A stretch of 64,000 nt of DNA from Membranipora membranacea (taxonomy: Eukaryota; Bryozoa; Gymnolaemata; Cheilostomatida; Membraniporidae): NCBI GenBank assembly GCA_914767715.1, contig OU612066.1, positions 30,726,283 to 30,790,282 of the forward strand, read 5' to 3'. A program made the position numbers and the translations under genes. This document shows, in pieces, positions 1 to 64,000 of this stretch; the first letter of the stretch is position 1, and each line of letters starts with the position of its first letter. The notes under the pieces are model-generated. The model saw only the letters and a list, made by a program, of their open reading frames with translations, made no database searches and was not told the origin of the DNA.

Positions 1-25
1 GTTCTATTGGTGCTACTCTAGCCTT

Positions 26-185
26 TTACAAAATCAATGAGCAATGTACCTGATCAGCAGCATCAATGAACCTGATATACGAGCATGCTCCATATCCATC
101 CTCGCTGGCGTCACTGAAGTGATGCAGTTCTGCTCGTTTGATATCTCCAAAATAATTTGGCTTTATACAGCGGTCGACACGAATA
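26..185 (-). CDS. BEL/Pao RNase H-type segment (Peptidase_A17 region), copy 1, partial
   Basis: The motif ELHHFSDASEDGYGACSYIR is the conserved first part of the region annotated as Peptidase_A17/RNase H in BEL/Pao Pol. It lies in a different frame from the RT ORF and ends at SLIL-stop. Copy 2 has the same break, so the lesion was present before the duplication. The rest of pol lies left of the window. Confidence 0.7.
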
Positions 186-1533
186 CTATCAATACTACCA
201 ATTGCTGAATCCAGTCTTTCCATCTTGTGGTCAGCTGTGTGTCGATAGGGTCGTCCCAGTCGAGGCCTAGTCTGCAAGTTTCTTGTAAGATATTTTTTCC
301 CAGCAGTGTGAAGGGTGACACAAGTTCTTTGGGGTCGTACACCTGTGCCACGGTTGAGAGAATTCCTCGTCTTGTGAATGGTTTGATATTGATGTTGCTG
401 GTGAAGCACAGTTGATCTGATTTCAGACACCAGCTCACTCCCAGTGTCCTTTGAGTTGGAACTATACTGTTGAACGAACTTGCTTCAGCTTCTTTCTCAG
501 AATCTGGTGAGTCGGCAAGCACCTCTGCTTTATTACTGACGAACTTGTGTAACCTCAGATTTCCTTTGCTGCACATCTCTCGAGTTGTGCTGATTAGGTC
601 TTTTGCAGACTGAACATTTTCAGTACTGTTTATTCCGTCGTCCACATAAAAGTTGTCATTCAAGAAGCTAGCTGCTTCCCTGGACAGAGCTGTGTTGTCT
701 TGAGCTAATTTTCTTAGACCGAAAGTAGTTACCCCTGGTGAAGAGGTAGCTCTGAAAATATGTACTTTCATGCGGTATGTCTTGATAGTTGTCAGGTCGT
801 CGTCGTACCATAGAAATCTGAGAAAATCTCTGTGCTCTGGGGTAACTCTAAAATTGTAAAACATGGACTCTACATCACATGGAACTGCTACCTTTCCAGT
901 ACGAAAACGGCAGAGTATTCCTAGCAGGTTGTTGAGTTGATCAGGTCCAGTCAGCAAAAGGTTGTTCAGACAGGTGTTGGCATATTTGGCGCTTCCATCA
1001 AACACGACTCGCAGTTTCCGCTTTTTAGGGTGAAGAACGCCAAAATGTGGGATGTACCAACATTTACCATTTCTGGGGACATCTGTTCCTGGAATTTCTT
1101 CTGCAAATCCTTTGTCCAGCAGCATGCTCATGGATGCCCTATAATCTTGTTGATAGGTTTGGTCCTTTTGCAGCTTATTTTTCAGCAGCTTTAGTCTCTG
1201 TTCTGCCTGATGTCGGTTGTTTTGTAGGATTGGTGTTGATTTAAAAGGCAGCAGCATCACATAACTTCCTTCATCGTCCTGAAATATCCCGTCATTAAGA
1301 ATTTCTAGAAACTTCAAATCTTGTTGAGACATTGGTTTGCCTCCAGGGTCTTCGAAGTCTTGTTCTACTATTGGGAACAGTTTTCTGTCGGTCTTGTAGC
1401 TTGACACCAACTTGTTCCTTAGCTTTCCCCCCACAGAGTGTCCAGCCAAACTTTGTTTTACAAGCTGTTGTTTCTCTAGGCTCTCCACGCATTGTGAGTA
1501 AAGGTGTAATGATCTCTGGGCTGTCTTTGCCAA
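163..1533 (-). CDS. BEL/Pao reverse transcriptase, copy 1
   Basis: Open frame of 456 aa. It contains the family-typical linker (EQDFEDPGGKP, DLKFLEILNDGI), RT motifs (KLRVVFDGSAK, VPCDVESMFYNF), the catalytic box NFYVDDG near residue 300, and the downstream LGVSW and FTRRGILS motifs leading to RNase H. No internal stop: this copy is more intact here than copy 2, which has two nonsense changes in the same stretch. It acts in reverse transcription of the element's RNA. Confidence 0.88.
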   Translation of the reverse strand: MAKTAQRSLHLYSQCVESLEKQQLVKQSLAGHSVGGKLRNKLVSSYKTDRKLFPIVEQDFEDPGGKPMSQQDLKFLEILNDGIFQDDEGSYVMLLPFKSTPILQNNRHQAEQRLKLLKNKLQKDQTYQQDYRASMSMLLDKGFAEEIPGTDVPRNGKCWYIPHFGVLHPKKRKLRVVFDGSAKYANTCLNNLLLTGPDQLNNLLGILCRFRTGKVAVPCDVESMFYNFRVTPEHRDFLRFLWYDDDLTTIKTYRMKVHIFRATSSPGVTTFGLRKLAQDNTALSREAASFLNDNFYVDDGINSTENVQSAKDLISTTREMCSKGNLRLHKFVSNKAEVLADSPDSEKEAEASSFNSIVPTQRTLGVSWCLKSDQLCFTSNINIKPFTRRGILSTVAQVYDPKELVSPFTLLGKNILQETCRLGLDWDDPIDTQLTTRWKDWIQQLVVLIVFVSTAV

Positions 1534-2605
1534 TCATGAGACCAAAAGGGATATCTAGTTGTGGGGGTTGGTGATTAGCAATAGATCTCAGGTGAGAAAT
1601 TTTGCTGCATTTTTCATCAGTCGGTATGTTGTCCTTGTTGCATCTCATAGCGGGTCTTTCTACTGCTTCGATGGTTGATGTCGCATCTGTCAGGTACCCT
1701 CTTATCTGTAGGTTCTCGTATCTTAGTGTATCTGATCTGGTTACGGCATTCATGGTCTCTAGGTCTAATGTATCTGGGATGCCACAAGCGCCGATGTCCA
1801 GAGCTGTTTGTCTCTCGATAAAGGTAATATCTGAGAGATTATCTAACAGAGCGTATACCAGCTTTTCCTCTCCACCTGCAGACACATATACTGGAACCAT
1901 TGTGCTGAAACTCGATGAACTTGCGACACCAGTTGAGTTGCAGGTCCTCGTTTTATCTGCTGCGTCTTTTTCCTTAGAAGTGCTGCTGGAAGTACTCGCT
2001 CTTGTTTGTTGTGAGTCTGATTTCTCGAACTGTTTCCACTCAGGGTCGTGTAACATTGTCGGGTGCATTCTGTTGCATGTCTTACAGGTCTGCTTTCGAT
2101 TGCACTCATTTGATCGGTGTTTGCCATTCATACAAGAGAAACACAGGCCCTTCCTTGGTGTGAAGTCTTTTCTTTCTTTCAGCGGTTTCTTCGCAAGCTC
2201 GAAGCAATCTCTTGTGTAATGTACATTTTCACCATAAAAATGACAGTAAGGCGCCTTCTTGCTGCTCTCTGTCTGATAAGATGAGGCTCTCCTATTTGGT
2301 CGCACGTCATTCCGGCTCCTTAAGTTTTCAGACTTCTGTCCTTTGCTTGTAGATTGCATGATGCTGCTCATATAACAATCTGCTTGTTCAAGTATGAACT
2401 CGGTGAAAACGGAGAAAGAGGGGTGGTCGATCTTTTGTCTCTTAGCTCTGCGTACCTTCTGTGTCCAGGCAAACTTAGCATTGTCTGGCAGCTTCTGACA
2501 TATTCTTTCATTGTATGTCTCTGTGTCCACTATCCTCAAACCATCTGTAGAGCTCATACTCCGCCTTATCTGGTCCAGAAAGTCACCAAACTCTCTCATC
2601 TTCAT
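1295..2605 (-). CDS. BEL/Pao gag C-terminus, zinc knuckles and aspartic protease, copy 1
   Basis: Open frame of 436 aa. Residues ~120-190 hold Cys/His zinc-knuckle-like motifs (CHFYGENVHYTRDC, CFSCMNGKHRSNEC, CKTCNRMH). They are followed by a DUF1758-type retropepsin region whose active-site motif reads YALLDNLSDITFI, so the usual D-T/S-G triad is not canonical. The frame ends FGWTLCGG, the normal protease/RT linker of this family. It overlaps the RT frame by 239 nt, and the two frames differ by +1 at a G6A3 run (plus ~1,433-1,441), in both genomic copies. Confidence 0.8.
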   Translation of the reverse strand: MKMREFGDFLDQIRRSMSSTDGLRIVDTETYNERICQKLPDNAKFAWTQKVRRAKRQKIDHPSFSVFTEFILEQADCYMSSIMQSTSKGQKSENLRSRNDVRPNRRASSYQTESSKKAPYCHFYGENVHYTRDCFELAKKPLKERKDFTPRKGLCFSCMNGKHRSNECNRKQTCKTCNRMHPTMLHDPEWKQFEKSDSQQTRASTSSSTSKEKDAADKTRTCNSTGVASSSSFSTMVPVYVSAGGEEKLVYALLDNLSDITFIERQTALDIGACGIPDTLDLETMNAVTRSDTLRYENLQIRGYLTDATSTIEAVERPAMRCNKDNIPTDEKCSKISHLRSIANHQPPQLDIPFGLMIGKDSPEIITPLLTMRGEPRETTACKTKFGWTLCGGKAKEQVGVKLQDRQKTVPNSRTRLRRPWRQTNVSTRFEVSRNS

Positions 2606-2829
2606 TCTACTCCGTGTCGAATATTTGGCCAGTTGTCCAGTTTTTGAAGTAGTATCCTTGCTATGCCGCCTTGCATGCTGAACCTCTCCCGTAACTGTTC
2701 ACGAGCCTCACGATAGGAGTCTCCATTTCTGTAGGTCAGTAGTGCAAAGATGGTTTTCTTGGCATCCCCTGCGACAAAGTTCTTGAGATAACGCAGGGCT
2801 TCTCTGTCGGACAGACCTTCATCAGCCAC
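2602..2829 (-). pseudogene. BEL/Pao gag core fragment, copy 1
   Basis: A 75-aa open piece (DREALRYLKNFVAGDAKK, YREAREQLRERF) typical of the BEL/Pao Gag core. Near 2,605 copy 1 lacks one base relative to copy 2, so the gag core and the zinc-knuckle/protease region are in different frames here but in one frame in copy 2. This is a private frameshift of copy 1. Confidence 0.6.
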
Positions 2830-2864
2830 ATAAGCATCCGTATCAACTTTCCAGTCACCAAATT

Positions 2865-3614
2865 CTAAGGTGTTCCAGAGAAGGTATTCGGTTCCATAGA
2901 CTTTCTGTAAGGTTTGGGTTGGTTTTCAGCTGTCCCCTGTAGCTTAGAGTTAAAAGATTCAGCCAGGTTGTCAGCGAATGCCTTGAGTATCTCCTGGGTG
3001 TTGGTTTGAGGTTGCTGAGCTCCATTTGTTTCATCTGCACTTGGTAGATTAGATGTGTTGAATCTGTCTATGTTTGGGGTGGAAGACGCCGCAGCTCTCG
3101 TATGCGGACCGACGAGCGAGGGAGAACTTACCTTTGATGACTCAACCTTTCTCAGGAAGATATCCCTCTTCGTTTTGTAAGCCTGCATTTGTTCTTCTAG
3201 TTTTTCCTTTGCATCTTGCAGCGCTTGTTCCTCATTGATAATTTCCTCTTCTTCTTGTCGACGGCTTTGTATTTGCGCTTTCAATATATCGACATCGGAA
3301 AGAAATTCATTTAAAAGCTTTTCATGTCCAGGGTTGACTTCATTTTCATTCATTACCTTGAGTTTCTCATATGTTTCAACAATATCCTTGATTTTGATCT
3401 CAGTTTCACTTACAAATGAATCAACATCTTTAGTAGAAATTGAGTGACTTTCACTTTCAACAGAATGAGTAAATTTATCCAAGAAATCTATCATGCACGC
3501 TGACTGCTGGTTAATTTTGCTGACAAATTTGCTGCTGAGTTGTAAAATTTCATATTCGAGATGTTTTGCTTGGCGCGACTGAGTGCGTTGTGAGCGCGGG
3601 TCATCTGAGTCCAC
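2865..3614 (-). CDS. BEL/Pao gag-like N-terminal region, copy 1
   Basis: Open frame of 249 aa, rich in Glu, Lys and Gln, with a long predicted coiled coil at about residues 90-150 (EEEEIINEEQ, EKLEEQMQAYKTKRD). BEL/Pao Gag N-termini are often coiled-coil. The frame ends at a TAG after NTFSGTP, and the gag core continues in another frame just downstream. The same stop is present in copy 2, so it predates the duplication. An upstream ATG near 3,690 may be the true start, but the frame is not continuous to it. Confidence 0.6.
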   Translation of the reverse strand: MDSDDPRSQRTQSRQAKHLEYEILQLSSKFVSKINQQSACMIDFLDKFTHSVESESHSISTKDVDSFVSETEIKIKDIVETYEKLKVMNENEVNPGHEKLLNEFLSDVDILKAQIQSRRQEEEEIINEEQALQDAKEKLEEQMQAYKTKRDIFLRKVESSKVSSPSLVGPHTRAAASSTPNIDRFNTSNLPSADETNGAQQPQTNTQEILKAFADNLAESFNSKLQGTAENQPKPYRKSMEPNTFSGTP

Positions 3615-5229
3615 AGGGGGGATTTGGGCTATCTAACTGATTTTCTGACTCTAGTGTTTGAGAAGCCAATTCTGACCCTGGATTGTCTGACATCATGACA
3701 CTTTAGGGTTACGCTCTTACTATTTGCGTTGGCTACAAGGCTTATTGTTCAGTTGTCAATTCAATTACTCAACGGTTTGATTTAAACTGCACTTTTGTTT
3801 TGATTTACCTGGCTCTGTCGAATTCAGTTTTTAAAAAAAAACTATGAAATCTAAAAAATTGTCCCTTGTTCCAAAATAGATCTTAATACCTCAATAGCAA
3901 TGCACATAGTAGTGAAAATTCATAAAAGGTTATCTTGTCATAAGACAACTCCAAACTTTAATGTGTGTATAAAATAATGCAGTATGTACCCACAATGAAC
4001 AAAGTCTTCTTTATTTGTATACTGTGGTATATTGGGTCGTTGTTGTCTGGTTATGTGATACCAGTCGAAGTTCATTAACACACTGAGATTTTGTTATGAT
4101 TGACCTCAATTAATATTGTATTGTACTTAGCTCATAGGCGTATTTAACTATCTCGAACTCTCGAATGTTAGAGGCAAGGATGGTTAGAGTGTTGGGAAAA
4201 ATGTTCCACCCTCGAATCAAGTAATGAGGAATTGTCTTCTTTTTCTGTTATTATTATTAGTTGTCCTCTCTTTGTCACTGGACATAAAAGTAAAATTTTG
4301 ATATGAAACCAGTAGACTTTTTGTTGTCTATTGACATTCCAAGGTCATCTTAATTCATACTTTGGGATGCAACGAAGTTACAGGAAAATACAGATAGAGC
4401 AAATCTTTTCTCCCTAAAAACTTCCTCATGCTACCCTAATGCCACACTGATCACGTGATATACTATTGCATGTATATCTCTGATCGATAGAGAGTGAATT
4501 AATTCACTTAGCTTGAGTGCAGCTGAAATTCAGTATTTAGGAGACGTATGGATGATTACCCAAACTTTTGGATATACACTTATCATTTTCTCATTCTTTG
4601 TTAAAATATTCTAATTTATAGTTAGAAAATCTGATATCACCTTTTAACAGTTTTAGAAGAGCATTTAACACATTTTTTCGACAAGAAAAGTGACATCGAA
4701 ACTGTGTATTGCTAGCCTAAGCTCAAAAGAGAGAACTAATAATGCAGAGCTAGGTAAAGCTGTTTCGATCATGTCTGTTTCATAGGGGTTCACTAAAACG
4801 CGGAAATGCGGAATTTCTCTTGAAAGTACGCGTTAGCACGCGTGTTTCTCAGCTTTACGATGAATTGACTAAAATGCGGAAATTTGGAAAACACATTCTA
4901 ATTGGTTAATTGAATCCCACCAAGCCAATCAGGGGTAGTCATCTCATTTTCTGCCTAATCCAAAACATGGTCAGGATTTTGGTTGATGCCTGGTGGTGTT
5001 CTTCGTGAAGAAGCTCTGTAAAGCTGCATACTCTACTCTGCTAATGAAGACTATACTGCTTTAGTGTTTTCCTTTCCAGTCTCAGCAAGTTTCAGGTAAC
5101 AGTTTCCATCCTTGTATAGTAGTAGCACTCACTAATTTAGCGAAATATTTCCAACGTTTGTAATGTATGTATGAATGTTATGTATGTATAGATAATAATA
5201 ATCATCATCATTACTTCACTAACTAATCA

Positions 5230-5835
5230 CTTCTTTTTCTACTTTACTCATGGGTCCCAGGGGCCCAGGCCTTTACCATAGGCCCTATAGGCATCTGGAG
5301 TTACAAGCATGTCCAGTATGGTTGATACTGGACATGCTTGTAACTCCAGATGCCTATCTATGGCCTATACCTTGCTTGGAAAGGACTAGGATGGGTGACC
5401 AATGTCCATGATCATGATCATGGACATTGGCAAAGTATACATGCTCTTAACTCCAGATGCCTATGACTTTACTGTAGGTAGTACTATTACTACTACTTAC
5501 TCAGCTTACTAGTTACAAGTCTAGTAGTCTTCCCACTCACTGATCTAAACCAATACTCTGCTGTTATATACCAACACATTGCACTTACTCAAGTCCGTGC
5601 TGTATTGTGTGATGATCAGTGACTGTGTGGAGGTTATAAGCATGTATACTTTGCCATAGCCTATCTTGACAAGCTTTTTTCGGCGCCCACCCTCAAACAA
5701 AGCTTTTCAAGACAGGCTAACTTTGCCGATGGACATCGGATTGGCGAAGTATACAATTGCATGCTTGTAAGTTCTCCAGATGCCGATAGTCCCATGGTGC
5801 CCCTGGCCTGGGACTTACTTGCAAGCCTTATTTTA
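5230..5835. repeat. Palindrome-rich repeat block inside Z
   Basis: Recurrent blocks built on CCAGATGCC, AAGTATACATGC and GGACATTGG occur in both orientations. They include a 71-nt hairpin with 33-bp arms and a 5-nt loop (5,287-5,357) and a perfect 32-bp palindrome (5,399-5,430). A related piece is at 41,875-41,960. No coding potential. Confidence 0.8.
5657..5719. repeat. Micro-palindrome insertion 1 (63 bp, 9-bp TSD)
   Basis: Ends TAGCCTATCTTGACAAGCTT / AAGCTTTTCAAGACAGGCTA form an imperfect hairpin around a GC-rich centre. Flanks ACTTTGCCA (5,648-5,656) and ACTTTGCCG (5,720-5,728) match at 8 of 9 bases. Same TIR family as 21,447-21,481. Confidence 0.7.
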
Positions 5836-7792
5836 CATTATATATATAAGCCTAGGTAGGAACTCAAGTCCATAATCTTGTCAAGGTCTTGGTTGGTTTG
5901 GTGCGCTCAAACTAAACTTTTAACTTCAACTTGATCCAACCCCCTGCGTCACATGGCGCACAACACATTAACCCTGGGTTGTGATGAGTTGGGTGTGGAT
6001 GTTACGGCCCTTGGGACATGGGACCTGCGTGTGGTTGCATTATACTCACTCACCGTACAACAGCACAACAATGAGTGACTTTAATTAATATTAATTCGAT
6101 ATAAAATTGCAATTTATTTGTACTCATTTGAAACAACATGTGCTGTGCTTCAAAGGCTTCCTTGGTCAGTAGATCGCCTAACGCTCAGTTAATTCCTCTT
6201 ACATTGGTTGTTGGGGAATCAATGGGGACATATCCTTAAGCATTGTCCGTGTCGTAATTGATATTGTACTCGACCACAGAAATATCAATGGTCGATGGAA
6301 TTCTCAAAATTCGTTTGCTCTGTAATTGCTATAGCTATGTATGGGCATAATAAAACTACACTACTGTTGCCAGCTACAAAATACCAATGTTTTTCCCCTA
6401 GCTTACTTGCTGGTTTGATCAAGCACAGTTGCTGTAGCCTACATTAGAATGTGTGATAAAAAAGTTTTTGTTATGATATGCATACAAATACACTTCATAT
6501 CACACCAAAATTGAGCTTTGGTTTGTTTATGCCATATGGCTAAATGAAAAAAAAAAGATTTTTCAAGCTAACTTAATCATATACCATACACCCCTCCTTC
6601 TTATGATCTCCACTTTAGAAAGCTGAAAGTAGTGAGGCTTGGTGGTTCTTAGAAATGTACATGTAGTTGTATTCAGATTACTAGAAATTTGTCAATTTAT
6701 CCATAGTATTGCTTCTGAATGTATTACTTCTGAAGATCATAACCCACATTGCATTGAAAGAATATGCAGAAAAAACAATGTACAGTATGGATATTACCTG
6801 GGCCTGTAAGTGCATGATATTTGCTTGTTGCCGGAAAAAAGGTTTTTTCTCTTACTGGCGATGGTTTTACTGTGAGAAGAGCGATTGGTGGTCTTCATAC
6901 TCATTTCTATTCATTGAGAACTGCGACTGAGACAAAGATCAGTGTGAGTAGGCTACCTCTAGTCTTTTAGGAAAATCAAGTCTAGATGACAAAGATGTCT
7001 GTGGGCTTTTTATTTTTCCCATAAGATTACTTCATCATATTTCAGACCCTGTGTAGAAATATGCTTTAGATGATTTGTTTGCTGAGTTGTCTGCTCACAC
7101 TTATTGAGTAGGTAACTTTTAACGGAATTTAACGCTAGCTATGTGAGAGCAGTGAGAGTGCAGGCAGGGTGAGGGTGGTGCGAGCCCTTTCGCCTATAGA
7201 TAGGTCATGAGGTTGTAAGCACACCCATTTAGACCTGACTTAATTGTGCTCCACATCATTCAGATGCTATTACTAAGTTTCATAGACCAGCACGCTAGAC
7301 AGTGCACTGTTTGGAATAAAAATGACACTTGGGCCATATGCCTACACTGAACAGCTTAGTGTTAATGTACTTACCGCCTCTTTCATCATTAAAGTTGATG
7401 AATTTGTCATGGAGATCCTAGGTCTCTGGTTTTGGCTCACAGAATTATTTATTAGACAGCTTATAGTGCATTAATCCCAATAGTCTTTTTTTTTAAATGG
7501 ATAACCATTAAGTGAAATACTTGCACTACAAAAAAAAGCGGCATCCTCGCTGCTCTTTGCCTTGAACATATGAAATTATCTCTAAACATATTGCTGCGAA
7601 GTAGCATATTTAGTTGCACTGCTTGTCCATGTACAATTGAATTTGGCATCAGTAATTAAGTGAAATGAAGGTGAAGACCACTTGTCATTTTAGATGTGCG
7701 GTAGCGAAGATGTCAGATGTTCACTGGTTACTCACAGGCAATGCCACTGTTTCGTCTGCAGTACTCAACACTATACAGTGTGCCTGTCTAAC

Positions 7793-7810
7793 CAATGAGG
7801 GAGTTCATTG
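7793..7810. repeat. Micro-palindrome insertion 2 (18 bp, 7-bp TSD)
   Basis: CAATGA...TTCATTG between two copies of GTCTAAC (7,786-7,792; 7,811-7,817). Its right half, GGGAGTTCATTG, is the same as the right arm of the 30-bp insertion at 61,004. Confidence 0.65.
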
Positions 7811-8579
7811 GTCTAACAAGCAAAAGCCATTGTAAGTTGACCTAGTCATGAAACTTAAAAAATTGCCGAATAATGTGAAGAAAGCTTGAGTTGCTTGGTG
7901 GTAAGGTAATTAGTGTCATATTATGTGAAAAATCAGCAGTTTTTCATTTTTTTCCCCATTGAGCTCCCTTAATTCAATTTGATTCATCAATTGCGAAACA
8001 ACTAATATATCTGTATCCTCATCATTGATCAGTTTGTCCAACGATGTTTAATTGTTTGTATCTTGCCTCAAAAATCCATCGCAGGCGTTTTTTGAAGTAG
8101 CTTGGCACTGATTTTGTTTGTTATTGGTACTTGTAGAACTGAGTGTCACTAAAAGTTAATTCAATCTGTGAGTGAATACAGGTCGATTACTCTCATCATA
8201 CCATGCAAGGACAATCCTGCATGCGTGATCATGACTATCCAAAGAGTGGGAAACATGGGAAACAGACTTTATGTTGAGGTAATTTTGATAATTTTTGGCA
8301 TTACGTGCTGCGAGTGATATGTTCTAGACCTATCTCAGTTGCCTCATAATCCCTGAGTGATCACATGGTGGGAGTAGGTGTTCATCATAGCTCTTGCCCC
8401 ATGATCAAGACTTTTCTGACAACATAATTAGTCTGATACAGAGGGTTGACAGCAGGTAGTTTATAACAGCAATTGTCTAAAATACCTCAAATAAGTGAGT
8501 GCCCTACCCACCGGTCCATGACTTCTGAAAATCTGTTGTGTCGATTGCATAGCCTGAAATACGGAGCACATCACATAGT

Positions 8580-9800
8580 GTGCTATTATGAAAAGGATTG
8601 ATACTGGTAATTAGCAAGTTTGATAAGCCCCACACACAGTTGTATGTGGAGTAATTTTACAGACTACTTACAGTAAATCCATCTGATTTATACCCTCCCC
8701 ACCCACACAAGTCCCTTACATTGTTGGGTTGGCGTAAACAAACCACTAACGGTAACAATGGTTCCTACATATTTTATATTTCAGGTTGTTCCCAGATTTC
8801 CAGTTCAGGTTGAAGTTATAAGTGTGCTGATGTTATGATGCATGTTTATGTGTTATGGCGATGAATAACATTCAGGTAAGAAATACCTGTCAGAAAGAAG
8901 TATAATGTGAAACTTAACTTATCCCGTGGCCGCATGTGTGAAATCCAACCATCATTCAGTACTTCAAACTCAAACTACCTTATAACCCATATAAATATTA
9001 GCTTTTGAAGACAAGCTAAAAAAACAGTACGATCTCATAATGTCACTTCGCGCAACGCCTAAGTTTTGAAAATTGATTTGTGTACATCCTTCATAAATAA
9101 CCCAAGAGAAGTAAATAAAAATGCTAGTTAGGAGGTGACTTTATGTTAGCACACCCCAACTTCCACAAAGCCATTTTATTAAAACTCCTCTTGGGTAGTT
9201 CAAAAGAAGCTATCCTCTTCAAACACGTTTTTTTTGTGCTCTTGGGTAGAGAGGATATACACCCCTAAGAAGTAAGGTGCTAGAAATGCTCTGTGACTAA
9301 AAATCCAGCTTCAGTAGTACTCATTGCATGGCCTGAAAATTTGTTTTGAGTAACGTAACGGACTATCACATGTACCCTCCCTGCTGCCACAAAATTACCC
9401 TTCCTTACATTCTAGGGTTTGAGTAAACAAACTATTAATGTGTTTAACAGGCAGTAACAATGGTTCCCCATATTATAGAAGAGGTATACACCCGAGGGTG
9501 CTTGGGGCTGGAACAATCAACCTTGAAAGCTCCCCCAACGGGAATTGAACTCACAAATCCTGCGGCACCAATCACCTGGCAGTGAATAGCAAGCGCGCTG
9601 ACCGATCGCACCATCTCACCGTCCCCACAAATTTTATATTTCTTTTTTTTTTCAGATGATTTCCAGACTCCTTGGTCACGTTTGCAGTATTTAGTATACT
9701 GATGTTATGCAGCATGTTTATTTATAATGGTGAAGAACTGTGTACAATAAGGTCAGTGATATATATATATTGAGACATATGTTGAATCAAACCACATCAT
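8580..9800. repeat. Direct duplication in Z
   Basis: About 8,580-8,960 and 9,330-9,800 share an ordered series of similar blocks (TACCCTCC..., AAACAAAC.ACTAA, GTAACAATGGTTCC, CTGATGTTATG.AGCATGTTTAT), diverged but collinear. No open frame spans either copy. Confidence 0.65.
9487..9628 (-). repeat. tRNA-derived SINE-like relic
   Basis: On the minus strand a TGGTGCGATCGGTCAGCGCG A-box-like segment is followed by a GAGTTCAATTCCC B-box about 60 nt later, the layout of a pol III promoter of a tRNA-derived SINE. No convincing cloverleaf; not a functional tRNA. Confidence 0.55.
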
Positions 9801-11889
9801 TGTTCAATACTTCAGAATCCCACTTTCAAATTTTTTGTCATACTACTGCTGGTCAGGGACTTGCATTATACAGGCCTGCTGCAGCAAATATAATTTTACA
9901 AATAACCTGTCTTAATTTCAGTTTTATAACTGCGAGACCCTTGGGCTTGATGAGTATAATGTGCATAAAAAACATGTTTCAATACCTCCAAAATCGCTAG
10001 GCATCTCACAACTGAGTGGGAAGATATACATGTGGTGCGGAACCAAAAGTGACTAGGAAGCTAGCATGTCAAACAAACAGTTCTAATATTGGAAGCTGAT
10101 CTTGAGAAAAGACTGCCAATCTTGCCATGACATGCTAGAAGTTGATCGCTCTTGTCCAAAAGACTTACCTACCGTGCAGTTAGCAGTTAGATTTAATACC
10201 AAGGGTGGTCTGTGTGTATCTAAAGCATAACCTTATGTCATATGATACTGTGACAGGATGATTTGTCCGATTGGAGGCATATGCCCTAGTTGTAGGTAAA
10301 AGATATGAAATAAATTCTGAAACATTAGACCTTTAGAGACCCGCACAATGATCAACCATCAGCTTTTAGCTAGGGGGTGGTCAAAGCATTTTCAATATCA
10401 TTAGGGAAGAAGCTGCGGTCTGTTTGTTTCTGTCTCATCATGGAGTCTCCTTTTCGGCAGGGAGGACGGGTGGGATACCCTCCCTGTTCCCTGCTTTTTT
10501 CACTTCAAATTGAGACAAATCATAGAGTTGTTCTCTCTTTGACATGTATGTTCAATGAGGGGACAACCGGTGATAAGTTGCCCCCAGACTGCTCAGCTGA
10601 CAGTTGGCATTTTTATATATTCTTCTAGGGATGCATCTACGGAGTTCTGTGATTGCTGAGAATAACTCTTGCTATGGACTGAAGCTGCCTCATGATCGAT
10701 AGATTCTAGTCCATCTTGTTCAGAAGGTCACAACAGACTCTCCAATCAACATAAATTGTGTCTTTGAGCCGAAAGACACAGCCATCAAAGCTGGTACCTT
10801 CGTAGAAACGATAGAGAGCTTTTCAAAGGAAATGTAGTCTATCGATAAAGTTCAGATTGTGAAATGTCAAACTTTTCCTCCTGCCAAAATTCAACTCATC
10901 TAATGTAGGTCAGTTTTATTTCATAAACACCACAGTGAATCAAGGTTTAATCTTGCTAAATACAAAGTTACAGATGTATGTATGCTTATAAACTACCCCT
11001 GATTTTAGTAAAACATTGGCTGATATTACGCGTCTACACTATCAATAACTGAAACAATGAATTGTTTTATAAATATCTACCAACTACATTGTTGGACTCA
11101 CTTGTGCTTTTATACAGGCTGATCAATATGATTATTGTGTGGCTTATGAAAATAAATATTATAATTACTCAGTCTCATCACGTAATCTTGACTATGTGCT
11201 TAGATATTATAAGTTATAATTAGTTCATTTGCACTTCAATAGAGCAGAAAGAAAAACCAAAAACACTCCTATGAATTGTTGTGATAAGGACCACCCTGCC
11301 TTTCCCGAAAAATGATCTTTGGTGTCAAAGTGGGTGGCTATGCTCTACTGTATACGGTTCCGCTACGAAGGACTTGATCACCAATAGACTGATCTACATG
11401 TTTTCACAGATGTCTTCCTATGTTCTCCGATGACTTTTTTGCTACTACAATGATAATCACCTAACGTCACCACTTGTAAGATATCAGGTTAACTATCGAT
11501 GTGTAAACACCCGGGTTGCTAATTGCATATATTATCTAGCTTCACTCTCAATGTATACTAGTGTCTTATAGCTTCACTCTCAATGTATAATATGCCCATA
11601 AAAGCATTTCTGCTCAATAAAACTTGCCTCTATCAAAATCTGCATTTCAGAAATAGTAACTATCATGGGAATTTTGTTTGACAAATCATCATATTAGAGT
11701 TATCTTCCCCTGAATACTCATGTACATATTTCACTGGGAATTCCGCTTTACATAAATAGTGCTACAGCTGTACTATAACACATAATTTCTAACCCAGATT
11801 GCCCATACACATGGCCTATGAGATGTTTTCATAGAACACATATCAATTTTATACTTATAGGCCACATTCAGTGGTAAAAAAAGCTAAAT

Positions 11890-12085
11890 ATGAAATTTCC
11901 GCATTTTAGTCAATTTTGACTAAAATGCGGAAAAATGCTTTTCAAGGTCACAAGTAGGTCACAAGGTGATTTCCGCATTTTAGTCAATCCCACACAGGAT
12001 TGACTAAAATGCGGAAATACGCACTAATTCCCGCAACACGCACGTGAATTTGCGTGATCACGGATTTCCGCATTTTAGTGAACCC
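11890..12085. repeat. Subterminal motif cluster of element Z
   Basis: Within 200 bp the 16-nt core GACTAAAATGCGGAAA, or its TTCACT variant, occurs five times in alternating orientation (about 11,898, 11,926, 11,970, 12,001, 12,063), forming two head-to-head palindromic pairs. The left end of Z has two copies (4,789, 4,867). The spacing and polarity resemble subterminal transposase-binding repeats. Confidence 0.85.
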
Positions 12086-12339
12086 GTGTTTCATAAACTT
12101 AAAGTTGTCCTCTTTCTTAGCCAAATGTAGGTGCTCAATATTTGCGACAGAAGCTCTATCGATCAGAGATACACATACTAATAGTGTAATCTCGAAATCA
12201 GTGTGCCCTAATGCTACCCAAATCTCTGGAGTATTGCTCTGTATATATTGTTACCCAGAAAGTCCCTTGACTTTTATCCCTCCAATCCTCTCATCCATAT
12301 GCATATTTAGCAGCAAAGCAAGCACACCTGTCTGTTTTT

Positions 12340-12420
12340 TTTTTTTCATCATCATTCATCATCATGATCATCATTTCATTATTGATGATGATGGTTGGTG
12401 GTTGATTGATTGCTTGTTGT
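12340..12420. repeat. CAT/ATG simple repeat
   Basis: A run of CATCAT followed by GATGATGATGG gives a low-complexity inverted tract within Y. No gene. Confidence 0.7.
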
Positions 12421-13315
12421 TGATTCATTGATTTTATTGTTGTGTTGATTGGTTGAGACTGTCAACAGAACCCCACAGAACCACCACTTGGCCATCATAG
12501 TCATAGCTATCAATCATGGACACAACACAGCCTCAGAGTCAGACCCACTGCAGTCATCATGGGCACCTGCTGGATCAGACATAGTACACAACATATTGCA
12601 AAAGTCTACTATCAACCGGTATACGGACACTGCGAAAATGTTCATTTCAAAAATGGTGTTTGTGGTTTGATTTTTGAAATTGCATTTTCGAGTTGTCACG
12701 GATTCTTATCAACCACCCAACCAATGGGTTGATAATGGGCTTTTGAAATGTGTACTATGTCTGATCTCCCAGATACCCATGACTGAATTCTGCAAAAGAT
12801 TTGTGAGTGAACCTGAAGTTTGTTGGCAGCCTTAGGGCCTCAAGTCAAGTCAGACATTCTAAAGCGTAGCTGTGGCCGAGCCAGACCACCACCTCAACTC
12901 AAGCCAAAGATCCAATCACATGCTGAAATAGCTGAGGCCAAAACCACCACCACAAGCCTCCGATCCACTCACAAGCTTCACTGAAAAATCCTTGAGTGGA
13001 TCTGAGGCTTGGGGTGGTTAGATATTCTTGAGAATAGATGAGGTCCAAACCACCACCACCTCAAGCCAAAGATCCAATCACAATCCCAGCAGGCCCACTG
13101 CTAAAGATTTGTGAATGGATGGTGGTTTAGACTTCACGATCATAATAATTGCAGTTGAAGCCTTTTATTCTTCCTCAAAGATGTAAAGTAATGCAATGTA
13201 AGTAAATTATATACATCATATTTATTCTGGGGAATGATGTTGATTTTCCAATCTTTAACCTGGAGGTCAACAAGTCACTTACTTACCATTGGAGTTTGTC
13301 TGGTTATGTTAATAT

Positions 13316-13370
13316 TCTCTACTCTAACAATTTGTTAGAGACTCTAACAAATTTGTTAGAGTCTCTAACA
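13316..13370. repeat. Tandem CTCTAACAAATTTGTTAGAG palindromes
   Basis: About two and a half back-to-back copies of a 20-bp palindrome near the right end of Y. Confidence 0.8.
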
Positions 13371-14196
13371 GATGCTTGTCTCCTGAAAAAATTTTTTCCG
13401 CTGCGCGGGGCTTTTTTTTTTAGAGAGTTGACCAGACAGATTAAATACGCCTATGACTTAGCTGACAGTCTGAAGCTAGGTAGATTCTTTGATGATCAGC
13501 TGCAGTATGAGTGATGCAATCCAATTAGTATCCTAGCTGTATCGAGTTCAGTCCGTGTACTGTATGTTATTCTGTATGTGTTTGAGGTGATTGCTGTGAT
13601 ATTTGTGTGGTTCAATATGAGAACGAGCAATCCCGACTGTTAATTTCGACCTTCATGCCGTGAGAATGCTGTACTTTGACAATGTTACACAGATCCGTTA
13701 ATGCAAGTATCTATCCGTTTCCGTTGAGACGTTGTGATGATGCTGTGCTGTGACAATGTTACACAGATCCGTTAATACAAGTAGCCATCTGTTTCCGTTG
13801 AGACGTTGTGATAATGCTGTGCTGTGACAATGTTACACAGAAAACAGCTCCGTTTATACTTGTGCCTTTCTTGACTTTGTAACTTTCCGTAATCGAGAGA
13901 TTTTAAACTGCAGTATGCTGTGTGTACCAACTGTCCGTTAGTCCTTATTGTTTTAGCCTTGTTTGATGACAGTTGATGTACGTTCGATGATGCGATTCTG
14001 CAGAATACCGTTAGTAAGCAATCTTGGTTATCTTGTGTTATATAAGCATAACCTGTGTGTAACACAAGTCCGTATAGTGTTTTTAACTGTGTTGATGTGG
14101 ATCCACAGTTCCTTGATTGAGCGAAAGACTTTATCCGTAATTAAGCTCAACGTTGGTGAATGATTTACGATTTTCCTTATTGTCATAAGGTTTCAT

Positions 14197-14938
14197 TATA
14201 AAGTTATTTATGAACTTTAGCCGTTTGGGTTAGGTGTAGAACTCTTATAACTAGAATTATCTAGACAAAGTTCACTGAACTATGATTTCTATATATTGTC
14301 TGTTATCCATAATATTTGATATTCCATTTAAAGTCGTGAAACCTGTAATTGTTCAAAAAACATGAGTAACACTAATCAAATTATGATCAAATTATCAAAT
14401 ACGAAATTAAAATGGTTTTTCCAAGAATATTCATTTACGATGTAGTTATAAAACAATAAGCTTCAAATTATGTATACCATTGAAAAATTACAGTTTAAAT
14501 CAGAATTAAAAGTTAAAATTGACATACCTCTGGTGTATTCCTAGTTAATATTGGTTTTCACATCTTGACTCTATGGTTTTCTACACATAACTGAATAGAT
14601 AGAGCCAGATGACGTTCACTTGATCTTTTATGTTTTGATTTTTTGAATACTAAGTGGTAAAAAATGACCGTAATCCTGCAGTGTTAGGTGCAGGTTGACC
14701 TGCAAACGCCATTAATTTTGGTCCATATTTAGAGTCAGAAGTTCAGGGAGAGTTCAGATTTTAAATTTGTGAGTGCTAAGTTGGGTCTTTAATTACTTTT
14801 GCAGCAGCATGATAGATTTTTTGGAAGCCATAACGAGAATCGCAGTTTAGGTATTTTTTTTACATAATTGGCAAGCCTATAATTTGATAATAACATACTA
14901 GGCACAATGCCCAGTTTACTTTGTTGTGTATTCTTACA
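14197..14938 (-). repeat. BEL/Pao LTR segment (copy A)
   Basis: Collinear with 56,755-57,489 and, with a ~330-bp internal gap, with 49,415-49,825. On the minus strand the LTR begins TGTAAGAATAC. It is the outer part of the 5' LTR of copy 1. Confidence 0.8.
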
Positions 14939-17423
14939 TCGCTATTATGTTGACTCTAGTATCTCTTGATCAATGAACTTCTTCATTGATTTTATAGTGG
15001 GCATGCAGTATTGTTCGTTATGATTTGCTGTCTATAACATAGCAGCAGTGTGTATTTTGGATATGTTAAGATATTTTCAGAAGTCAAAACAAAACCCTCA
15101 ATCTCAATTCCTTTTTATGATTATTCATAATTCCCTTAACCCATCAACTTCAACATTAGCATTGAGAAGCATATATATTTTTTCTAAGTGTGTTTATTGC
15201 AGGTGCAATTACTGGGGCAAGGCTATCCGATTGCCATCATATCTTTGACAGTCATGTGGGTTGTCACATGCCCCAATTTTCTAGCGATGATTGCAACAAA
15301 AAACGATAAGTAGGTAAGGAAATTTGGATATTTACACCGACATGACTCATTTCGTATTGTTGTCGGTTTTGCACGTTGTCACACTTTGTCCAGAGTTTGT
15401 TACGTTTTGCACATGGTGTCATGTTTTGTGCATTTGTCACTTGATGTGCCTCAACAAGCAAATGATTACTCCAACTTCAGCAAACATTGGCAACCACAAA
15501 GATCATTTACAGACTTAACATGATGTTATAGCTGGTATCGAGCATTGTTCTCACCTTTCTACGATCTACACTCTGATGACTAATCAACCTCAGACCCTCT
15601 CTCTCAGATATCAGATATAGGTAGTCATGATAAATGTCACTTAACAAATGAATTTGGGATAGATGGCCAATCTGGACGCTACTGCACAACTTATGAGGAC
15701 TACAGAAGCGCATCGAACATATATAGTATTTTGCGCTATGTAATTTATTATTAAAAAATGATTTCTTTTTCTATGCTTCTTAGTTTTTTCTATTTTGATA
15801 TTTTGATAAATAATTTTAACACCGATAAATTCAAGGAGCAAATATGACCATGTATTTGTGACTAACATCAAAAATTAAGAAAGGTATTGATGTAGTTCGG
15901 TGAATTTAAAAAAAAAAGGCTTTTTCCGCAAAGTGCTGTGTTAAATTAAGGAAGGGCCGGGGTTTTATGATGTGACGAGGTTTGAATGTAGGTAATGGTG
16001 AAGTGGATGGCTGGTTTTGCTCTGCTACATGCGGTTGAACTGCATCCTCACTCCAGGATGCAGAGTGGTTCTCCAGGTTTGGAGTTCGTCCGCGGGAACC
16101 TCCTGATTTCTGGGTCCAGCAACTTGTCAGGCATGTATGTGTGGACACAGCATATGAGTTATATTCAGGCTGATTGGTCATACCATGGTCATTTTCATTC
16201 TGGGCACACTGATTTCGAGATTACACTATTAGTATGTGTATCTCTGATCGATAGAGCTTCTGTCGCAAATATTGAGCACCTACATTTGGCTGAAAAAGAG
16301 GACAACTTTAATTTTATCAAACAGACATGATCGAAACAGAATTACCTAGCTCTGCGTTATTAGTTCTCTCTTCTGAGCTTAGGCTAGCAATACACAGTTT
16401 CGATGTCACTTTTCTTGTCAAAAACATGTGCTAAATGCTCTTCTAAAACTGTTAAAAGGTGATATCAGATTTTCTAAATATAAATTAGAATATTTTAACA
16501 AAGAATGAGAAAATGATAAGTGTATATCCAAAAGTTTGGGTAATCATCCATACGTCTCCTAAATACTGAATTTCAGCTGCACTCAAGCTAAGTGAATTAA
16601 TTCACTCTCTATCGATCAGAGATATACATGCAATAGTATATCACGTCATCAGTGTGCATTCTGGGTCATTTTCAATGTTTTCCGTGTTCTATATATTTTT
16701 TAACTTAGCCATGTTTTCACATTATTACTGCAATATTTAGTGCAATCAACTTATTTATATTTATTTTGAATATGATAAATGACAAAGTTAATTTATTTGC
16801 CTATGGAACAAAGAAAAAGTCAAAGCTCAAAGTGGTGAAGATTAGAGATAAAACAGCAGAAGACAACTACTGATACTATGCCGAACAATACATGGCCACC
16901 AACCAAACCAAAAAACCAAAACCCGTGGCCGTGTGAACAGGGCTAATGTAAGGTACTCTTAGGTTAATCAAACGCTCACGTGTGTCCTGATAGCACCTGT
17001 ATTGATTGTTCCTATACTCAATCCTATATGCATTTTCAGGAAATCTTTTCCTAATATAAAGTCACTTTATGCATAAAGTTTCAACTTGTAGAAGCGCCGG
17101 TAGGCTATTCCCGATTGCAGTCACTGTCGTCACTGTTGCCCCCCCTGTTGAGCTTTTTTAGCCAAAGAGGACGGTCTTGGAGATGTTATAATTTATAAAT
17201 GGCGCCATGTGTTAAACCACCGGAGTTACATGATCCCGAGACCAAATCATTTCCTGGGCACACAGTTATTTTACACATTGTGAAAAAAGCCTTCAGCTGT
17301 TACAGAGTGTTGTTCATACATTTTGTTTATGCACTTGAAAAGGTCTTCTCCCTCCCATAAGCTTTCACTAGGTCTTAGCCTGCGTGATTGAGATGTAATA
17401 ATGTCTTCTTGTCTCATTCCCAG
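14939..17423. other. Duplicated flank without a recognised gene
   Basis: Apart from MITE X I see no supported exon. Short open frames here are shared with copy B but carry no family signature. Around 16,660-16,950 lies the minus-strand end of another repeat family (GGCCGTGTGAACAGGGC end), related to 48,415-48,680. Confidence 0.6.
16205..16656 (+). mobile_element. MITE X, intact copy in duplication A
   Basis: 452 bp, TIRs CACACTGAT/ATCAGTGTG, 9-bp TSD CATTCTGGG on both sides (16,196-16,204 and 16,657-16,665). It has inserted into a GAAAATGACC-type repeat. No coding capacity. A 9-bp TSD, seen with a different sequence in the copy inside Y, would suit Merlin- or Mutator-like mobilisation; this is an inference from TSD length only. 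Confidence 0.92.
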
Positions 17424-17456
17424 GTAAAAATCAGTATCTTGAGGTCAAATTGGCAG
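17424..17456 (+). CDS. Coiled-coil microexon A1 (33 nt)
   Basis: TTCCCAG acceptor, GTAAGT donor, phase 1-1. Encodes KNQYLEVKLA. First microexon I can place. Its B copy is 60,371-60,403. Confidence 0.65.
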
Positions 17457-17695
17457 GTAAGTTGTATTAATATGATATCACTCCACGTTCCTGTGTATGG
17501 TATGCACTTGTATCTGACAACGATTAAAGGCCTTAAACTCTTACCGATGTATTTAAAAAGTCATGCCAAATGTAGCATTTTTACTCACTAACAATACTGA
17601 TGAAATTCCCACTGTCATACATTAACATGATAGCTGCAGTAGCCTACTTATAAATATGACATATTTGTTTTCTTAACGCTAACCATTGCCATGAT

Positions 17696-18681
17696 TATGT
17701 ATGTATGTATATATTTGTATCAATTCTCATGATAAAATCAATGTTTCTCTTGTGCTCTGTGAATAAAAATAAAGTTTTAAAAATTATAATAAAACATTGA
17801 CTAGATTTATAATAAATGAATCAAGCTATTCGATTGAGCAGTTTTACACATAATGAGCGAAAACAGTGTTTACGGCAGTTTACACGGTAGGCTGGCACTC
17901 TGTATCTACCAGATGGGAGTTGTTCTAGCGTTATGACAGTGTCTTTGCCCGAAGCGAACATTCTCAGGCATTTAGTTTTGAAGAACTTATCGAATATATC
18001 GTCTATGGTTGTAACTTCAAGCCTGCCTTTGCTTAGTCTACGTGCTGTGTTGATGAGGTGATTGTACTGGTTCTTAATATCAGATGAGAGGTGTCCGTAT
18101 ATAATACATAGGTGACATTGTAGGACGCTTTCGAGAAATGAGGTGTATGCCAGCTTAATGGTAGTTGTCTTGACATTCATAAAGGCTAGCTGCTTCATGA
18201 TGAATAGTCGTTTGTTAGCTTTGCTGATGATGTTTTTGGTGTTCGTATTGAAGTTAAGCTTATGATTGAGTGTGGTGCCAAGATATTTGTATTCATCTAC
18301 TCGTTCGATGGCGGAGTTGTTGATCATGATGGGTGGAGGGTCAGGATCATCGCGTAGATTACAGAAAACAAGCTCTTTGGTTTTCTTTGTGTTGATGAGC
18401 AGACTGTTTCTTGTGCACCAGGATTCGATATTATTGATTTCAACTTGCAGTGATGATGGTGATTTTGGCGAGATGAATTCTAATATCACAGTGTCATCGG
18501 CGTATTTTATGATGGTGTGATCATCGCTTACTGCCATGTCGTCTACGTAAAGTGAGAAGAGGATGGGACTGAGGACACATCCCTGAGGGCATCCAGTTGA
18601 TGTTATGATGCTGTTAGATAGAGTATTACCTACTTTCACTCGCTGTGTACGTGATGACAGAAAGTTATATGACCAGGATAT
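17696..18681 (-). mobile_element. 5'-truncated non-LTR retrotransposon (CR1/Rex-like LINE)
   Basis: Absent from copy B, where CCATGATT is followed directly by GCCTGAAC. On the minus strand it runs from mid-RT to a 3' tail of ATACATACATACAT at the left edge. No clear target-site duplication. 5' truncation at 18,681 is usual for LINEs. Confidence 0.85.
17821..18639 (-). CDS. LINE reverse transcriptase, C-terminal part
   Basis: At least 272 aa, open to the truncation point at 18,681, where it is preceded by FLSSRTQRVKVGN. It has GCPQGCVLSPILFSLYVDD (RT box 4) and IKYADDTVIL (catalytic YADD), then SWCTRNSLLINTKKTKELVF and YKYLGTTL of RT boxes 6-7, and a C-terminal extension ending RSLCVKLLNRIA. 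This order fits the CR1/Rex/Jockey side of LINEs. The N-terminal endonuclease is missing, so it cannot be autonomous. It sits within an intron of the microexon gene in opposite orientation. Confidence 0.88.
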   Translation of the reverse strand: MKVGNTLSNSIITSTGCPQGCVLSPILFSLYVDDMAVSDDHTIIKYADDTVILEFISPKSPSSLQVEINNIESWCTRNSLLINTKKTKELVFCNLRDDPDPPPIMINNSAIERVDEYKYLGTTLNHKLNFNTNTKNIISKANKRLFIMKQLAFMNVKTTTIKLAYTSFLESVLQCHLCIIYGHLSSDIKNQYNHLINTARRLSKGRLEVTTIDDIFDKFFKTKCLRMFASGKDTVITLEQLPSGRYRVPAYRVNCRKHCFRSLCVKLLNRIA

Positions 18682-18689
18682 GCCTGAAC

Positions 18690-20443
18690 CATAGAGTCAT
18701 TATATACTCTAGAGTGGACAATGTGTACAAAAATAGCATCAGTTTTTGTCCTACTTAATTATTGCGAAATCCATGACGCGATGCAATCTGGTTGTGCATG
18801 GCCAGCGCCTGTATCATATAATTTATCATTGAGAATTTAGGAATTGGGTATGAAAATTTAAGTTTTAGAGCGCTAATAGCCATTTTTTCAGAAAAATTTT
18901 CATGGCACACTATGTGGAACACTTGTAGGTATTTTCACTTGCAGCCATTGGAAAAATTTTCTATTTCTTCCCATCAAAATAAGCCAAAACCCCAACCGCA
19001 AACACATCATTGTGATGAAAAAAAATTACCGGGCTAGCTTGTTTTTTCTACTGCCACTTGCCAGCCATATAAGCTGTGTCCTGTCTCTCTTACTCATATG
19101 TTACACATTCAGTGGGTCTTTTTAATTTTTGATTAAATGAAGTATGAGTAGCCTGTGAACAAGTGATCGGAGGTGTAGAAGTTTGCAGCTTGCCTCATTT
19201 TCAGCCACAATGTACATAATGTCATGATTCAGATTTGCTCTCCAGATAACGTTACTTTATTGAGGGTATTATTATCGGTTTTTTGTTTCTTATGTCAAAG
19301 AAGATCAATTAAGATTGGTGCTAAAATCAGATGTGGCGTTACTGTCAGTCCTCATTGCTCATTAGATCACTTTTTGGCTGCCTCTCTTATATTTTTATAG
19401 CATCAATCTATTTCTGCCGGAGAATCACAGCTGTGTGAAATACTAACTCTGGTCATTTCAAAGGATTGAACACCTACTACACTCATCCCCCTTCCCTCAA
19501 AACTATGCAAACAAATACACATGTATACGTCAACTGCCAGTGCCTTTTCTGGAGTATATACAAAATATTATGAGGGATGCTGAAGTTGCCATCTCAACTA
19601 ATTTACACACACAAACAAACAACCATAGTCATAATAATCATACCAGAAATTTGTATCAAACATCCACAGCGACCGCTCTGAAGCAAATGGTCCCTTATTT
19701 CAAGTATGGTGAGAAATCAGAAATATCCGTCAACTTAAAATGTCACATTAGTGAGTAATGTTCTGAAAAATCTGGAGTCAGTCAGGATAGTTTTGTTACA
19801 AAATGCATTCATTTATATGCTTTCAAAACCTGCTGTGTATGGTTGAATGGTTTTCCGAATTCAAAAACTAGAGGACACCACTGGAGAGGGAATTTAGAGC
19901 TCTAAATGACAGCCAAATCTAAACGCCGAATCTAAGTCAGAACCGTATGTAAATTGCTTCTGCAAATGGCGGAACTTAGCGGCGAACTTTTAACCTCCAG
20001 TCAGCTTTTCCACAAGCTATGTGTACACCTTATACTGAACAAATAACATTAACTCACTTGATGGCTAACATATGAGTAAAAGAGACAGAATCCAACTTAT
20101 GGTTGAGAAAAATGTGGAAAAAACAAGCTAGCCCGGTAATGTTTGCGGTTGGGGTTATGGCTTATTTTGAGGGGAAAACATAGAACAATTTTCCAATGGC
20201 TGCAAGTGAAAATACCTACAAGTGTTCCACATGGCGTGACATGAAAAATTTTCCGTAAAAATGGCTATTAGCGCTCTAAAACATAAATTTTCATGCTCAA
20301 TTCCTATATTCTCAATGATAACTTATATGATACAGGCACAAGCCATGCACAACCGGATTGCACTGCGTCATGGATTTCGCAATAATTAAGTAGGACGTTT
20401 TGAGCACTGCATTGTCCGCTCTAGAGTATATAATAACTCTATG
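18690..20443. mobile_element. Long-TIR DNA element, 1,754 bp (8-bp TSD)
   Basis: Inverted repeats of about 430 bp starting CATAGAG(T)...TATATACTCTAGAG at both tips. TSD GCCTGAAC at 18,682-18,689 and 20,444-20,451; copy B has the single GCCTGAAC. The middle (about 19,130-20,030) has no transposase. The CATA tip and 8-bp TSD resemble element Y and several micro-palindromes. Confidence 0.92.
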
Positions 20444-20635
20444 GCCTGAACTGTCTGCACAGAAGATTATTTGTTATTGGGATCATGTAATGCCTTGGAA
20501 GCTTTCTGTGTGGGATTCTGATGGTGGATTGATGCGAAAACTACATGAATACATTAAAGTTCCATATATCGCTTCACAGTTCTCCAAAACAGTTTGAGAG
20601 AATTGTTAATGATACATTTCTGTTGTCTGTTCCAG

Positions 20636-20671
20636 AAGACCAATTGAGGCGTGAACCACTGGCCATGAAAA
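20636..20671 (+). CDS. Coiled-coil microexon A2 (36 nt)
   Basis: TGTTCCAG acceptor, GTGAGT donor, phase 1-1, encodes DQLRREPLAMK. B copy: 60,836-60,871. The donor is followed by ATGATG-AGC-CATCAT, a small hairpin repeated after most exons of this class. Confidence 0.7.
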
Positions 20672-21324
20672 GTGAGTAAATGATGAGCCATCATCAATAA
20701 TAACTGTAATAGATAAACTATCTTTAATACATTTTTTGTAGCTTTATACACCCTCAAACTATTGTACCACCGAGAATAGGTTGATTTTTGTACCATACTC
20801 AAACAGACTCTTGAGTACGCCTGAATCCCAACATTAACTTATGAGTTCTGCGCTCCTACCTGCAAACTGCGAGAATTCCATTTCTCAGCCTGAGACCCAA
20901 TGATTTTGAATAAAACTTCAAATTAGTAAAAGTGTGACCTGCAATAACTCCTTACTGTGCCTATTTCGATAGTCTGCAGTGTGTTTGTAGTGCTGTAGTC
21001 CTAGTGCTATTTAAGTTAATGTAGATACTGGCCGCCCCCACCCATTTTTTTGTTGGAGCTGAGACAAGGCTAACGTCTTAGTTAAACAAATTAGACTAAA
21101 ACTCTCCAATACAATTCTACGATTAGAGACGGATGAGCAAGAATTTGTAATATAGCAAAATTATCTCACCAGTTGGATATGAGGGGACAACTTCCAAAAT
21201 ACAACATTTTCTCACAGTTTGATCCCACCCTCCCTGGTTTGATCAGGGAGGGGAATCTTCCAGGTTCATCATATTACAACTTACCTCTATGTAGATGCAG
21301 TAATGTTTTATTTATCATTTTCAG

Positions 21325-21357
21325 GAATGCTTGAAGAGCATCAGAAGGAATTGAGAG
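21325..21357 (+). CDS. Coiled-coil microexon A3 (33 nt)
   Basis: TTTTCAG acceptor, GTATGT donor, phase 1-1, encodes MLEEHQKELR. Confidence 0.7.
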
Positions 21358-21446
21358 GTATGTTATTGTAGAGGACGAATATGTACTTACATTAACTAAA
21401 CCAAAATGAACTATAAATTGGGAAATTTCTGTGTGAGCTTCTGAAG

Positions 21447-21481
21447 CAGCCTGTCTTAACAAGCTTTGTTAAGACAGGCTA
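21447..21481. repeat. Micro-palindrome insertion 3 (35 bp, 9-bp TSD)
   Basis: Arms AGCCTGTCTTAACAA in inverted orientation, flanked by CTTCTGAAG at 21,438-21,446 and 21,482-21,490. Lies in an intron of the microexon gene. Confidence 0.85.
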
Positions 21482-21606
21482 CTTCTGAAGGTGGTGAAGA
21501 CAACATTAATGCATTGAAGTTCTATATATCGCTTCACTAGTTTTTAAGTTCTCCAAAACTGTTTGAGGGAATCGTACTTGATATGCATTTCTGTTGTCTG
21601 TTCCAG

Positions 21607-21648
21607 TGATACAATTGAGGCATGATCATCAAATACAGACCTTGAAAA
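21607..21648 (+). CDS. Coiled-coil microexon A4 (42 nt)
   Basis: TTCCAG acceptor, GTGAGT donor, phase 1-1, encodes IQLRHDHQIQTLK (two heptads with the junction residue). Confidence 0.7.
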
Positions 21649-22302
21649 GTGAGTAAATGATGAGCCATCATCAATAATAACTGTAAGAGACAAACTACTC
21701 TTAGTACATTTTTTGTAGCTTTATACACCCTCAAACTATTGTACCACCGAGAATAGGTTGATTTTGTACCATACTCAAACAGACTCTTGAGTACGCCTGA
21801 ATCTCAACATTGACTATTGGGATCTGCGCACCTACCTGCAAACTGCGAGAATTCCATTCCTCAGCCTGAGACCCAATGATTTAAAAAAAAACTTCAAATT
21901 AGTAATGGTGTAACCTGCAATAACTCCTTACTGTGCCTATTTCGAGAACATAATCTGCAGTGTGTTTGTAGTGCTGTCGTCCTAGTGCTATTTAAGCTAG
22001 TGTAGATACTAGCCGCCCCCACCAATTTTTTGTTGGAGCTGAGACAAGGCTTACTTCTTAGTTAAACAAATTAGACTAAAACTGTCCAATACAATTCTAC
22101 GATTAGAGACGGATGAGCAAGAATTTATAATATAGCAAAATTATCTCACCAGTTGGATATGAGGGGACAACTTTCAAAATACAACATTTTCTCACAGTTT
22201 GATCCCACCCCCTGGTTTGATCAGGGAGGGGAATCTTCCAGGTTCATCATATTACAACTTACCTCTATGTAGATGTAGTAATGTTTTATTTATCAATTTC
22301 AG

Positions 22303-22344
22303 AAGAATGTGAAGAATTTTCAGAACTACTGAGGCAATTCAAAG
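22303..22344 (+). CDS. Coiled-coil microexon A5 (42 nt)
   Basis: ATTTCAG acceptor, GTAGGT donor, phase 1-1, encodes ECEEFSELLRQFK. Confidence 0.7.
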
Positions 22345-22587
22345 GTAGGTTGTTGTTGAGGACTAACATGTACATACATTAACTCAATCAAAATTAACTA
22401 TAAGTTCTATCGGTTAGCTCTTGGACAAGCAGCATATTATAATCGTACCAGAAGTATTGTATTTTCATAAGAAATAGATTTGTTTATGCACTTGAAAAGG
22501 GCAGATGTCTTCTCCCTTCCTCAAGTTTTCACTAGGTATTAGCATGTGTGAGTTAGAAGTAGTAATGCACTTTTACATCATTTCCAG

Positions 22588-22625
22588 GAAAAAATTGAGT
22601 ACTCAAGACCTGATTGAGAGATGGG
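22588..22625 (+). pseudogene. Decayed microexon related to A1
   Basis: TTTCCAG then sequence aligned with A1, but the phase-1 frame meets TGA after three codons and the donor is GTTGTA. The same relic recurs once per ~1.2 kb unit (about 24,003, 25,180, 26,382, 27,574) and at 62,532. Confidence 0.7.
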
Positions 22626-23052
22626 TTGTATTAATTATAAAATTACTGTCCATTCATGTGTATGGTATTCACATTTGTCTGACACTGATTAAAGGCCTTA
22701 AACTTTTACAAATAGATGTAAAAAGTCACGGCAAATGTAGCATTTTCAGTCATACTAACAATACTGTTGAAACTCCCACTGCCATACAATATCTTGATTG
22801 TTGCAGTACTTACAAATACGACCTATTTGTTTTTTTAACTCTAACCATTGCCATGATTGCCCTAACTGTGTGCACAGAAGATTACTTGTTATTGGGATCA
22901 TGTAACGCCTTGGGAGCTTTCTGTGTGGTATTCTGATGGGGGATTGATGCGAAAACGAAATAAATACATTAAAGTTCCATATATCGTTCACAGTTCTCCA
23001 AAACAGTTTGAGAGAATTGTACATTGTATACATTGTCTGTTGTCTGTTACAG

Positions 23053-23082
23053 AGAATGATCATCAAATACAGACGCAGAGAA
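23053..23082 (+). CDS. Coiled-coil microexon A6 (30 nt)
   Basis: TGTTACAG acceptor, GTGAGT donor, phase 1-1, encodes NDHQIQTQR; last base A. Confidence 0.65.
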
Positions 23083-23251
23083 GTGAGTAACTGATGAGCC
23101 ATCATCAATAATAACTGTAATAGATAAAATACTTTTAGTACATTTTTTGTAGCTTTATGTAAATACATTGAAGTTCCATATATCGCTTCACAGTTCTCCT
23201 AAACAGTTTGAGAGAATTGAACATTATATACATTTCTGTTGTCTGTTCCAG

Positions 23252-23293
23252 ATCCAGAGGAACAAGTAAGGAGTGAAATACGGACCTTGACAA
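23252..23293 (+). CDS. Coiled-coil microexon A7 (42 nt)
   Basis: TGTTCCAG acceptor, GTGAGT donor, phase 1-1, encodes PEEQVRSEIRTLT. Close paralogue of A18 (29,342). Confidence 0.7.
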
Positions 23294-23730
23294 GTGAGTA
23301 ACTGATAAGCCATCATCAGTAACAACTGTAAGAGATAAACAAATATTTAGTACATTTTTGTAGCTTTATACACCCTCAAACTATTGTACCACCGAGAATG
23401 GGTTGATTTTGTACCATACTCAAACAGACTCTTGAGTACGCCTGAATCTCAACATTGACTATTGGGATCTGCGCTCCTACCTGCAAACTGCGAGAATTCC
23501 ATACCTCAGCCTACAATTCTACGATTGGAGACGGATGAGCAAGAATTTGTAATATAGCAAAATTATCTCACCAGTTGGATATGAGGGGACAACTTCCAAA
23601 ATACAACATTTTCTGACAGTTTGATCAGGGAGGGTTGGAAGGGTTTGATCAGGGAGGGGAATCTTCCAGGTTCATCATATTACAACTTACCTCTATGTAG
23701 ATGTAGTAATGTTTAATTTATCATTTTCAG

Positions 23731-23763
23731 GAAGAAGTAAAGAAATTAAAAGACAATCTGAAG
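23731..23763 (+). CDS. Coiled-coil microexon A8 (33 nt)
   Basis: TTTTCAG acceptor, GTATGT donor, phase 1-1, starts GA, encodes RSKEIKRQSE. Confidence 0.7.
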
Positions 23764-24449
23764 GTATGTTACTGTAGAGGACGAATATGTACTTACATTA
23801 ACTCAATCAAAATGAACTATAAATTCTATCGGTTAGCTCTTGGACAATCAGCATATTATAATCGTACCAGAAGTATTGAATTTTTATAAGAAATAGATTC
23901 GTGTATGCACTACTTGAAAAGGGCAGATGCCTTCCTCAAGTTTTCACTAGGTATTAGCATGTGTGAGTTAGAAGTAGTAATGCACTTTTATATCATTTCC
24001 AGGAAAAAATTGGGTACTCAAGACCTGATTGAGAGATAGGTTGTATTAATTAAAAATCACTGTCCATTCATGTGTATGGTATTCACATTGTCTGACACTG
24101 ATTAAAGGCCTTAAACTTTTACAAATAGATGTAAAAAGTCATGGCAAATGTTGCAATACTGTTGAAACTCCCACTGCCATACAATATCTTGATAGTTGCA
24201 GTAGTTATAAATATGACCTATTTGTTTTTTTTAACTCTAACCGTTGCCATGATTGCCTGAACTGTCTGCACAGAAGATTATTTGTTATTGGGATCATGTA
24301 ACACCTCGGGAGCCTTCTGTGTGATATTCTGATGGGGGATTGATGCGAAAATGAAATAAATACATTAAATTTCCATATATCGCTTCACAGTTCTCCTAAA
24401 CAGCTTGAGAGAATTGTACATTGTATACATTGTCTGTTGTCTGTTACAG

Positions 24450-24479
24450 AGCGTCATCATCAAATACAGATGCTGAGAT
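24450..24479 (+). CDS. Coiled-coil microexon A9 (30 nt)
   Basis: TGTTACAG acceptor, GTGAGT donor, encodes RHHQIQMLR; last base T, so the next exon must start GG (TGG) to avoid a stop in the common classes. Confidence 0.65.
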
Positions 24480-24905
24480 GTGAGTAAATGATAAGCCATC
24501 ATCAATAATAACTGTAATAGATAAACTACTTTTAGTACATTTTTGTAGCTTTATACACCCTCAAACTATTGTACCACCGAGAATAGGTTGATTTTGTACC
24601 ATACTCAAACAGACTCTTGAGTACGCCTGAATCTCAACATTGACTATTGGGATCTGCGCTCCTTCCTGCAAACTGCGAGAATTCCATTCCTCAGCCTACA
24701 ATTCTACGATTGGAGACGGATGAGCAAGAATTTGTTATATAGCAAAATTATCTCACCAGTTGGATATGAGGGGACAACTTCCAAAATACAATATTTTCTG
24801 ATAGTTTGATCTGGAAGGGTTGATCAGGGAGGGGAATCTTCCAGGTTAATCATATTACAACTTACCTCTATGTAGATGTAGTAATGTTTTATTTATCATT
24901 TTCAG

Positions 24906-24938
24906 GGAGAATTGAAGAACTTATAAGACAATCTGAAG
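24906..24938 (+). CDS. Coiled-coil microexon A10 (33 nt)
   Basis: TTTTCAG acceptor, GTATGT donor, starts GG, encodes RIEELIRQSE. Confidence 0.7.
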
Positions 24939-25642
24939 GTATGTTACTGTAGAGGACGAATATGTACTTACATTAACTCAATCAAAATGAACTATAAATT
25001 CTATCGGTTAGCTCTTGGACAATCAGCATATTATAATCGTACCAGAAGTATTGAATTTTTATAAGAAATAGATTCGTGTATGCACTACTTGAAAAGGGCA
25101 GATGCCTTCCTCAAGTTTTCACTAGGTATTAGCATGTGTGAGTTATTAGTAGTAATGCACTTTTACATCATTTCCAGGAAAAAATTGGGTACTCAAGACC
25201 TGATTGAGAGATAGGTTGTATTAATTAAAAATTACTGTCCATTCATGTGTATGGTATTCACATTGTCTGACACTGATTAAAGGCCTTAAACTTTTACAAA
25301 TAGATGTAAAAAGTCATGGCAAATGTAGCATTTTCAGTTATACTAACAATACTGTGAAAACTCCCACTGCCATACAATATCTTGATAGTTGCAGTAGTTA
25401 TAAATATGACCTATTTGTTTTTTTTAACTCTAACCATTGCCATGATTGCCTGAACTGTCTGCACAGAAGATTATTTGTTATTGGGATCATGTAACACCTC
25501 GGGAGCCTTCTGTGTGGTATTCTGATGGGGGATTGATGCGAAAACGAAATAAATACATTAAATTTCCATATATCGCTTCACAGTTCTCCTAAACAGCTTG
25601 AGAGAATTGTACATTGTATACATTGTCTGTTGTCTGTTACAG

Positions 25643-25672
25643 AGTATGATCATCAAATACAGACGCAGAGAA
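25643..25672 (+). CDS. Coiled-coil microexon A11 (30 nt)
   Basis: TGTTACAG acceptor, GTGAGT donor, encodes YDHQIQTQR; last base A, paired with a GA-starting exon next. Confidence 0.65.
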
Positions 25673-26108
25673 GTGAGTAACTGATGAGCCATCATCAATA
25701 ATAACTGTAATAGATAAACTACTTTTAGTACATTTTTGTAGCTTTATACACCCTCAAACTATTGAACCACCGAGAATGGGTTGATTTTGTACCATACTCA
25801 AACAGACTCTTGAGTACGCCTGAATCTCAAAATTGACTATTGGGATCTGCGCTCCTACCTGCAAACTGCGAGAATTCCATACCTCAGCCTACAATTCTAC
25901 GATTGGAGACGGATGAGCAAGAATTTGTAATATAGCAAAATTATCTCACCAGTTGGATATGAGGGGACAACTTCCAAAATACAACATTTTCTGACAGTTT
26001 GATCAGGGAGGGTTGGAAGGGTTTGATCAGGGAGGGGAATCTTCCAGGTTCATCATATTACAACTTACCTCTATGTAGATGTAGTAATGTTTAATTTATC
26101 ATTTTCAG

Positions 26109-26141
26109 GAAGAAGTAAAGAAATTAAAAGACAATCTGAAG
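26109..26141 (+). CDS. Coiled-coil microexon A12 (33 nt)
   Basis: Identical to A8; starts GA; encodes RSKEIKRQSE. Confidence 0.7.
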
Positions 26142-26845
26142 GTATGTTACTGTAGAGGACGAATATGTACTTACATTAACTCAATCAAAATGAACTATAA
26201 ATTCTATCGGTTAGCTCTTGGACAATCAGCATATTATAATCGTACCAGAAGTATTGAATTTTTATAAGAAATAGATTCGTGTATGCACTACTTGAAAAGG
26301 GCAGATGCCTTCCTCAAGTTTTCACTAGGTATTAGCATGTGTGAGTTAGAAGTAGTAATGCACTTTTATATCATTTCCAGGAAAAAATTGGGTACTCAAG
26401 ACCTGATTGAGAGATAGGTTGTATTAATTAAAAATTACTGTCCATTCATGTGTATGGTATTCACATTGTCTGACACTGATTAAAGGCCTTAAACTTTTAC
26501 AAATAGATGTAAAAAGTCATGGCAAATGTAGCATTTTCAGTTATACTAACAATACTGTTGAAACTCCCACTGCCATACAATATCTTGATAGTTGCAGTAG
26601 TTATAAATATGACCTATTTGTTTTTTTTAACTCTAACCGTTGCCATGATTGCCTGAACTGTCTGCACAGAAGATTATTTGTTATTGGGATCATGTAACAC
26701 CTCGGGAGCCTTCTGTGTGATATTCTGATGGGGGATTGATGCGAAAATGAAATAAATACATTAAATTTCCATATATCGCTTCACAGTTCTCCTAAACAGC
26801 TTGAGAGAATTGTACATTGTATACATTGTCTGTTGTCTGTTACAG

Positions 26846-26875
26846 AGTATGATCATCAAATACTGATGCTGAGAT
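26846..26875 (+). CDS. Coiled-coil microexon A13 (30 nt)
   Basis: TGTTACAG acceptor, GTGAGT donor, encodes YDHQILMLR; last base T. Confidence 0.65.
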
Positions 26876-27301
26876 GTGAGTAAATGATAAGCCATCATCA
26901 ATAATAACTGTAATAGATAAACTACTTTTAGTACATTTTTGTAGCTTTATACACCCTCAAACTATTTTACCACCGAGAATGGGTTGATTTTGTACCATAC
27001 TCAAACAGACTCTTGAGTACGCCTGAATCTCAACATTGACTATTGGGATCTGCGCTCCTACCTGCAAACTGCGAGAATTCCATTCCTCAGCCTACAATTC
27101 TACGATTGGAGACGGATGAGCAAGAATTTGTTATATAGCAAAATTATCTCACCAGTTGGATATGAGGGGACAACTTCCAAAATACAATATTTTCTGATAG
27201 TTTGATCTGGAAGGGTTGATCAGGGAGGGGAATCTTCCAGGTTAATCATATTACAACTTACCTCTATGTAGATGTAGTAATGTTTTATTTATCATTTTCA
27301 G

Positions 27302-27334
27302 GGAGAATTAAAGAACATAAAAGACAATCTGAAG
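27302..27334 (+). CDS. Coiled-coil microexon A14 (33 nt)
   Basis: TTTTCAG acceptor, GTATGT donor, starts GG, encodes RIKEHKRQSE. Confidence 0.7.
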
Positions 27335-28038
27335 GTATGTTACTGTAGAGGACGAATATGTACTTACATTAACTCAATCAAAATGAACTATAAATTCTAT
27401 CGGTTAGCTCTTGGACAATCAGCATATTATAATCGTACCAGAAGTATTGAATTTTTATAAGAAATAGATTCGTGTATGCACTACTTGAAAAGGGCAGATG
27501 CCTTCCTCAAGTTTTCACTAGGTATTAGCATGTGTGAGTTAGAAGTAGTAATGCACTTTTATATCATTTCCAGGAAAAAATTGGGTACTCAAGACCTGAT
27601 TGAGAGATAGGTTGTATTAATTAAAAATTACTGTCCATTCATGTGTATGGTATTCACATTGTCTGACACTGATTAAAGGCCTTAAACTTTTACAAATAGA
27701 TGTAAAAAGTCATGGCAAATGTAGCATTTTCAGTTATACTAACAATACTGTTGAAACTCCCACTGCCATACAATATCTTGATAGTTGCAGTAGTTATAAA
27801 TATGACCTATTTGTTTTTTTTAACTCTAACCGTTGCCATGATTGCCTGAACTGTCTGCACAGAAGATTATTTGTTATTGGGATCATGTAACACCTCGGGA
27901 GCCTTCTGTGTGATATTCTGATGGGGGATTGATGCGAAAATGAAATAAATACATTAAATTTCCATATATCGCTTCACAGTTCTCCTAAACAGCTTGAGAG
28001 AATTGTACATTGTATACATTGTCTGTTGTCTGTTACAG

Positions 28039-28068
28039 AGTATGATGATCAAATACTGATGCTGAGAT
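28039..28068 (+). CDS. Coiled-coil microexon A15 (30 nt)
   Basis: TGTTACAG acceptor, GTGAGT donor, encodes YDDQILMLR; last base T. Confidence 0.65.
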
Positions 28069-28503
28069 GTGAGTAAATGATAAGCCATCATCAATAATAA
28101 CTGTAATAGATAAACTACTTTTAGTACATTTTTGTAGCTTTATACACCCTCAAACTATTTTACCACCGAGAATGGGTTGATTTTGTACCATACTCAAACA
28201 GACTCTTGAGTACGCCTGAATCTCAACATTGACTATTGGGATCTGCGCTCCTACCTGCAAACTGTGAGAATTCCATTCCTCAGCCTACAATTCTACGATT
28301 GGAGACGGATGAGCAAGAATTTGTTATATAGCAAAATTATCTCACCAGTTGGATATGAGGGGACAACTTCCAAAATACAATATTTTCTGATAGTTTGATC
28401 AGGAAGGGTTGGAAGGGTTGATCAGGGAGGGGAATCTTCCAGGTTAATCATATTACAACTTACCTCTATGTAGATGTAGTAATGTTTTATTTATCATTTT
28501 CAG

Positions 28504-28536
28504 GGAGAATTGAAGAACTTATAAGACAATCTGAAG
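28504..28536 (+). CDS. Coiled-coil microexon A16 (33 nt)
   Basis: Identical to A10; starts GG; encodes RIEELIRQSE. Confidence 0.7.
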
Positions 28537-28694
28537 GTATGTTACTGTAGAGGACGAATATGTACTTACATTAACTCAATCAAAATGAACTATAAATTCT
28601 ATCGGTTATCCAAAATACAATATTTTCTGATAGGTTCTTCAAATTACAACTTGCCTCTATGTTGATGCAGTAATATTTTATTTATCATTTTCAG

Positions 28695-28727
28695 AAAAAC
28701 TTGCAGAACTTGACAGGCAATTGAAAG
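28695..28727 (+). CDS. Coiled-coil microexon A17 (33 nt)
   Basis: TTTTCAG acceptor, GTAGGT donor, phase 1-1, encodes KLAELDRQLK, a good coiled-coil segment. Only about 160 nt from A16, a short intron compared with the rest. Confidence 0.72.
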
Positions 28728-28861
28728 GTAGGTTGTTGTTGAGGACTAACATGTACATACATTAACCAAAATGAACTGAAAATTCCACTGGTGAGCTGAT
28801 GTAGACGTATTACTATTGGATCATAAACATTATAATCATTACAGAAGTATTGCATTTTCAG

Positions 28862-28950
28862 TTGTAATATGATGAACCTAGAAGATTCCCCTCCCTGATC
28901 AAACCAGGGAGGGGAATCTTTTAGGTTCTTCATATTACAACTTGCATCTA
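28862..28950. repeat. Intronic hairpin in the microexon array
   Basis: AGTTGTAATATGATGAACCT and AAGATTCCCCTCCCTG are answered by their near-complements across a 7-nt loop, giving arms of about 37 bp. A shorter version (CCCTCCCTG...CAGGGAGGG) precedes other 33/42-nt exons (about 21,229, 22,206, 61,463). Confidence 0.75.
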
Positions 28951-28985
28951 TGTAGATGCAGTAATGTTTTATTTATCCTTTTCAG

Positions 28986-29001
28986 GAATGCATGAAGAGC
29001 G
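28986..29001 (+). pseudogene. Truncated microexon relic
   Basis: TTTTCAG followed by GAATGCATGAAGAGCG matches the start of exon A3, then jumps into intron sequence (TTATACTAACAATACTG), so no donor remains. It is a deletion junction inside the array. Confidence 0.65.
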
Positions 29002-29274
29002 TTATACTAACAATACTGTTGAAACTCCCACTACCATACAATATCTTGATAGTTGCAGTACTTACAAATACGACCTATTTGTTTTTTTAACTCTAACCAT
29101 TGCCATGATTGCCCTAACTGTGTGCACAGGAGATAATTTGTTATTGGGATCATGTAACGCCTTGGAAGCTTTCTGTGTGGGATTCTGATGGTGGATTGAT
29201 GCGAAAACTACATAAATACATTAAATTTCCATATATCGCCTCACAGTTCTCCTAAACAGTTTGAGAGAATTGAA

Positions 29275-29302
29275 CACTGATTTATAATATTATAAATCAG
29301 TG
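29275..29302. repeat. Micro-palindrome insertion 4 (28 bp, 8-bp TSD)
   Basis: Perfect palindrome with arms CACTGATTTATAAT, flanked by GAATTGAA at 29,267-29,274 and 29,303-29,310. Homologous introns in the array (for example near 23,214) have the single GAATTGAA, an empty site. Confidence 0.93.
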
Positions 29303-29341
29303 GAATTGAACATTGTATACATTGTCTGTTGTCTGTTCCAG

Positions 29342-29383
29342 ATCCAGAGGAACAACTGAGGAGTGAAGTACAGACCTTGAAAA
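29342..29383 (+). CDS. Coiled-coil microexon A18 (42 nt)
   Basis: TGTTCCAG acceptor, GTGAGT donor, phase 1-1, encodes PEEQLRSEVQTLK. Last microexon before the constant 3' exons. Confidence 0.72.
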
Positions 29384-30068
29384 GTGAGTAACTGATAAGT
29401 CATCATCAGTAACAACTGTAATAGATCAACTATTTTTAGTACATTTTTTGTAGCTTCATACACCCTCAAACTATTGTACCACCGAGAATAGGTTGATTTT
29501 GTACCATACTCAAACAGACTCTTGAGTACGCCTGAATCTCAACATTACTTGATTAGCCATCACCAGGAAAAGCTGCCATAGATTTCTAAAATAAAACATT
29601 TTTTAATACATTTTTGTAGCTTTGAACACCCTCCAACTATTGTACCCACCGACAATAGATTGACTTTGTCCCATACTCAAACAGACTCTTGAGTACACCT
29701 GAATCCAAATATTGACTATTAACTAGTTGGTTCTGTGCTCCTACCTGCCTGCAAACTGAGAAAATTACATTTCTCAGCATTTGGACCTTCTGTTGTTAAA
29801 AACAACTTTAAATGGTTATTGTGTGACAGGATTTACAAATACAGTGCCATCTTCAAGCATAGTCTGCAGTGTGTTTGGCTTGTATGCAGTGCCCAGTTCA
29901 TTTTAAGCTATTTATGATTGTGTAGATGCTAGCCCCCTCCCACTTTTTTTGTGTTGGAGCCATATAAGGCTATGGTCTAAGCTTAACACATTATACTAAA
30001 ACCAAAACTCAATAATCCACAAAACTTCAGTTTTGTGTTTATGATAAACGCATGCGTAAAGAAAACCC

Positions 30069-30104
30069 CATAAACATATAAATAAGAGTATTTATATGTT
30101 TATG
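30069..30104. repeat. Micro-palindrome insertion 5 (36 bp, 8-bp TSD)
   Basis: Arms CATAAACATATAAATA in inverted orientation around a 4-nt centre, flanked by GAAAACCC at 30,061-30,068 and 30,105-30,112. Confidence 0.93.
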
Positions 30105-30197
30105 GAAAACCCAAACCAGTACCTCATATCACTTTTTCAGAAAATGTTTTTGAAATAAAACAGAAGAAACGGCTGAATCACAGTCCTGTGTTCTACC

Positions 30198-30237
30198 CAT
30201 GGACTTAATATACTCCCGATAGTATATTAAGTCTATG
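30198..30237. repeat. Micro-palindrome insertion 6 (40 bp, 8-bp TSD)
   Basis: Arms CATGGACTTAATATACT / AGTATATTAAGTCTATG, flanked by GTTCTACC at 30,190-30,197 and 30,238-30,245. The tip (CATRGACTTAATATA) is shared in part with 41,444 (CATAGAC). Confidence 0.92.
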
Positions 30238-30385
30238 GTTCTACCACATATGTTTAGTATAACCAGTTGAGGTGGAGCTATTTATATTTTTTTGTCTGAT
30301 ATGTGCCATGAAAGCTTGAAATCAATTAAAATTAAATCCCATATATCTCCAACATACATCAATGAAAATCAGTAAGCTTCAAAGG

Positions 30386-30458
30386 CTTGGGTGACCGAGT
30401 GGCTAGTGTGCTCGATCACAGCGCAAGTGGCCTATGTTCAATTCCCGGTTGTGACCAA
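30386..30458 (+). repeat. tRNA-like relic (SINE head)
   Basis: GGTGACCGAGTGGCTAGTGTG resembles an A box and TGTTCAATTCCC a B box about 35 nt later. Pairing of the acceptor ends is poor, so this is a tRNA-derived repeat rather than a tRNA gene. Confidence 0.5.
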
Positions 30459-30534
30459 AAAAGATGTGAATTATCTAATATTTCTATATATACCACGTGG
30501 AGACCATTTTTTCTATTACCCTATTGGCATCTAT

Positions 30535-30975
30535 ATCATTTACATCTTATATACAATTATATAGTATTTACAATTATATATTATATATTTTATAAATATA
30601 TTTTATATGTAATTATATATTATTAACAATCATATATTATTTACAATTATAAATTATATACAATTCCATATTCTATTTAATTCTATTTTATATACAATTA
30701 TATATTATATACAATTATATTTAATAATCAATTACATATTATATACAATTATGTATTATATACAATAATACATTATATACAATTATATTTTATAATCAAT
30801 TACAAATTATATACAATAATATATTATATACAATTCTATATAATATACAACTATATATTATTTACAATCATTTACAATATAAAAGATATATTTATAAAAA
30901 ATTATATACAATTATGTACAATATACAATTAACATTTTACAATAAACAATATACAATTATATATAAATGTACCAC
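30535..30975. repeat. AT-rich degenerate satellite (TATATACAATTATATAT)
   Basis: About 440 bp of interspersed TATATACAATTATA and variants, nearly all A/T with periodic single C. It lies between two tRNA-like segments (30,386 and 30,985), within the intron before the constant exons. Confidence 0.9.
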
Positions 30976-30984
30976 AATTATAAC

Positions 30985-31030
30985 ATGCTGGTTGCTCGAG
31001 AGGCCAAACCGAGTTCAAATCCCGGTGAAG
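30985..31030 (+). repeat. tRNA-like B-box segment
   Basis: GCTGGTTGCTCGAGAGGCC followed by CGAGTTCAAATCCCGG, the latter a near-consensus tRNA T-arm/B box. Cut off on its 5' side by the AT satellite. Confidence 0.45.
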
Positions 31031-31171
31031 ACAGATTTTATTTACATCATCTCTTTTACTACTTGGTGGTTTAACTTGTTTCGTTTTGGTACCTATTTAT
31101 ATACTTCTTACACCCACTACATCATTAAATTTAAACACCTGGATTAATCCGCAATGTGCTTCGCTGGCTTC

Positions 31172-31236
31172 AGCGGCCCAGCGTGGCTGAGCGGTTGGAG
31201 TGTTTGATGTCAGCCCGAGTTCAAAAGTCCGCCTGA
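31172..31236 (+). repeat. tRNA-Leu/Ser-like relic
   Basis: GCGTGGCTGAGCGGTTGGAG is a good class II tRNA D-arm, followed by CGAGTTCAAAAGTCC. The sequence in between is too short and unpaired for a working tRNA. Confidence 0.5.
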
Positions 31237-31387
31237 ATCCCAACATGGACTATTGGGTTCTGCGCTCCTACCTTCAAACTGCGAGAATTCCATTTTTCAA
31301 CATTTTGATCTTGCGTTTTTAAGAACAATTTTAAATTGTTTTATGACCAGCAATTACTCATTACTAATTCCCTGTTTCATTATCCAG

Positions 31388-31518
31388 ATATTGAAGGTCA
31401 GTTTGCAGATCTAGAGTTAGCAGATGATGATAGTGATGATAACGCTTCCTTGACATTGCTTGACTCACCTGAGCTAGCGTCAACCAGTCAACCTCCATCA
31501 CAACCAATATTGGAAGGG
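31388..31518 (+). CDS. Microexon gene: acidic constant exon (phase 1 to 0)
   Basis: TTATCCAG acceptor; GTAAGG donor. The 131 nt start in phase 1, matching the microexons, and end in phase 0, matching the next exon. Residues begin IEGQFADLELADDDSDD and continue with a Ser/Thr/Pro/Gln-rich stretch (LASTSQPPSQP). It links the coiled-coil array to the globular-looking C-terminus. The phase change is what marks the end of the symmetric cassette. Confidence 0.8.
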
Positions 31519-33141
31519 GTAAGGAAAGGTTTTCAAAGCATTGAAATAAAAAAGAACAGATCACATTCTTCAATAGAATGTAGGGAAACTGCAAAACATA
31601 TTTGTACCCATGACTTGAGACGATTATGATTTTCGGAGGTGTAATATGAGGGGGGGGGGGTGGTGTGATTTTCCCTTTAATGTGGTTGATTATTATTTTG
31701 ATTTTCAAATGTGTAGCGGCTCTCTCGGATTAATCGAAGTGCTTTAGTTTTAGAGATGCTAGGTGGCATAAATTGTTGTTTATTTGTTCCTCACTATCCA
31801 CGTATAACACCGTGAAACTAAAATAATAAGGTTAACAAATGTCATTTTTGTAAAGGTTTTGAGAATTTTGATATAAAATGAGTCATATAAAACAAATTAA
31901 TCTTGAGAACAGCACAGCTGTAAAACAATTGTAAGACTAAACATTAGATAACAATGGCTCAAAATTAGTGCAAATTATTCTAAATCTAATTAAGCAAATT
32001 ACAAATAAAAGCAGGTTATTCCTGGATTGTGAAATATATTACGACAAAATGATAAAATGTAAATTTAACTTGATTAGACCATCCAAGGAGAGGCTATTGT
32101 TAGGGCAGCTGAGTATAAATGTTGAGATTAAATAAAATATTATTCGTATATGTCGGAATAATATATATAATGTCAGAGAAGTACCGGAATAATTCTGATT
32201 TTACAATATTTTGTGTCCAGATTTCACATGTTGTAGGTTGTGCTGCTGGAGATGTAATGATGAAAAATTGCCAAAAACTTAGTTAAAAACAAAAACAAAT
32301 TGAGTCATTCACTATCAGACCATCTCTGGATTTAGTGCAGTGAAATCATGCAGTGCAGTGTATTGAAATTGGGGTTTTAAAGATGCTAGAAAAGAAAAAG
32401 TTTGTTATTGTTTGCAATTAAAATATTGCAATGGAAATTTAGGTCTATCAAATTGTTTATATTTATAGTAGGGTTTGTTCCATACCACAGATCTTAGATT
32501 TATCAACATAGGGACAGTAAACATGCCTGGAAAAACATAATAAAATTTAACTAATTAGTCATAGTAGGGTTTCTTACACACAACAAATCTTAGATTTATC
32601 AACATAGGGACAGTAAACAAGCCTGGATTATCTTGATGAAATTTAACTAATTATTGATAGAACATTACAAATTGTTTATCACTGCCAGAGGAGGTGCAGC
32701 GTCAGACCAGCGGGGCCATAAAATCCAGCGCCCAAACGCTATCCGCTAGTTTGTCAGCTTGTGATTTCTGTAAACCAGTGAGTAACACTTTTGGTTTTGG
32801 CACAGGCTGCCAGAACAGGCTAAATCTGGTGCCAACCACTCCATGAGATTCACCGACGATAATAAATGATACCTTAGCCAAACCAGCTATAAACAGTGCT
32901 TGCCATATTAGCTTGATATGTTTGATGTTGTGCAGTTGTTGTCTTGATACACAAGTTAACTGCCCACAGTCAGTAACCAGCTGTCTTTATGACAAATATA
33001 ATATATTGCTGTCAAATGTCCGCAATTTCACCACAACCATAAGGTAGTAACCGAATCGGTAAAAACGCCTAAGTCATATGTATTATTTATGTTGTTTTCT
33101 CCATCCCAATAAAAATTATGTTTCTTTTATTTCTTATTCAG
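31519..33141. other. Intron with a two-copy 96-bp tandem repeat
   Basis: 32,466-32,561 and 32,562-32,657 are direct repeats (TAGTAGGGTTT...CTTAGATTTATCAACATAGG). A run of 11 G is at 31,650-31,660. No other exon seen. Confidence 0.75.
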
Positions 33142-33714
33142 AATGACATGACTGTGCAAAAGTTCACAGAGATGGAAAACTGTGTGAGAGAAAGGATCGC
33201 TGAGTTCCGCTCAGCAGATGACTGCCTTCAGGTCACGATTGTATGGATGCGTTCAAGAAACACCTGCAACTCTATGTTTCACTTGATCGCTGGATCTCTA
33301 AATGAACCCATGGACTTTGAAAACGGGGATAAAGTTGTAAGCACCCATTGGTTTCTAAATGATCAACTCCACCAATGTATAAAAGAGAATTGTGAAGAAG
33401 CACTGCGGTCATTGGAAGGCCAAGACAAGGTAGAAGCTCTGTTGAAAAACAATCCCAGTTTCGTGGTCACCAGATCTCTGCCTACTTATGAACCCTGTGA
33501 CGAAGAAAGTGATAGTGGCAGTGACAATGAAGACGAGAGTGAAGAAGAATACTGCTATAAATGCAATGATATCGTGCTCCCTGAGGAGCAGCCAGGAAAC
33601 GAAGCATACGTTCATGTTAACAGCGACTTGAAGATGGAGGTCTTTAAGCCTCAAAGTCCTTCAAAGATCAAATATCTGTCTACACAGTATAGGCAGTTCA
33701 TGGAGGATGGTGAG
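33142..33714 (+). CDS. Microexon gene: constant exon 2 (unrecognised protein)
   Basis: TTATTCAG acceptor and GTGTGT donor, phase 0-0, 191 aa beginning NDMTVQKFTEMENCVRERI. A predicted alpha/beta-looking segment with four Cys (about residues 20-150) is followed by a strongly acidic stretch (CDEESDSGSDNEDESEEE) leading into YCYKCN, a lone CxxC. I do not recognise a family. Splicing to the exons on either side keeps one open frame. A GTGAGG four codons earlier is an alternative donor but would not keep frame with the next exon. Confidence 0.82.
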
Positions 33715-33971
33715 GTGTGTTTCATAAATTCATTTGACAATTCTAGCCACTCTAACTGACCTAAAATGCGAAAATCATGGAGTGAAACCTAGAAAGTAAC
33801 CCTACTAATCTCGATGAGCATTTCATAATAACATGATAACATCACCAAATTATTTATGTGGCACAATACTTGATTTTGGGGTATTACTATTTATGACTGA
33901 AGATTGTTGTCCGCATAAACTTCTAAGGCAAGACAAACCTTGAATGCGGAGAAATGACTCGTTGGCCAAAC

Positions 33972-33997
33972 CAGGGAGTAATGTCCCCAACTCCCTG
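33972..33997. repeat. Micro-palindrome insertion 7 (26 bp, 7-bp TSD)
   Basis: Arms CAGGGAGT / ACTCCCTG, flanked by GCCAAAC at 33,965-33,971 and 33,998-34,004. In an intron of the constant part of the gene. Confidence 0.85.
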
Positions 33998-34113
33998 GCC
34001 AAACCCATACCTACACCTTTTTAAAAGCAGGAATCCAATGGTGCCAAAATTATATAATTTCCGCGATATTATTTAAGATCATATCACCTAAACGACCTTA
34101 TTATATATTTCAG

Positions 34114-34209
34114 AAATATAAAATCTACAATATATACCGGATCAGACAGAAACTTAAGCAAGCAAACGAACAGATCAGGAGGTATAATGATAGAAGTGGT
34201 GTTGTTGAG
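34114..34209 (+). CDS. Microexon gene: constant exon 3
   Basis: 96 nt, phase 0-0, TATTTCAG acceptor, GTGAGA donor. Very basic helix-like stretch (IRQKLKQANEQIRRYNDR). Its frame fits exactly between exons at 33,142 and 34,634. Confidence 0.78.
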
Positions 34210-34633
34210 GTGAGATTACAAGAAAGAAGACAGAGAGCACTATTTCCGTCCTCCTTATTTTTTAAACACTTTTGTTGGCAGTCTAATTCATTCCAATAGC
34301 GGAATGTTTTCCAAATAGTGCCGAAAAAAAAGAGGAAAAGGAAACTGCTACTCAATCAAACATCACAACAGTTATGATGGCGTGGCCTAGGGCTCTATTA
34401 TTACAAATCTTGAGTTTGAACCAATGTCAAAAACTTTTTGGCTGGCTAGAATGGACAAGTAGTTAACAAATGAAACTTCACATTAAACACATGTAACCAC
34501 CAATTACTTAAGCTACACTCAATCGAAGTTTCTATGATAAGATTACTGCATGATAGAATCCTGCAACGTCTCCCACTTTCATAACTATGTCTCAAAATTA
34601 TACTTTTATAATATTTGTTTTGTTCTTTTGAAG

Positions 34634-35065
34634 GTAAAAAATGTTTCAACAGCGATCACTGTTGCCAGTCGGCTTCTTCTCAAGGACACCATGAGCCAGT
34701 CCGATGCCACGGTGTTTATTCGTAGAGGTCTGATTCACTTTGCTAATTATCACACTCATATTCTGGAGAGTAGCTATGAAGGAGCCTGGACAGCCTCTAT
34801 CTCTCATTTCTACTGTGAGGATCTGGACAAGCTTGCTGCAGGTCAGTTGGAAGGCGAGAGCATCAAGATCTGCCATCTAGAGCTAGGCAAGCCTGAGGTT
34901 ATGCATCACAATAAAGGGATATCTGTCAGCTTTGCTTCGGATGGTGGTGTTCTCCAGCTAGCAGTTGATGCCGAATTCGAGCACAACACCAAGAAGGATC
35001 CTGATGGGAAACTCAGCAAGAAGTTTACTCTAGAAGTTTTCAACACAGACCCACAAAATGAAATG
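34634..35065 (+). CDS. Microexon gene: constant exon 4
   Basis: 432 nt, phase 0-0, acceptor CTTTTGAAG, donor GTGAGT. Starts VKNVSTAITVASRLLL and contains alternating beta-like segments (GISVSFASDGGVLQLAVDA). No family recognised and no signal or membrane segment. The acceptor has a weak pyrimidine tract, but both the frame and conserved-looking codon use support it. Confidence 0.82.
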
Positions 35066-35157
35066 GTGAGTCATCCCATATAATCTCATATAAATGCCAA
35101 AATCCCTTCATTCAAACCACTGTCAATAGTAAATTGCATTGTCATTCTTTTTCTCAG

Positions 35158-36192
35158 CTCACTCCACAAGACATCTCTGACCTTCAAATAATACTAGGAG
35201 GGAAAGAAGATGGTATCAAGTCGGAGGCACAAGCTGACATGGGGAATGTCGTAGTGTGTGAAGTCGTTATAGGTTCAAGGCTAAAGAGAACCAAGACACC
35301 ATCATGTCGAGCAAAACTGGTCAAGTACAGAGCGGATCCGAGAATAGAAAAGACGCATCGTGTCATCATGGCCCTCGGGAATTCGTCAAACATTAAACTC
35401 CCACGATCAATTACATACCGAGATCCACTTACCACAGCAGTGTTTTTTAGTCGGACTGTAACAGATGATGACTTAGCTCGGAAACTCGAATCATACTATA
35501 AAGCTAAGATTGACAAGCTTGATACCAGTAGCAACAGACAATGCAAGAAACTGAAGAAGATGGAGGGAGTGACACCCTTTCAGCAGCACCTACATGCGTG
35601 TCCTGCCATCACTCCAAATATCAGTTCCATGAGCAATCAATGCGAGTGCAAGTTCAATGATGAACTGTTTTCCTTTGAGCAACACAGTATGAAAGTCAAC
35701 TCATTGGATAGCTATGCTGTTGCAAACGCAGTTGAAATTGGACAACAAATTCAGAGGTTTGAGGAGCAAGATTTGAATGGCGTTCACTCAACAACACCAG
35801 GCTCAGATAGTAGTGGTTATGACTCCCCTCGGCACTCAATTGGTGAAGAAGAGCTTGGTACAATGCCAAAAAGAGTTGCTGGAATCGGTCTCCGTGGCAA
35901 GAGTTGTATAACACAGGATTCTTATGAACGTATCAAGCAGTACATAGAAGGATATCTGCCAAACTCATTCCTATTTCCAACAGCTCAAATGGCTATACAG
36001 ACAATCGGACCGCCTGCTAATTTTGGTGCACACCGTGGATGTTTGGTTAATTGGGTTGATGATAGTGCTCATATACCATTCCATGTTCCTGGCTGGGAAG
36101 CTAACTGCCAACTCACTGATAGAGAAATGGAGAAATCGTTCGGATTGACAAAGGAGCAAACGCTTGCCCATCCGCAGAGAACAACATCCTAA
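35158..36192 (+). CDS. Microexon gene: terminal exon
   Basis: TTTTCTCAG acceptor, 344 codons to TAA at 36,190. Begins LTPQDISDLQIILGG. The middle has Cys-containing positions (HLHACPAI, QCECKF) and a Ser-rich linker (TTPGSDSSGYDSPRHS). The last ~110 residues (QDSYERIKQYIEGYLP ... FHVPGWEANCQL ... FGLTKEQTLAHPQR) look like a compact domain I cannot assign. With the upstream constant exons the C-terminal part is about 754 aa. Together with 206 aa from 18 microexons, the visible protein is roughly 960 aa, N-terminus unknown. It is likely intracellular, as no hydrophobic segment was seen. Confidence 0.85.
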   Translation, partial: LTPQDISDLQIILGGKEDGIKSEAQADMGNVVVCEVVIGSRLKRTKTPSCRAKLVKYRADPRIEKTHRVIMALGNSSNIKLPRSITYRDPLTTAVFFSRTVTDDDLARKLESYYKAKIDKLDTSSNRQCKKLKKMEGVTPFQQHLHACPAITPNISSMSNQCECKFNDELFSFEQHSMKVNSLDSYAVANAVEIGQQIQRFEEQDLNGVHSTTPGSDSSGYDSPRHSIGEEELGTMPKRVAGIGLRGKSCITQDSYERIKQYIEGYLPNSFLFPTAQMAIQTIGPPANFGAHRGCLVNWVDDSAHIPFHVPGWEANCQLTDREMEKSFGLTKEQTLAHPQRTTS

Positions 36193-39100
36193 GCTGACGG
36201 CCTCCCCTGCTGTGATTTTGGTACATATTATTACATACTACACATTTTTTAGTTCTTTCATTGGCGATCTTATATATATATATTCCATCAATTTAGAGGT
36301 ATTATAAATCACCTAAGCTTCAATGGTGTGCAGAATGTTCCCAATTCCATGATGAGTTCTTCTCAAATACTTATAAATTTATTATAATTTCTACATTATA
36401 ACCTTTATACACCATTTGTAGTATTTAACCCCTCTGTATTATATCTATTATTACTAGTTTTTTAACTAGCGTATTTACTTGATGCATTTTACAATAAGTT
36501 TGAGTCCATGTCATCGTTTTAAAATTTATTTACACAGCTTGAGAAACATGTGAACATAAAACATTTGACAATGGCGTTCATTTTTCTTTAAATTTTCTCG
36601 ATTTAAATGTTTATACGAATGTATAATAATAAAGATCCCAATACATGGCCATTTCAATGAACAGATCTCTCTTCGTAATCCTGGTTTGCTTAACTGTAAT
36701 ATCTTCTTATCATGAATGCCAGCGATCAAAATTTACTTGGGATTCACTCACTCTGAAATCTTGGGGGTTCCCTCATCAGTTGACACTCCAAATAGGTATT
36801 TTTTGTTGCGAATGTCTTTCAATCTCATCACGTTTTAATGAAGTCAACACATGCTTTCCAGCATGGTACCCCACTCATAAATCGGAGGCTTCTTGGTTTA
36901 CAACTTTCTCGTCATATTCAGCAATGTCTCCTATTATAAACCATAAAGTTTCAAGGATTGATGCGCATGAAACATAGCTTGAAAAAAAATGCATCTAGAT
37001 TTTGTAGAACAGACGCGACAGTTTTACTTAAAAAATGGGGTGTCCTACTTTAGAATATCCACTAGATGCACTACAAGCTATGTAGATTGCCCACTTGATA
37101 GTGTTCTTTAGCTGAGTCGTTTTGGTTATTATTTACTACTTTCCATGGGGCCCAAACTTCAGTTTTAAAATATCACATCCATGATAGTATCTGGTCTTGA
37201 CGATAAATCATTATAACGTTCCTGCTGCATTTTCATGTCACATACAGAAATGATCTATCACCTCATATTAAGGCTGTAGTATACCCACAGAACATTTAAG
37301 TTGACAGGGGATCTGGAATACAAACACTCTCTTTGAAATTTACAGCACTGGCTTTTTCTTAACCAAACCTCAACCCCCCTCCCCGTCCCCCTGTACCTTT
37401 AGTTTTCATTTTTCTCATTAAAGAGATACCACCACACTATTAGCCTTATTGTTTTATATTTGGTGAGGTATTTCATTTTAAATTTTATACCCATAGGTCA
37501 ATCACTCACCTACACCTCACTGTGAGGGAATATTTTTGATTCAATCGATGAGCCCTGGAATGATAACCCACCCACCCACACATACACCTTTTAAGAAACC
37601 TGATAAGTAAATGCGTACCACTAATCTTTCTTACCTAACCACTGTTTTGGAACAGAGTATGAATTTCTCCTGCCTTTTCTCAAAGCTGAACGCTTCTGTT
37701 GGTATAGATAGATATTACTATTTGTTTTCCTTCTATTCATGTAGTTTGAGGTTGGTTGTCTTTATTATGGTTATTAAAACAGATTGTAGTGCCTGTGTTG
37801 TATTGTCCCTGGGCCCTGGGACAGTTTGCAATATTGTAAAGTGTCCCGGGGTTGTTTTCGGGCAGGGGGGGGGGGGACAGTTTACAATACTAAACCGTTA
37901 GGGTCGTTATTGTTTGCTCTGTCAACTTCCTGGTACTGCTATTATCTTGAAATAATGATATTTGCTCTAATAGCTCTCATAATCTAAATATTAACTAGAT
38001 TCATTTAATCCAATTCACCTTTCTCAAATTTTTTCGGACTGTGAGGATCAAGAGGATTCAGAAAATGGGAAATTGGCAAGATTATTCAACTGTACCCTAG
38101 GCAGGCTGTCGATGGTGCCTCGGCTAATTCAACCGTGTGCTGCCAACTGACAGTGAATTCAGTCTGCCAAACATGATTAGCTTACGTGTTTCTTCGAGAT
38201 CTGACCAGAATGTCTGATTATAACCTGAAGACTGGATATCCTGGTGGGATGTCCTCTCCTACGTCTTGATTTCTACTTGAGAAACATATTACATACCCAA
38301 CCTTAAATGATCACCTTGCATCTTACAAAATTTCCAATTGTGATTCGCCAAAAGTTTGTTATTAATAAAGCTGTGGTTTCACCATCATGATTGATTTTAA
38401 CGGATGGAGGACTTAATCAAAATGTATTTTGAAGTTATCTGCGCTTGGTGCAACAAAATTTTCATTAGCTTCAGCAGCTACCTAGCTGAAGTATGCAAAC
38501 AGGTCGATATTATATTCAATGTTGCGATAGTGTGACTGAGAAATTTATAGGTAGAAAGAAGAAATTTAACCTATGATTGTGTGTGATTGAGTGCAATCTG
38601 GAATCGGAGCAAATGACCTCATACATCGTACCAACAAGTTAGAGCAGTGAAACTGATACTACTCTGAGTCATGGTAAGAGTCATGACACACCGATGTCAC
38701 CTGCCCAGAGAACTCAAGTATCGTAGTCATAGAGAAAAAAATTCAAAAATTCAAACCTTTTAATGTTGGTTAAAATGGCAAGTTCTATTCCAGTCTGAAA
38801 ATGCGAGGTAAAAGTGCAGCCATATTTGGTGCCAAGCTGCTCTCAGTGAACAAGCAGTTTGGAGCGCATCAAGTGCTCGAACGTCAGTAGACTAAGTCTG
38901 GATCTGAATTCAGGACCTCAAACATTTGTGTGTCAAAGTGCCGATGCTCTTGCCTATTGAGCCACTTTCGACTCCTAATTTCGGATTTATACCACCACGT
39001 GCTACTTCAATGAATGCAACTAGGGAGATACATATCTCCCCAATGTAACCTAGCACATTTAGAATCAAGTTGCTGGATTTTTGGTTATCTAAAGTAATAA

Positions 39101-39446
39101 TAAGATAACTCTAAGCTGAGACCTTTAATGTGATACCAAATATGGGGAGGCACAACCTAAGCTTTAAATATGTAATCTGCCGCTGCACATAAATGGATGT
39201 AACTGGTGATTTCGTAGGAGACCATTCTCCTGTGATCAAATTCTTCTCTCGATCATTTGTCTCATGAGATCCATGACAACTGAGAACCAAACCATTTTCA
39301 TTGATTTTTCATTGATTTCATTGAAATAAAGTATTAAAAAAAAAGAATATTGTAACAGGTGCCCTCTCATATCTGAACAATTTAAATGTGGATCCAAGGC
39401 TTCATTGTACACTTGTTAACAACCATAAGATGTTATATTTGGACAG
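36193..39446. other. Stretch without a supported gene
   Basis: It begins with the presumed 3' UTR of the gene ending at 36,192 (AT-rich; AATAAT and AATAAA-like signals near 36,625). A run of 12 G is at 37,865-37,876. Short open frames have no family signature. Missing 5' exons of the MRPL16 locus could lie here, but I could not identify them. Confidence 0.6.
38878..38978 (-). repeat. tRNA-like relic
   Basis: On the minus strand GTGGCTCAATAGGCAAGAGC resembles an A box/D-arm, and GAATTCAGATCC lies where a B box is expected. Weak acceptor pairing; likely SINE-derived. Confidence 0.45.
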
Positions 39447-40869
39447 GCTCTTGGTGGTGGAAATCTAAAATTCGGACACATTGAGGGTATGTGATTAAAT
39501 ATCAACAGAAAGATGGATCTGAATAGAGCTTTTGCTGTGTGGCGGATTGATCCTCCGTGGAAAGCAATCACCAAAAAGGGTCAAGGCTCTCGTATGGATG
39601 GAGGTAAAGGTGGCAATATAATCATTACGTCTTTCCTATTAAAGCTGATCGGATCGTCATGGAAGTCGGTGGTGAGTTGTCCATATTCATGATGTTTCTG
39701 TGTTATTAAATAAATAAATCTGTATCAAGTTGGTATGATCTGTTAGTCTCATTTAGGACACAGTTTAATTAGCATGTCTTTCTAAATCAAGACTGGAAAC
39801 AAATGAGGGTGATAATCATTTTTTTCTCTCTTGCAAGTAAGACTGAAACGATCTGCTTCAGCGTACAAAATAACAGCAGTTATATATATTAATTGATGAC
39901 TATAAGCACTGATATAATATTCATATCAATGACTATAATAAATAGCCAGTATCTGACCCTTTGAGATGTGTTCGGTGGGAAGATCCCTCAATCGGAGTGT
40001 CCCATTTCGTGTAGTTTGATGAGAGTGACATACAACTGAAAATCTAACCAATGTGACGTTTGACCATCATTATTCAAATGCAGAGTTACCCGCTCCCTGA
40101 CATTAAGTGGAATACTCAATTGTTTAGACATGCTGTGCTCATATTCTCTTGCACCCTGGCCTTGAGTGCATCCAAAAAAACGAAGCCTTGTCAGCATACT
40201 CTGGTATCTTTCACAGAATGTTGGTTATAGTGACTATTTCTTCTTGTTTGCATGGTCTTATCTACTCTATGCGCAGCACCAGCTGCGTGGTGTGCTGCTG
40301 AGTTACATGTGCACCAGTGATTTGGTTTCTGTTTTGGCCATGTGATCGGCTGTTTGTCAATCCATCCATCTATCAGTCAATGGCAAAACAGAAACCAAAA
40401 CACTGGTGCACATGTAATTCATTAGTATACCATGAAGCTGGTGCTGTGCATAGAGTAGATAACACCATGCAAGCAAGAAGAAATAGTCACTACTCACTAT
40501 TACCAACATTCTGTGAATCATCCTGATACCAGGGTGTACAGACAAGGCTTCTTACGTTTGGCTTGAATACCAAGCTAGCGGTATATATGTTCTTTTTTAT
40601 TAGCCAGTAAAATGCTCCCTTTTTTTATTTCAGGGACGTTAGAGTTTGATGAAGTGCAATGGATACTGAAGATATCCTCTCACAAAATGCCATTCAAAGC
40701 TCGGGTCGTCACACAACAGATGCTGGAAGATGAGGTGGCAGAAAAGGAAAGGCTCGAAAAACTGAACATTAATCCATTCAGCTTCCAATATGCCGCTGAT
40801 AATAATTTGCTCGGCTGCCAACAATATATCGGCAAATATGACTATGTGTGGCATAATAAATACAGATAG
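39447..40869 (+). pseudogene. MRPL16: Mitochondrial ribosomal protein L16 locus (uL16m), with lesions
   Basis: Two exons align with animal MRPL16: 39,447-39,671 (ALGGGNLKFGHIE ... NRAFAVWRIDPPWKAITKKG ... RMDGGKGG) and 40,634-40,869 (LEFDEVQWILKISSHKMPF ... NPFSFQYAADNNLLG), stop TAG. uL16m sits in the large mitoribosomal subunit near the tRNA sites. The first exon has TGA at 39,492-39,494, where the family has Arg, and a frame change around 39,610-39,622, after which the expected HYVFPIKADRIVMEVG resumes in another frame. The second exon is intact and in the right phase. Introns are kept, so it is not a processed copy. Either a decayed paralogue or base-call errors; upstream exons not found. 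Confidence 0.82.
40157..40573. repeat. Fold-back element in the MRPL16 intron
   Basis: Two arms of about 190 bp in inverted orientation (shared blocks ACAGAATGTTGG, TAGTGACTATTTCTTCTTG, ACATGTGCACCAGTG, TTTGGTTTCTGTTTTG) around a ~45-bp centre. Would form one long hairpin in the intron RNA. No coding capacity. Confidence 0.85.
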
Positions 40870-41344
40870 TTTCTATGCCATTTACATCTCTTTCAGTAGG
40901 CATGAGAGATTTGATGATTGAGAGTTGTTGGCAAAGAAATTCTCATTTCTGCTCAAGTCAGACATTGTTTTAGGAGGCATTGTAAATGTTTAGCACCTGT
41001 TGCACAGAGGGAAAATTTGTACACCAGTGAGGTTGTTTCTGAGAGTAGGATTTTGAACTTGGACTCAATAAAATTGATTAAAAACGTTTAAACTTAGAAG
41101 CTCTCTATTATAATACTTTGGATAATTTTAAAATTAAATTGACCAAACCAAAGATCCTGATTGAGGATTTTGATTTTCTGGTTTCTTTTTGAATGCAAGC
41201 GTCAACCGATTATATCTCTTAGCGAGATCAAGGAGGAATAGAGATTATGAAGCGATAACGCCTCTTGAACTTCCAATAGCCTGAGATTGTGGCACAGCCT
41301 ACACATTGAGCAATCTATCTATTGGGACATCTTGACCATAAAAC

Positions 41345-41362
41345 CAAGGAGTTAACTCCTTG
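41345..41362. repeat. Micro-palindrome insertion 8 (18 bp, imperfect 7-bp TSD)
   Basis: Perfect palindrome CAAGGAGTTAACTCCTTG, flanked by ATAAAAC and ATAAACC (6 of 7 identical). Confidence 0.65.
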
Positions 41363-41443
41363 ATAAACCCAAGTTCATCATTCGGTCAGGTTTTGGAAAT
41401 GTTCTGAAACTGCCACACCTCTTCTCATCGTGACTGTCACAAC

Positions 41444-41466
41444 CATAGACATGTGTTTTGTCTATG
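41444..41466. repeat. Micro-palindrome insertion 9 (23 bp, 8-bp TSD)
   Basis: Arms CATAGACA / TGTCTATG-like (CATAGAC...GTCTATG), flanked by GTCACAAC at 41,436-41,443 and 41,467-41,474. Confidence 0.9.
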
Positions 41467-41781
41467 GTCACAACTAATATTTCCTTCGATTCAAGTTCCA
41501 AAAGCTTCCATAGAAAACATGTTGAGAAAACCTTTTTATGTTATAAAATAACATTTGACCAATCAGATTGCAGGAATTACCCGCGCTTATGGCACACATG
41601 CTCGTGTAACCACATGTTGAAGACTGACAGCTGTAGGTGATACAGTGCATATCCCACCCTTGTTGTGTTTGGCAGCTGCAACCCTGCACTGTCATTCAAG
41701 AAGTTTATATTGGGTGGCACAGAAATAGTTAGAAGTGTAAGTATTTGGTCACTTTCACCACTATTTATTCTTTTCACCTAG

Positions 41782-41804
41782 CAAGGAGTTACTCCTAGTC
41801 CTTG
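41782..41804. repeat. Micro-palindrome insertion 10 (23 bp, imperfect 7-bp TSD)
   Basis: CAAGGAGT...AGTCCTTG, same tip as insertion 8, flanked by CACCTAG (41,775-41,781) and CACCTAA (41,805-41,811). Confidence 0.7.
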
Positions 41805-42281
41805 CACCTAATTTTGTTTTCATTTTAGTTTTCAATTTGATAAATAACATACATTCTTTTTTATTGCAGTAGTAGTCATGGTCCCCTGGGACATACATGC
41901 CTGTACTTTGCCAATGTCCAGTATCAACCCCCATCCCTGGACAGTGGCAAGTAGAAGCAAGTATGGCCCACTGCAGTGGTGTAAAAGCAAGGCGTCTCCT
42001 TGGTAAAAAATCAACAAGGTAAAAGAAAGTTGTTCTGTTTATTGTTGAGCTGAGTTGACAATTTCAGTCAGTCACCTCTTGAATCAACAGAGTGACAATG
42101 GGCTCTGGTTCTTGAGAGCACCAGAGCCCATATATGGATTGTAGGCTTGTAAGGAGAGAAGGGCGTGATTCTGTCTCGTCTTTGTTTATTTCTCCCTAGT
42201 TTCTTACTAATACCAGTCTTAATCATCCTGATTGTATGCGTGGTTGTTTCACTTTATAATATAAATATATAGGTTAAAGCC

Positions 42282-43895
42282 ATGCCAGCTGCAAAGAAAA
42301 AGAAGGGTGCTGGCAAAGCAGCTAGTCCCGCAGCAAAGACCGAGAGGAAACGCAAGTCCGATGTGGAAGTGAAACCAGAGGAGACCAAGGTGCCAAAGAC
42401 AGAGGAGGACGGTGAACTGGTAGACGCAGCTGTCGAGCAGGTATATTTATTGATATTTCTTCAATAATTTTTTACCATTTTTATCGGTTTCTTAAATTAT
42501 AAGACATTTCAAGATATAACCAATCCAAAAGTAATTCAAAAGTAAAGTTGAGGGACCTATTCCTATCATACCTCTCAACTTCTGCATATTTTGCTTGTCG
42601 CTCTGCATCGGTGACAGGTGCAAGTACCATATTAAGTAGACCAATGATTGCTACATGCCAAAAATTCCCATTGTGTTATAGAAGGATAAGTCTGCAGAAA
42701 ATGAAACTGCTGTAAGCGCCACAGAGTTTGCTATCAGGTTTGAACACTGGTAAGTGGAAGCTATCAATATCATCGACGCATCAATTTGTCACACGCAAAT
42801 GAGTGTTTGGATACCTTACCTCATGCATGTTACGCATGTCATGCATGTGTAGGCTAAACGCATGTAGCTTTATGTTTTAAAGTGATTGTGAAGGTTTTTG
42901 GAATCATTCTGGAGTTCTCAGTCTAATTTTGAAAGCTGCTATAAGGTTCATTAACAACATAGGCTACGGCCCAATTTCAACTCGTTTTCACTCAAAGCTG
43001 AGATGTGATGGTACTAAAAAGGTACTATTTTAATGATATTGTATACAAAATAGTACCTTTTAGCACCTTCCAATCTCAACTTTGAGTGAAAATCAGTTGA
43101 AACTGGACCTTTTAGCAGTTTTCTTAATTAGACTGAGAACTCAAGATTGATACCAAAAACCTGATCACTTCACAATCACGATCTATGAGCCTTAACCCAA
43201 AAGTCAATGTATATATGTCTTACAAATGCCTAAAGTGATTGAAAACTTGATTATGTTGTTGTAGCAAATCCTGACACACATACGGCAAGAGAGCTCGCGA
43301 TCTCGCTGGAGCTCTTGAGTCACATTATGGTGACCGAGTGACCAACACAACTTATAACGAGAATAAACCAAGATCTAAAAGCTTCGAGGTTACCATCATC
43401 AAGTCAGATGGCTCTGGTATGTGTTGTGTATGTGAATGTCTCAAGTCCACCTCATATTAGATTTTATATTTCTATGTCTCAAATTAAGATAAAATTTTCA
43501 AATTCTTCCCACAAAATAATTATCCACATCACAGGGGATATATATCTTTACTGTTATAAATACAAAACTAGGGCATTGATGGATTTTGATGCATGCAAAA
43601 ATGTTCTAACAGCTTGTGGTCATGTATAAATAATAGTTGGGCCATATTCGCATGTTCTGTTGCTGACGGTAGCCGATTGGGTCAGACCCCTGAGTTATCC
43701 ATAGATGAATAATCATCCAACTCAGAGAAATGTAAAAACAAAACATAATAACCAAATTTGGTATGTGAGTCTTAAAGCTTTTATTGGTCTGTTTTAGAGG
43801 TGAATGTGTGGACAGGAGTCAAGAAGGGTCCGCCCAGGAAGCTCAAGTTTCCCGAGCCTGATGTAGTGATCAAAGCCATAGAAGAGAACATGTAA
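42282..43895 (+). CDS. SELENOH: Selenoprotein H (Sec at UGA 43,272-43,274)
   Basis: Four exons: 42,282-42,440, 42,682-42,749, 43,265-43,416, 43,798-43,895 (TAA). Exon 1 gives a Lys-rich nuclear-type N-terminus (MPAAKKKKGAGKAASPAAK). The thioredoxin-like fold begins in exon 2 (FAIRFEHC, Cys split across the junction). Exon 3 starts KS-UGA-HTYGKRA, giving the redox motif CKSU, i.e. CxxU as in SELENOH, then SFEVTIIKSDGS. Exon 4 is VWTGVKKGPPRKLKFPEP, nearly invariant in the family. Length 126 aa including Sec, close to the usual ~120. Known family role: nuclear/nucleolar redox-active DNA-binding selenoprotein. The ATG is the first in-frame one, 8 nt after a TATAG that may be a 5' UTR acceptor. 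UGA as Sec is supported by the downstream SECIS-like hairpin. Confidence 0.95.
42882..43179. repeat. Fold-back element in SELENOH intron 2
   Basis: Inverted arms of about 130 bp (GTGATTGTGAAG, GTTTTTGG.ATCA, GAGTTCTCAGTCTAATT, TTTCACTCAAAG) around a short AT centre. A non-coding MITE-like hairpin between coding exons. Confidence 0.85.
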
Positions 43896-44229
43896 CTACA
43901 TGACTATGGATTTTAAAAAACATTCATGTAAATTCTGTACTTATAACAGGTAGGGTGCCCTGAAAACAGAGCCGATATGAATTCTATTTTTTATTTGGAG
44001 TTATCTACATATATTATTGTGATAGGATAACCCTAGCCCATAAACATTTACGCGTTGACACAAAACAGAACGTCATATATGTGACTTGTATATACCTAGA
44101 ATACATAAAATTGTTTTACTACATGTAGTTAAAGCAGTGGTGAAGCTTTGCTGGTGACAGTGTCAGTCACTACCCGCCTGCCTACCCAGCAGCTTGTATA
44201 TAGATGTGTAGCTGTGCCACATTGAGTAT

Positions 44230-44305
44230 AGAGCAGTGATTTATGATGTGAACTACTTAAACTGAATACAACTCAGTGGTAGTTTATTGATGCCTCCTCT
44301 CTGTT
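44230..44305 (+). promoter_or_regulatory. SECIS-like element in SELENOH 3' UTR
   Basis: ATGAT at 44,243 and TTGAT at 44,287-44,291 form the quartet core (U.U, G.A, A.G, U.U). The helix above is GTGAACTAC with GTAGTTTAT (about nine pairs). AA lies at 44,259-44,260, 12 nt after the quartet, in an internal loop. A small apical stem ACTGA/TCAGT closes on ATACAAC, a form-2 layout. It is about 350 nt after the stop, where a SECIS is expected. Confidence 0.8.
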
Positions 44306-45611
44306 TGTTCTCAATGTGGAATCAGCCTCGGTCAAATATATTGTAAAATTTCTTTGAGACATTTGTTCAAAAATATCTGGTATTTTATATTACTGTTATT
44401 TCCATTAAGTTTTTCGTTGTTTTTTCATCAGCCTTGAAACATATGCTGGTTAGATCTGTTCAAATACATAAGAGAATTCATGAAGTAAACCACCAATACC
44501 CTGCGTGGTGGTCTACGGATGTTAAGCCTTTGCTCTTACTGGCTAACCTATGTTGTTTCTTTGCAGTTGTATATGTATATATTATAGATAATATATTGTT
44601 TGTCTTCGTGACAGGAAGTTGGACTATTAACTGTTAACTCTGGTCAGGATGAATGTATTTGAAAGTATCTTGTATCTGAAATATCTTTTGGCAGGTTGTC
44701 TGACCTCCCTGACATAAATACTGGTCAAACAATCGAGTGGCTTAATAGGAGTTACTAATAGTATCAGTAACCATATTTTCTGAGATTATTTCACTCATGA
44801 TCAGTTGAATGTCCACCACAGTCAAGAATCCCGTGGAATGAGTGCATAACTCGTAGGTTCAGTCCGTCCATATCTGTTGCTGATTTTCATGCTTATCAAT
44901 AGAGCAGATGCATTGATGGAATACCTGGCTTATGGAAAAGTACTTGCATCAATTTCCACTATCGTTATCGAGACTGTTAACAAGACCAGGTGCTTAAGAA
45001 GTTCTAGCTCTTTTGTAGGTGTCAACTCGTGTGTCACAGGTTCGAGATTATCTGAAACTCGCACACGATGGTAGGTTTTATATGGGATGATCCACATGAG
45101 GCTTTGAGACATCAGCATCAAATTTATCCTTTTTGGTATATATCTTCAAAGTTGTGAGTTGCGACAACCATTAAATCTTGTGAGTGCATTTCAAAATGCT
45201 ATGTAATGACATAATAAGGTTTCAAGCTTATTTTGCAGGAAAGCGTCGATCAAACCTAAATCCTTGATGAAACTAATCATTATCTCCAAGTCTGAAATAT
45301 AAATGTCTTGACATGAAAATAATTCTAGTAACCTCTCTCAGAATAGCAATTTAGGTATGCGTACAATCAGTATAGTTTGTATAATTTGGTCGGCAATAAT
45401 AAAGTATAAATTATATGTTTTTGTTTTTATGTATAGGAAGTTTTTTTTTATTTGTGTACAGTTTGTGCGATCTGAGAGGAATGAGTGAGCCTTGCCTAAG
45501 ACCTTGAAACAAAATAAGGTTGGGTACTTCATATGTTGACTCAATAACAGTCGTGAGTGGGAAGGTAACGTTGTCATGTATGCAACACAGATAAGCACCT
45601 CAAATAATGTT

Positions 45612-45647
45612 AGCTGATAACTGCATATGCAATATACAGTTATCAGT
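45612..45647. repeat. Micro-palindrome insertion 11 (36 bp, 7-bp TSD)
   Basis: Arms CTGATAACTG / CAGTTATCAG, flanked by TAATGTT at 45,605-45,611 and 45,648-45,654. Confidence 0.8.
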
Positions 45648-46089
45648 TAATGTTTATTACTCCGAAGAATATCGTGTAATCTCGTTTTGGTCATTGCATG
45701 ATCAGGAAGTAAAACATAATCCATGATTCTTTGGCAATTTGATGAATGCACAAAACAAGAGATGACATTCTTCCTTGCAGTGTAGTCTGAAATACATCTT
45801 ATATCAGGAACAGGGCACAGTGTATCTGAACCTAAGTGGGCTTCTAGTCTGATGACAAGAAGGTGAGTCAGATTTGCTGTGTAGCTTTATAGATTATTGT
45901 CAGTACTGTATGTATAGAACTGACTATGATTCACCGCTATTTATCCTCCTGTGATGCCACCAAGTTGACCTTATCATCCTCTTTTGCAACTTGGCTCTGT
46001 CCATTTCCTACCTTGTTCATGTTTCTCCACCCATGGCTCCGCTTTCATTCCTTTAGCTGAGAGTAGAGTAGTTAATGAGGTGTTGGTGG

Positions 46090-46152
46090 CGTTGATGGTC
46101 CATCCTTTCAACATGCCTAAGTCATGCATGTTGAAAGGATGGACCATCAACG
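46090..46152. repeat. 63-nt hairpin, 27-bp perfect arms
   Basis: CGTTGATGGTCCATCCTTTC... and its full complement around CTAAGTCAT. No target-site duplication seen. The size is in the range of a small-RNA precursor, but perfect pairing is more typical of a MITE or fold-back insertion. Confidence 0.85.
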
Positions 46153-46639
46153 TCTGAGCTCAGTTAGTTGCAAACCTTATGTATAACTCAAACAACATTT
46201 TAGTCGATTGGTTGCCAATATATGTTGATCTTAGATCTACGAGCAGAATCTATCCTATGGTTATGAACCTTGACTCTGAGCTTCCATGTTGGTAATATGG
46301 AATCTGCTGTGTTATTATGCTGCCGACCACAGAGGCCTTTTCTTCCGTACATGATCCTGTCAACAATTTTGCACGACAGATATAAATTGCACTTGCTTTA
46401 TTCTATCCAATCTCATCTTCCCTGATTCTGCACACCTCTGCAGATCTAGATGGGGTGTGAGCCATTTTGCTTACATTTAGGGTTTCAAGGCGATTCACAG
46501 CAAGTTGATATCGACAGGGGTGTTCGTTCAGTTCTACAAATATATGTCAAACTTCTTTTAGAGTTCCTTAGATACAACTCCTATTGAAATAATATTTAAT
46601 GTCTACTCGGAAACCAAAGTAATATGAATAGAACTTGTA

Positions 46640-46661
46640 CCCCCCCCCCCCCCCCCCCCGG
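46640..46661 (+). repeat. Poly-C tract
   Basis: 22 consecutive C; length is likely unreliable in the assembly. Confidence 0.95.
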
Positions 46662-47624
46662 ATCATCTATGATATAAATGTGGGGTATCGAGCCATTACA
46701 AAAAGAACTAATCTCAGAAAGAACTGCTTTCGCGCTGAAGCAGTAGTTGTTCTTATTGAATTATTTAATAGTGAAGGAATATATTTTTATTACCATACAT
46801 TTTATATCATATTTCTTATAAGCTCTCATCTTTTATCAGCAGGAAACATTTTATTTGTCATCATTGACACAATAAAGGTACATACATGTACTGTACAAGC
46901 CCATTATCCTGTCACTTCCATTACTTTTAACTACTGATTCTTTCCACATAAATTACAAATAAAACCATTTTCATCTCCATCGTCAGGGGATAGCGTACAA
47001 TACTGTAATATAGTATTTGTTGAGAATTCCAGCCTTTGCAGTTATTTAAAGTAGATATAAGTTGCAGTTCGCTCGGTTTGTACTGTCCATACCCCACCAT
47101 TACATCAATTATGAGCACAGAGGGGAGGCAAGTTCTAACTCTATCCATAATTTATACCCAGATAGACTGTGAATTTTCTCATTGTAAAAATACTGCATAA
47201 CTTATGGAGAACTAGCTGCCTGACTATATATTGCTTTAGTCTTTGTGTAGTGTACACAAAACACAATCACTATGTTTCCATGTGAGTTTCGAGATCAAGC
47301 TGAGTTGTCACCACTTGGCTCGATCTCGAAATATGCAGGCATTCCCATGTTAGAGCTGAGAAAAAACACTGTGTACCTTATGGCTAATTATGTGTAGGCG
47401 CTTTGTTTTCACCTCACTGTACAATACTCAATCTGGTATGCTGTTCCACGGGATATTGTTTCCTGATCAACAAATGCAACCCTGCAGAGTTTAAACATGT
47501 ATTTCAGGTGCTACCACACATGGAAGCAATCAAACATCAAATTTGGATGAAATCTTTTACTTGTATACAATTAATCAGACAATGGTTATGAGCAGTAATG
47601 CAGTGAAATTATTATTATTTTAGT

Positions 47625-47850
47625 CGAGGGGTCAGTTGCAATGTCTGGGAGACTTTCTGACCAAGACGAGAAGTCTAAGTCTGCTTACGACAATAAGTTG
47701 AATAAAGATGCTGACCGGCTGAGAGCTGGTCCAGATGGGCAGACTGCAAAGGTTGCAATATCAGATCAGAGCCGTTTATGGAGTGATGATGATGGTGAGT
47801 CAGAAGATGATGGTAAATACTGTTTAAGATGCAAACAATGTTCAATGTGA
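47625..47850 (+). CDS. Possible terminal exon, unrecognised acidic/CxxC protein
   Basis: TATTTTAG acceptor-like site followed by an open frame with ATG at 47,641 and stop at 47,848. The 69 residues are hydrophilic (DQDEKSKSAYDNKLNKDADR) and end SDDDGESEDDGKYCLRCKQC. The acidic run followed by YCxxC recalls the constant exon at 33,142 (DESEEEYCYKC), which may hint at a paralogous fragment. No upstream exon found. Confidence 0.35.
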
Positions 47851-48414
47851 AGAAGAGGAAAATGGGAAAGTCTTACATAAACGCAAAATAAGGGGGATAT
47901 ATAGCCTGCCCATGCTAGGGGGATACCATGACATTATTTTCTTTGGTTTTTGTTTTACTTTTCACTAATAAAGATCTACTCATATTCACTGTAGCCACAA
48001 TATCTATCTGAGTAGTCTTAACACCTTTTAGATATGAGTATTTTACTCTCTGGTACTCACTGGTACATACTCTATACCCTTATAAAGTCAAAGGAAATCA
48101 TTATTAATATGGTCATATTCGAATAAAGAAAAAAAAATTTTGTACTTGTAGCCTGCAGCGACAGGCCGAGACCCCAGAGTAAAAGATCTATTTCTGCAAC
48201 ACACAGTTCAGGTGAATTTCTCAACCAGCCGTTTATATCATGCCTCAATCATAAATTAGCAACAACTTAGGCGATTATCATTTGGTCTTTCATTAGGATA
48301 AATATCAGGGACTTCTTGGTAGCGTTACTCTGGAGTTTGCACGAGTACGGGTTACCTTGGAAGCAACACCAACTGAGCATAGAATTTCCCATTGATTCAC
48401 ACTATGTAAGGTTA

Positions 48415-49300
48415 GCCCTGTTCACACGGCCACGAGTTTTGGTGTTTTTGGTTTGGTTGGTGCTTGGTGGCCATGTATTGTTCGGTATAGTATCAGTAGT
48501 TGTTTTCTGCTGTTTTAGCTCTAATCTTCACCACTTTGAGCTTTGACTTTTTCTCTGTTCCATAGGCAATAAATTAACTTTGTCATTTATCATATTCAAA
48601 ATAAATATAAATAAGTTGATTACATTAAATATTGCCGTAATAATGTGAAAACATGGCTAAGTTAAAAAAAATTTAAAACACCCATGACTATGACCCAGTC
48701 TGCGCATGTGCGAACTGTTGAGGCATACGTTCGTCTCTGCAGCATAGGGCTTGAACTAGTTCACCTAGTCTGAGTACCAAAATTGGGAAAACAATGGAAA
48801 CCCATAATTTGGAAATATTTGGACCTAAATGGAACACTGGTTTTGATATCTCATAACCTTGAACCCTAGGAGTTGCCTTTCTTGATGGAAGGCAGCGCCA
48901 CCACTGCTGTGCTGCAGAGATAGACTATGTCACAAGGCTATCCTGCAAGCAGAATGACTATGACCATGAAAATTTCTAGGTCAAGGTTAAGTCATGGTCA
49001 TATTCATGGGTGACTATGAAAATGACCCAAAATGAAAATGACCTGAGATGAAAATAACCTGGAAAGAAAATGACCGACATAATGAAAATGACCCGAGGTC
49101 CGGGTCATCTCAAGCTGTCCGACTCATTCCGATATTGGTAAGTAAGTAAGTAAGTACAAAAAGTCTATAACCGGAAATGAAAATGACCCAACCAATCAGA
49201 CAACTACATGATAATGACCCAACCAATCAGACACCTACATGAAAATGACCCAACCAATCCTTGAAGGTGTTACTGCCCTACATAGTTAAAGGTAAAGTGA
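48415..49300 (+). mobile_element. Repeat family W (CCCTGTTCACACGGCCACG end)
   Basis: 48,415-48,680 is the reverse complement of about 16,670-16,945 and of the matching part of copy B. It continues into GAAAATGACC-type repeats, the same motif found around MITE X in the other copies. Only one end is clear; I found no second TIR or TSD. Confidence 0.6.
48955..49262. repeat. GAAAATGACC minisatellite
   Basis: At least nine interspersed copies of (G)AAAATGACC, including about 2.7 tandem copies of a ~32-bp unit (AATGACCCAACCAATCAGAC...). A (GTAA)n stretch is at 49,139-49,155. Confidence 0.85.
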
Positions 49301-49414
49301 GGAATATTTACACAGCCTTGGCAGGCTGTCTGGGGTGGTGTGACATAACCCTACACAAGAGATCAAGCCTAGGCTAGTTACACACATGTATCAGTTTCAC
49401 TTTGGTAACATTGC

Positions 49415-49825
49415 TATAAAGTTATCTATGAACTTTAGCCGTTTGGGTTAGGTGTAGAACTCTTATAACTAGAATTATCTAGACAAAGTTCACTGAACTA
49501 CGATTTCTTTATTTTGTCTGTTATCCATAATATTTGATATTCCATTTAAAGTCCGTGAAACCTCTAATTGTTTAAAAAACATGAGTAACACTAATGATAA
49601 TTTTGGTCCATATTTAGAGGCAGAAGTTCAGCGAGAGTTCAGATTAGAAATTTGTGAGTGCTAAGTTTGGTTTTTAATTACTTTTGCAGCAGCATGATAG
49701 ATTTTTTGGAAGCCATAAACGAGAATCGCAGTTTAGGTATTTTTTTTACATAATTGGCAAGCGTATAATTTGATAATAACATACTAGGCACAATGCCGCG
49801 GTTTACTTTGTTGTGGATTCTTACA
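49415..49825 (-). repeat. Truncated 3' LTR with polypurine tract
   Basis: Matches 14,197-14,938 and 56,755-57,489 with one internal deletion near 49,594. On the minus strand the LTR starts TGTAAGAATCC directly after the purine tract, as expected for LTR retrotransposons. Confidence 0.82.
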
Positions 49826-50021
49826 TTCTCCCACTTTAATTTTTTCTTATAAAAAATTCAAACATAAAGTTTATATAGATTATGACATGACATGATTTAA
49901 AAAGATGTCGATGATATCCGTTATACATGTAAATTCTAAATACTAAAGCTCTGAATAACTATGTAATTACAACCTTGTAATAATAGCTGGTGTGGTGTAA
50001 TTATTAATAAATGTAAGGTTC

Positions 50022-50420
50022 TTACTTTGTCAGGAGAAGTATCAGCTTCTGCACTGGTCTTGTTCTCAATATAGGGTTACCCTTCCTCTTACCAGCCTCA
50101 GTTATTTGACATGGGCTAGAAATCCTCACTGTAGCTGACCTCACTAGGTTATCTGTTCCAACTTTGGTTGCGTTAACCACTCCCATTGTCCATTGTCCTC
50201 GATCAGCGTTTTCGTCTACAACTGCCACCACATCTCCCACCTTCAGGTTTGCGCAAGGAGAGGTCCACTTTTGTCGAGTTTCAACTTTTGCTAGGTAGTC
50301 CTTCCAATGGCTCCAAAACTCTTCAGCGAACTGTTGAGTTTTCTTGTACATGTTTCTTCCGTAGACTTCTTGATTGTTAATTTCGCCTTCTAATTTGTGG
50401 TTTGCCATGTTTGATTTCAT
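50022..50420 (-). CDS. BEL/Pao integrase C-terminal region (DUF5641-like)
   Basis: 132 aa with FWSHWKDYLAKVETRQKW and LKVGDVVAVVDENADRGQW, the typical C-terminal element of BEL/Pao Pol. Ends at TAA 50,022 followed by the purine tract and LTR. Confidence 0.8.
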   Translation of the reverse strand: MKSNMANHKLEGEINNQEVYGRNMYKKTQQFAEEFWSHWKDYLAKVETRQKWTSPCANLKVGDVVAVVDENADRGQWTMGVVNATKVGTDNLVRSATVRISSPCQITEAGKRKGNPILRTRPVQKLILLLTK

Positions 50421-50498
50421 GGTAAGAAGGTGGTTTGGAGTTATAATTCCTCAAACATAGAGGTTCTGAGCGCCGCTGTATCCATTCTACCTGAGAAC

Positions 50499-51086
50499 CT
50501 ACCTTTCATTTTGTTGAACACATTGCGTATTGTTCTGATTCCCCTCTCCCAAACCTTGGTGACTAGCGCCTGGAGGGTTCGTCTTGAATGTAATCCTTCG
50601 CTCAAGAACGTGTTTTGCTCCCATGAAGTTAGTTCCGTTGTCTGAGAAGATTGTTGCGACCGGGCCTCTGATACTCTCTAAACACCTCAAAGCCTGGATA
50701 AAGCTCTCTGTTGATAAGTCGTTCACCACTTCGATGTGAATTGCTCTTGAGTAGAAGCACGTAAAAATTACACACCACCATTTCAGTTCTGTGCGTCGCT
50801 CCTTCACCATGAAGTGACAAAATGTATCTATTCCGATGTGAGTAAACGGCGGGCTAGGTTGAATTCTTTCCTTTGGCAACAAACCCATCTGCTGCTGCAA
50901 TGGCATGCCTCTCAGCCGCTTGCAGGTGATACATTTTATTTGTGACTTGATCAGACTCTGGGCATTTATGACATAAAAGCCAGCTTGTCTCAGTGCGGAT
51001 TGAGTAAAAATCCTCGCCTGGTGCTTCACTGTGTCGTGGTAGTGTCTGATGAGTAAGGTAGCCAGGTGACTTGCCTTGCTCACCAA
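50499..51086 (-). CDS. BEL/Pao integrase core, copy 2
   Basis: 195 aa. A zinc-binding tail (CITCKRLRG) leads to IGIDTF (first catalytic Asp) and IFSDNGTNFMGA (second Asp). The frame continues past the position of the catalytic Glu in altered sequence (GASHQGLGEG), suggesting damage, and it is separated from the C-terminal part by a frame break near 50,500. Confidence 0.78.
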   Translation of the reverse strand: MVSKASHLATLLIRHYHDTVKHQARIFTQSALRQAGFYVINAQSLIKSQIKCITCKRLRGMPLQQQMGLLPKERIQPSPPFTHIGIDTFCHFMVKERRTELKWWCVIFTCFYSRAIHIEVVNDLSTESFIQALRCLESIRGPVATIFSDNGTNFMGAKHVLERRITFKTNPPGASHQGLGEGNQNNTQCVQQNER

Positions 51087-51232
51087 TGCTGGTCTTAACT
51101 CCTTCTCTGTAAGAGCTGATGTGGGGCGCGCTCTACTGCCTACTCTTAATATCCCTCTGTCATCAAGATAGGGTGACGTATTTTGCTGTCCTTACTAATG
51201 TGGCGACCAGCTTGAATAGAGTCTATTACCGA

Positions 51233-51460
51233 CTAAAAGTGTTTTCTCTGATCGAGTTTGATGAGTAGTTCCTCTGTCTCCTGCAAATCTTGGCCTGATA
51301 ACGGTTGAAGTTTCCATATAGGTTTCTGTTTATCCTTCGCTCTTTTGCTGATCAGACGCAGCTGGGTAACGGCTTTGATGATACTGCCCCACTTTGAAAA
51401 ATTTTCCATTTTGATGCCTTGGTTGACTTGGGTAGCATTCACGGTGACGGTCTTGCGCAA
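51233..51460 (-). pseudogene. BEL/Pao pol linker fragment
   Basis: 75 aa (KWGSIIKAVTQLRLISKRAKD, LSGQDLQETEELLIKL) between RNase H and integrase. The frames on both sides differ, so pol is broken here. Confidence 0.6.
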
Positions 51461-51482
51461 CTCTGGATGGGTTGATGGGATA

Positions 51483-52376
51483 TCAAAACTGTTGGGGTTG
51501 CTGTGTTAGCTCATCTTTTAGATCTACTTTCCATAAGAACCCGGGGCCAATGAACCACCTGGAGTCACACAGTTGGTGAACTGTGCTACCTCTAGAGGCT
51601 ATGTCGGCAGGATTAGTAGTACCGGCTATGTGGTTCCATTGTTGAGGTTCTGTCGGCTTTCTGATCTGAGTTACTCTGTTTGTCACATAGGGCGAGAATT
51701 TAGTAGTTTCGTTCTTGATATATCCTAGCACAATGGTGCTGTCAGACCAGAAGTTAGTGGCATCGATCTCAATGTCTAGTTCTTCCTTCAGTTTCATGTG
51801 AAGTTTAGTAGCCACGACGGCGCCTTGAAGCTCCATCCTTGGTATAGTCGGGGGTTCTATTGGTGCTACTCTAGCCTTTTACAAAATCAATGAGCAATGT
51901 AGCTGATCAGCAGCATCAATGAACCTGATATACGAGCATGCTCCAAATCCATCCTCGCTGGCGTCACTGAAGTGATGCAGTTCTGCTCGTTTGATATCTC
52001 CAAAATAATTTGGCTTTATACAGCGGTCGACACGAATACTATCAATAGTCTCCAATTGCTGAATCCAGTCTTTCCATCTTGTGGTCAGCTGTGTGTCGAT
52101 AGGGTCGTCCCAGTAGAGGCCTAGTCTGCAAGTTTCTTGTAGGATATTTTTTCCCAGCAGTGTGAAGGGTGACACAAGTTCTATGGGGTCGTACACCTGT
52201 GCCACGGTTGAGAGAATTCCTCGTCTTGTGAATGGTTTGATATTGATGTTGCTGGTGAAGCACAGTTGATCTGATTTCAGACACCAGCTCACTCCCAGTG
52301 TCCTTTGAGTTGGTACTATACTGTTGAACGAACTTGCTTCAGCTTCTTTCTCAGAATCTGGTGAGTCGGCAAGCAC
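51483..52376 (-). pseudogene. BEL/Pao RNase H region (Peptidase_A17), copy 2
   Basis: Two pieces, 51,879-52,376 (LGVSWCLKSDQLCF, FTRRGILS, ELHHFSDASEDGFGACSYIR) and 51,483-51,836 (ATNFWSDSTIVLGYI, RVTQIRKPTEPQQW, NPADIASRG). Between them is the SLIL-stop/frame change shared with copy 1. Confidence 0.78.
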
Positions 52377-52424
52377 CTCTGCTTTATTACTGACTAACTT
52401 GTGTAACCTCAGATTTCCTTTGCT

Positions 52425-53387
52425 TCACATCTCTCGAGTTGTGCTGATTAGGTCTTTTGCAGACTGAACATTTTCAGTACTGATTATTCCGTCGTCCACA
52501 TAAAAGTTGTCGTTCAAGAAGCTAGCTGCTTCCCTGGACAGAGCTGTGTTGTCTTGAGCTAATTTTCTTAGACCGAAAGTAGCTACCCCTGGTGAAGAGG
52601 TAGCTCCGAAAATATGTACTTTCATGCGGTATGCCTTGATAGTTGTCAGGTCATCGTCGTACCATAGAAATCTGAGAAAATCTCTGTGCTCTGGGGTAAC
52701 TCTAAAATTTTAAAACATGGACTCTACATCACATGGAACTGCTACCTTTCCAGTACGAAAACGGCAGAGTATTCCTAGCAGGTTGTTGAGTTGATCAGGT
52801 CCAGTCAGCAAAAGGTTGTTCAGACAGGTGTTGGCATATTTGGCGCTTCCATCAAACACGACTCGCAGTTTCCGCTTTTTAGGGTGAAGAACGCCAAAAT
52901 GTGGGATGTACCAACATTTACCATCGCCGGGGACATCTGTTCCTGGAATTTCTTCTGCAAATCCTTTGTCCAGCAGCATGCTCATGAATGCCCTATAATC
53001 TTGTTGATAGGTTTGGTCCTTTTGCAGCTTATTTTTCAGCAGCTTTAGTCTCTGTTCTGCCTGATGTCGGTTGTTTGGTAGGATTGGTGTTGATTTAAAA
53101 GACAGCAGCATCACATAACTTCCTTCATCGTCCTGAAATATCCCGTCATTAAGAATTTCTAGAAACTTCAAATCTTGTTGAGACATTGGTTTGCCTCCAG
53201 GGTCTTCGAAGTCTTGTTCTACTATTGGGAACAGTTTTCCGTCGGTCTTGTAGCTTGACACCAACTTGTTCCTTAGCTTTCCCCCCACAGAGTGTCCAGC
53301 CAAACTTTGTTTTACAAGCTGTTGTTTCTCTAGGCTCTCCACGCATTGTGAGTAAAGGTGTAATGATCTCTGGGCTGTCTTTGCCAA
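52425..53387 (-). pseudogene. BEL/Pao reverse transcriptase, copy 2 (two nonsense changes)
   Basis: Same domain as 163-1,533 but with TAA at 52,710-52,712 just after the VPCDVESMF motif and TGA at 52,425-52,427 after the YVDDG box. Copy 1 has sense codons at both sites, so these arose after the duplication (or in one haplotype). Confidence 0.85.
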
Positions 53388-54151
53388 TCATGAGACCAAA
53401 AGGGATATCTAGTTGTGGGGGTCGGTGATTAGCAATAGATCTCAGGTGAGAAATTTTGCTGCATTTTTCATCAGTCGGTATGTTGTCCTTGTTGCATCTT
53501 ATAGCGGGTCTTTCTACTGCTTCGATGGTTGATGTCGCATCTTTCAGGTACCCTCTTATCTGTAGGTTCTCGTATCTTAGTGTATCTGATCTGGTTACGG
53601 CATTCATGGTCTCTAGGTCTAATGTATCTGGGATGCCACAAGCGCCGATGTCCAGAGCTGTTTGTCTCTCGATAAAGGTAATATCTGAGAGATTATCTAA
53701 CAGAGCGTATACCAGCTTTTCCTCTCCACCTGCAGACACATATACTGGAACCATTGTGCTGAAACTCGATGAACTTGCGACACCAGTTGAGTTGCAGGTC
53801 CTCGTTTTATCTGCTGCGTCTTTTTCCTTAGAAGTGCTGCTGGAAGTACTCGCTCTTGTTTGCTGTGAGTCTGATTTCTCGAACTGTTTCCACTCAGGGT
53901 CTTGTAACATTGTCGGGTGCATTCTGTTGCAGGTCTTACAGGTCTGCTTTCGATTGCACTCATTTGATCGGTGTTTGCCATTCATACAAGAGAAACACAG
54001 GCCCTTCCTTGGTGTGAAGTCTTTTCTTTCTTTCAGCGGTTTCTTGGCAAGCTCGAAGCAATCTCTTGTGTAATGTACATTTTCACCACAAAAATGACAG
54101 TAAGGCGCCTTCTTGCTGCTCTCTGTCTGATAAGATGAGGCTCCCCTATTT
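53149..54151 (-). CDS. BEL/Pao zinc knuckles and protease, copy 2
   Basis: Equivalent to the distal part of 1,295-2,605 in copy 1: CFSCMNGKHRSNEC, CKTCNRMH, YALLDNLSDITFI, FGWTLCGG. It is cut from the upstream gag by TGA at 54,154-54,156, where copy 1 has an Arg codon. Confidence 0.78.
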
Positions 54152-54153
54152 GG

Positions 54154-54696
54154 TCACACGTCATTCCGGCTCCTTAAGTTTTCAGACTTCTGTTCTTTGC
54201 TTGTAGATTGCATGATGCTGCTCATATAACAATCTGCTTGTTCAAGTATGAACTCGGTGAAAACGGAGAAAGAGGGGTGGTCGATCTTTTGTCTCTTAGC
54301 TCTGCATACCTTCTGTGTCCAGGCAAACTTAGCATTGTCTGGCAGCTTCTGACATGTTCTTTCATTGTATGTCTCTGTGTCCACTATCCTCAAACCTTCT
54401 GTAGAGCTCATACTCCGACTTATCTGGTCCAGAAAGTCACCAAACTCTCTCATCTTCATTCCATCTCCGTGTCGAATATTTGGCCAGTTGTCCAGTTTTT
54501 GAAGTAGTATCCTTCCTACGCCGCCTTGCATGCTGAACCTCTCCCGTAACTTTTCACGAGCCTCACGATAGGAGTCTCCATTTCTGTAGGTCAGTAGTGC
54601 AAAGATGGCTTTCTTGGCATCCCCCGCGACAAAGTTCTTGAGATAACGCAGGGCTTCTCTGTCGGACAGACCTTCATCAGCCTCATAAGCATCCAT
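54154..54696 (-). CDS. BEL/Pao gag core, copy 2
   Basis: 180 aa (DREALRYLKNFVAGDAKK, YREAREKLRERF, KMREFGDFLDQISRSM). In one frame here, unlike copy 1, and ended by the premature TGA at 54,154. Confidence 0.7.
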   Translation of the reverse strand: MDAYEADEGLSDREALRYLKNFVAGDAKKAIFALLTYRNGDSYREAREKLRERFSMQGGVGRILLQKLDNWPNIRHGDGMKMREFGDFLDQISRSMSSTEGLRIVDTETYNERTCQKLPDNAKFAWTQKVCRAKRQKIDHPSFSVFTEFILEQADCYMSSIMQSTSKEQKSENLRSRNDV

Positions 54697-54719
54697 ATCA
54701 ACTTCCCAGTCACCAAATT

Positions 54720-55349
54720 CTAAGGTGTTCCAGAGAAGGTATTCGGTTCCATAGACTTTCTGTAAGGTTTGGGTTGGTTTTCAGCTGTCCCCTGTAGCTT
54801 AGAGTTAAAAGATTCAGCCAGGTTGTCAGTGAATGCCTTGAGTATCTCCTGGGTGTTGGTTTGAGGTTGCTGAGCTCCATTTGTTTCATCTGCACTTGGT
54901 AGATTAGATGTGTTGAATCTGTCTATGTTTGGGGTGGAAGACGCCGCAGCTCTCGTATGCGGACCGACGAGCGAGGGAGAACTTACCTTTGATGACTCAA
55001 CCTTTCTCAGGAAGATATCCCTCTTCGTTTTGTAAGCCTGCATTTGTTCTTCTAGTTTTTCCTTTGCATCTTGCAGCGCTTGTTCCTCATTGATAATTTC
55101 CTCTTCTTCTTGTCGACGCCTTTGTATTTGCGCTTTCAATATATCGACATCGGAAAGAAATTCATTTAAAAGCTTTTCATGTCCAGGGTTGACTTCATTT
55201 TCATTCATTACCTTGAGTTTCTCATATGTTTCAACAATACCCTTGATTTTGTTCTCAGTTTCACTTACAAATGAATCAACATCTTTAGTAGAAATTGAGT
55301 GACTTTCACTTTCAACAGAATGAGTAAATTTATCCAAGAAATCTATCAT
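54720..55349 (-). CDS. BEL/Pao gag-like coiled-coil N-terminus, copy 2
   Basis: 209 aa, nearly identical to 2,865-3,614, with the same coiled coil and the same terminal TAG after NTFSGTP. A single-base loss near 55,396 shortens the frame at its start relative to copy 1. Confidence 0.6.
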   Translation of the reverse strand: MIDFLDKFTHSVESESHSISTKDVDSFVSETENKIKGIVETYEKLKVMNENEVNPGHEKLLNEFLSDVDILKAQIQRRRQEEEEIINEEQALQDAKEKLEEQMQAYKTKRDIFLRKVESSKVSSPSLVGPHTRAAASSTPNIDRFNTSNLPSADETNGAQQPQTNTQEILKAFTDNLAESFNSKLQGTAENQPKPYRKSMEPNTFSGTP

Positions 55350-55980
55350 GCACGCTGACTGCTGGTTAATTTCGCTGACAAATTTGCTGCTGATTGTAAA
55401 ATTTCATATTTGAGATGTTTTGCTTGGCGCGACTGAGTGCGTTGTAAGCGCGGATCATCTGAGTTCACAGGGGTGATTTGGGCTATCTAACTGATTTTCT
55501 GACTCTATTGTTTGAGAAGCCAATTCTGACCCTGGATTGTCTGACATCATGACACTTTAGGGTTACGCTCTTACTATTTGCGTTGGTTACAAGGCTTATT
55601 GTTCAGTTGTCAATTCAATTACTCAACGGTTTGATTTAAACTGCACTTTTGTTTTGATTTACCTGGCTCTGTCGAATTCAGTTTTTAAAAAAAAACTATG
55701 AAATCTAAAAAATTGTCCCTTGTTCCAAAATAGATCTTAATACCTCAATAGCAATGCACACAGTAGTGAAAATTCATAAAAGGTTATCTTGTCATAAGAC
55801 AACTCCAAACTTTAATTTGTGTATAAAATAATGCAGTATGTACCCACAATGAACAAAGTCTTCTTTATTTGTATACTGTGGTATATTGGGTCGTTGTTGT
55901 CTGGTTATGTGATACCAGTCGAAGTTCATTAACACACTGAGATTTTGTTATGATTGACCTCAATTAATATTGTATTGTAC

Positions 55981-56006
55981 CACAGAGTAAGGATCCTTAC
56001 TCTGTG
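55981..56006. repeat. Micro-palindrome insertion 12 (26 bp, 7-bp TSD)
   Basis: Perfect palindrome with arms CACAGAGTAAGGA, flanked by ATTGTAC at 55,974-55,980 and 56,007-56,013. Copy A (4,120-4,132) has the single ATTGTAC followed by TTAGCT: a clean empty site. Confidence 0.95.
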
Positions 56007-56754
56007 ATTGTACTTAGCTGACAGTCTGAAGCTAGGTAGATTCTTTGATGATCAGCTGCAGTATGAGTGATGCAAACCAATTAGTATCCTAGCTGTATGG
56101 AGTTCAGTCCGTGTACTGTATGTTATTCTGTATGTGTTTGAGGTGATTGCTGTGATATTTGTGTGGTTCAATATGAGAACGAGCAATCCCGACTGTTAAT
56201 TTCGACCTTCATGCCGTGAGAATACTGTACTATGACAATGTTACACAGATCCGTTAATGCAAGTATCTATCCGTTTCCGTTGAGACGTTGTGATGATGCT
56301 GGGCTGTGACAATGTTACACAGATCCGTTAATACAAGTAGCCATCTGTTTCCGTTGAGACGTTGTGATAATGCTGTGCTGTGACAATGTTACACAGAAAA
56401 CAGCTCCGTTTATACTTGTGCCTTTCTTGACTTGGTAACTTTCCGTAATTGAGAGATTTTAAACTGCAGTATGCTGTGTGTACCAACTGTCCGTTAGTCC
56501 TTATTGTTTTAGCCTTGTTTGATGACAGTTGATGTATGTTCTTTGATGCGATTCTGCAGAATACCGTTAGTAAGCAATCTTGGTTATCTTGTGTTATATA
56601 AGCGTAACCTGTGTGTAACACAAGTCCGTATAGTGTTTTTAACTGTGTTGATGTGGATCCACAGTTCCTTGATTGAGCGAAAGACTTTATCGGTAATTAA
56701 GCTCAACGTTGGTGAATGATTTACGATTTTCCTTATTGTCATAAGGTTTCATTA

Positions 56755-57489
56755 TAAAGTTATTTATGAACTTTAGCCGTTTGGGTTAGGTGTAGAACTC
56801 TTATAACTAGAATTATCTAGACAAAGTTCACTGAACTATGATTTCTATATTTTGTCTGTTATCCATAATATTTGATATTCCATTTAAAGTCGTGAAACCT
56901 GTAATTGTTCAAAAAACATGAGTAACACTAATCAAATTATGATCAAATTATCAAATACGAAATTAAAATGGTTTTTCCAAGAATATTCATTTACAATGTA
57001 GTTATAAAACAATAAGCTTCAAATTATGTATACCATTGAAAAATTACAGTTTAAATCAGAATTAAAAGTTAAAATTGACATACCGCTGGTGTATTCCTAG
57101 TTAATATTGGTTTTCACATCTTGACACTATGGTTTTTTACACATAACTGAATCGATAGAGCCAGATGACGTTCACTTGATCTTTTATGTTTTGATGTTTT
57201 GAATACTAAGTGGTAAAAATGACCGTAATCCTGCAGTGTTAGGTGCAGGTTGACCTGTAAACCCCATTAATTTTGGTCCATATTTAGAGGCAGAAGTTTA
57301 GAGTTCAGATTAGAAATTTGTGAGTGCTAAGTTGGGTCTTTAATTACTTTTGCAGCAGCATGATAGATTTTTTGGAAGCCATAACGAGAATCGCAGTCTA
57401 GGTATTTTTTTTTACATAATTGGCGAGCGTATAATTTGATAATAACATACTAGGCACAATGCCGGTTTACTTTGTTGTGGATTCTTACA
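56755..57489 (-). repeat. BEL/Pao LTR segment (copy B)
   Basis: Counterpart of 14,197-14,938. Lacks the 16-18 bp palindromic difference seen just outside the LTR in copy A at 14,971. Confidence 0.8.
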
Positions 57490-58094
57490 TTGCTATTATG
57501 TTGACTCTAGTATCTCTTGATTGATTTTTTAGTGGGCATGCAGTATTGTTCGTTATGATAAAGTGTCATAGTAAGGGTACACCACACATTTTGCTGTCTA
57601 TAACATAGCAGCAGTGTGTATTTTGGATATGTTAAGATATTTTCAGAAGTCAAAACAAAACCCTCAATTCCATTTTATGATTATTCATAATTCCCTTAAC
57701 CCATCAACTTCAACATTAGCATTGAGAAGCATATATATATTTTTTAAGTGTGTTTATTGCAGGTGCAATTACTGGGGCAAGGCTATCCGATTGCCATCAT
57801 ATCTTTGACAGTCATGTGGGTTGTCACATGCCCCAATTTTCTAGCGATGATTGCAACAAAAAACGATAAGTAGGTAAGGAAATTTGGATATTTACACCGA
57901 CATGACTCATTTCGTATTGTTGTCGGTTTTGCATGTTGTCACACTTTGTCCAGAGTTTGTTACGTTTTGCACATGGTGTCATGTTTTGTGCATTTGTCAC
58001 TTGATGTGCCTCAACAAGCAAATGATTACTCCAAACATTGGCAACCACAAAGATCATTTACAGACTTTACATGATGTTATAGCTGGTATCGAGC

Positions 58095-58505
58095 CAGTGG
58101 CGTATATTACCACTCACGGCCCATAGATTGCCGTGAATGGCTGAATAGCTCAGTGTGTAGAGCGTCTGCCTATAATTCATAGTAAGATTGTTGTGGGTTC
58201 GAATCCCATCGAGGTCAGTTTTTTTTTCAAATTAATGCTTTATAACTGGAGCATTTTTACTGTAATCTTCTACTGCTATTGAGTTGTTTTCTGAAAGTAC
58301 CCAACAGCTCAGTGAGCTATTGAAATACCTCTCTGCTTGCACTATTTTGCTACCGAAATGCAAAAATTTCCGTGTGGGAGGGCGCTTAAGCGCCCCTCCC
58401 ACACCCTCCCCGCCACACCTACGGCGTGTGGATCGGGCTGTGCCCGATCATTATGCTCATCTCTAAAATGTCAGTGAGTGAAATTTTTTAGAATATACGC
58501 CCCTG
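58095..58505. mobile_element. hAT-type MITE with a tRNA-like insert (8-bp TSD)
   Basis: 411 bp, TIRs CAGTGGCGTATATT and (complement) CAGGGGCGTATATT, the classic hAT CAGNGGCG tip. 8-bp TSD TATCGAGC at 58,087-58,094 and 58,506-58,513; copy A (about 15,537) has the empty site. The interior holds a tRNA-like segment, a T run and three short GC-rich palindromes in a row (about 58,374-58,448). Confidence 0.95.
58138..58218 (+). repeat. tRNA-like sequence inside the hAT MITE
   Basis: A clean D-arm (TA GCTC...GAGC) and T-arm (GTGGG TTCGAAT CCCAT), matching pol III A and B boxes, followed by a T run. The anticodon arm does not fold and the acceptor stem pairs at only about four of seven positions, so it is a degenerate tRNA or SINE head, not a usable tRNA. 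Confidence 0.7.
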
Positions 58506-59165
58506 TATCGAGCATTGTTCTCACCTTTCTACGATCTACACTCTGATGACTAATCAACCTCAGACCCTCTCTCTCAGATATAGGTAGTCATGATAAATGT
58601 CACTTAACAAATGAATTTGGGATAGATTGCCAATCTGGACGCTACTGCACAACTTATGAGGACTACAGAAGCGCATCGAACATATATAGTATTTTGCGCT
58701 ATGTAATTTATTATTAAAAAATGATTTCTTTTTCTATGCTTCTTAGTTTTTTCTATTTTGATATTTTGATAAATAATTTTAACACCGATAAATTCAGGGA
58801 GCAAATATGACCATGTATTTGTGACTAACATCAAAAATTAAGAAAGGTATTGATGTAGTTCGGTGAATTTAAAAAAAAGGGCTTTTTCCGCAAAGTGCTG
58901 TGTTAAATTAAGGAAGGGCCGGGGTTTTATGATGTGACGAGGTTTGAATGTAGGTAATGGTGAAGTGGATGGCTGGTGTGCTCTGCTACATGCGGTTGAA
59001 CTGCATCCTCACTCCAGGATGCAGAGTGGTTCTCCAGGTTTGGAGTTCGTCCGCGGGAACCTCCTGATTTCTGGGTCCAGCAACTTGTCAGGCATGTATG
59101 TGTGGACACAGCATATGAGTTATATTCAGGCTGATTGGTCATACCATGGTCATTTTCATTCTGGG

Positions 59166-59617
59166 CACACTGATTTCGAGATTACACTATTAGTATGTGT
59201 ATCTCTGATCGATAGAGCTTCTGTCGCAAATATTGAGCACCTACATTTGGCTGAAAAAGAGGACAACTTTAATTTTATCAAACAGACATGATCGAAACAG
59301 AATTACCTAGCTCTGCATTATTAGTTCTCTCTTCTGAGCTTAGGCTAGTAATACACAGTTTCGATGTCACTTTTCTTGTCAAAAACATGTGCTAAATGCT
59401 CTTCTAAAACTGTTAAAAGGTGATATCAGATTTTCTAAATATAAATTAGAATATTTTAACAAAGAATGAGAAAATGATAAGTGTATATCCAAAAGTTTGG
59501 GTAATCATCCATACGTCTCCTAAATACTGAATTTCAGCTGCACTCAAGCTAAGTGAATTAATTCACTCTCTATCGATCAGAGATATACATGCAATAGTAT
59601 ATCACGTCATCAGTGTG
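59166..59617 (+). mobile_element. MITE X, intact copy in duplication B
   Basis: 452 bp, same TIRs and same 9-bp TSD CATTCTGGG (59,157-59,165; 59,618-59,626) as 16,205-16,656. It is the same insertion event copied by the segmental duplication. Confidence 0.92.
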
Positions 59618-60370
59618 CATTCTGGGTCATTTTCAATGTTTTCCGTGTTCTATATATTTTTTAACTTAGCCATGTTTTCACATTATCACTGCAATATTTA
59701 GTGCAATCAACTTATTTATATTTATTTTGAATATGATAAATGACAAAGTTAATTTATTTGCCTATGGAGCAGAGAAAAAGTCAAAGCTCATAGTGGTGAA
59801 GATTAGAGAAAAAAACAGCAGAAGACAACTACTGATACTATGCCGAACAATACATGGCCACCAACCAAACCAACCGTCCGTGTGAACAGGGCTAATGTAA
59901 GGTACTCTTAGGTTAATCAAACGCTCGCGTGTGTCCTGATAGCACCTGTATTGATTGTTCCTATACTCAATCCTATATGCATTTTCAGGAAATCTTTTCC
60001 TAATATAAAGTCAGTTTATGCATAAAGTTTCAACTTGTAGAAGCGCCGGTAGGCTATTCCCGATTGCAGTCACTGTCGTCACTGTTGCCCCCCCCCCCCC
60101 TGTTGAGCTTTTCTAGCCAAAGAGGACGGTCTTGGAGATGTTATAATTTATAAATGGCGCCATGTGTTAAACCACCGAAGTTACATGATCCCGAGACCAA
60201 ATCATTTCCTGGGCACACAGTTACTTCACACATTGTGAAAAAAGCCTTCAGCTGTTACAGAGTGTTGTTCATACATTTTGTTTATGCACTTGAAAAGGTC
60301 TTCTCCCTCCCATAAGCTTTCACTAGGTCTTAGCCTGCGTGATTGAGACGTAATAATGTCTCATTCCCAG

Positions 60371-60403
60371 GTAAAAATCAATATCTTGAGGTCAAATTGA
60401 CAG
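60371..60403 (+). CDS. Coiled-coil microexon B1 (33 nt)
   Basis: TTCCCAG acceptor, GTAGGT donor, phase 1-1, encodes KNQYLEVKLT. Confidence 0.65.
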
Positions 60404-60835
60404 GTAGGTTGTATTAATATGATATCACTCCACGTTCCTGTGTATGGTATGCACTTGTATCTGACAACGATTAAAGGCCTTAAACTCTTACAGATGGATT
60501 TAAAAAGTCATGCCAAATGTAGCATTTTCACTCACTAACAATACTGATGAAATTCCCACTGTCATACATTAACATGATAGCTGCAGTAGCCTACTTATAA
60601 ATATGACCTATTTGTTTTTTTAACTCTAACCATTGCCATGATTGCCTGAACTGTCTGCACAGAAGATTATTTGTTATTGGGATCATGTAATGCCTTGGAA
60701 GCTTTCTGTGTGGGATTCTGATGGTGGATTGATGCGAAAACTACATAAATACATTAAAGTTCCATATATCGCTTCACAGTTCTCCAAAACAGTTTGAGAG
60801 AATTGGAAATGATACATTTCTGTTGTCTGTTCCAG

Positions 60836-60871
60836 AGGACCAATTGAGGCGTGAAACACTGGCCTTGAAAA
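60836..60871 (+). CDS. Coiled-coil microexon B2 (36 nt)
   Basis: TGTTCCAG acceptor, GTGAGT donor, encodes DQLRRETLALK. Confidence 0.7.
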
Positions 60872-61003
60872 GTGAGTAAATGATGAGCCATCATCAATAA
60901 TAACTGTAATAGATAAACTATCTTTAACACATTTTTTGTAGCTTTATACACCCTCAAACTATTGTAACACCGAGAATAGGTTGATTTTGTACCATACTCA
61001 AAC

Positions 61004-61033
61004 CAATGAACTCCCTCTTCAGGGAGTTCATTG
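61004..61033. repeat. Micro-palindrome insertion 13 (30 bp, 7-bp TSD)
   Basis: Arms CAATGAACTCCCT / AGGGAGTTCATTG around CTTC, flanked by CTCAAAC at 60,997-61,003 and 61,034-61,040. The homologous intron in copy A and in every array unit has one CTCAAAC (e.g. 20,797). Confidence 0.95.
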
Positions 61034-61559
61034 CTCAAACAGACTCTTGAGTACGCCTGAATCCCAACATTGACTACTGGGTTCAGCGCTCCTACCTGCA
61101 AACTGCGAGAATTCCATTTCTCAGCCTGAGACCCAATGATTTTGAATAAAATTCAAATTAGTAAAAGTGTGACCTGCAATAACTCCTTAATGTGCCTATT
61201 TCGAACATAGTCTGTGTGTGTTTGTAGTGCTGTAGTCCTAGTGCTATTTAAGTTAGTGTAGATACTAGCCGCCCCACCCATTTTTTGTTGGAGCTGAGAC
61301 AAGGCTAACGTCTTAGTTAAACAAATTAGACTAAAACTGTCCAATACAATTCTACGATTGGAAACGGATGAGCAAGAATTTATAATATAGCAAAATTATC
61401 TCACCAGTTGGATATGAGGGGACAACTTCCAAAATACAACATTTTCTGACAGTTTGATCCCACCCTCCCTGGTTTGATCAGGGAGGGGAATCTTCCAGGT
61501 TCATCACATTACAACTTACCTCCATGTAGATGTAGTAATGTTTTATTTATCAATTTCAG

Positions 61560-61601
61560 GAAGAATTGAAGAACTTGCAGAACTAAATAGGCAATTGAAA
61601 G
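61560..61601 (+). CDS. Coiled-coil microexon B3 (42 nt)
   Basis: ATTTCAG acceptor, GTAGGT donor, encodes RIEELAELNRQLK. Confidence 0.72.
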
Positions 61602-61981
61602 GTAGGTTGTTGTTGAGGACTAACATGTACATACATTAACCAAAATGAACTGAAAATTCCACTGGTCAGCTGATGTAGACGTGTTACTCTTGGACCATCA
61701 ACATTATAATCATTACAGAAGGCTAACGTCTTAGTTAAACAAATTAGACTAAAACTGTCCAATACAATTCTACGATTTGAGACGGATGAGCAAGAATTTG
61801 TAGTATAGCAAAATTATCTCACCAGTTGGATATGAGGGGACAACTTCCAAAATACAATATTTTCTGACAGTTTGATCAGGGAGGGTTGGAAGGGTTTGAT
61901 CAGGGAGGGGAATCTTCCAGGTTCATCACATTACAACTTACCTCTATGTAGATGTAGTAATGTTTTATTTATCAATTTCAG

Positions 61982-62023
61982 GAAGAAATGAAGAATTTGC
62001 AGATCTAAATAGGCAATTGAAAG
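61982..62023 (+). CDS. Coiled-coil microexon B4 (42 nt)
   Basis: ATTTCAG acceptor, GTAGGT donor, encodes RNEEFADLNRQLK. Confidence 0.72.
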
Positions 62024-62254
62024 GTAGGTTGTTGTTGAGGACTAACATGTACATACATTAACCAAAATGAACTGAAAATTCCACTGGTCAGCTGATGTAG
62101 ACGTGTTACTCTTGGACCATCAATATTATAATCATTACAGAAGTATTGTATTTTCAGTTGTAATATGATGAACCTGGGAAGAGATTCTTCCAGGTTCATC
62201 ATATTGCAACTTACTTCTATGTAGATGCAGTAATGTTTTATTTATCATTTTCAG

Positions 62255-62287
62255 GAAGCAATGAAGAACTTAAGAGGCATTTAAAAG
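62255..62287 (+). CDS. Coiled-coil microexon B5 (33 nt)
   Basis: TTTTCAG acceptor, GTAGGT donor, encodes SNEELKRHLK. Confidence 0.7.
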
Positions 62288-62996
62288 GTAGGTTGTTGTT
62301 GAGGACGAATATGTACTTACATTAACTAAACCAAAATGAACTATAAATTCTATTGGTTAGCTCTTGGACAATCGGCATATTATAATCGTACCAGAAGTAT
62401 TGTATTTTCATAAGAAATAGATTTGTTTATGCACTTGAAAAGGGCAGATGTCTTCTCCCTTCCTCAAGTTTTCACTAGGTATTAGCATGTGTGAGTTAGA
62501 AGTAGTAATGCTCTTTTATATCATTTCCAGGAAAAATTTGAGTACTCAAGACCTGATTGAGAGATAGGTTGTATTAATAAAAAATTACTGTCCATTCATC
62601 TGTATGGTATTCACATTTGTCTGACAGTGATTAAAGGCCTTAAACTTTTACAAATAGATGTAAAAAGTCACGGCAAATGCAGCATTTTCAGTTATACTAA
62701 CAATACTGTTGAAACTCCCACTGCCATACAATATCTTGATAGTTGCAGTACTTATAACTACGACCTATTTGTTTTTTTTAACTCTAACCATTGCCATGAT
62801 TGCCCTAACTGTCTGTAGAGAAAATTATTTGTTATTGGGATCATGTAACGCCTAGGGGGCCTTCTGTGTGGTATTCTGATGGTGGATTGATGCGAAAACT
62901 ACATAAATACATTAAAATTCCATATATCGCTTCACAGTTCTCCAAAACAGTTTGAGAGAATTGTACATTGTATACATTGTCTGTTGTCTGTTACAG

Positions 62997-63026
62997 AGTA
63001 TGATGATCCAAAACAGACGCTGAGAA
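62997..63026 (+). CDS. Coiled-coil microexon B6 (30 nt)
   Basis: TGTTACAG acceptor, GTGAGT donor, encodes YDDPKQTLR; ends A, next exon starts GA. Confidence 0.62.
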
Positions 63027-63425
63027 GTGAGTAACTGATAAGTCATCATCAGTAACAACTGTAACAGATAAACTATTTTTAGTACATTTTTTGTAGCTTT
63101 ATACAGGCCCTCAAACTATTGCACCACTGAGAATAGGTTGATTTTTGTCCCATACTCAAACAGACTCTTGAGTACGCCTGAATCCCAACATTGACAACTG
63201 GGTTCTGCGCTCCTACCTGCAAACTGCGAGAATTCAAAATTACAACTTGCCTCTATGTTGATGCAGTAATGTTTTATGAGGGGACAACTTCCAAAATACA
63301 ATATTTTCTGACAGTTTGATCAGGGAGGGTTGGAAGAGTTTGATCAGGGAGGGGAGTCTTCCAGGTTCATCACATTACAACTTACCTCTATGTAGATGTA
63401 GTAATGTTTTATTTATCAATTTCAG

Positions 63426-63467
63426 GAAGAAATGAAGAACTTGCAGATCTAAATAGGCAATTGAAAG
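63426..63467 (+). CDS. Coiled-coil microexon B7 (42 nt)
   Basis: ATTTCAG acceptor, GTAGGT donor, encodes RNEELADLNRQLK. Confidence 0.72.
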
Positions 63468-63816
63468 GTAGGTTGTTGTTGAGGACTAACATGTACATAC
63501 ATTAACCAAAATGAACTGAAAATTCCACTGGTCAGCTGATGTAGACGTGTTACTCTTGGACCATCAATATTATAATCATAACAACTGTAACAGATAAACT
63601 ATTTTTAGTACATTTTTTGTAGCTTTATACAGGCCCTCAAACTATTGTACCACTGAGAATAGGTTGATTTTTGTCCCATACTCAAACAGACTTTTGAGTA
63701 CGCCTGAATCACAACATTGACAACTGGGTTCTGCGCTCCTACCTGCAAACTGCGAGAATTCAAAATTACAACTTGCCTCTATGTTGATGCAGTAATGTTT
63801 TATTTATCATTTTCAG

Positions 63817-63849
63817 GAAGAACTGAAGAACTGTCAAGGCAATTTGATG
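63817..63849 (+). CDS. Coiled-coil microexon B8 (33 nt)
   Basis: TTTTCAG acceptor, GTATGT donor, encodes RTEELSRQFD. The array continues past the window end. Confidence 0.7.
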
Positions 63850-64000
63850 GTATGTTACTGTAGAGGACGAATATGTACTTACACTAACTAAACCAAAATA
63901 AACTATAAATTCTATTGGTTAGCTCTTGGACAATCGGCATATTATAATCGTACCAGAAGTATTGTATTTTCATAAGAAATAGATTTGTTTATGCACTTGA

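Follow-up and report, generated by a model that had tools for sequence, protein, structure and literature searches.

The locus raises the question of whether an animal gene can build, resize and diversify a protein segment out of exons of only 10-14 codons. The window analysed here, a stretch of 64,000 nt from the bryozoan Membranipora membranacea, holds one complete array of such microexons with its constant 3' part (gene copy 1), plus the start of a second array. The BEL/Pao elements present likewise point to an animal. A preliminary description had reported 18 microexons of 30, 33, 36 or 42 nt, each with an AG acceptor and a GT donor, and a mechanical splice-site scan recovered all of them at 17424-29383. 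All 18 are open, symmetric and in phase 1, and they sum to 618 nt. Their linear splice, as had also been claimed, is open and runs on in phase 1 into the constant exon at 31388-31518 and as far as the stop at 36192. The near-identity of the ~1.2 kb units was found as well; 26/1126 non-exon columns vary when four units are aligned. The exon structure of copy 1 as first noted is confirmed, splicing being read from the sequence (Table 1).

Table 1. Positions of exons and relics within the window (S, splice-site scan; L, linear splice; U, unit alignment)
Feature	Type, length	Position	Strand	Evidence	Remarks
Copy 1 microexon 1	C, 33 nt	17424..17456	+	S, L	
Copy 1 microexon 2	A, 36 nt	20636..20671	+	S, L	
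Copy 1 microexon 3	B, 33 nt	21325..21357	+	S, L	
Copy 1 microexon 4	A, 42 nt	21607..21648	+	S, L	
Copy 1 microexon 5	B, 42 nt	22303..22344	+	S, L	
Copy 1 microexon 6	A, 30 nt	23053..23082	+	S, L	
Copy 1 microexon 7	A, 42 nt	23252..23293	+	S, L	
Copy 1 microexon 8	B, 33 nt	23731..23763	+	S, L, U	
Copy 1 microexon 9	A, 30 nt	24450..24479	+	S, L, U	3' T
Copy 1 microexon 10	B, 33 nt	24906..24938	+	S, L, U	5' GG
Copy 1 microexon 11	A, 30 nt	25643..25672	+	S, L, U	
Copy 1 microexon 12	B, 33 nt	26109..26141	+	S, L, U	
Copy 1 microexon 13	A, 30 nt	26846..26875	+	S, L, U	3' T
Copy 1 microexon 14	B, 33 nt	27302..27334	+	S, L, U	5' GG
Copy 1 microexon 15	A, 30 nt	28039..28068	+	S, L, U	3' T
Copy 1 microexon 16	B, 33 nt	28504..28536	+	S, L	5' GG
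Copy 1 microexon 17	B, 33 nt	28695..28727	+	S, L	
Copy 1 microexon 18	A, 42 nt	29342..29383	+	S, L	
Relic exon, non-coding, one of ten	C (decayed)	24002..24038	+	U, BLAST	
Other relic exons in window	C	starts 22587, 25177, 26380, 27573, 62530	+		
Constant exon 1		31388..31518	+		phase 1 in, phase 0 out; first codons (IEGQFADLELAD) B-module-like
Constant exon 2		33142..33714	+		one relative outside this genome (P0001, 47% identity)
Constant exon 3		34114..34209	+		
Constant exon 4		34634..35065	+		
Constant exon 5		35158..36192	+		with stop codon
Exon X of copy 2	171 nt	47624..47794	+		ATG 47641; acceptor to donor 47795 (gtgagt), symmetric phase 1
Copy 2 microexon	C, 33 nt	60371..60403	+	S	
Copy 2 microexon	A, 36 nt	60836..60871	+	S	
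Copy 2 microexon	B, 42 nt	61560..61601	+	S	
Copy 2 microexon	B, 42 nt	61982..62023	+	S	
Copy 2 microexon	B, 33 nt	62255..62287	+	S	
Copy 2 microexon	A, 30 nt	62997..63026	+	S	
Copy 2 microexon	B, 42 nt	63426..63467	+	S	
Copy 2 microexon	B, 33 nt	63817..63849	+	S	

As a test against chance, all exact family acceptors in the window and its 100 kb flank were collected with length and frame unfiltered. A consensus donor follows within 65 nt in 48/54 cases; the remaining six are truncated, donor-less microexons. The acceptor-donor distance is a multiple of 3 in every one of the 48, and 45 are open in phase 1. The same in-frame TGA occurs in three near-identical microexon copies of this unfiltered listing. 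The splice sites are near-invariant across the microexon families.

The array is not alone: the gene occurs three times in tandem, the copies having 18, 18 and 9 open microexons and, with all of these joined, encoding 206, 211 and 107 residues there, respectively. Constant exon 2 scores at exactly three places in the genome, all in tandem on C2. Array 2 starts inside the window at 60371 and continues past it with ten further microexons, up to window coordinate 71056; array 3 lies beyond the window. Relic modules were located at 16 places, with three additional ones from other scans. The earlier proposal that the coil grows and shrinks by microexon copying is borne out by the unequal numbers of open modules (18/18/9), the relics, and the duplicated units of ~1.2 kb and 4.365 kb.

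Comparison of the copies demonstrates a property that, like the three-copy cluster itself, the preliminary description could not show: at the level of sequence, the modules diverge between copies far more than the neighbouring DNA, several-fold when set against introns or dead exons. In 20 non-overlapping closest pairs, a test that took in 40/45 exons, 102/696 exon sites differ vs 173/5739 flank sites (Fisher P 3e-32, Wilcoxon P 1.2e-4). Among the four recent units, 14/63 exon columns vary vs 26/1126 other columns (Fisher P 2.6e-9). The mean pairwise difference of B33 modules (n=20) is 0.289 in the exon vs 0.014 in the 20 nt upstream, and that of A30 modules (n=9) is 0.179 vs 0.000 in the 40 nt upstream. 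Dead exons inside the array would constitute a built-in neutral control of a kind rarely at hand. The ten relic C exons, which were located by a pattern that fixes many of their letters (9/10 were also found by BLAST), show no excess: 0.036 vs 0.040-0.071 on the upstream side and, over the first 20 nt past the exon, 0.134. No relic column is variable in the four units (0/38) vs 14/63 coding columns (P 7e-4). The excess is not uniform. Three closest pairs have 0 exon differences (23731/26109, 66650/71015 and 62997/65277), the pair 61982/63426 has no excess (1/42 exon vs 5/281 flank), and the 4.365 kb duplication in copy 2 carries only 6/108 exon vs 38/2191 other differences (P 0.015). Over ungapped columns, the B33 downstream flank at +21..+40 (0.280) and the A42 flank at -40..-21 (0.548) are as variable as the exon. 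Divergence of exons over their surroundings is otherwise known from fast-evolving recognition genes. Hypermutation targeted to the exons and altering module letters only would fit the observation that, on the acceptor side, the excess goes no further than the exon border, but coding and dead exons behave differently, and we know of no exon-targeted hypermutation of microexons in animals; it is extremely improbable.

Positive selection on the coil modules is likely, although short of proof. All 14 variable coding columns of the four recent units fall in codons with a differing residue. Random non-stop changes would give this with P 0.057, and one change of these 14, at the GA/GG junction, would be silent on one path. 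The 45 modules comprise 39 different sequences as DNA and again 39 as peptides; thus no module pair differs synonymously only. The most recent pairs (flank divergence <0.01; 11 non-independent pairs) have dN 0.078 and dS 0.000, while pairs at flank divergence 0.03-0.06 have dN 0.215 and dS 0.159, and those at 0.10-0.15 have dN 0.371 and dS 0.500. Since synonymous sites are raised in the older pairs, part of the excess may reflect module swapping or gene-converted introns, not per-residue selection. The same sites lend weight to a history lacking diversifying selection, in which conversion and recent duplication homogenise introns and splice sites and the modules either retain differences of older date or are exchanged blockwise. 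Across each whole family the acceptor flanks hardly differ, so conversion tracts spanning exon and flank would show only in the exon. We regard this history as unlikely: the dead C exons of the same array, though located by a letter-fixing pattern, carry no excess, and the most recent pairs, though non-independent, combine amino-acid changes with no synonymous ones.

Judged by their hydrophobic periodicity, the modules read as a coiled coil. The peak lies at 3.52 residues in copy 1 and 3.54 in copy 2 (0/500 shuffles in each); in copy 3 the periodicity is not significant (71/500 shuffles). Of the hendecads or heptads first suggested, the pattern is heptad-like overall and the hendecad is not retained (copy-1 power 16.5 at 3.50 vs 2.2 at 3.67). 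The arrays of copies 1, 2 and 3 contain 1, 0 and 0 Cys. The middle of the protein appears to be rod-like and built from many tiny duplicated exons. A 30-nt plus a 33-nt exon gives 21 residues, or three heptads; by arithmetic, leaving out one of them would put the heptads 3 or 4 residues out of register.

Joined in genomic order, the modules read through without a stop in 3/3 copies. Full linear inclusion is therefore possible for every module and choice is not required. In copy 1, 163/171 forward junctions are open and 8/171 give a stop, all eight following the three T-ending 30-nt exons (24450, 26846 and 28039), which need a GG- or AT-starting exon next. If the one 33-nt exon that follows a T-ending 30-nt exon is skipped, a stop results in all three cases. 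These stops and the 21-residue sum speak for the 30-nt/33-nt pair as a unit, a pairing that had been suspected. Dscam exons are Ig-domain alternatives, one of which is used per cluster. The present modules likewise are exons duplicated in tandem ahead of a constant part, but each has 10-14 codons and joining all of them is possible. Dscam-like choice of modules by alternative splicing, yielding many coil isoforms from one gene, is unlikely. Every module is symmetric in phase 1 and most copy-1 junctions are open, internal copies of exon X (below) in copies 2 and 3 could yield coil-less or short forms, and brown-algal exon arrays are alternatively spliced according to excerpts of PMC11378527; against this, the full linear splice stays open in each of the three copies, T-ending exons constrain the next exon, and lone skips shift the register.

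Exon X is the sole ATG-ORF ending at a phase-1 donor that copies 1 and 2 share in their upstream sequence. It is probably the first coding exon, with the coding part at 47641-47794 in copy 2, and would give each gene a short acidic start. It has no hydrophobic stretch or N-terminus, and its use as the start is what we infer. A role as last exon is still conceivable because read-through meets a stop and a downstream AATAAA. In copy 2, X has a second phase-1 donor at 47813 (gtaaat). The X of copy 1 lies left of the window. Besides the exon at 47624, X copies are at window coordinates -4053, 68085, 72450 and 102765, with a truncated one at 92042. Gene copies 2 and 3 also have an internal X, 1.49 kb upstream of their constant exon 1. 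Closer to the arrays, 15000-17424 and 57500-60371 contain no first-exon candidate of the sought kind.

The constant part of ~750 codons is open in three copies, with in-frame length changes of 27 nt and 15 nt. Constant exons 2-5 begin at codon position 1. A dN/dS of 0.59-0.73 indicates weak constraint. Homology searches, as proposed at the outset, gave one relative of constant exon 2 (P0001, 47% identity, E 1.5e-35) and, in the protein collection, no homologue of the constant part as a whole or of exon 5. Prokaryote genome contigs searched with constant exon 2 and viral contigs searched with constant exon 5 gave no homologue. The constant part is without a Pfam match at cut-off, and constant exons 2, 4 and 5 have no match in NCBIfam. 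DUF7605 (E 0.053 and 0.01) fails its cut-off and has no match in P0001; ATG3, the best PDB profile match (E 0.0029 over 44 positions), was not taken as homology. AlphaFold2 without alignment gave a mean pLDDT of 42.2 for constant exon 2 and 31.3 for constant exon 5. Gene copy 3 looks partly decayed: the acceptor of its constant exon 1 reads GG, the exon X upstream of it is truncated, and its coil periodicity is not significant. That the whole cluster consists of decaying pseudogenes, with the open modules as survivors, is very improbable. The relic modules, the weak constraint, the broken copy-3 acceptor and the absence of homologues for most of the constant part from the searched collections agree with decay, but ~750 codons stay open three times over with in-frame length changes, 45/48 donor-bearing modules are open and 48/48 symmetric, and constant exon 2 has a distant relative.

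The explanation we favour, and consider probable, is that a coiled-coil segment gains and loses length through microexon duplication and that selection diversifies it; the full gene model and a part in partner recognition we infer. The gene would consist of X, symmetric phase-1 microexons of 10-14 codons forming the coil, and five constant exons of ~750 residues, the modules normally all being included in the order of the genome. Their number would change through unequal exchange among the repeats, which would also keep the introns alike, and selection would favour new coil residues, producing a fast-changing recognition or pairing surface. The diversifying coil probably serves partner recognition; candidate partners are self, a pathogen, or the product of another gene copy, and the constant part may carry the effector function. 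More tentatively, and with considerable doubt, this may be an animal recognition family whose specificity resides in coil modules, each from one microexon, gained, lost and traded by the array copies between like introns under immune or self/non-self selection. If so, animals too would diversify a binding surface via one-exon-per-module arrays, here with coil pieces of 10-14 residues, as a coiled-coil, microexon counterpart of the repeat repertoires of algal LRR-ROCO and fungal HET genes. The cluster would also offer a natural setting in which to test the evolution of coiled-coil pairing rules.

The products of schistosome MEGs are secreted, with a signal peptide, and the CYC motif is the meaning of the name of the aphid bicycle genes. 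A search of open-licence PMC papers with a few word combinations found none describing such a gene. The early remark that no described gene of this sort was known is too strong: small-exon genes of the brown-algal ROCO, schistosome and aphid kinds are described in the excerpts cited below. What stands of that overall interpretation is the coil changing by microexon copying. The nearest known kind is the brown-algal LRR-ROCO exon arrays, in which, as excerpts of PMC11378527 describe, 72-nt LRR exons, one per repeat of a binding domain, are phase-matched, under diversifying selection and alternatively spliced. Both have tandem small same-phase exons, duplicated and fused to a constant part (here 45 open phase-1 modules), and in both the repeat exons diversify beyond their surroundings, selection on single residues being unproven here (PMC11378527, in part). 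Those are LRR-ROC-COR GTPases of algae, whereas this is an animal gene with coil modules of 30-42 nt (PMC11378527, in part). The present gene would work like LRR-ROCO without being a member, because its constant part has no Pfam match and its modules read as coil.

In the fungal het-d/het-e genes, WD repeats are exchanged within and between loci, with positive selection at few residues per repeat, according to excerpts of PMC1805685. Concerted repeat exchange with selection on residues is the likeness; those genes form a WD-repeat self/non-self family, unlike a coil of one-exon-per-repeat microexons (PMC1805685, in part). Schistosome MEGs have mostly tiny symmetric exons, tandem clusters and accelerated evolution (PMC4350168, excerpts). 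Many very small symmetric exons, a tandem cluster and rapid change are found here too, but microexons make up ~20% of the coding sequence (206/~1011 residues, X counted as start), unlike in the MEGs as excerpted (PMC4350168). Aphid bicycle genes evolve rapidly and have many small internal exons, nearly all starting at codon position 2 (PMC9168663, excerpts), as do the microexons and constant exon 1 here. Unlike the bicycle genes so described, the present gene has 0 CYC in a 754-residue constant part and, if X is the start, no hydrophobic N-terminus, and its modules are visibly duplicated repeats (PMC9168663, in part).

The gene is present as three tandem copies, which are visible in the window plus 100 kb of flank (positions beyond the window are also in window coordinates). 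A search of the 339 Mb genome (18 contigs) placed constant exon 2 at three sites, all in tandem on OU612066.1. Each copy has an array of modules, symmetric phase-1 microexons of 30, 33, 36 or 42 nt, followed by the constant exons. The 18 copy-1 microexons of the preliminary description were all recovered by a splice-site scan, and their splice, 618 nt, is open and runs in phase into the constant exons, as proposed there. All three copies keep the constant frame open, with these differences: i) copies 2 and 3 lack 27 nt of constant exon 1, whose acceptor is GG in copy 3; ii) copy 2 has 15 additional nt in constant exon 4; and iii) exon 5 has 344, 379 and 367 codons in copies 1, 2 and 3, the stop lying farther downstream in the latter two.

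Microexon arrays and constant exons of the three gene copies (window coordinates)
Copy	Feature	Position	Details
1	array	17424-29383	18 modules
1	constant exon 1	31388-31518	AG acceptor, GT donor
1	constant exon 2	33142-33714	AG acceptor, GT donor
1	constant exon 3	34114-34209	AG acceptor, GT donor
1	constant exon 4	34634-35065	AG acceptor, GT donor
1	constant exon 5	35158-36192	AG acceptor; contains the stop codon
2	array	60371-71056	18 modules
2	constant exons	from 73942	
3	array	96327-101373	9 modules
3	constant exons	from 104257	

The tandem duplication unit is marked by a piece of the gene for mitochondrial ribosomal protein L16. The copy at 39450-40869 covers the last part of that gene and is disrupted by a frameshift and an in-frame TGA; a version with an open frame is found at L006:5448-5732, on a stretch around the locus, and partial copies at -13367 and 82830. 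Flanking genes on two other such stretches (L013:4199-4516 and L005:2186-2521) have a Sushi repeat and a thyroglobulin type-1 repeat.

By splice-site context and sequence, the microexons fall into three types: C, the first module; A, of 30, 36 or 42 nt; and B, of 33 or 42 nt. For a chance test, every exact family acceptor was listed, whatever the length or frame of its exon. A consensus donor lies within 65 nt of 48 of these 54 acceptors; all 48 lengths are multiples of three, and 45 have an open phase-1 frame. Of the remaining nine acceptors, three belong to near-identical copies sharing one TGA and six to truncated ones. Thus exon lengths vary by multiples of three only, unlike the intron indels of four aligned copy-1 units (10, 10, 10, 10 and 18). 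With all modules joined, the reading frame stays open through each array and spans 206, 211 and 107 residues in copies 1, 2 and 3. The heptad-like periodicity of copies 1 and 2 was matched by 0/500 shuffles each; that of copy 3 fell short of significance (71/500). Together, a 30-nt and a 33-nt module encode 21 residues, or three heptads, and a 33-nt module directly follows a 30-nt module in 7/9 cases. Because the microexons are symmetric, skipping of nearly any module would keep the frame; in copy 1, stops arise at 8 of the 171 forward junctions, all after the three exons ending in T.

The near-identical tandem units described earlier are borne out by four that align in copy 1, where 26/1126 columns outside exons are variable as against 14/63 within them (P 2.6e-9). 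At all 14 the codon's residue differs between units; 81.5% of random non-stop changes alter the amino acid, so this has P 0.057. The 20 closest pairs, each exon being used once and 40/45 exons included, differ at 102/696 exon versus 173/5739 flank sites. Twenty 33-nt type-B exons share identical 15-nt acceptors and differ at 0.289 of exon sites per pair; nine 30-nt type-A exons share 40 identical upstream bases, with an exon difference of 0.179. Three observations speak against a uniform excess: i) farther flanks are variable in places (B33 +21..+40, 0.280; A42 -40..-21, 0.548); ii) exon differences are absent from 3/20 closest pairs; and iii) the contrast is weak in a 4.365 kb duplication of copy 2 (only 6/108 exon versus 38/2191 other sites, P 0.015).

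Relics, decayed type-C exons that took part in the arrays' duplications, served as a control. Ten relics differ by 0.036, not above their upstream flanks (0.040, 0.071), a value biased low by the letter-fixing pattern used to locate them. BLAST also found 9/10, and none of 38 relic columns varies in the four-unit alignment, which is pattern-free. The relics having no excess, the excess exon divergence is tied to coding and not to an exon-shaped spot in the repeat. The youngest pairs have dN 0.078 and dS 0.000 (11 non-independent pairs), but in older pairs dS rises along with dN, reaching 0.159-0.500. Our reading of these values is that selection probably acts on whole modules, with exchange presumably keeping the introns alike; the main rival is swapping of modules without selection. 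Between copies, the constant part has dN/dS of 0.59-0.73.

Comparison of the constant exons with protein databases, a check suggested in the preliminary description, gave one match, to a protein from a metagenome contig (47% identity to exon 2, E 1.5e-35); Pfam (at cut-off), NCBIfam, PDB sequences and, as queried, the protein collection yielded no other for the constant part. At the sequence level, the match confirms that exon 2 codes and persists beyond the Membranipora membranacea genome. Closest in manner of working are the brown-algal LRR-ROCO arrays (PMC11378527) and fungal HET repeats (PMC1805685), to neither of which this gene belongs. Schistosome MEGs and aphid bicycle genes have small same-phase exons in common with it; it lacks other defining features of each group.

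We infer that exon X (47624-47794), which contains an ATG and ends in a phase-1 donor, is the first exon; it is the only ORF of that kind that copies 1 and 2 have in common upstream. Its counterpart at -4053 has the first donor altered and a second phase-1 donor retained. X recurs at 68085, 72450 and 102765, where the X block interrupts a type-A exon, and in truncated form at 92042. Read through its donor, X meets a stop and then AATAAA downstream, and could therefore also act as a last exon. Between microexons and constant exons, where copies 2 and 3 have the X block, copy 1 has an AT-rich array of 17-nt period (30532-30964). A minus-strand retroelement, which we take from its frames to be of BEL/Pao type, lies in both duplicated blocks (1-14939 and 49415-57491), within the long intron that separates X from the array; that of copy 1 holds ~9.4 kb more inserted sequence. 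Another copy-1 insert (17697-20440), in the intron 3' of microexon 1 and missing in copy 2, contains a minus-strand reverse transcriptase frame. A small, perfect-looking hairpin insertion at 61016-61038 (AATGAACTCCCTCTTCAGGGAGTTCATT) is missing from its copy-1 counterpart, and short palindromes resembling it occur elsewhere in the window.
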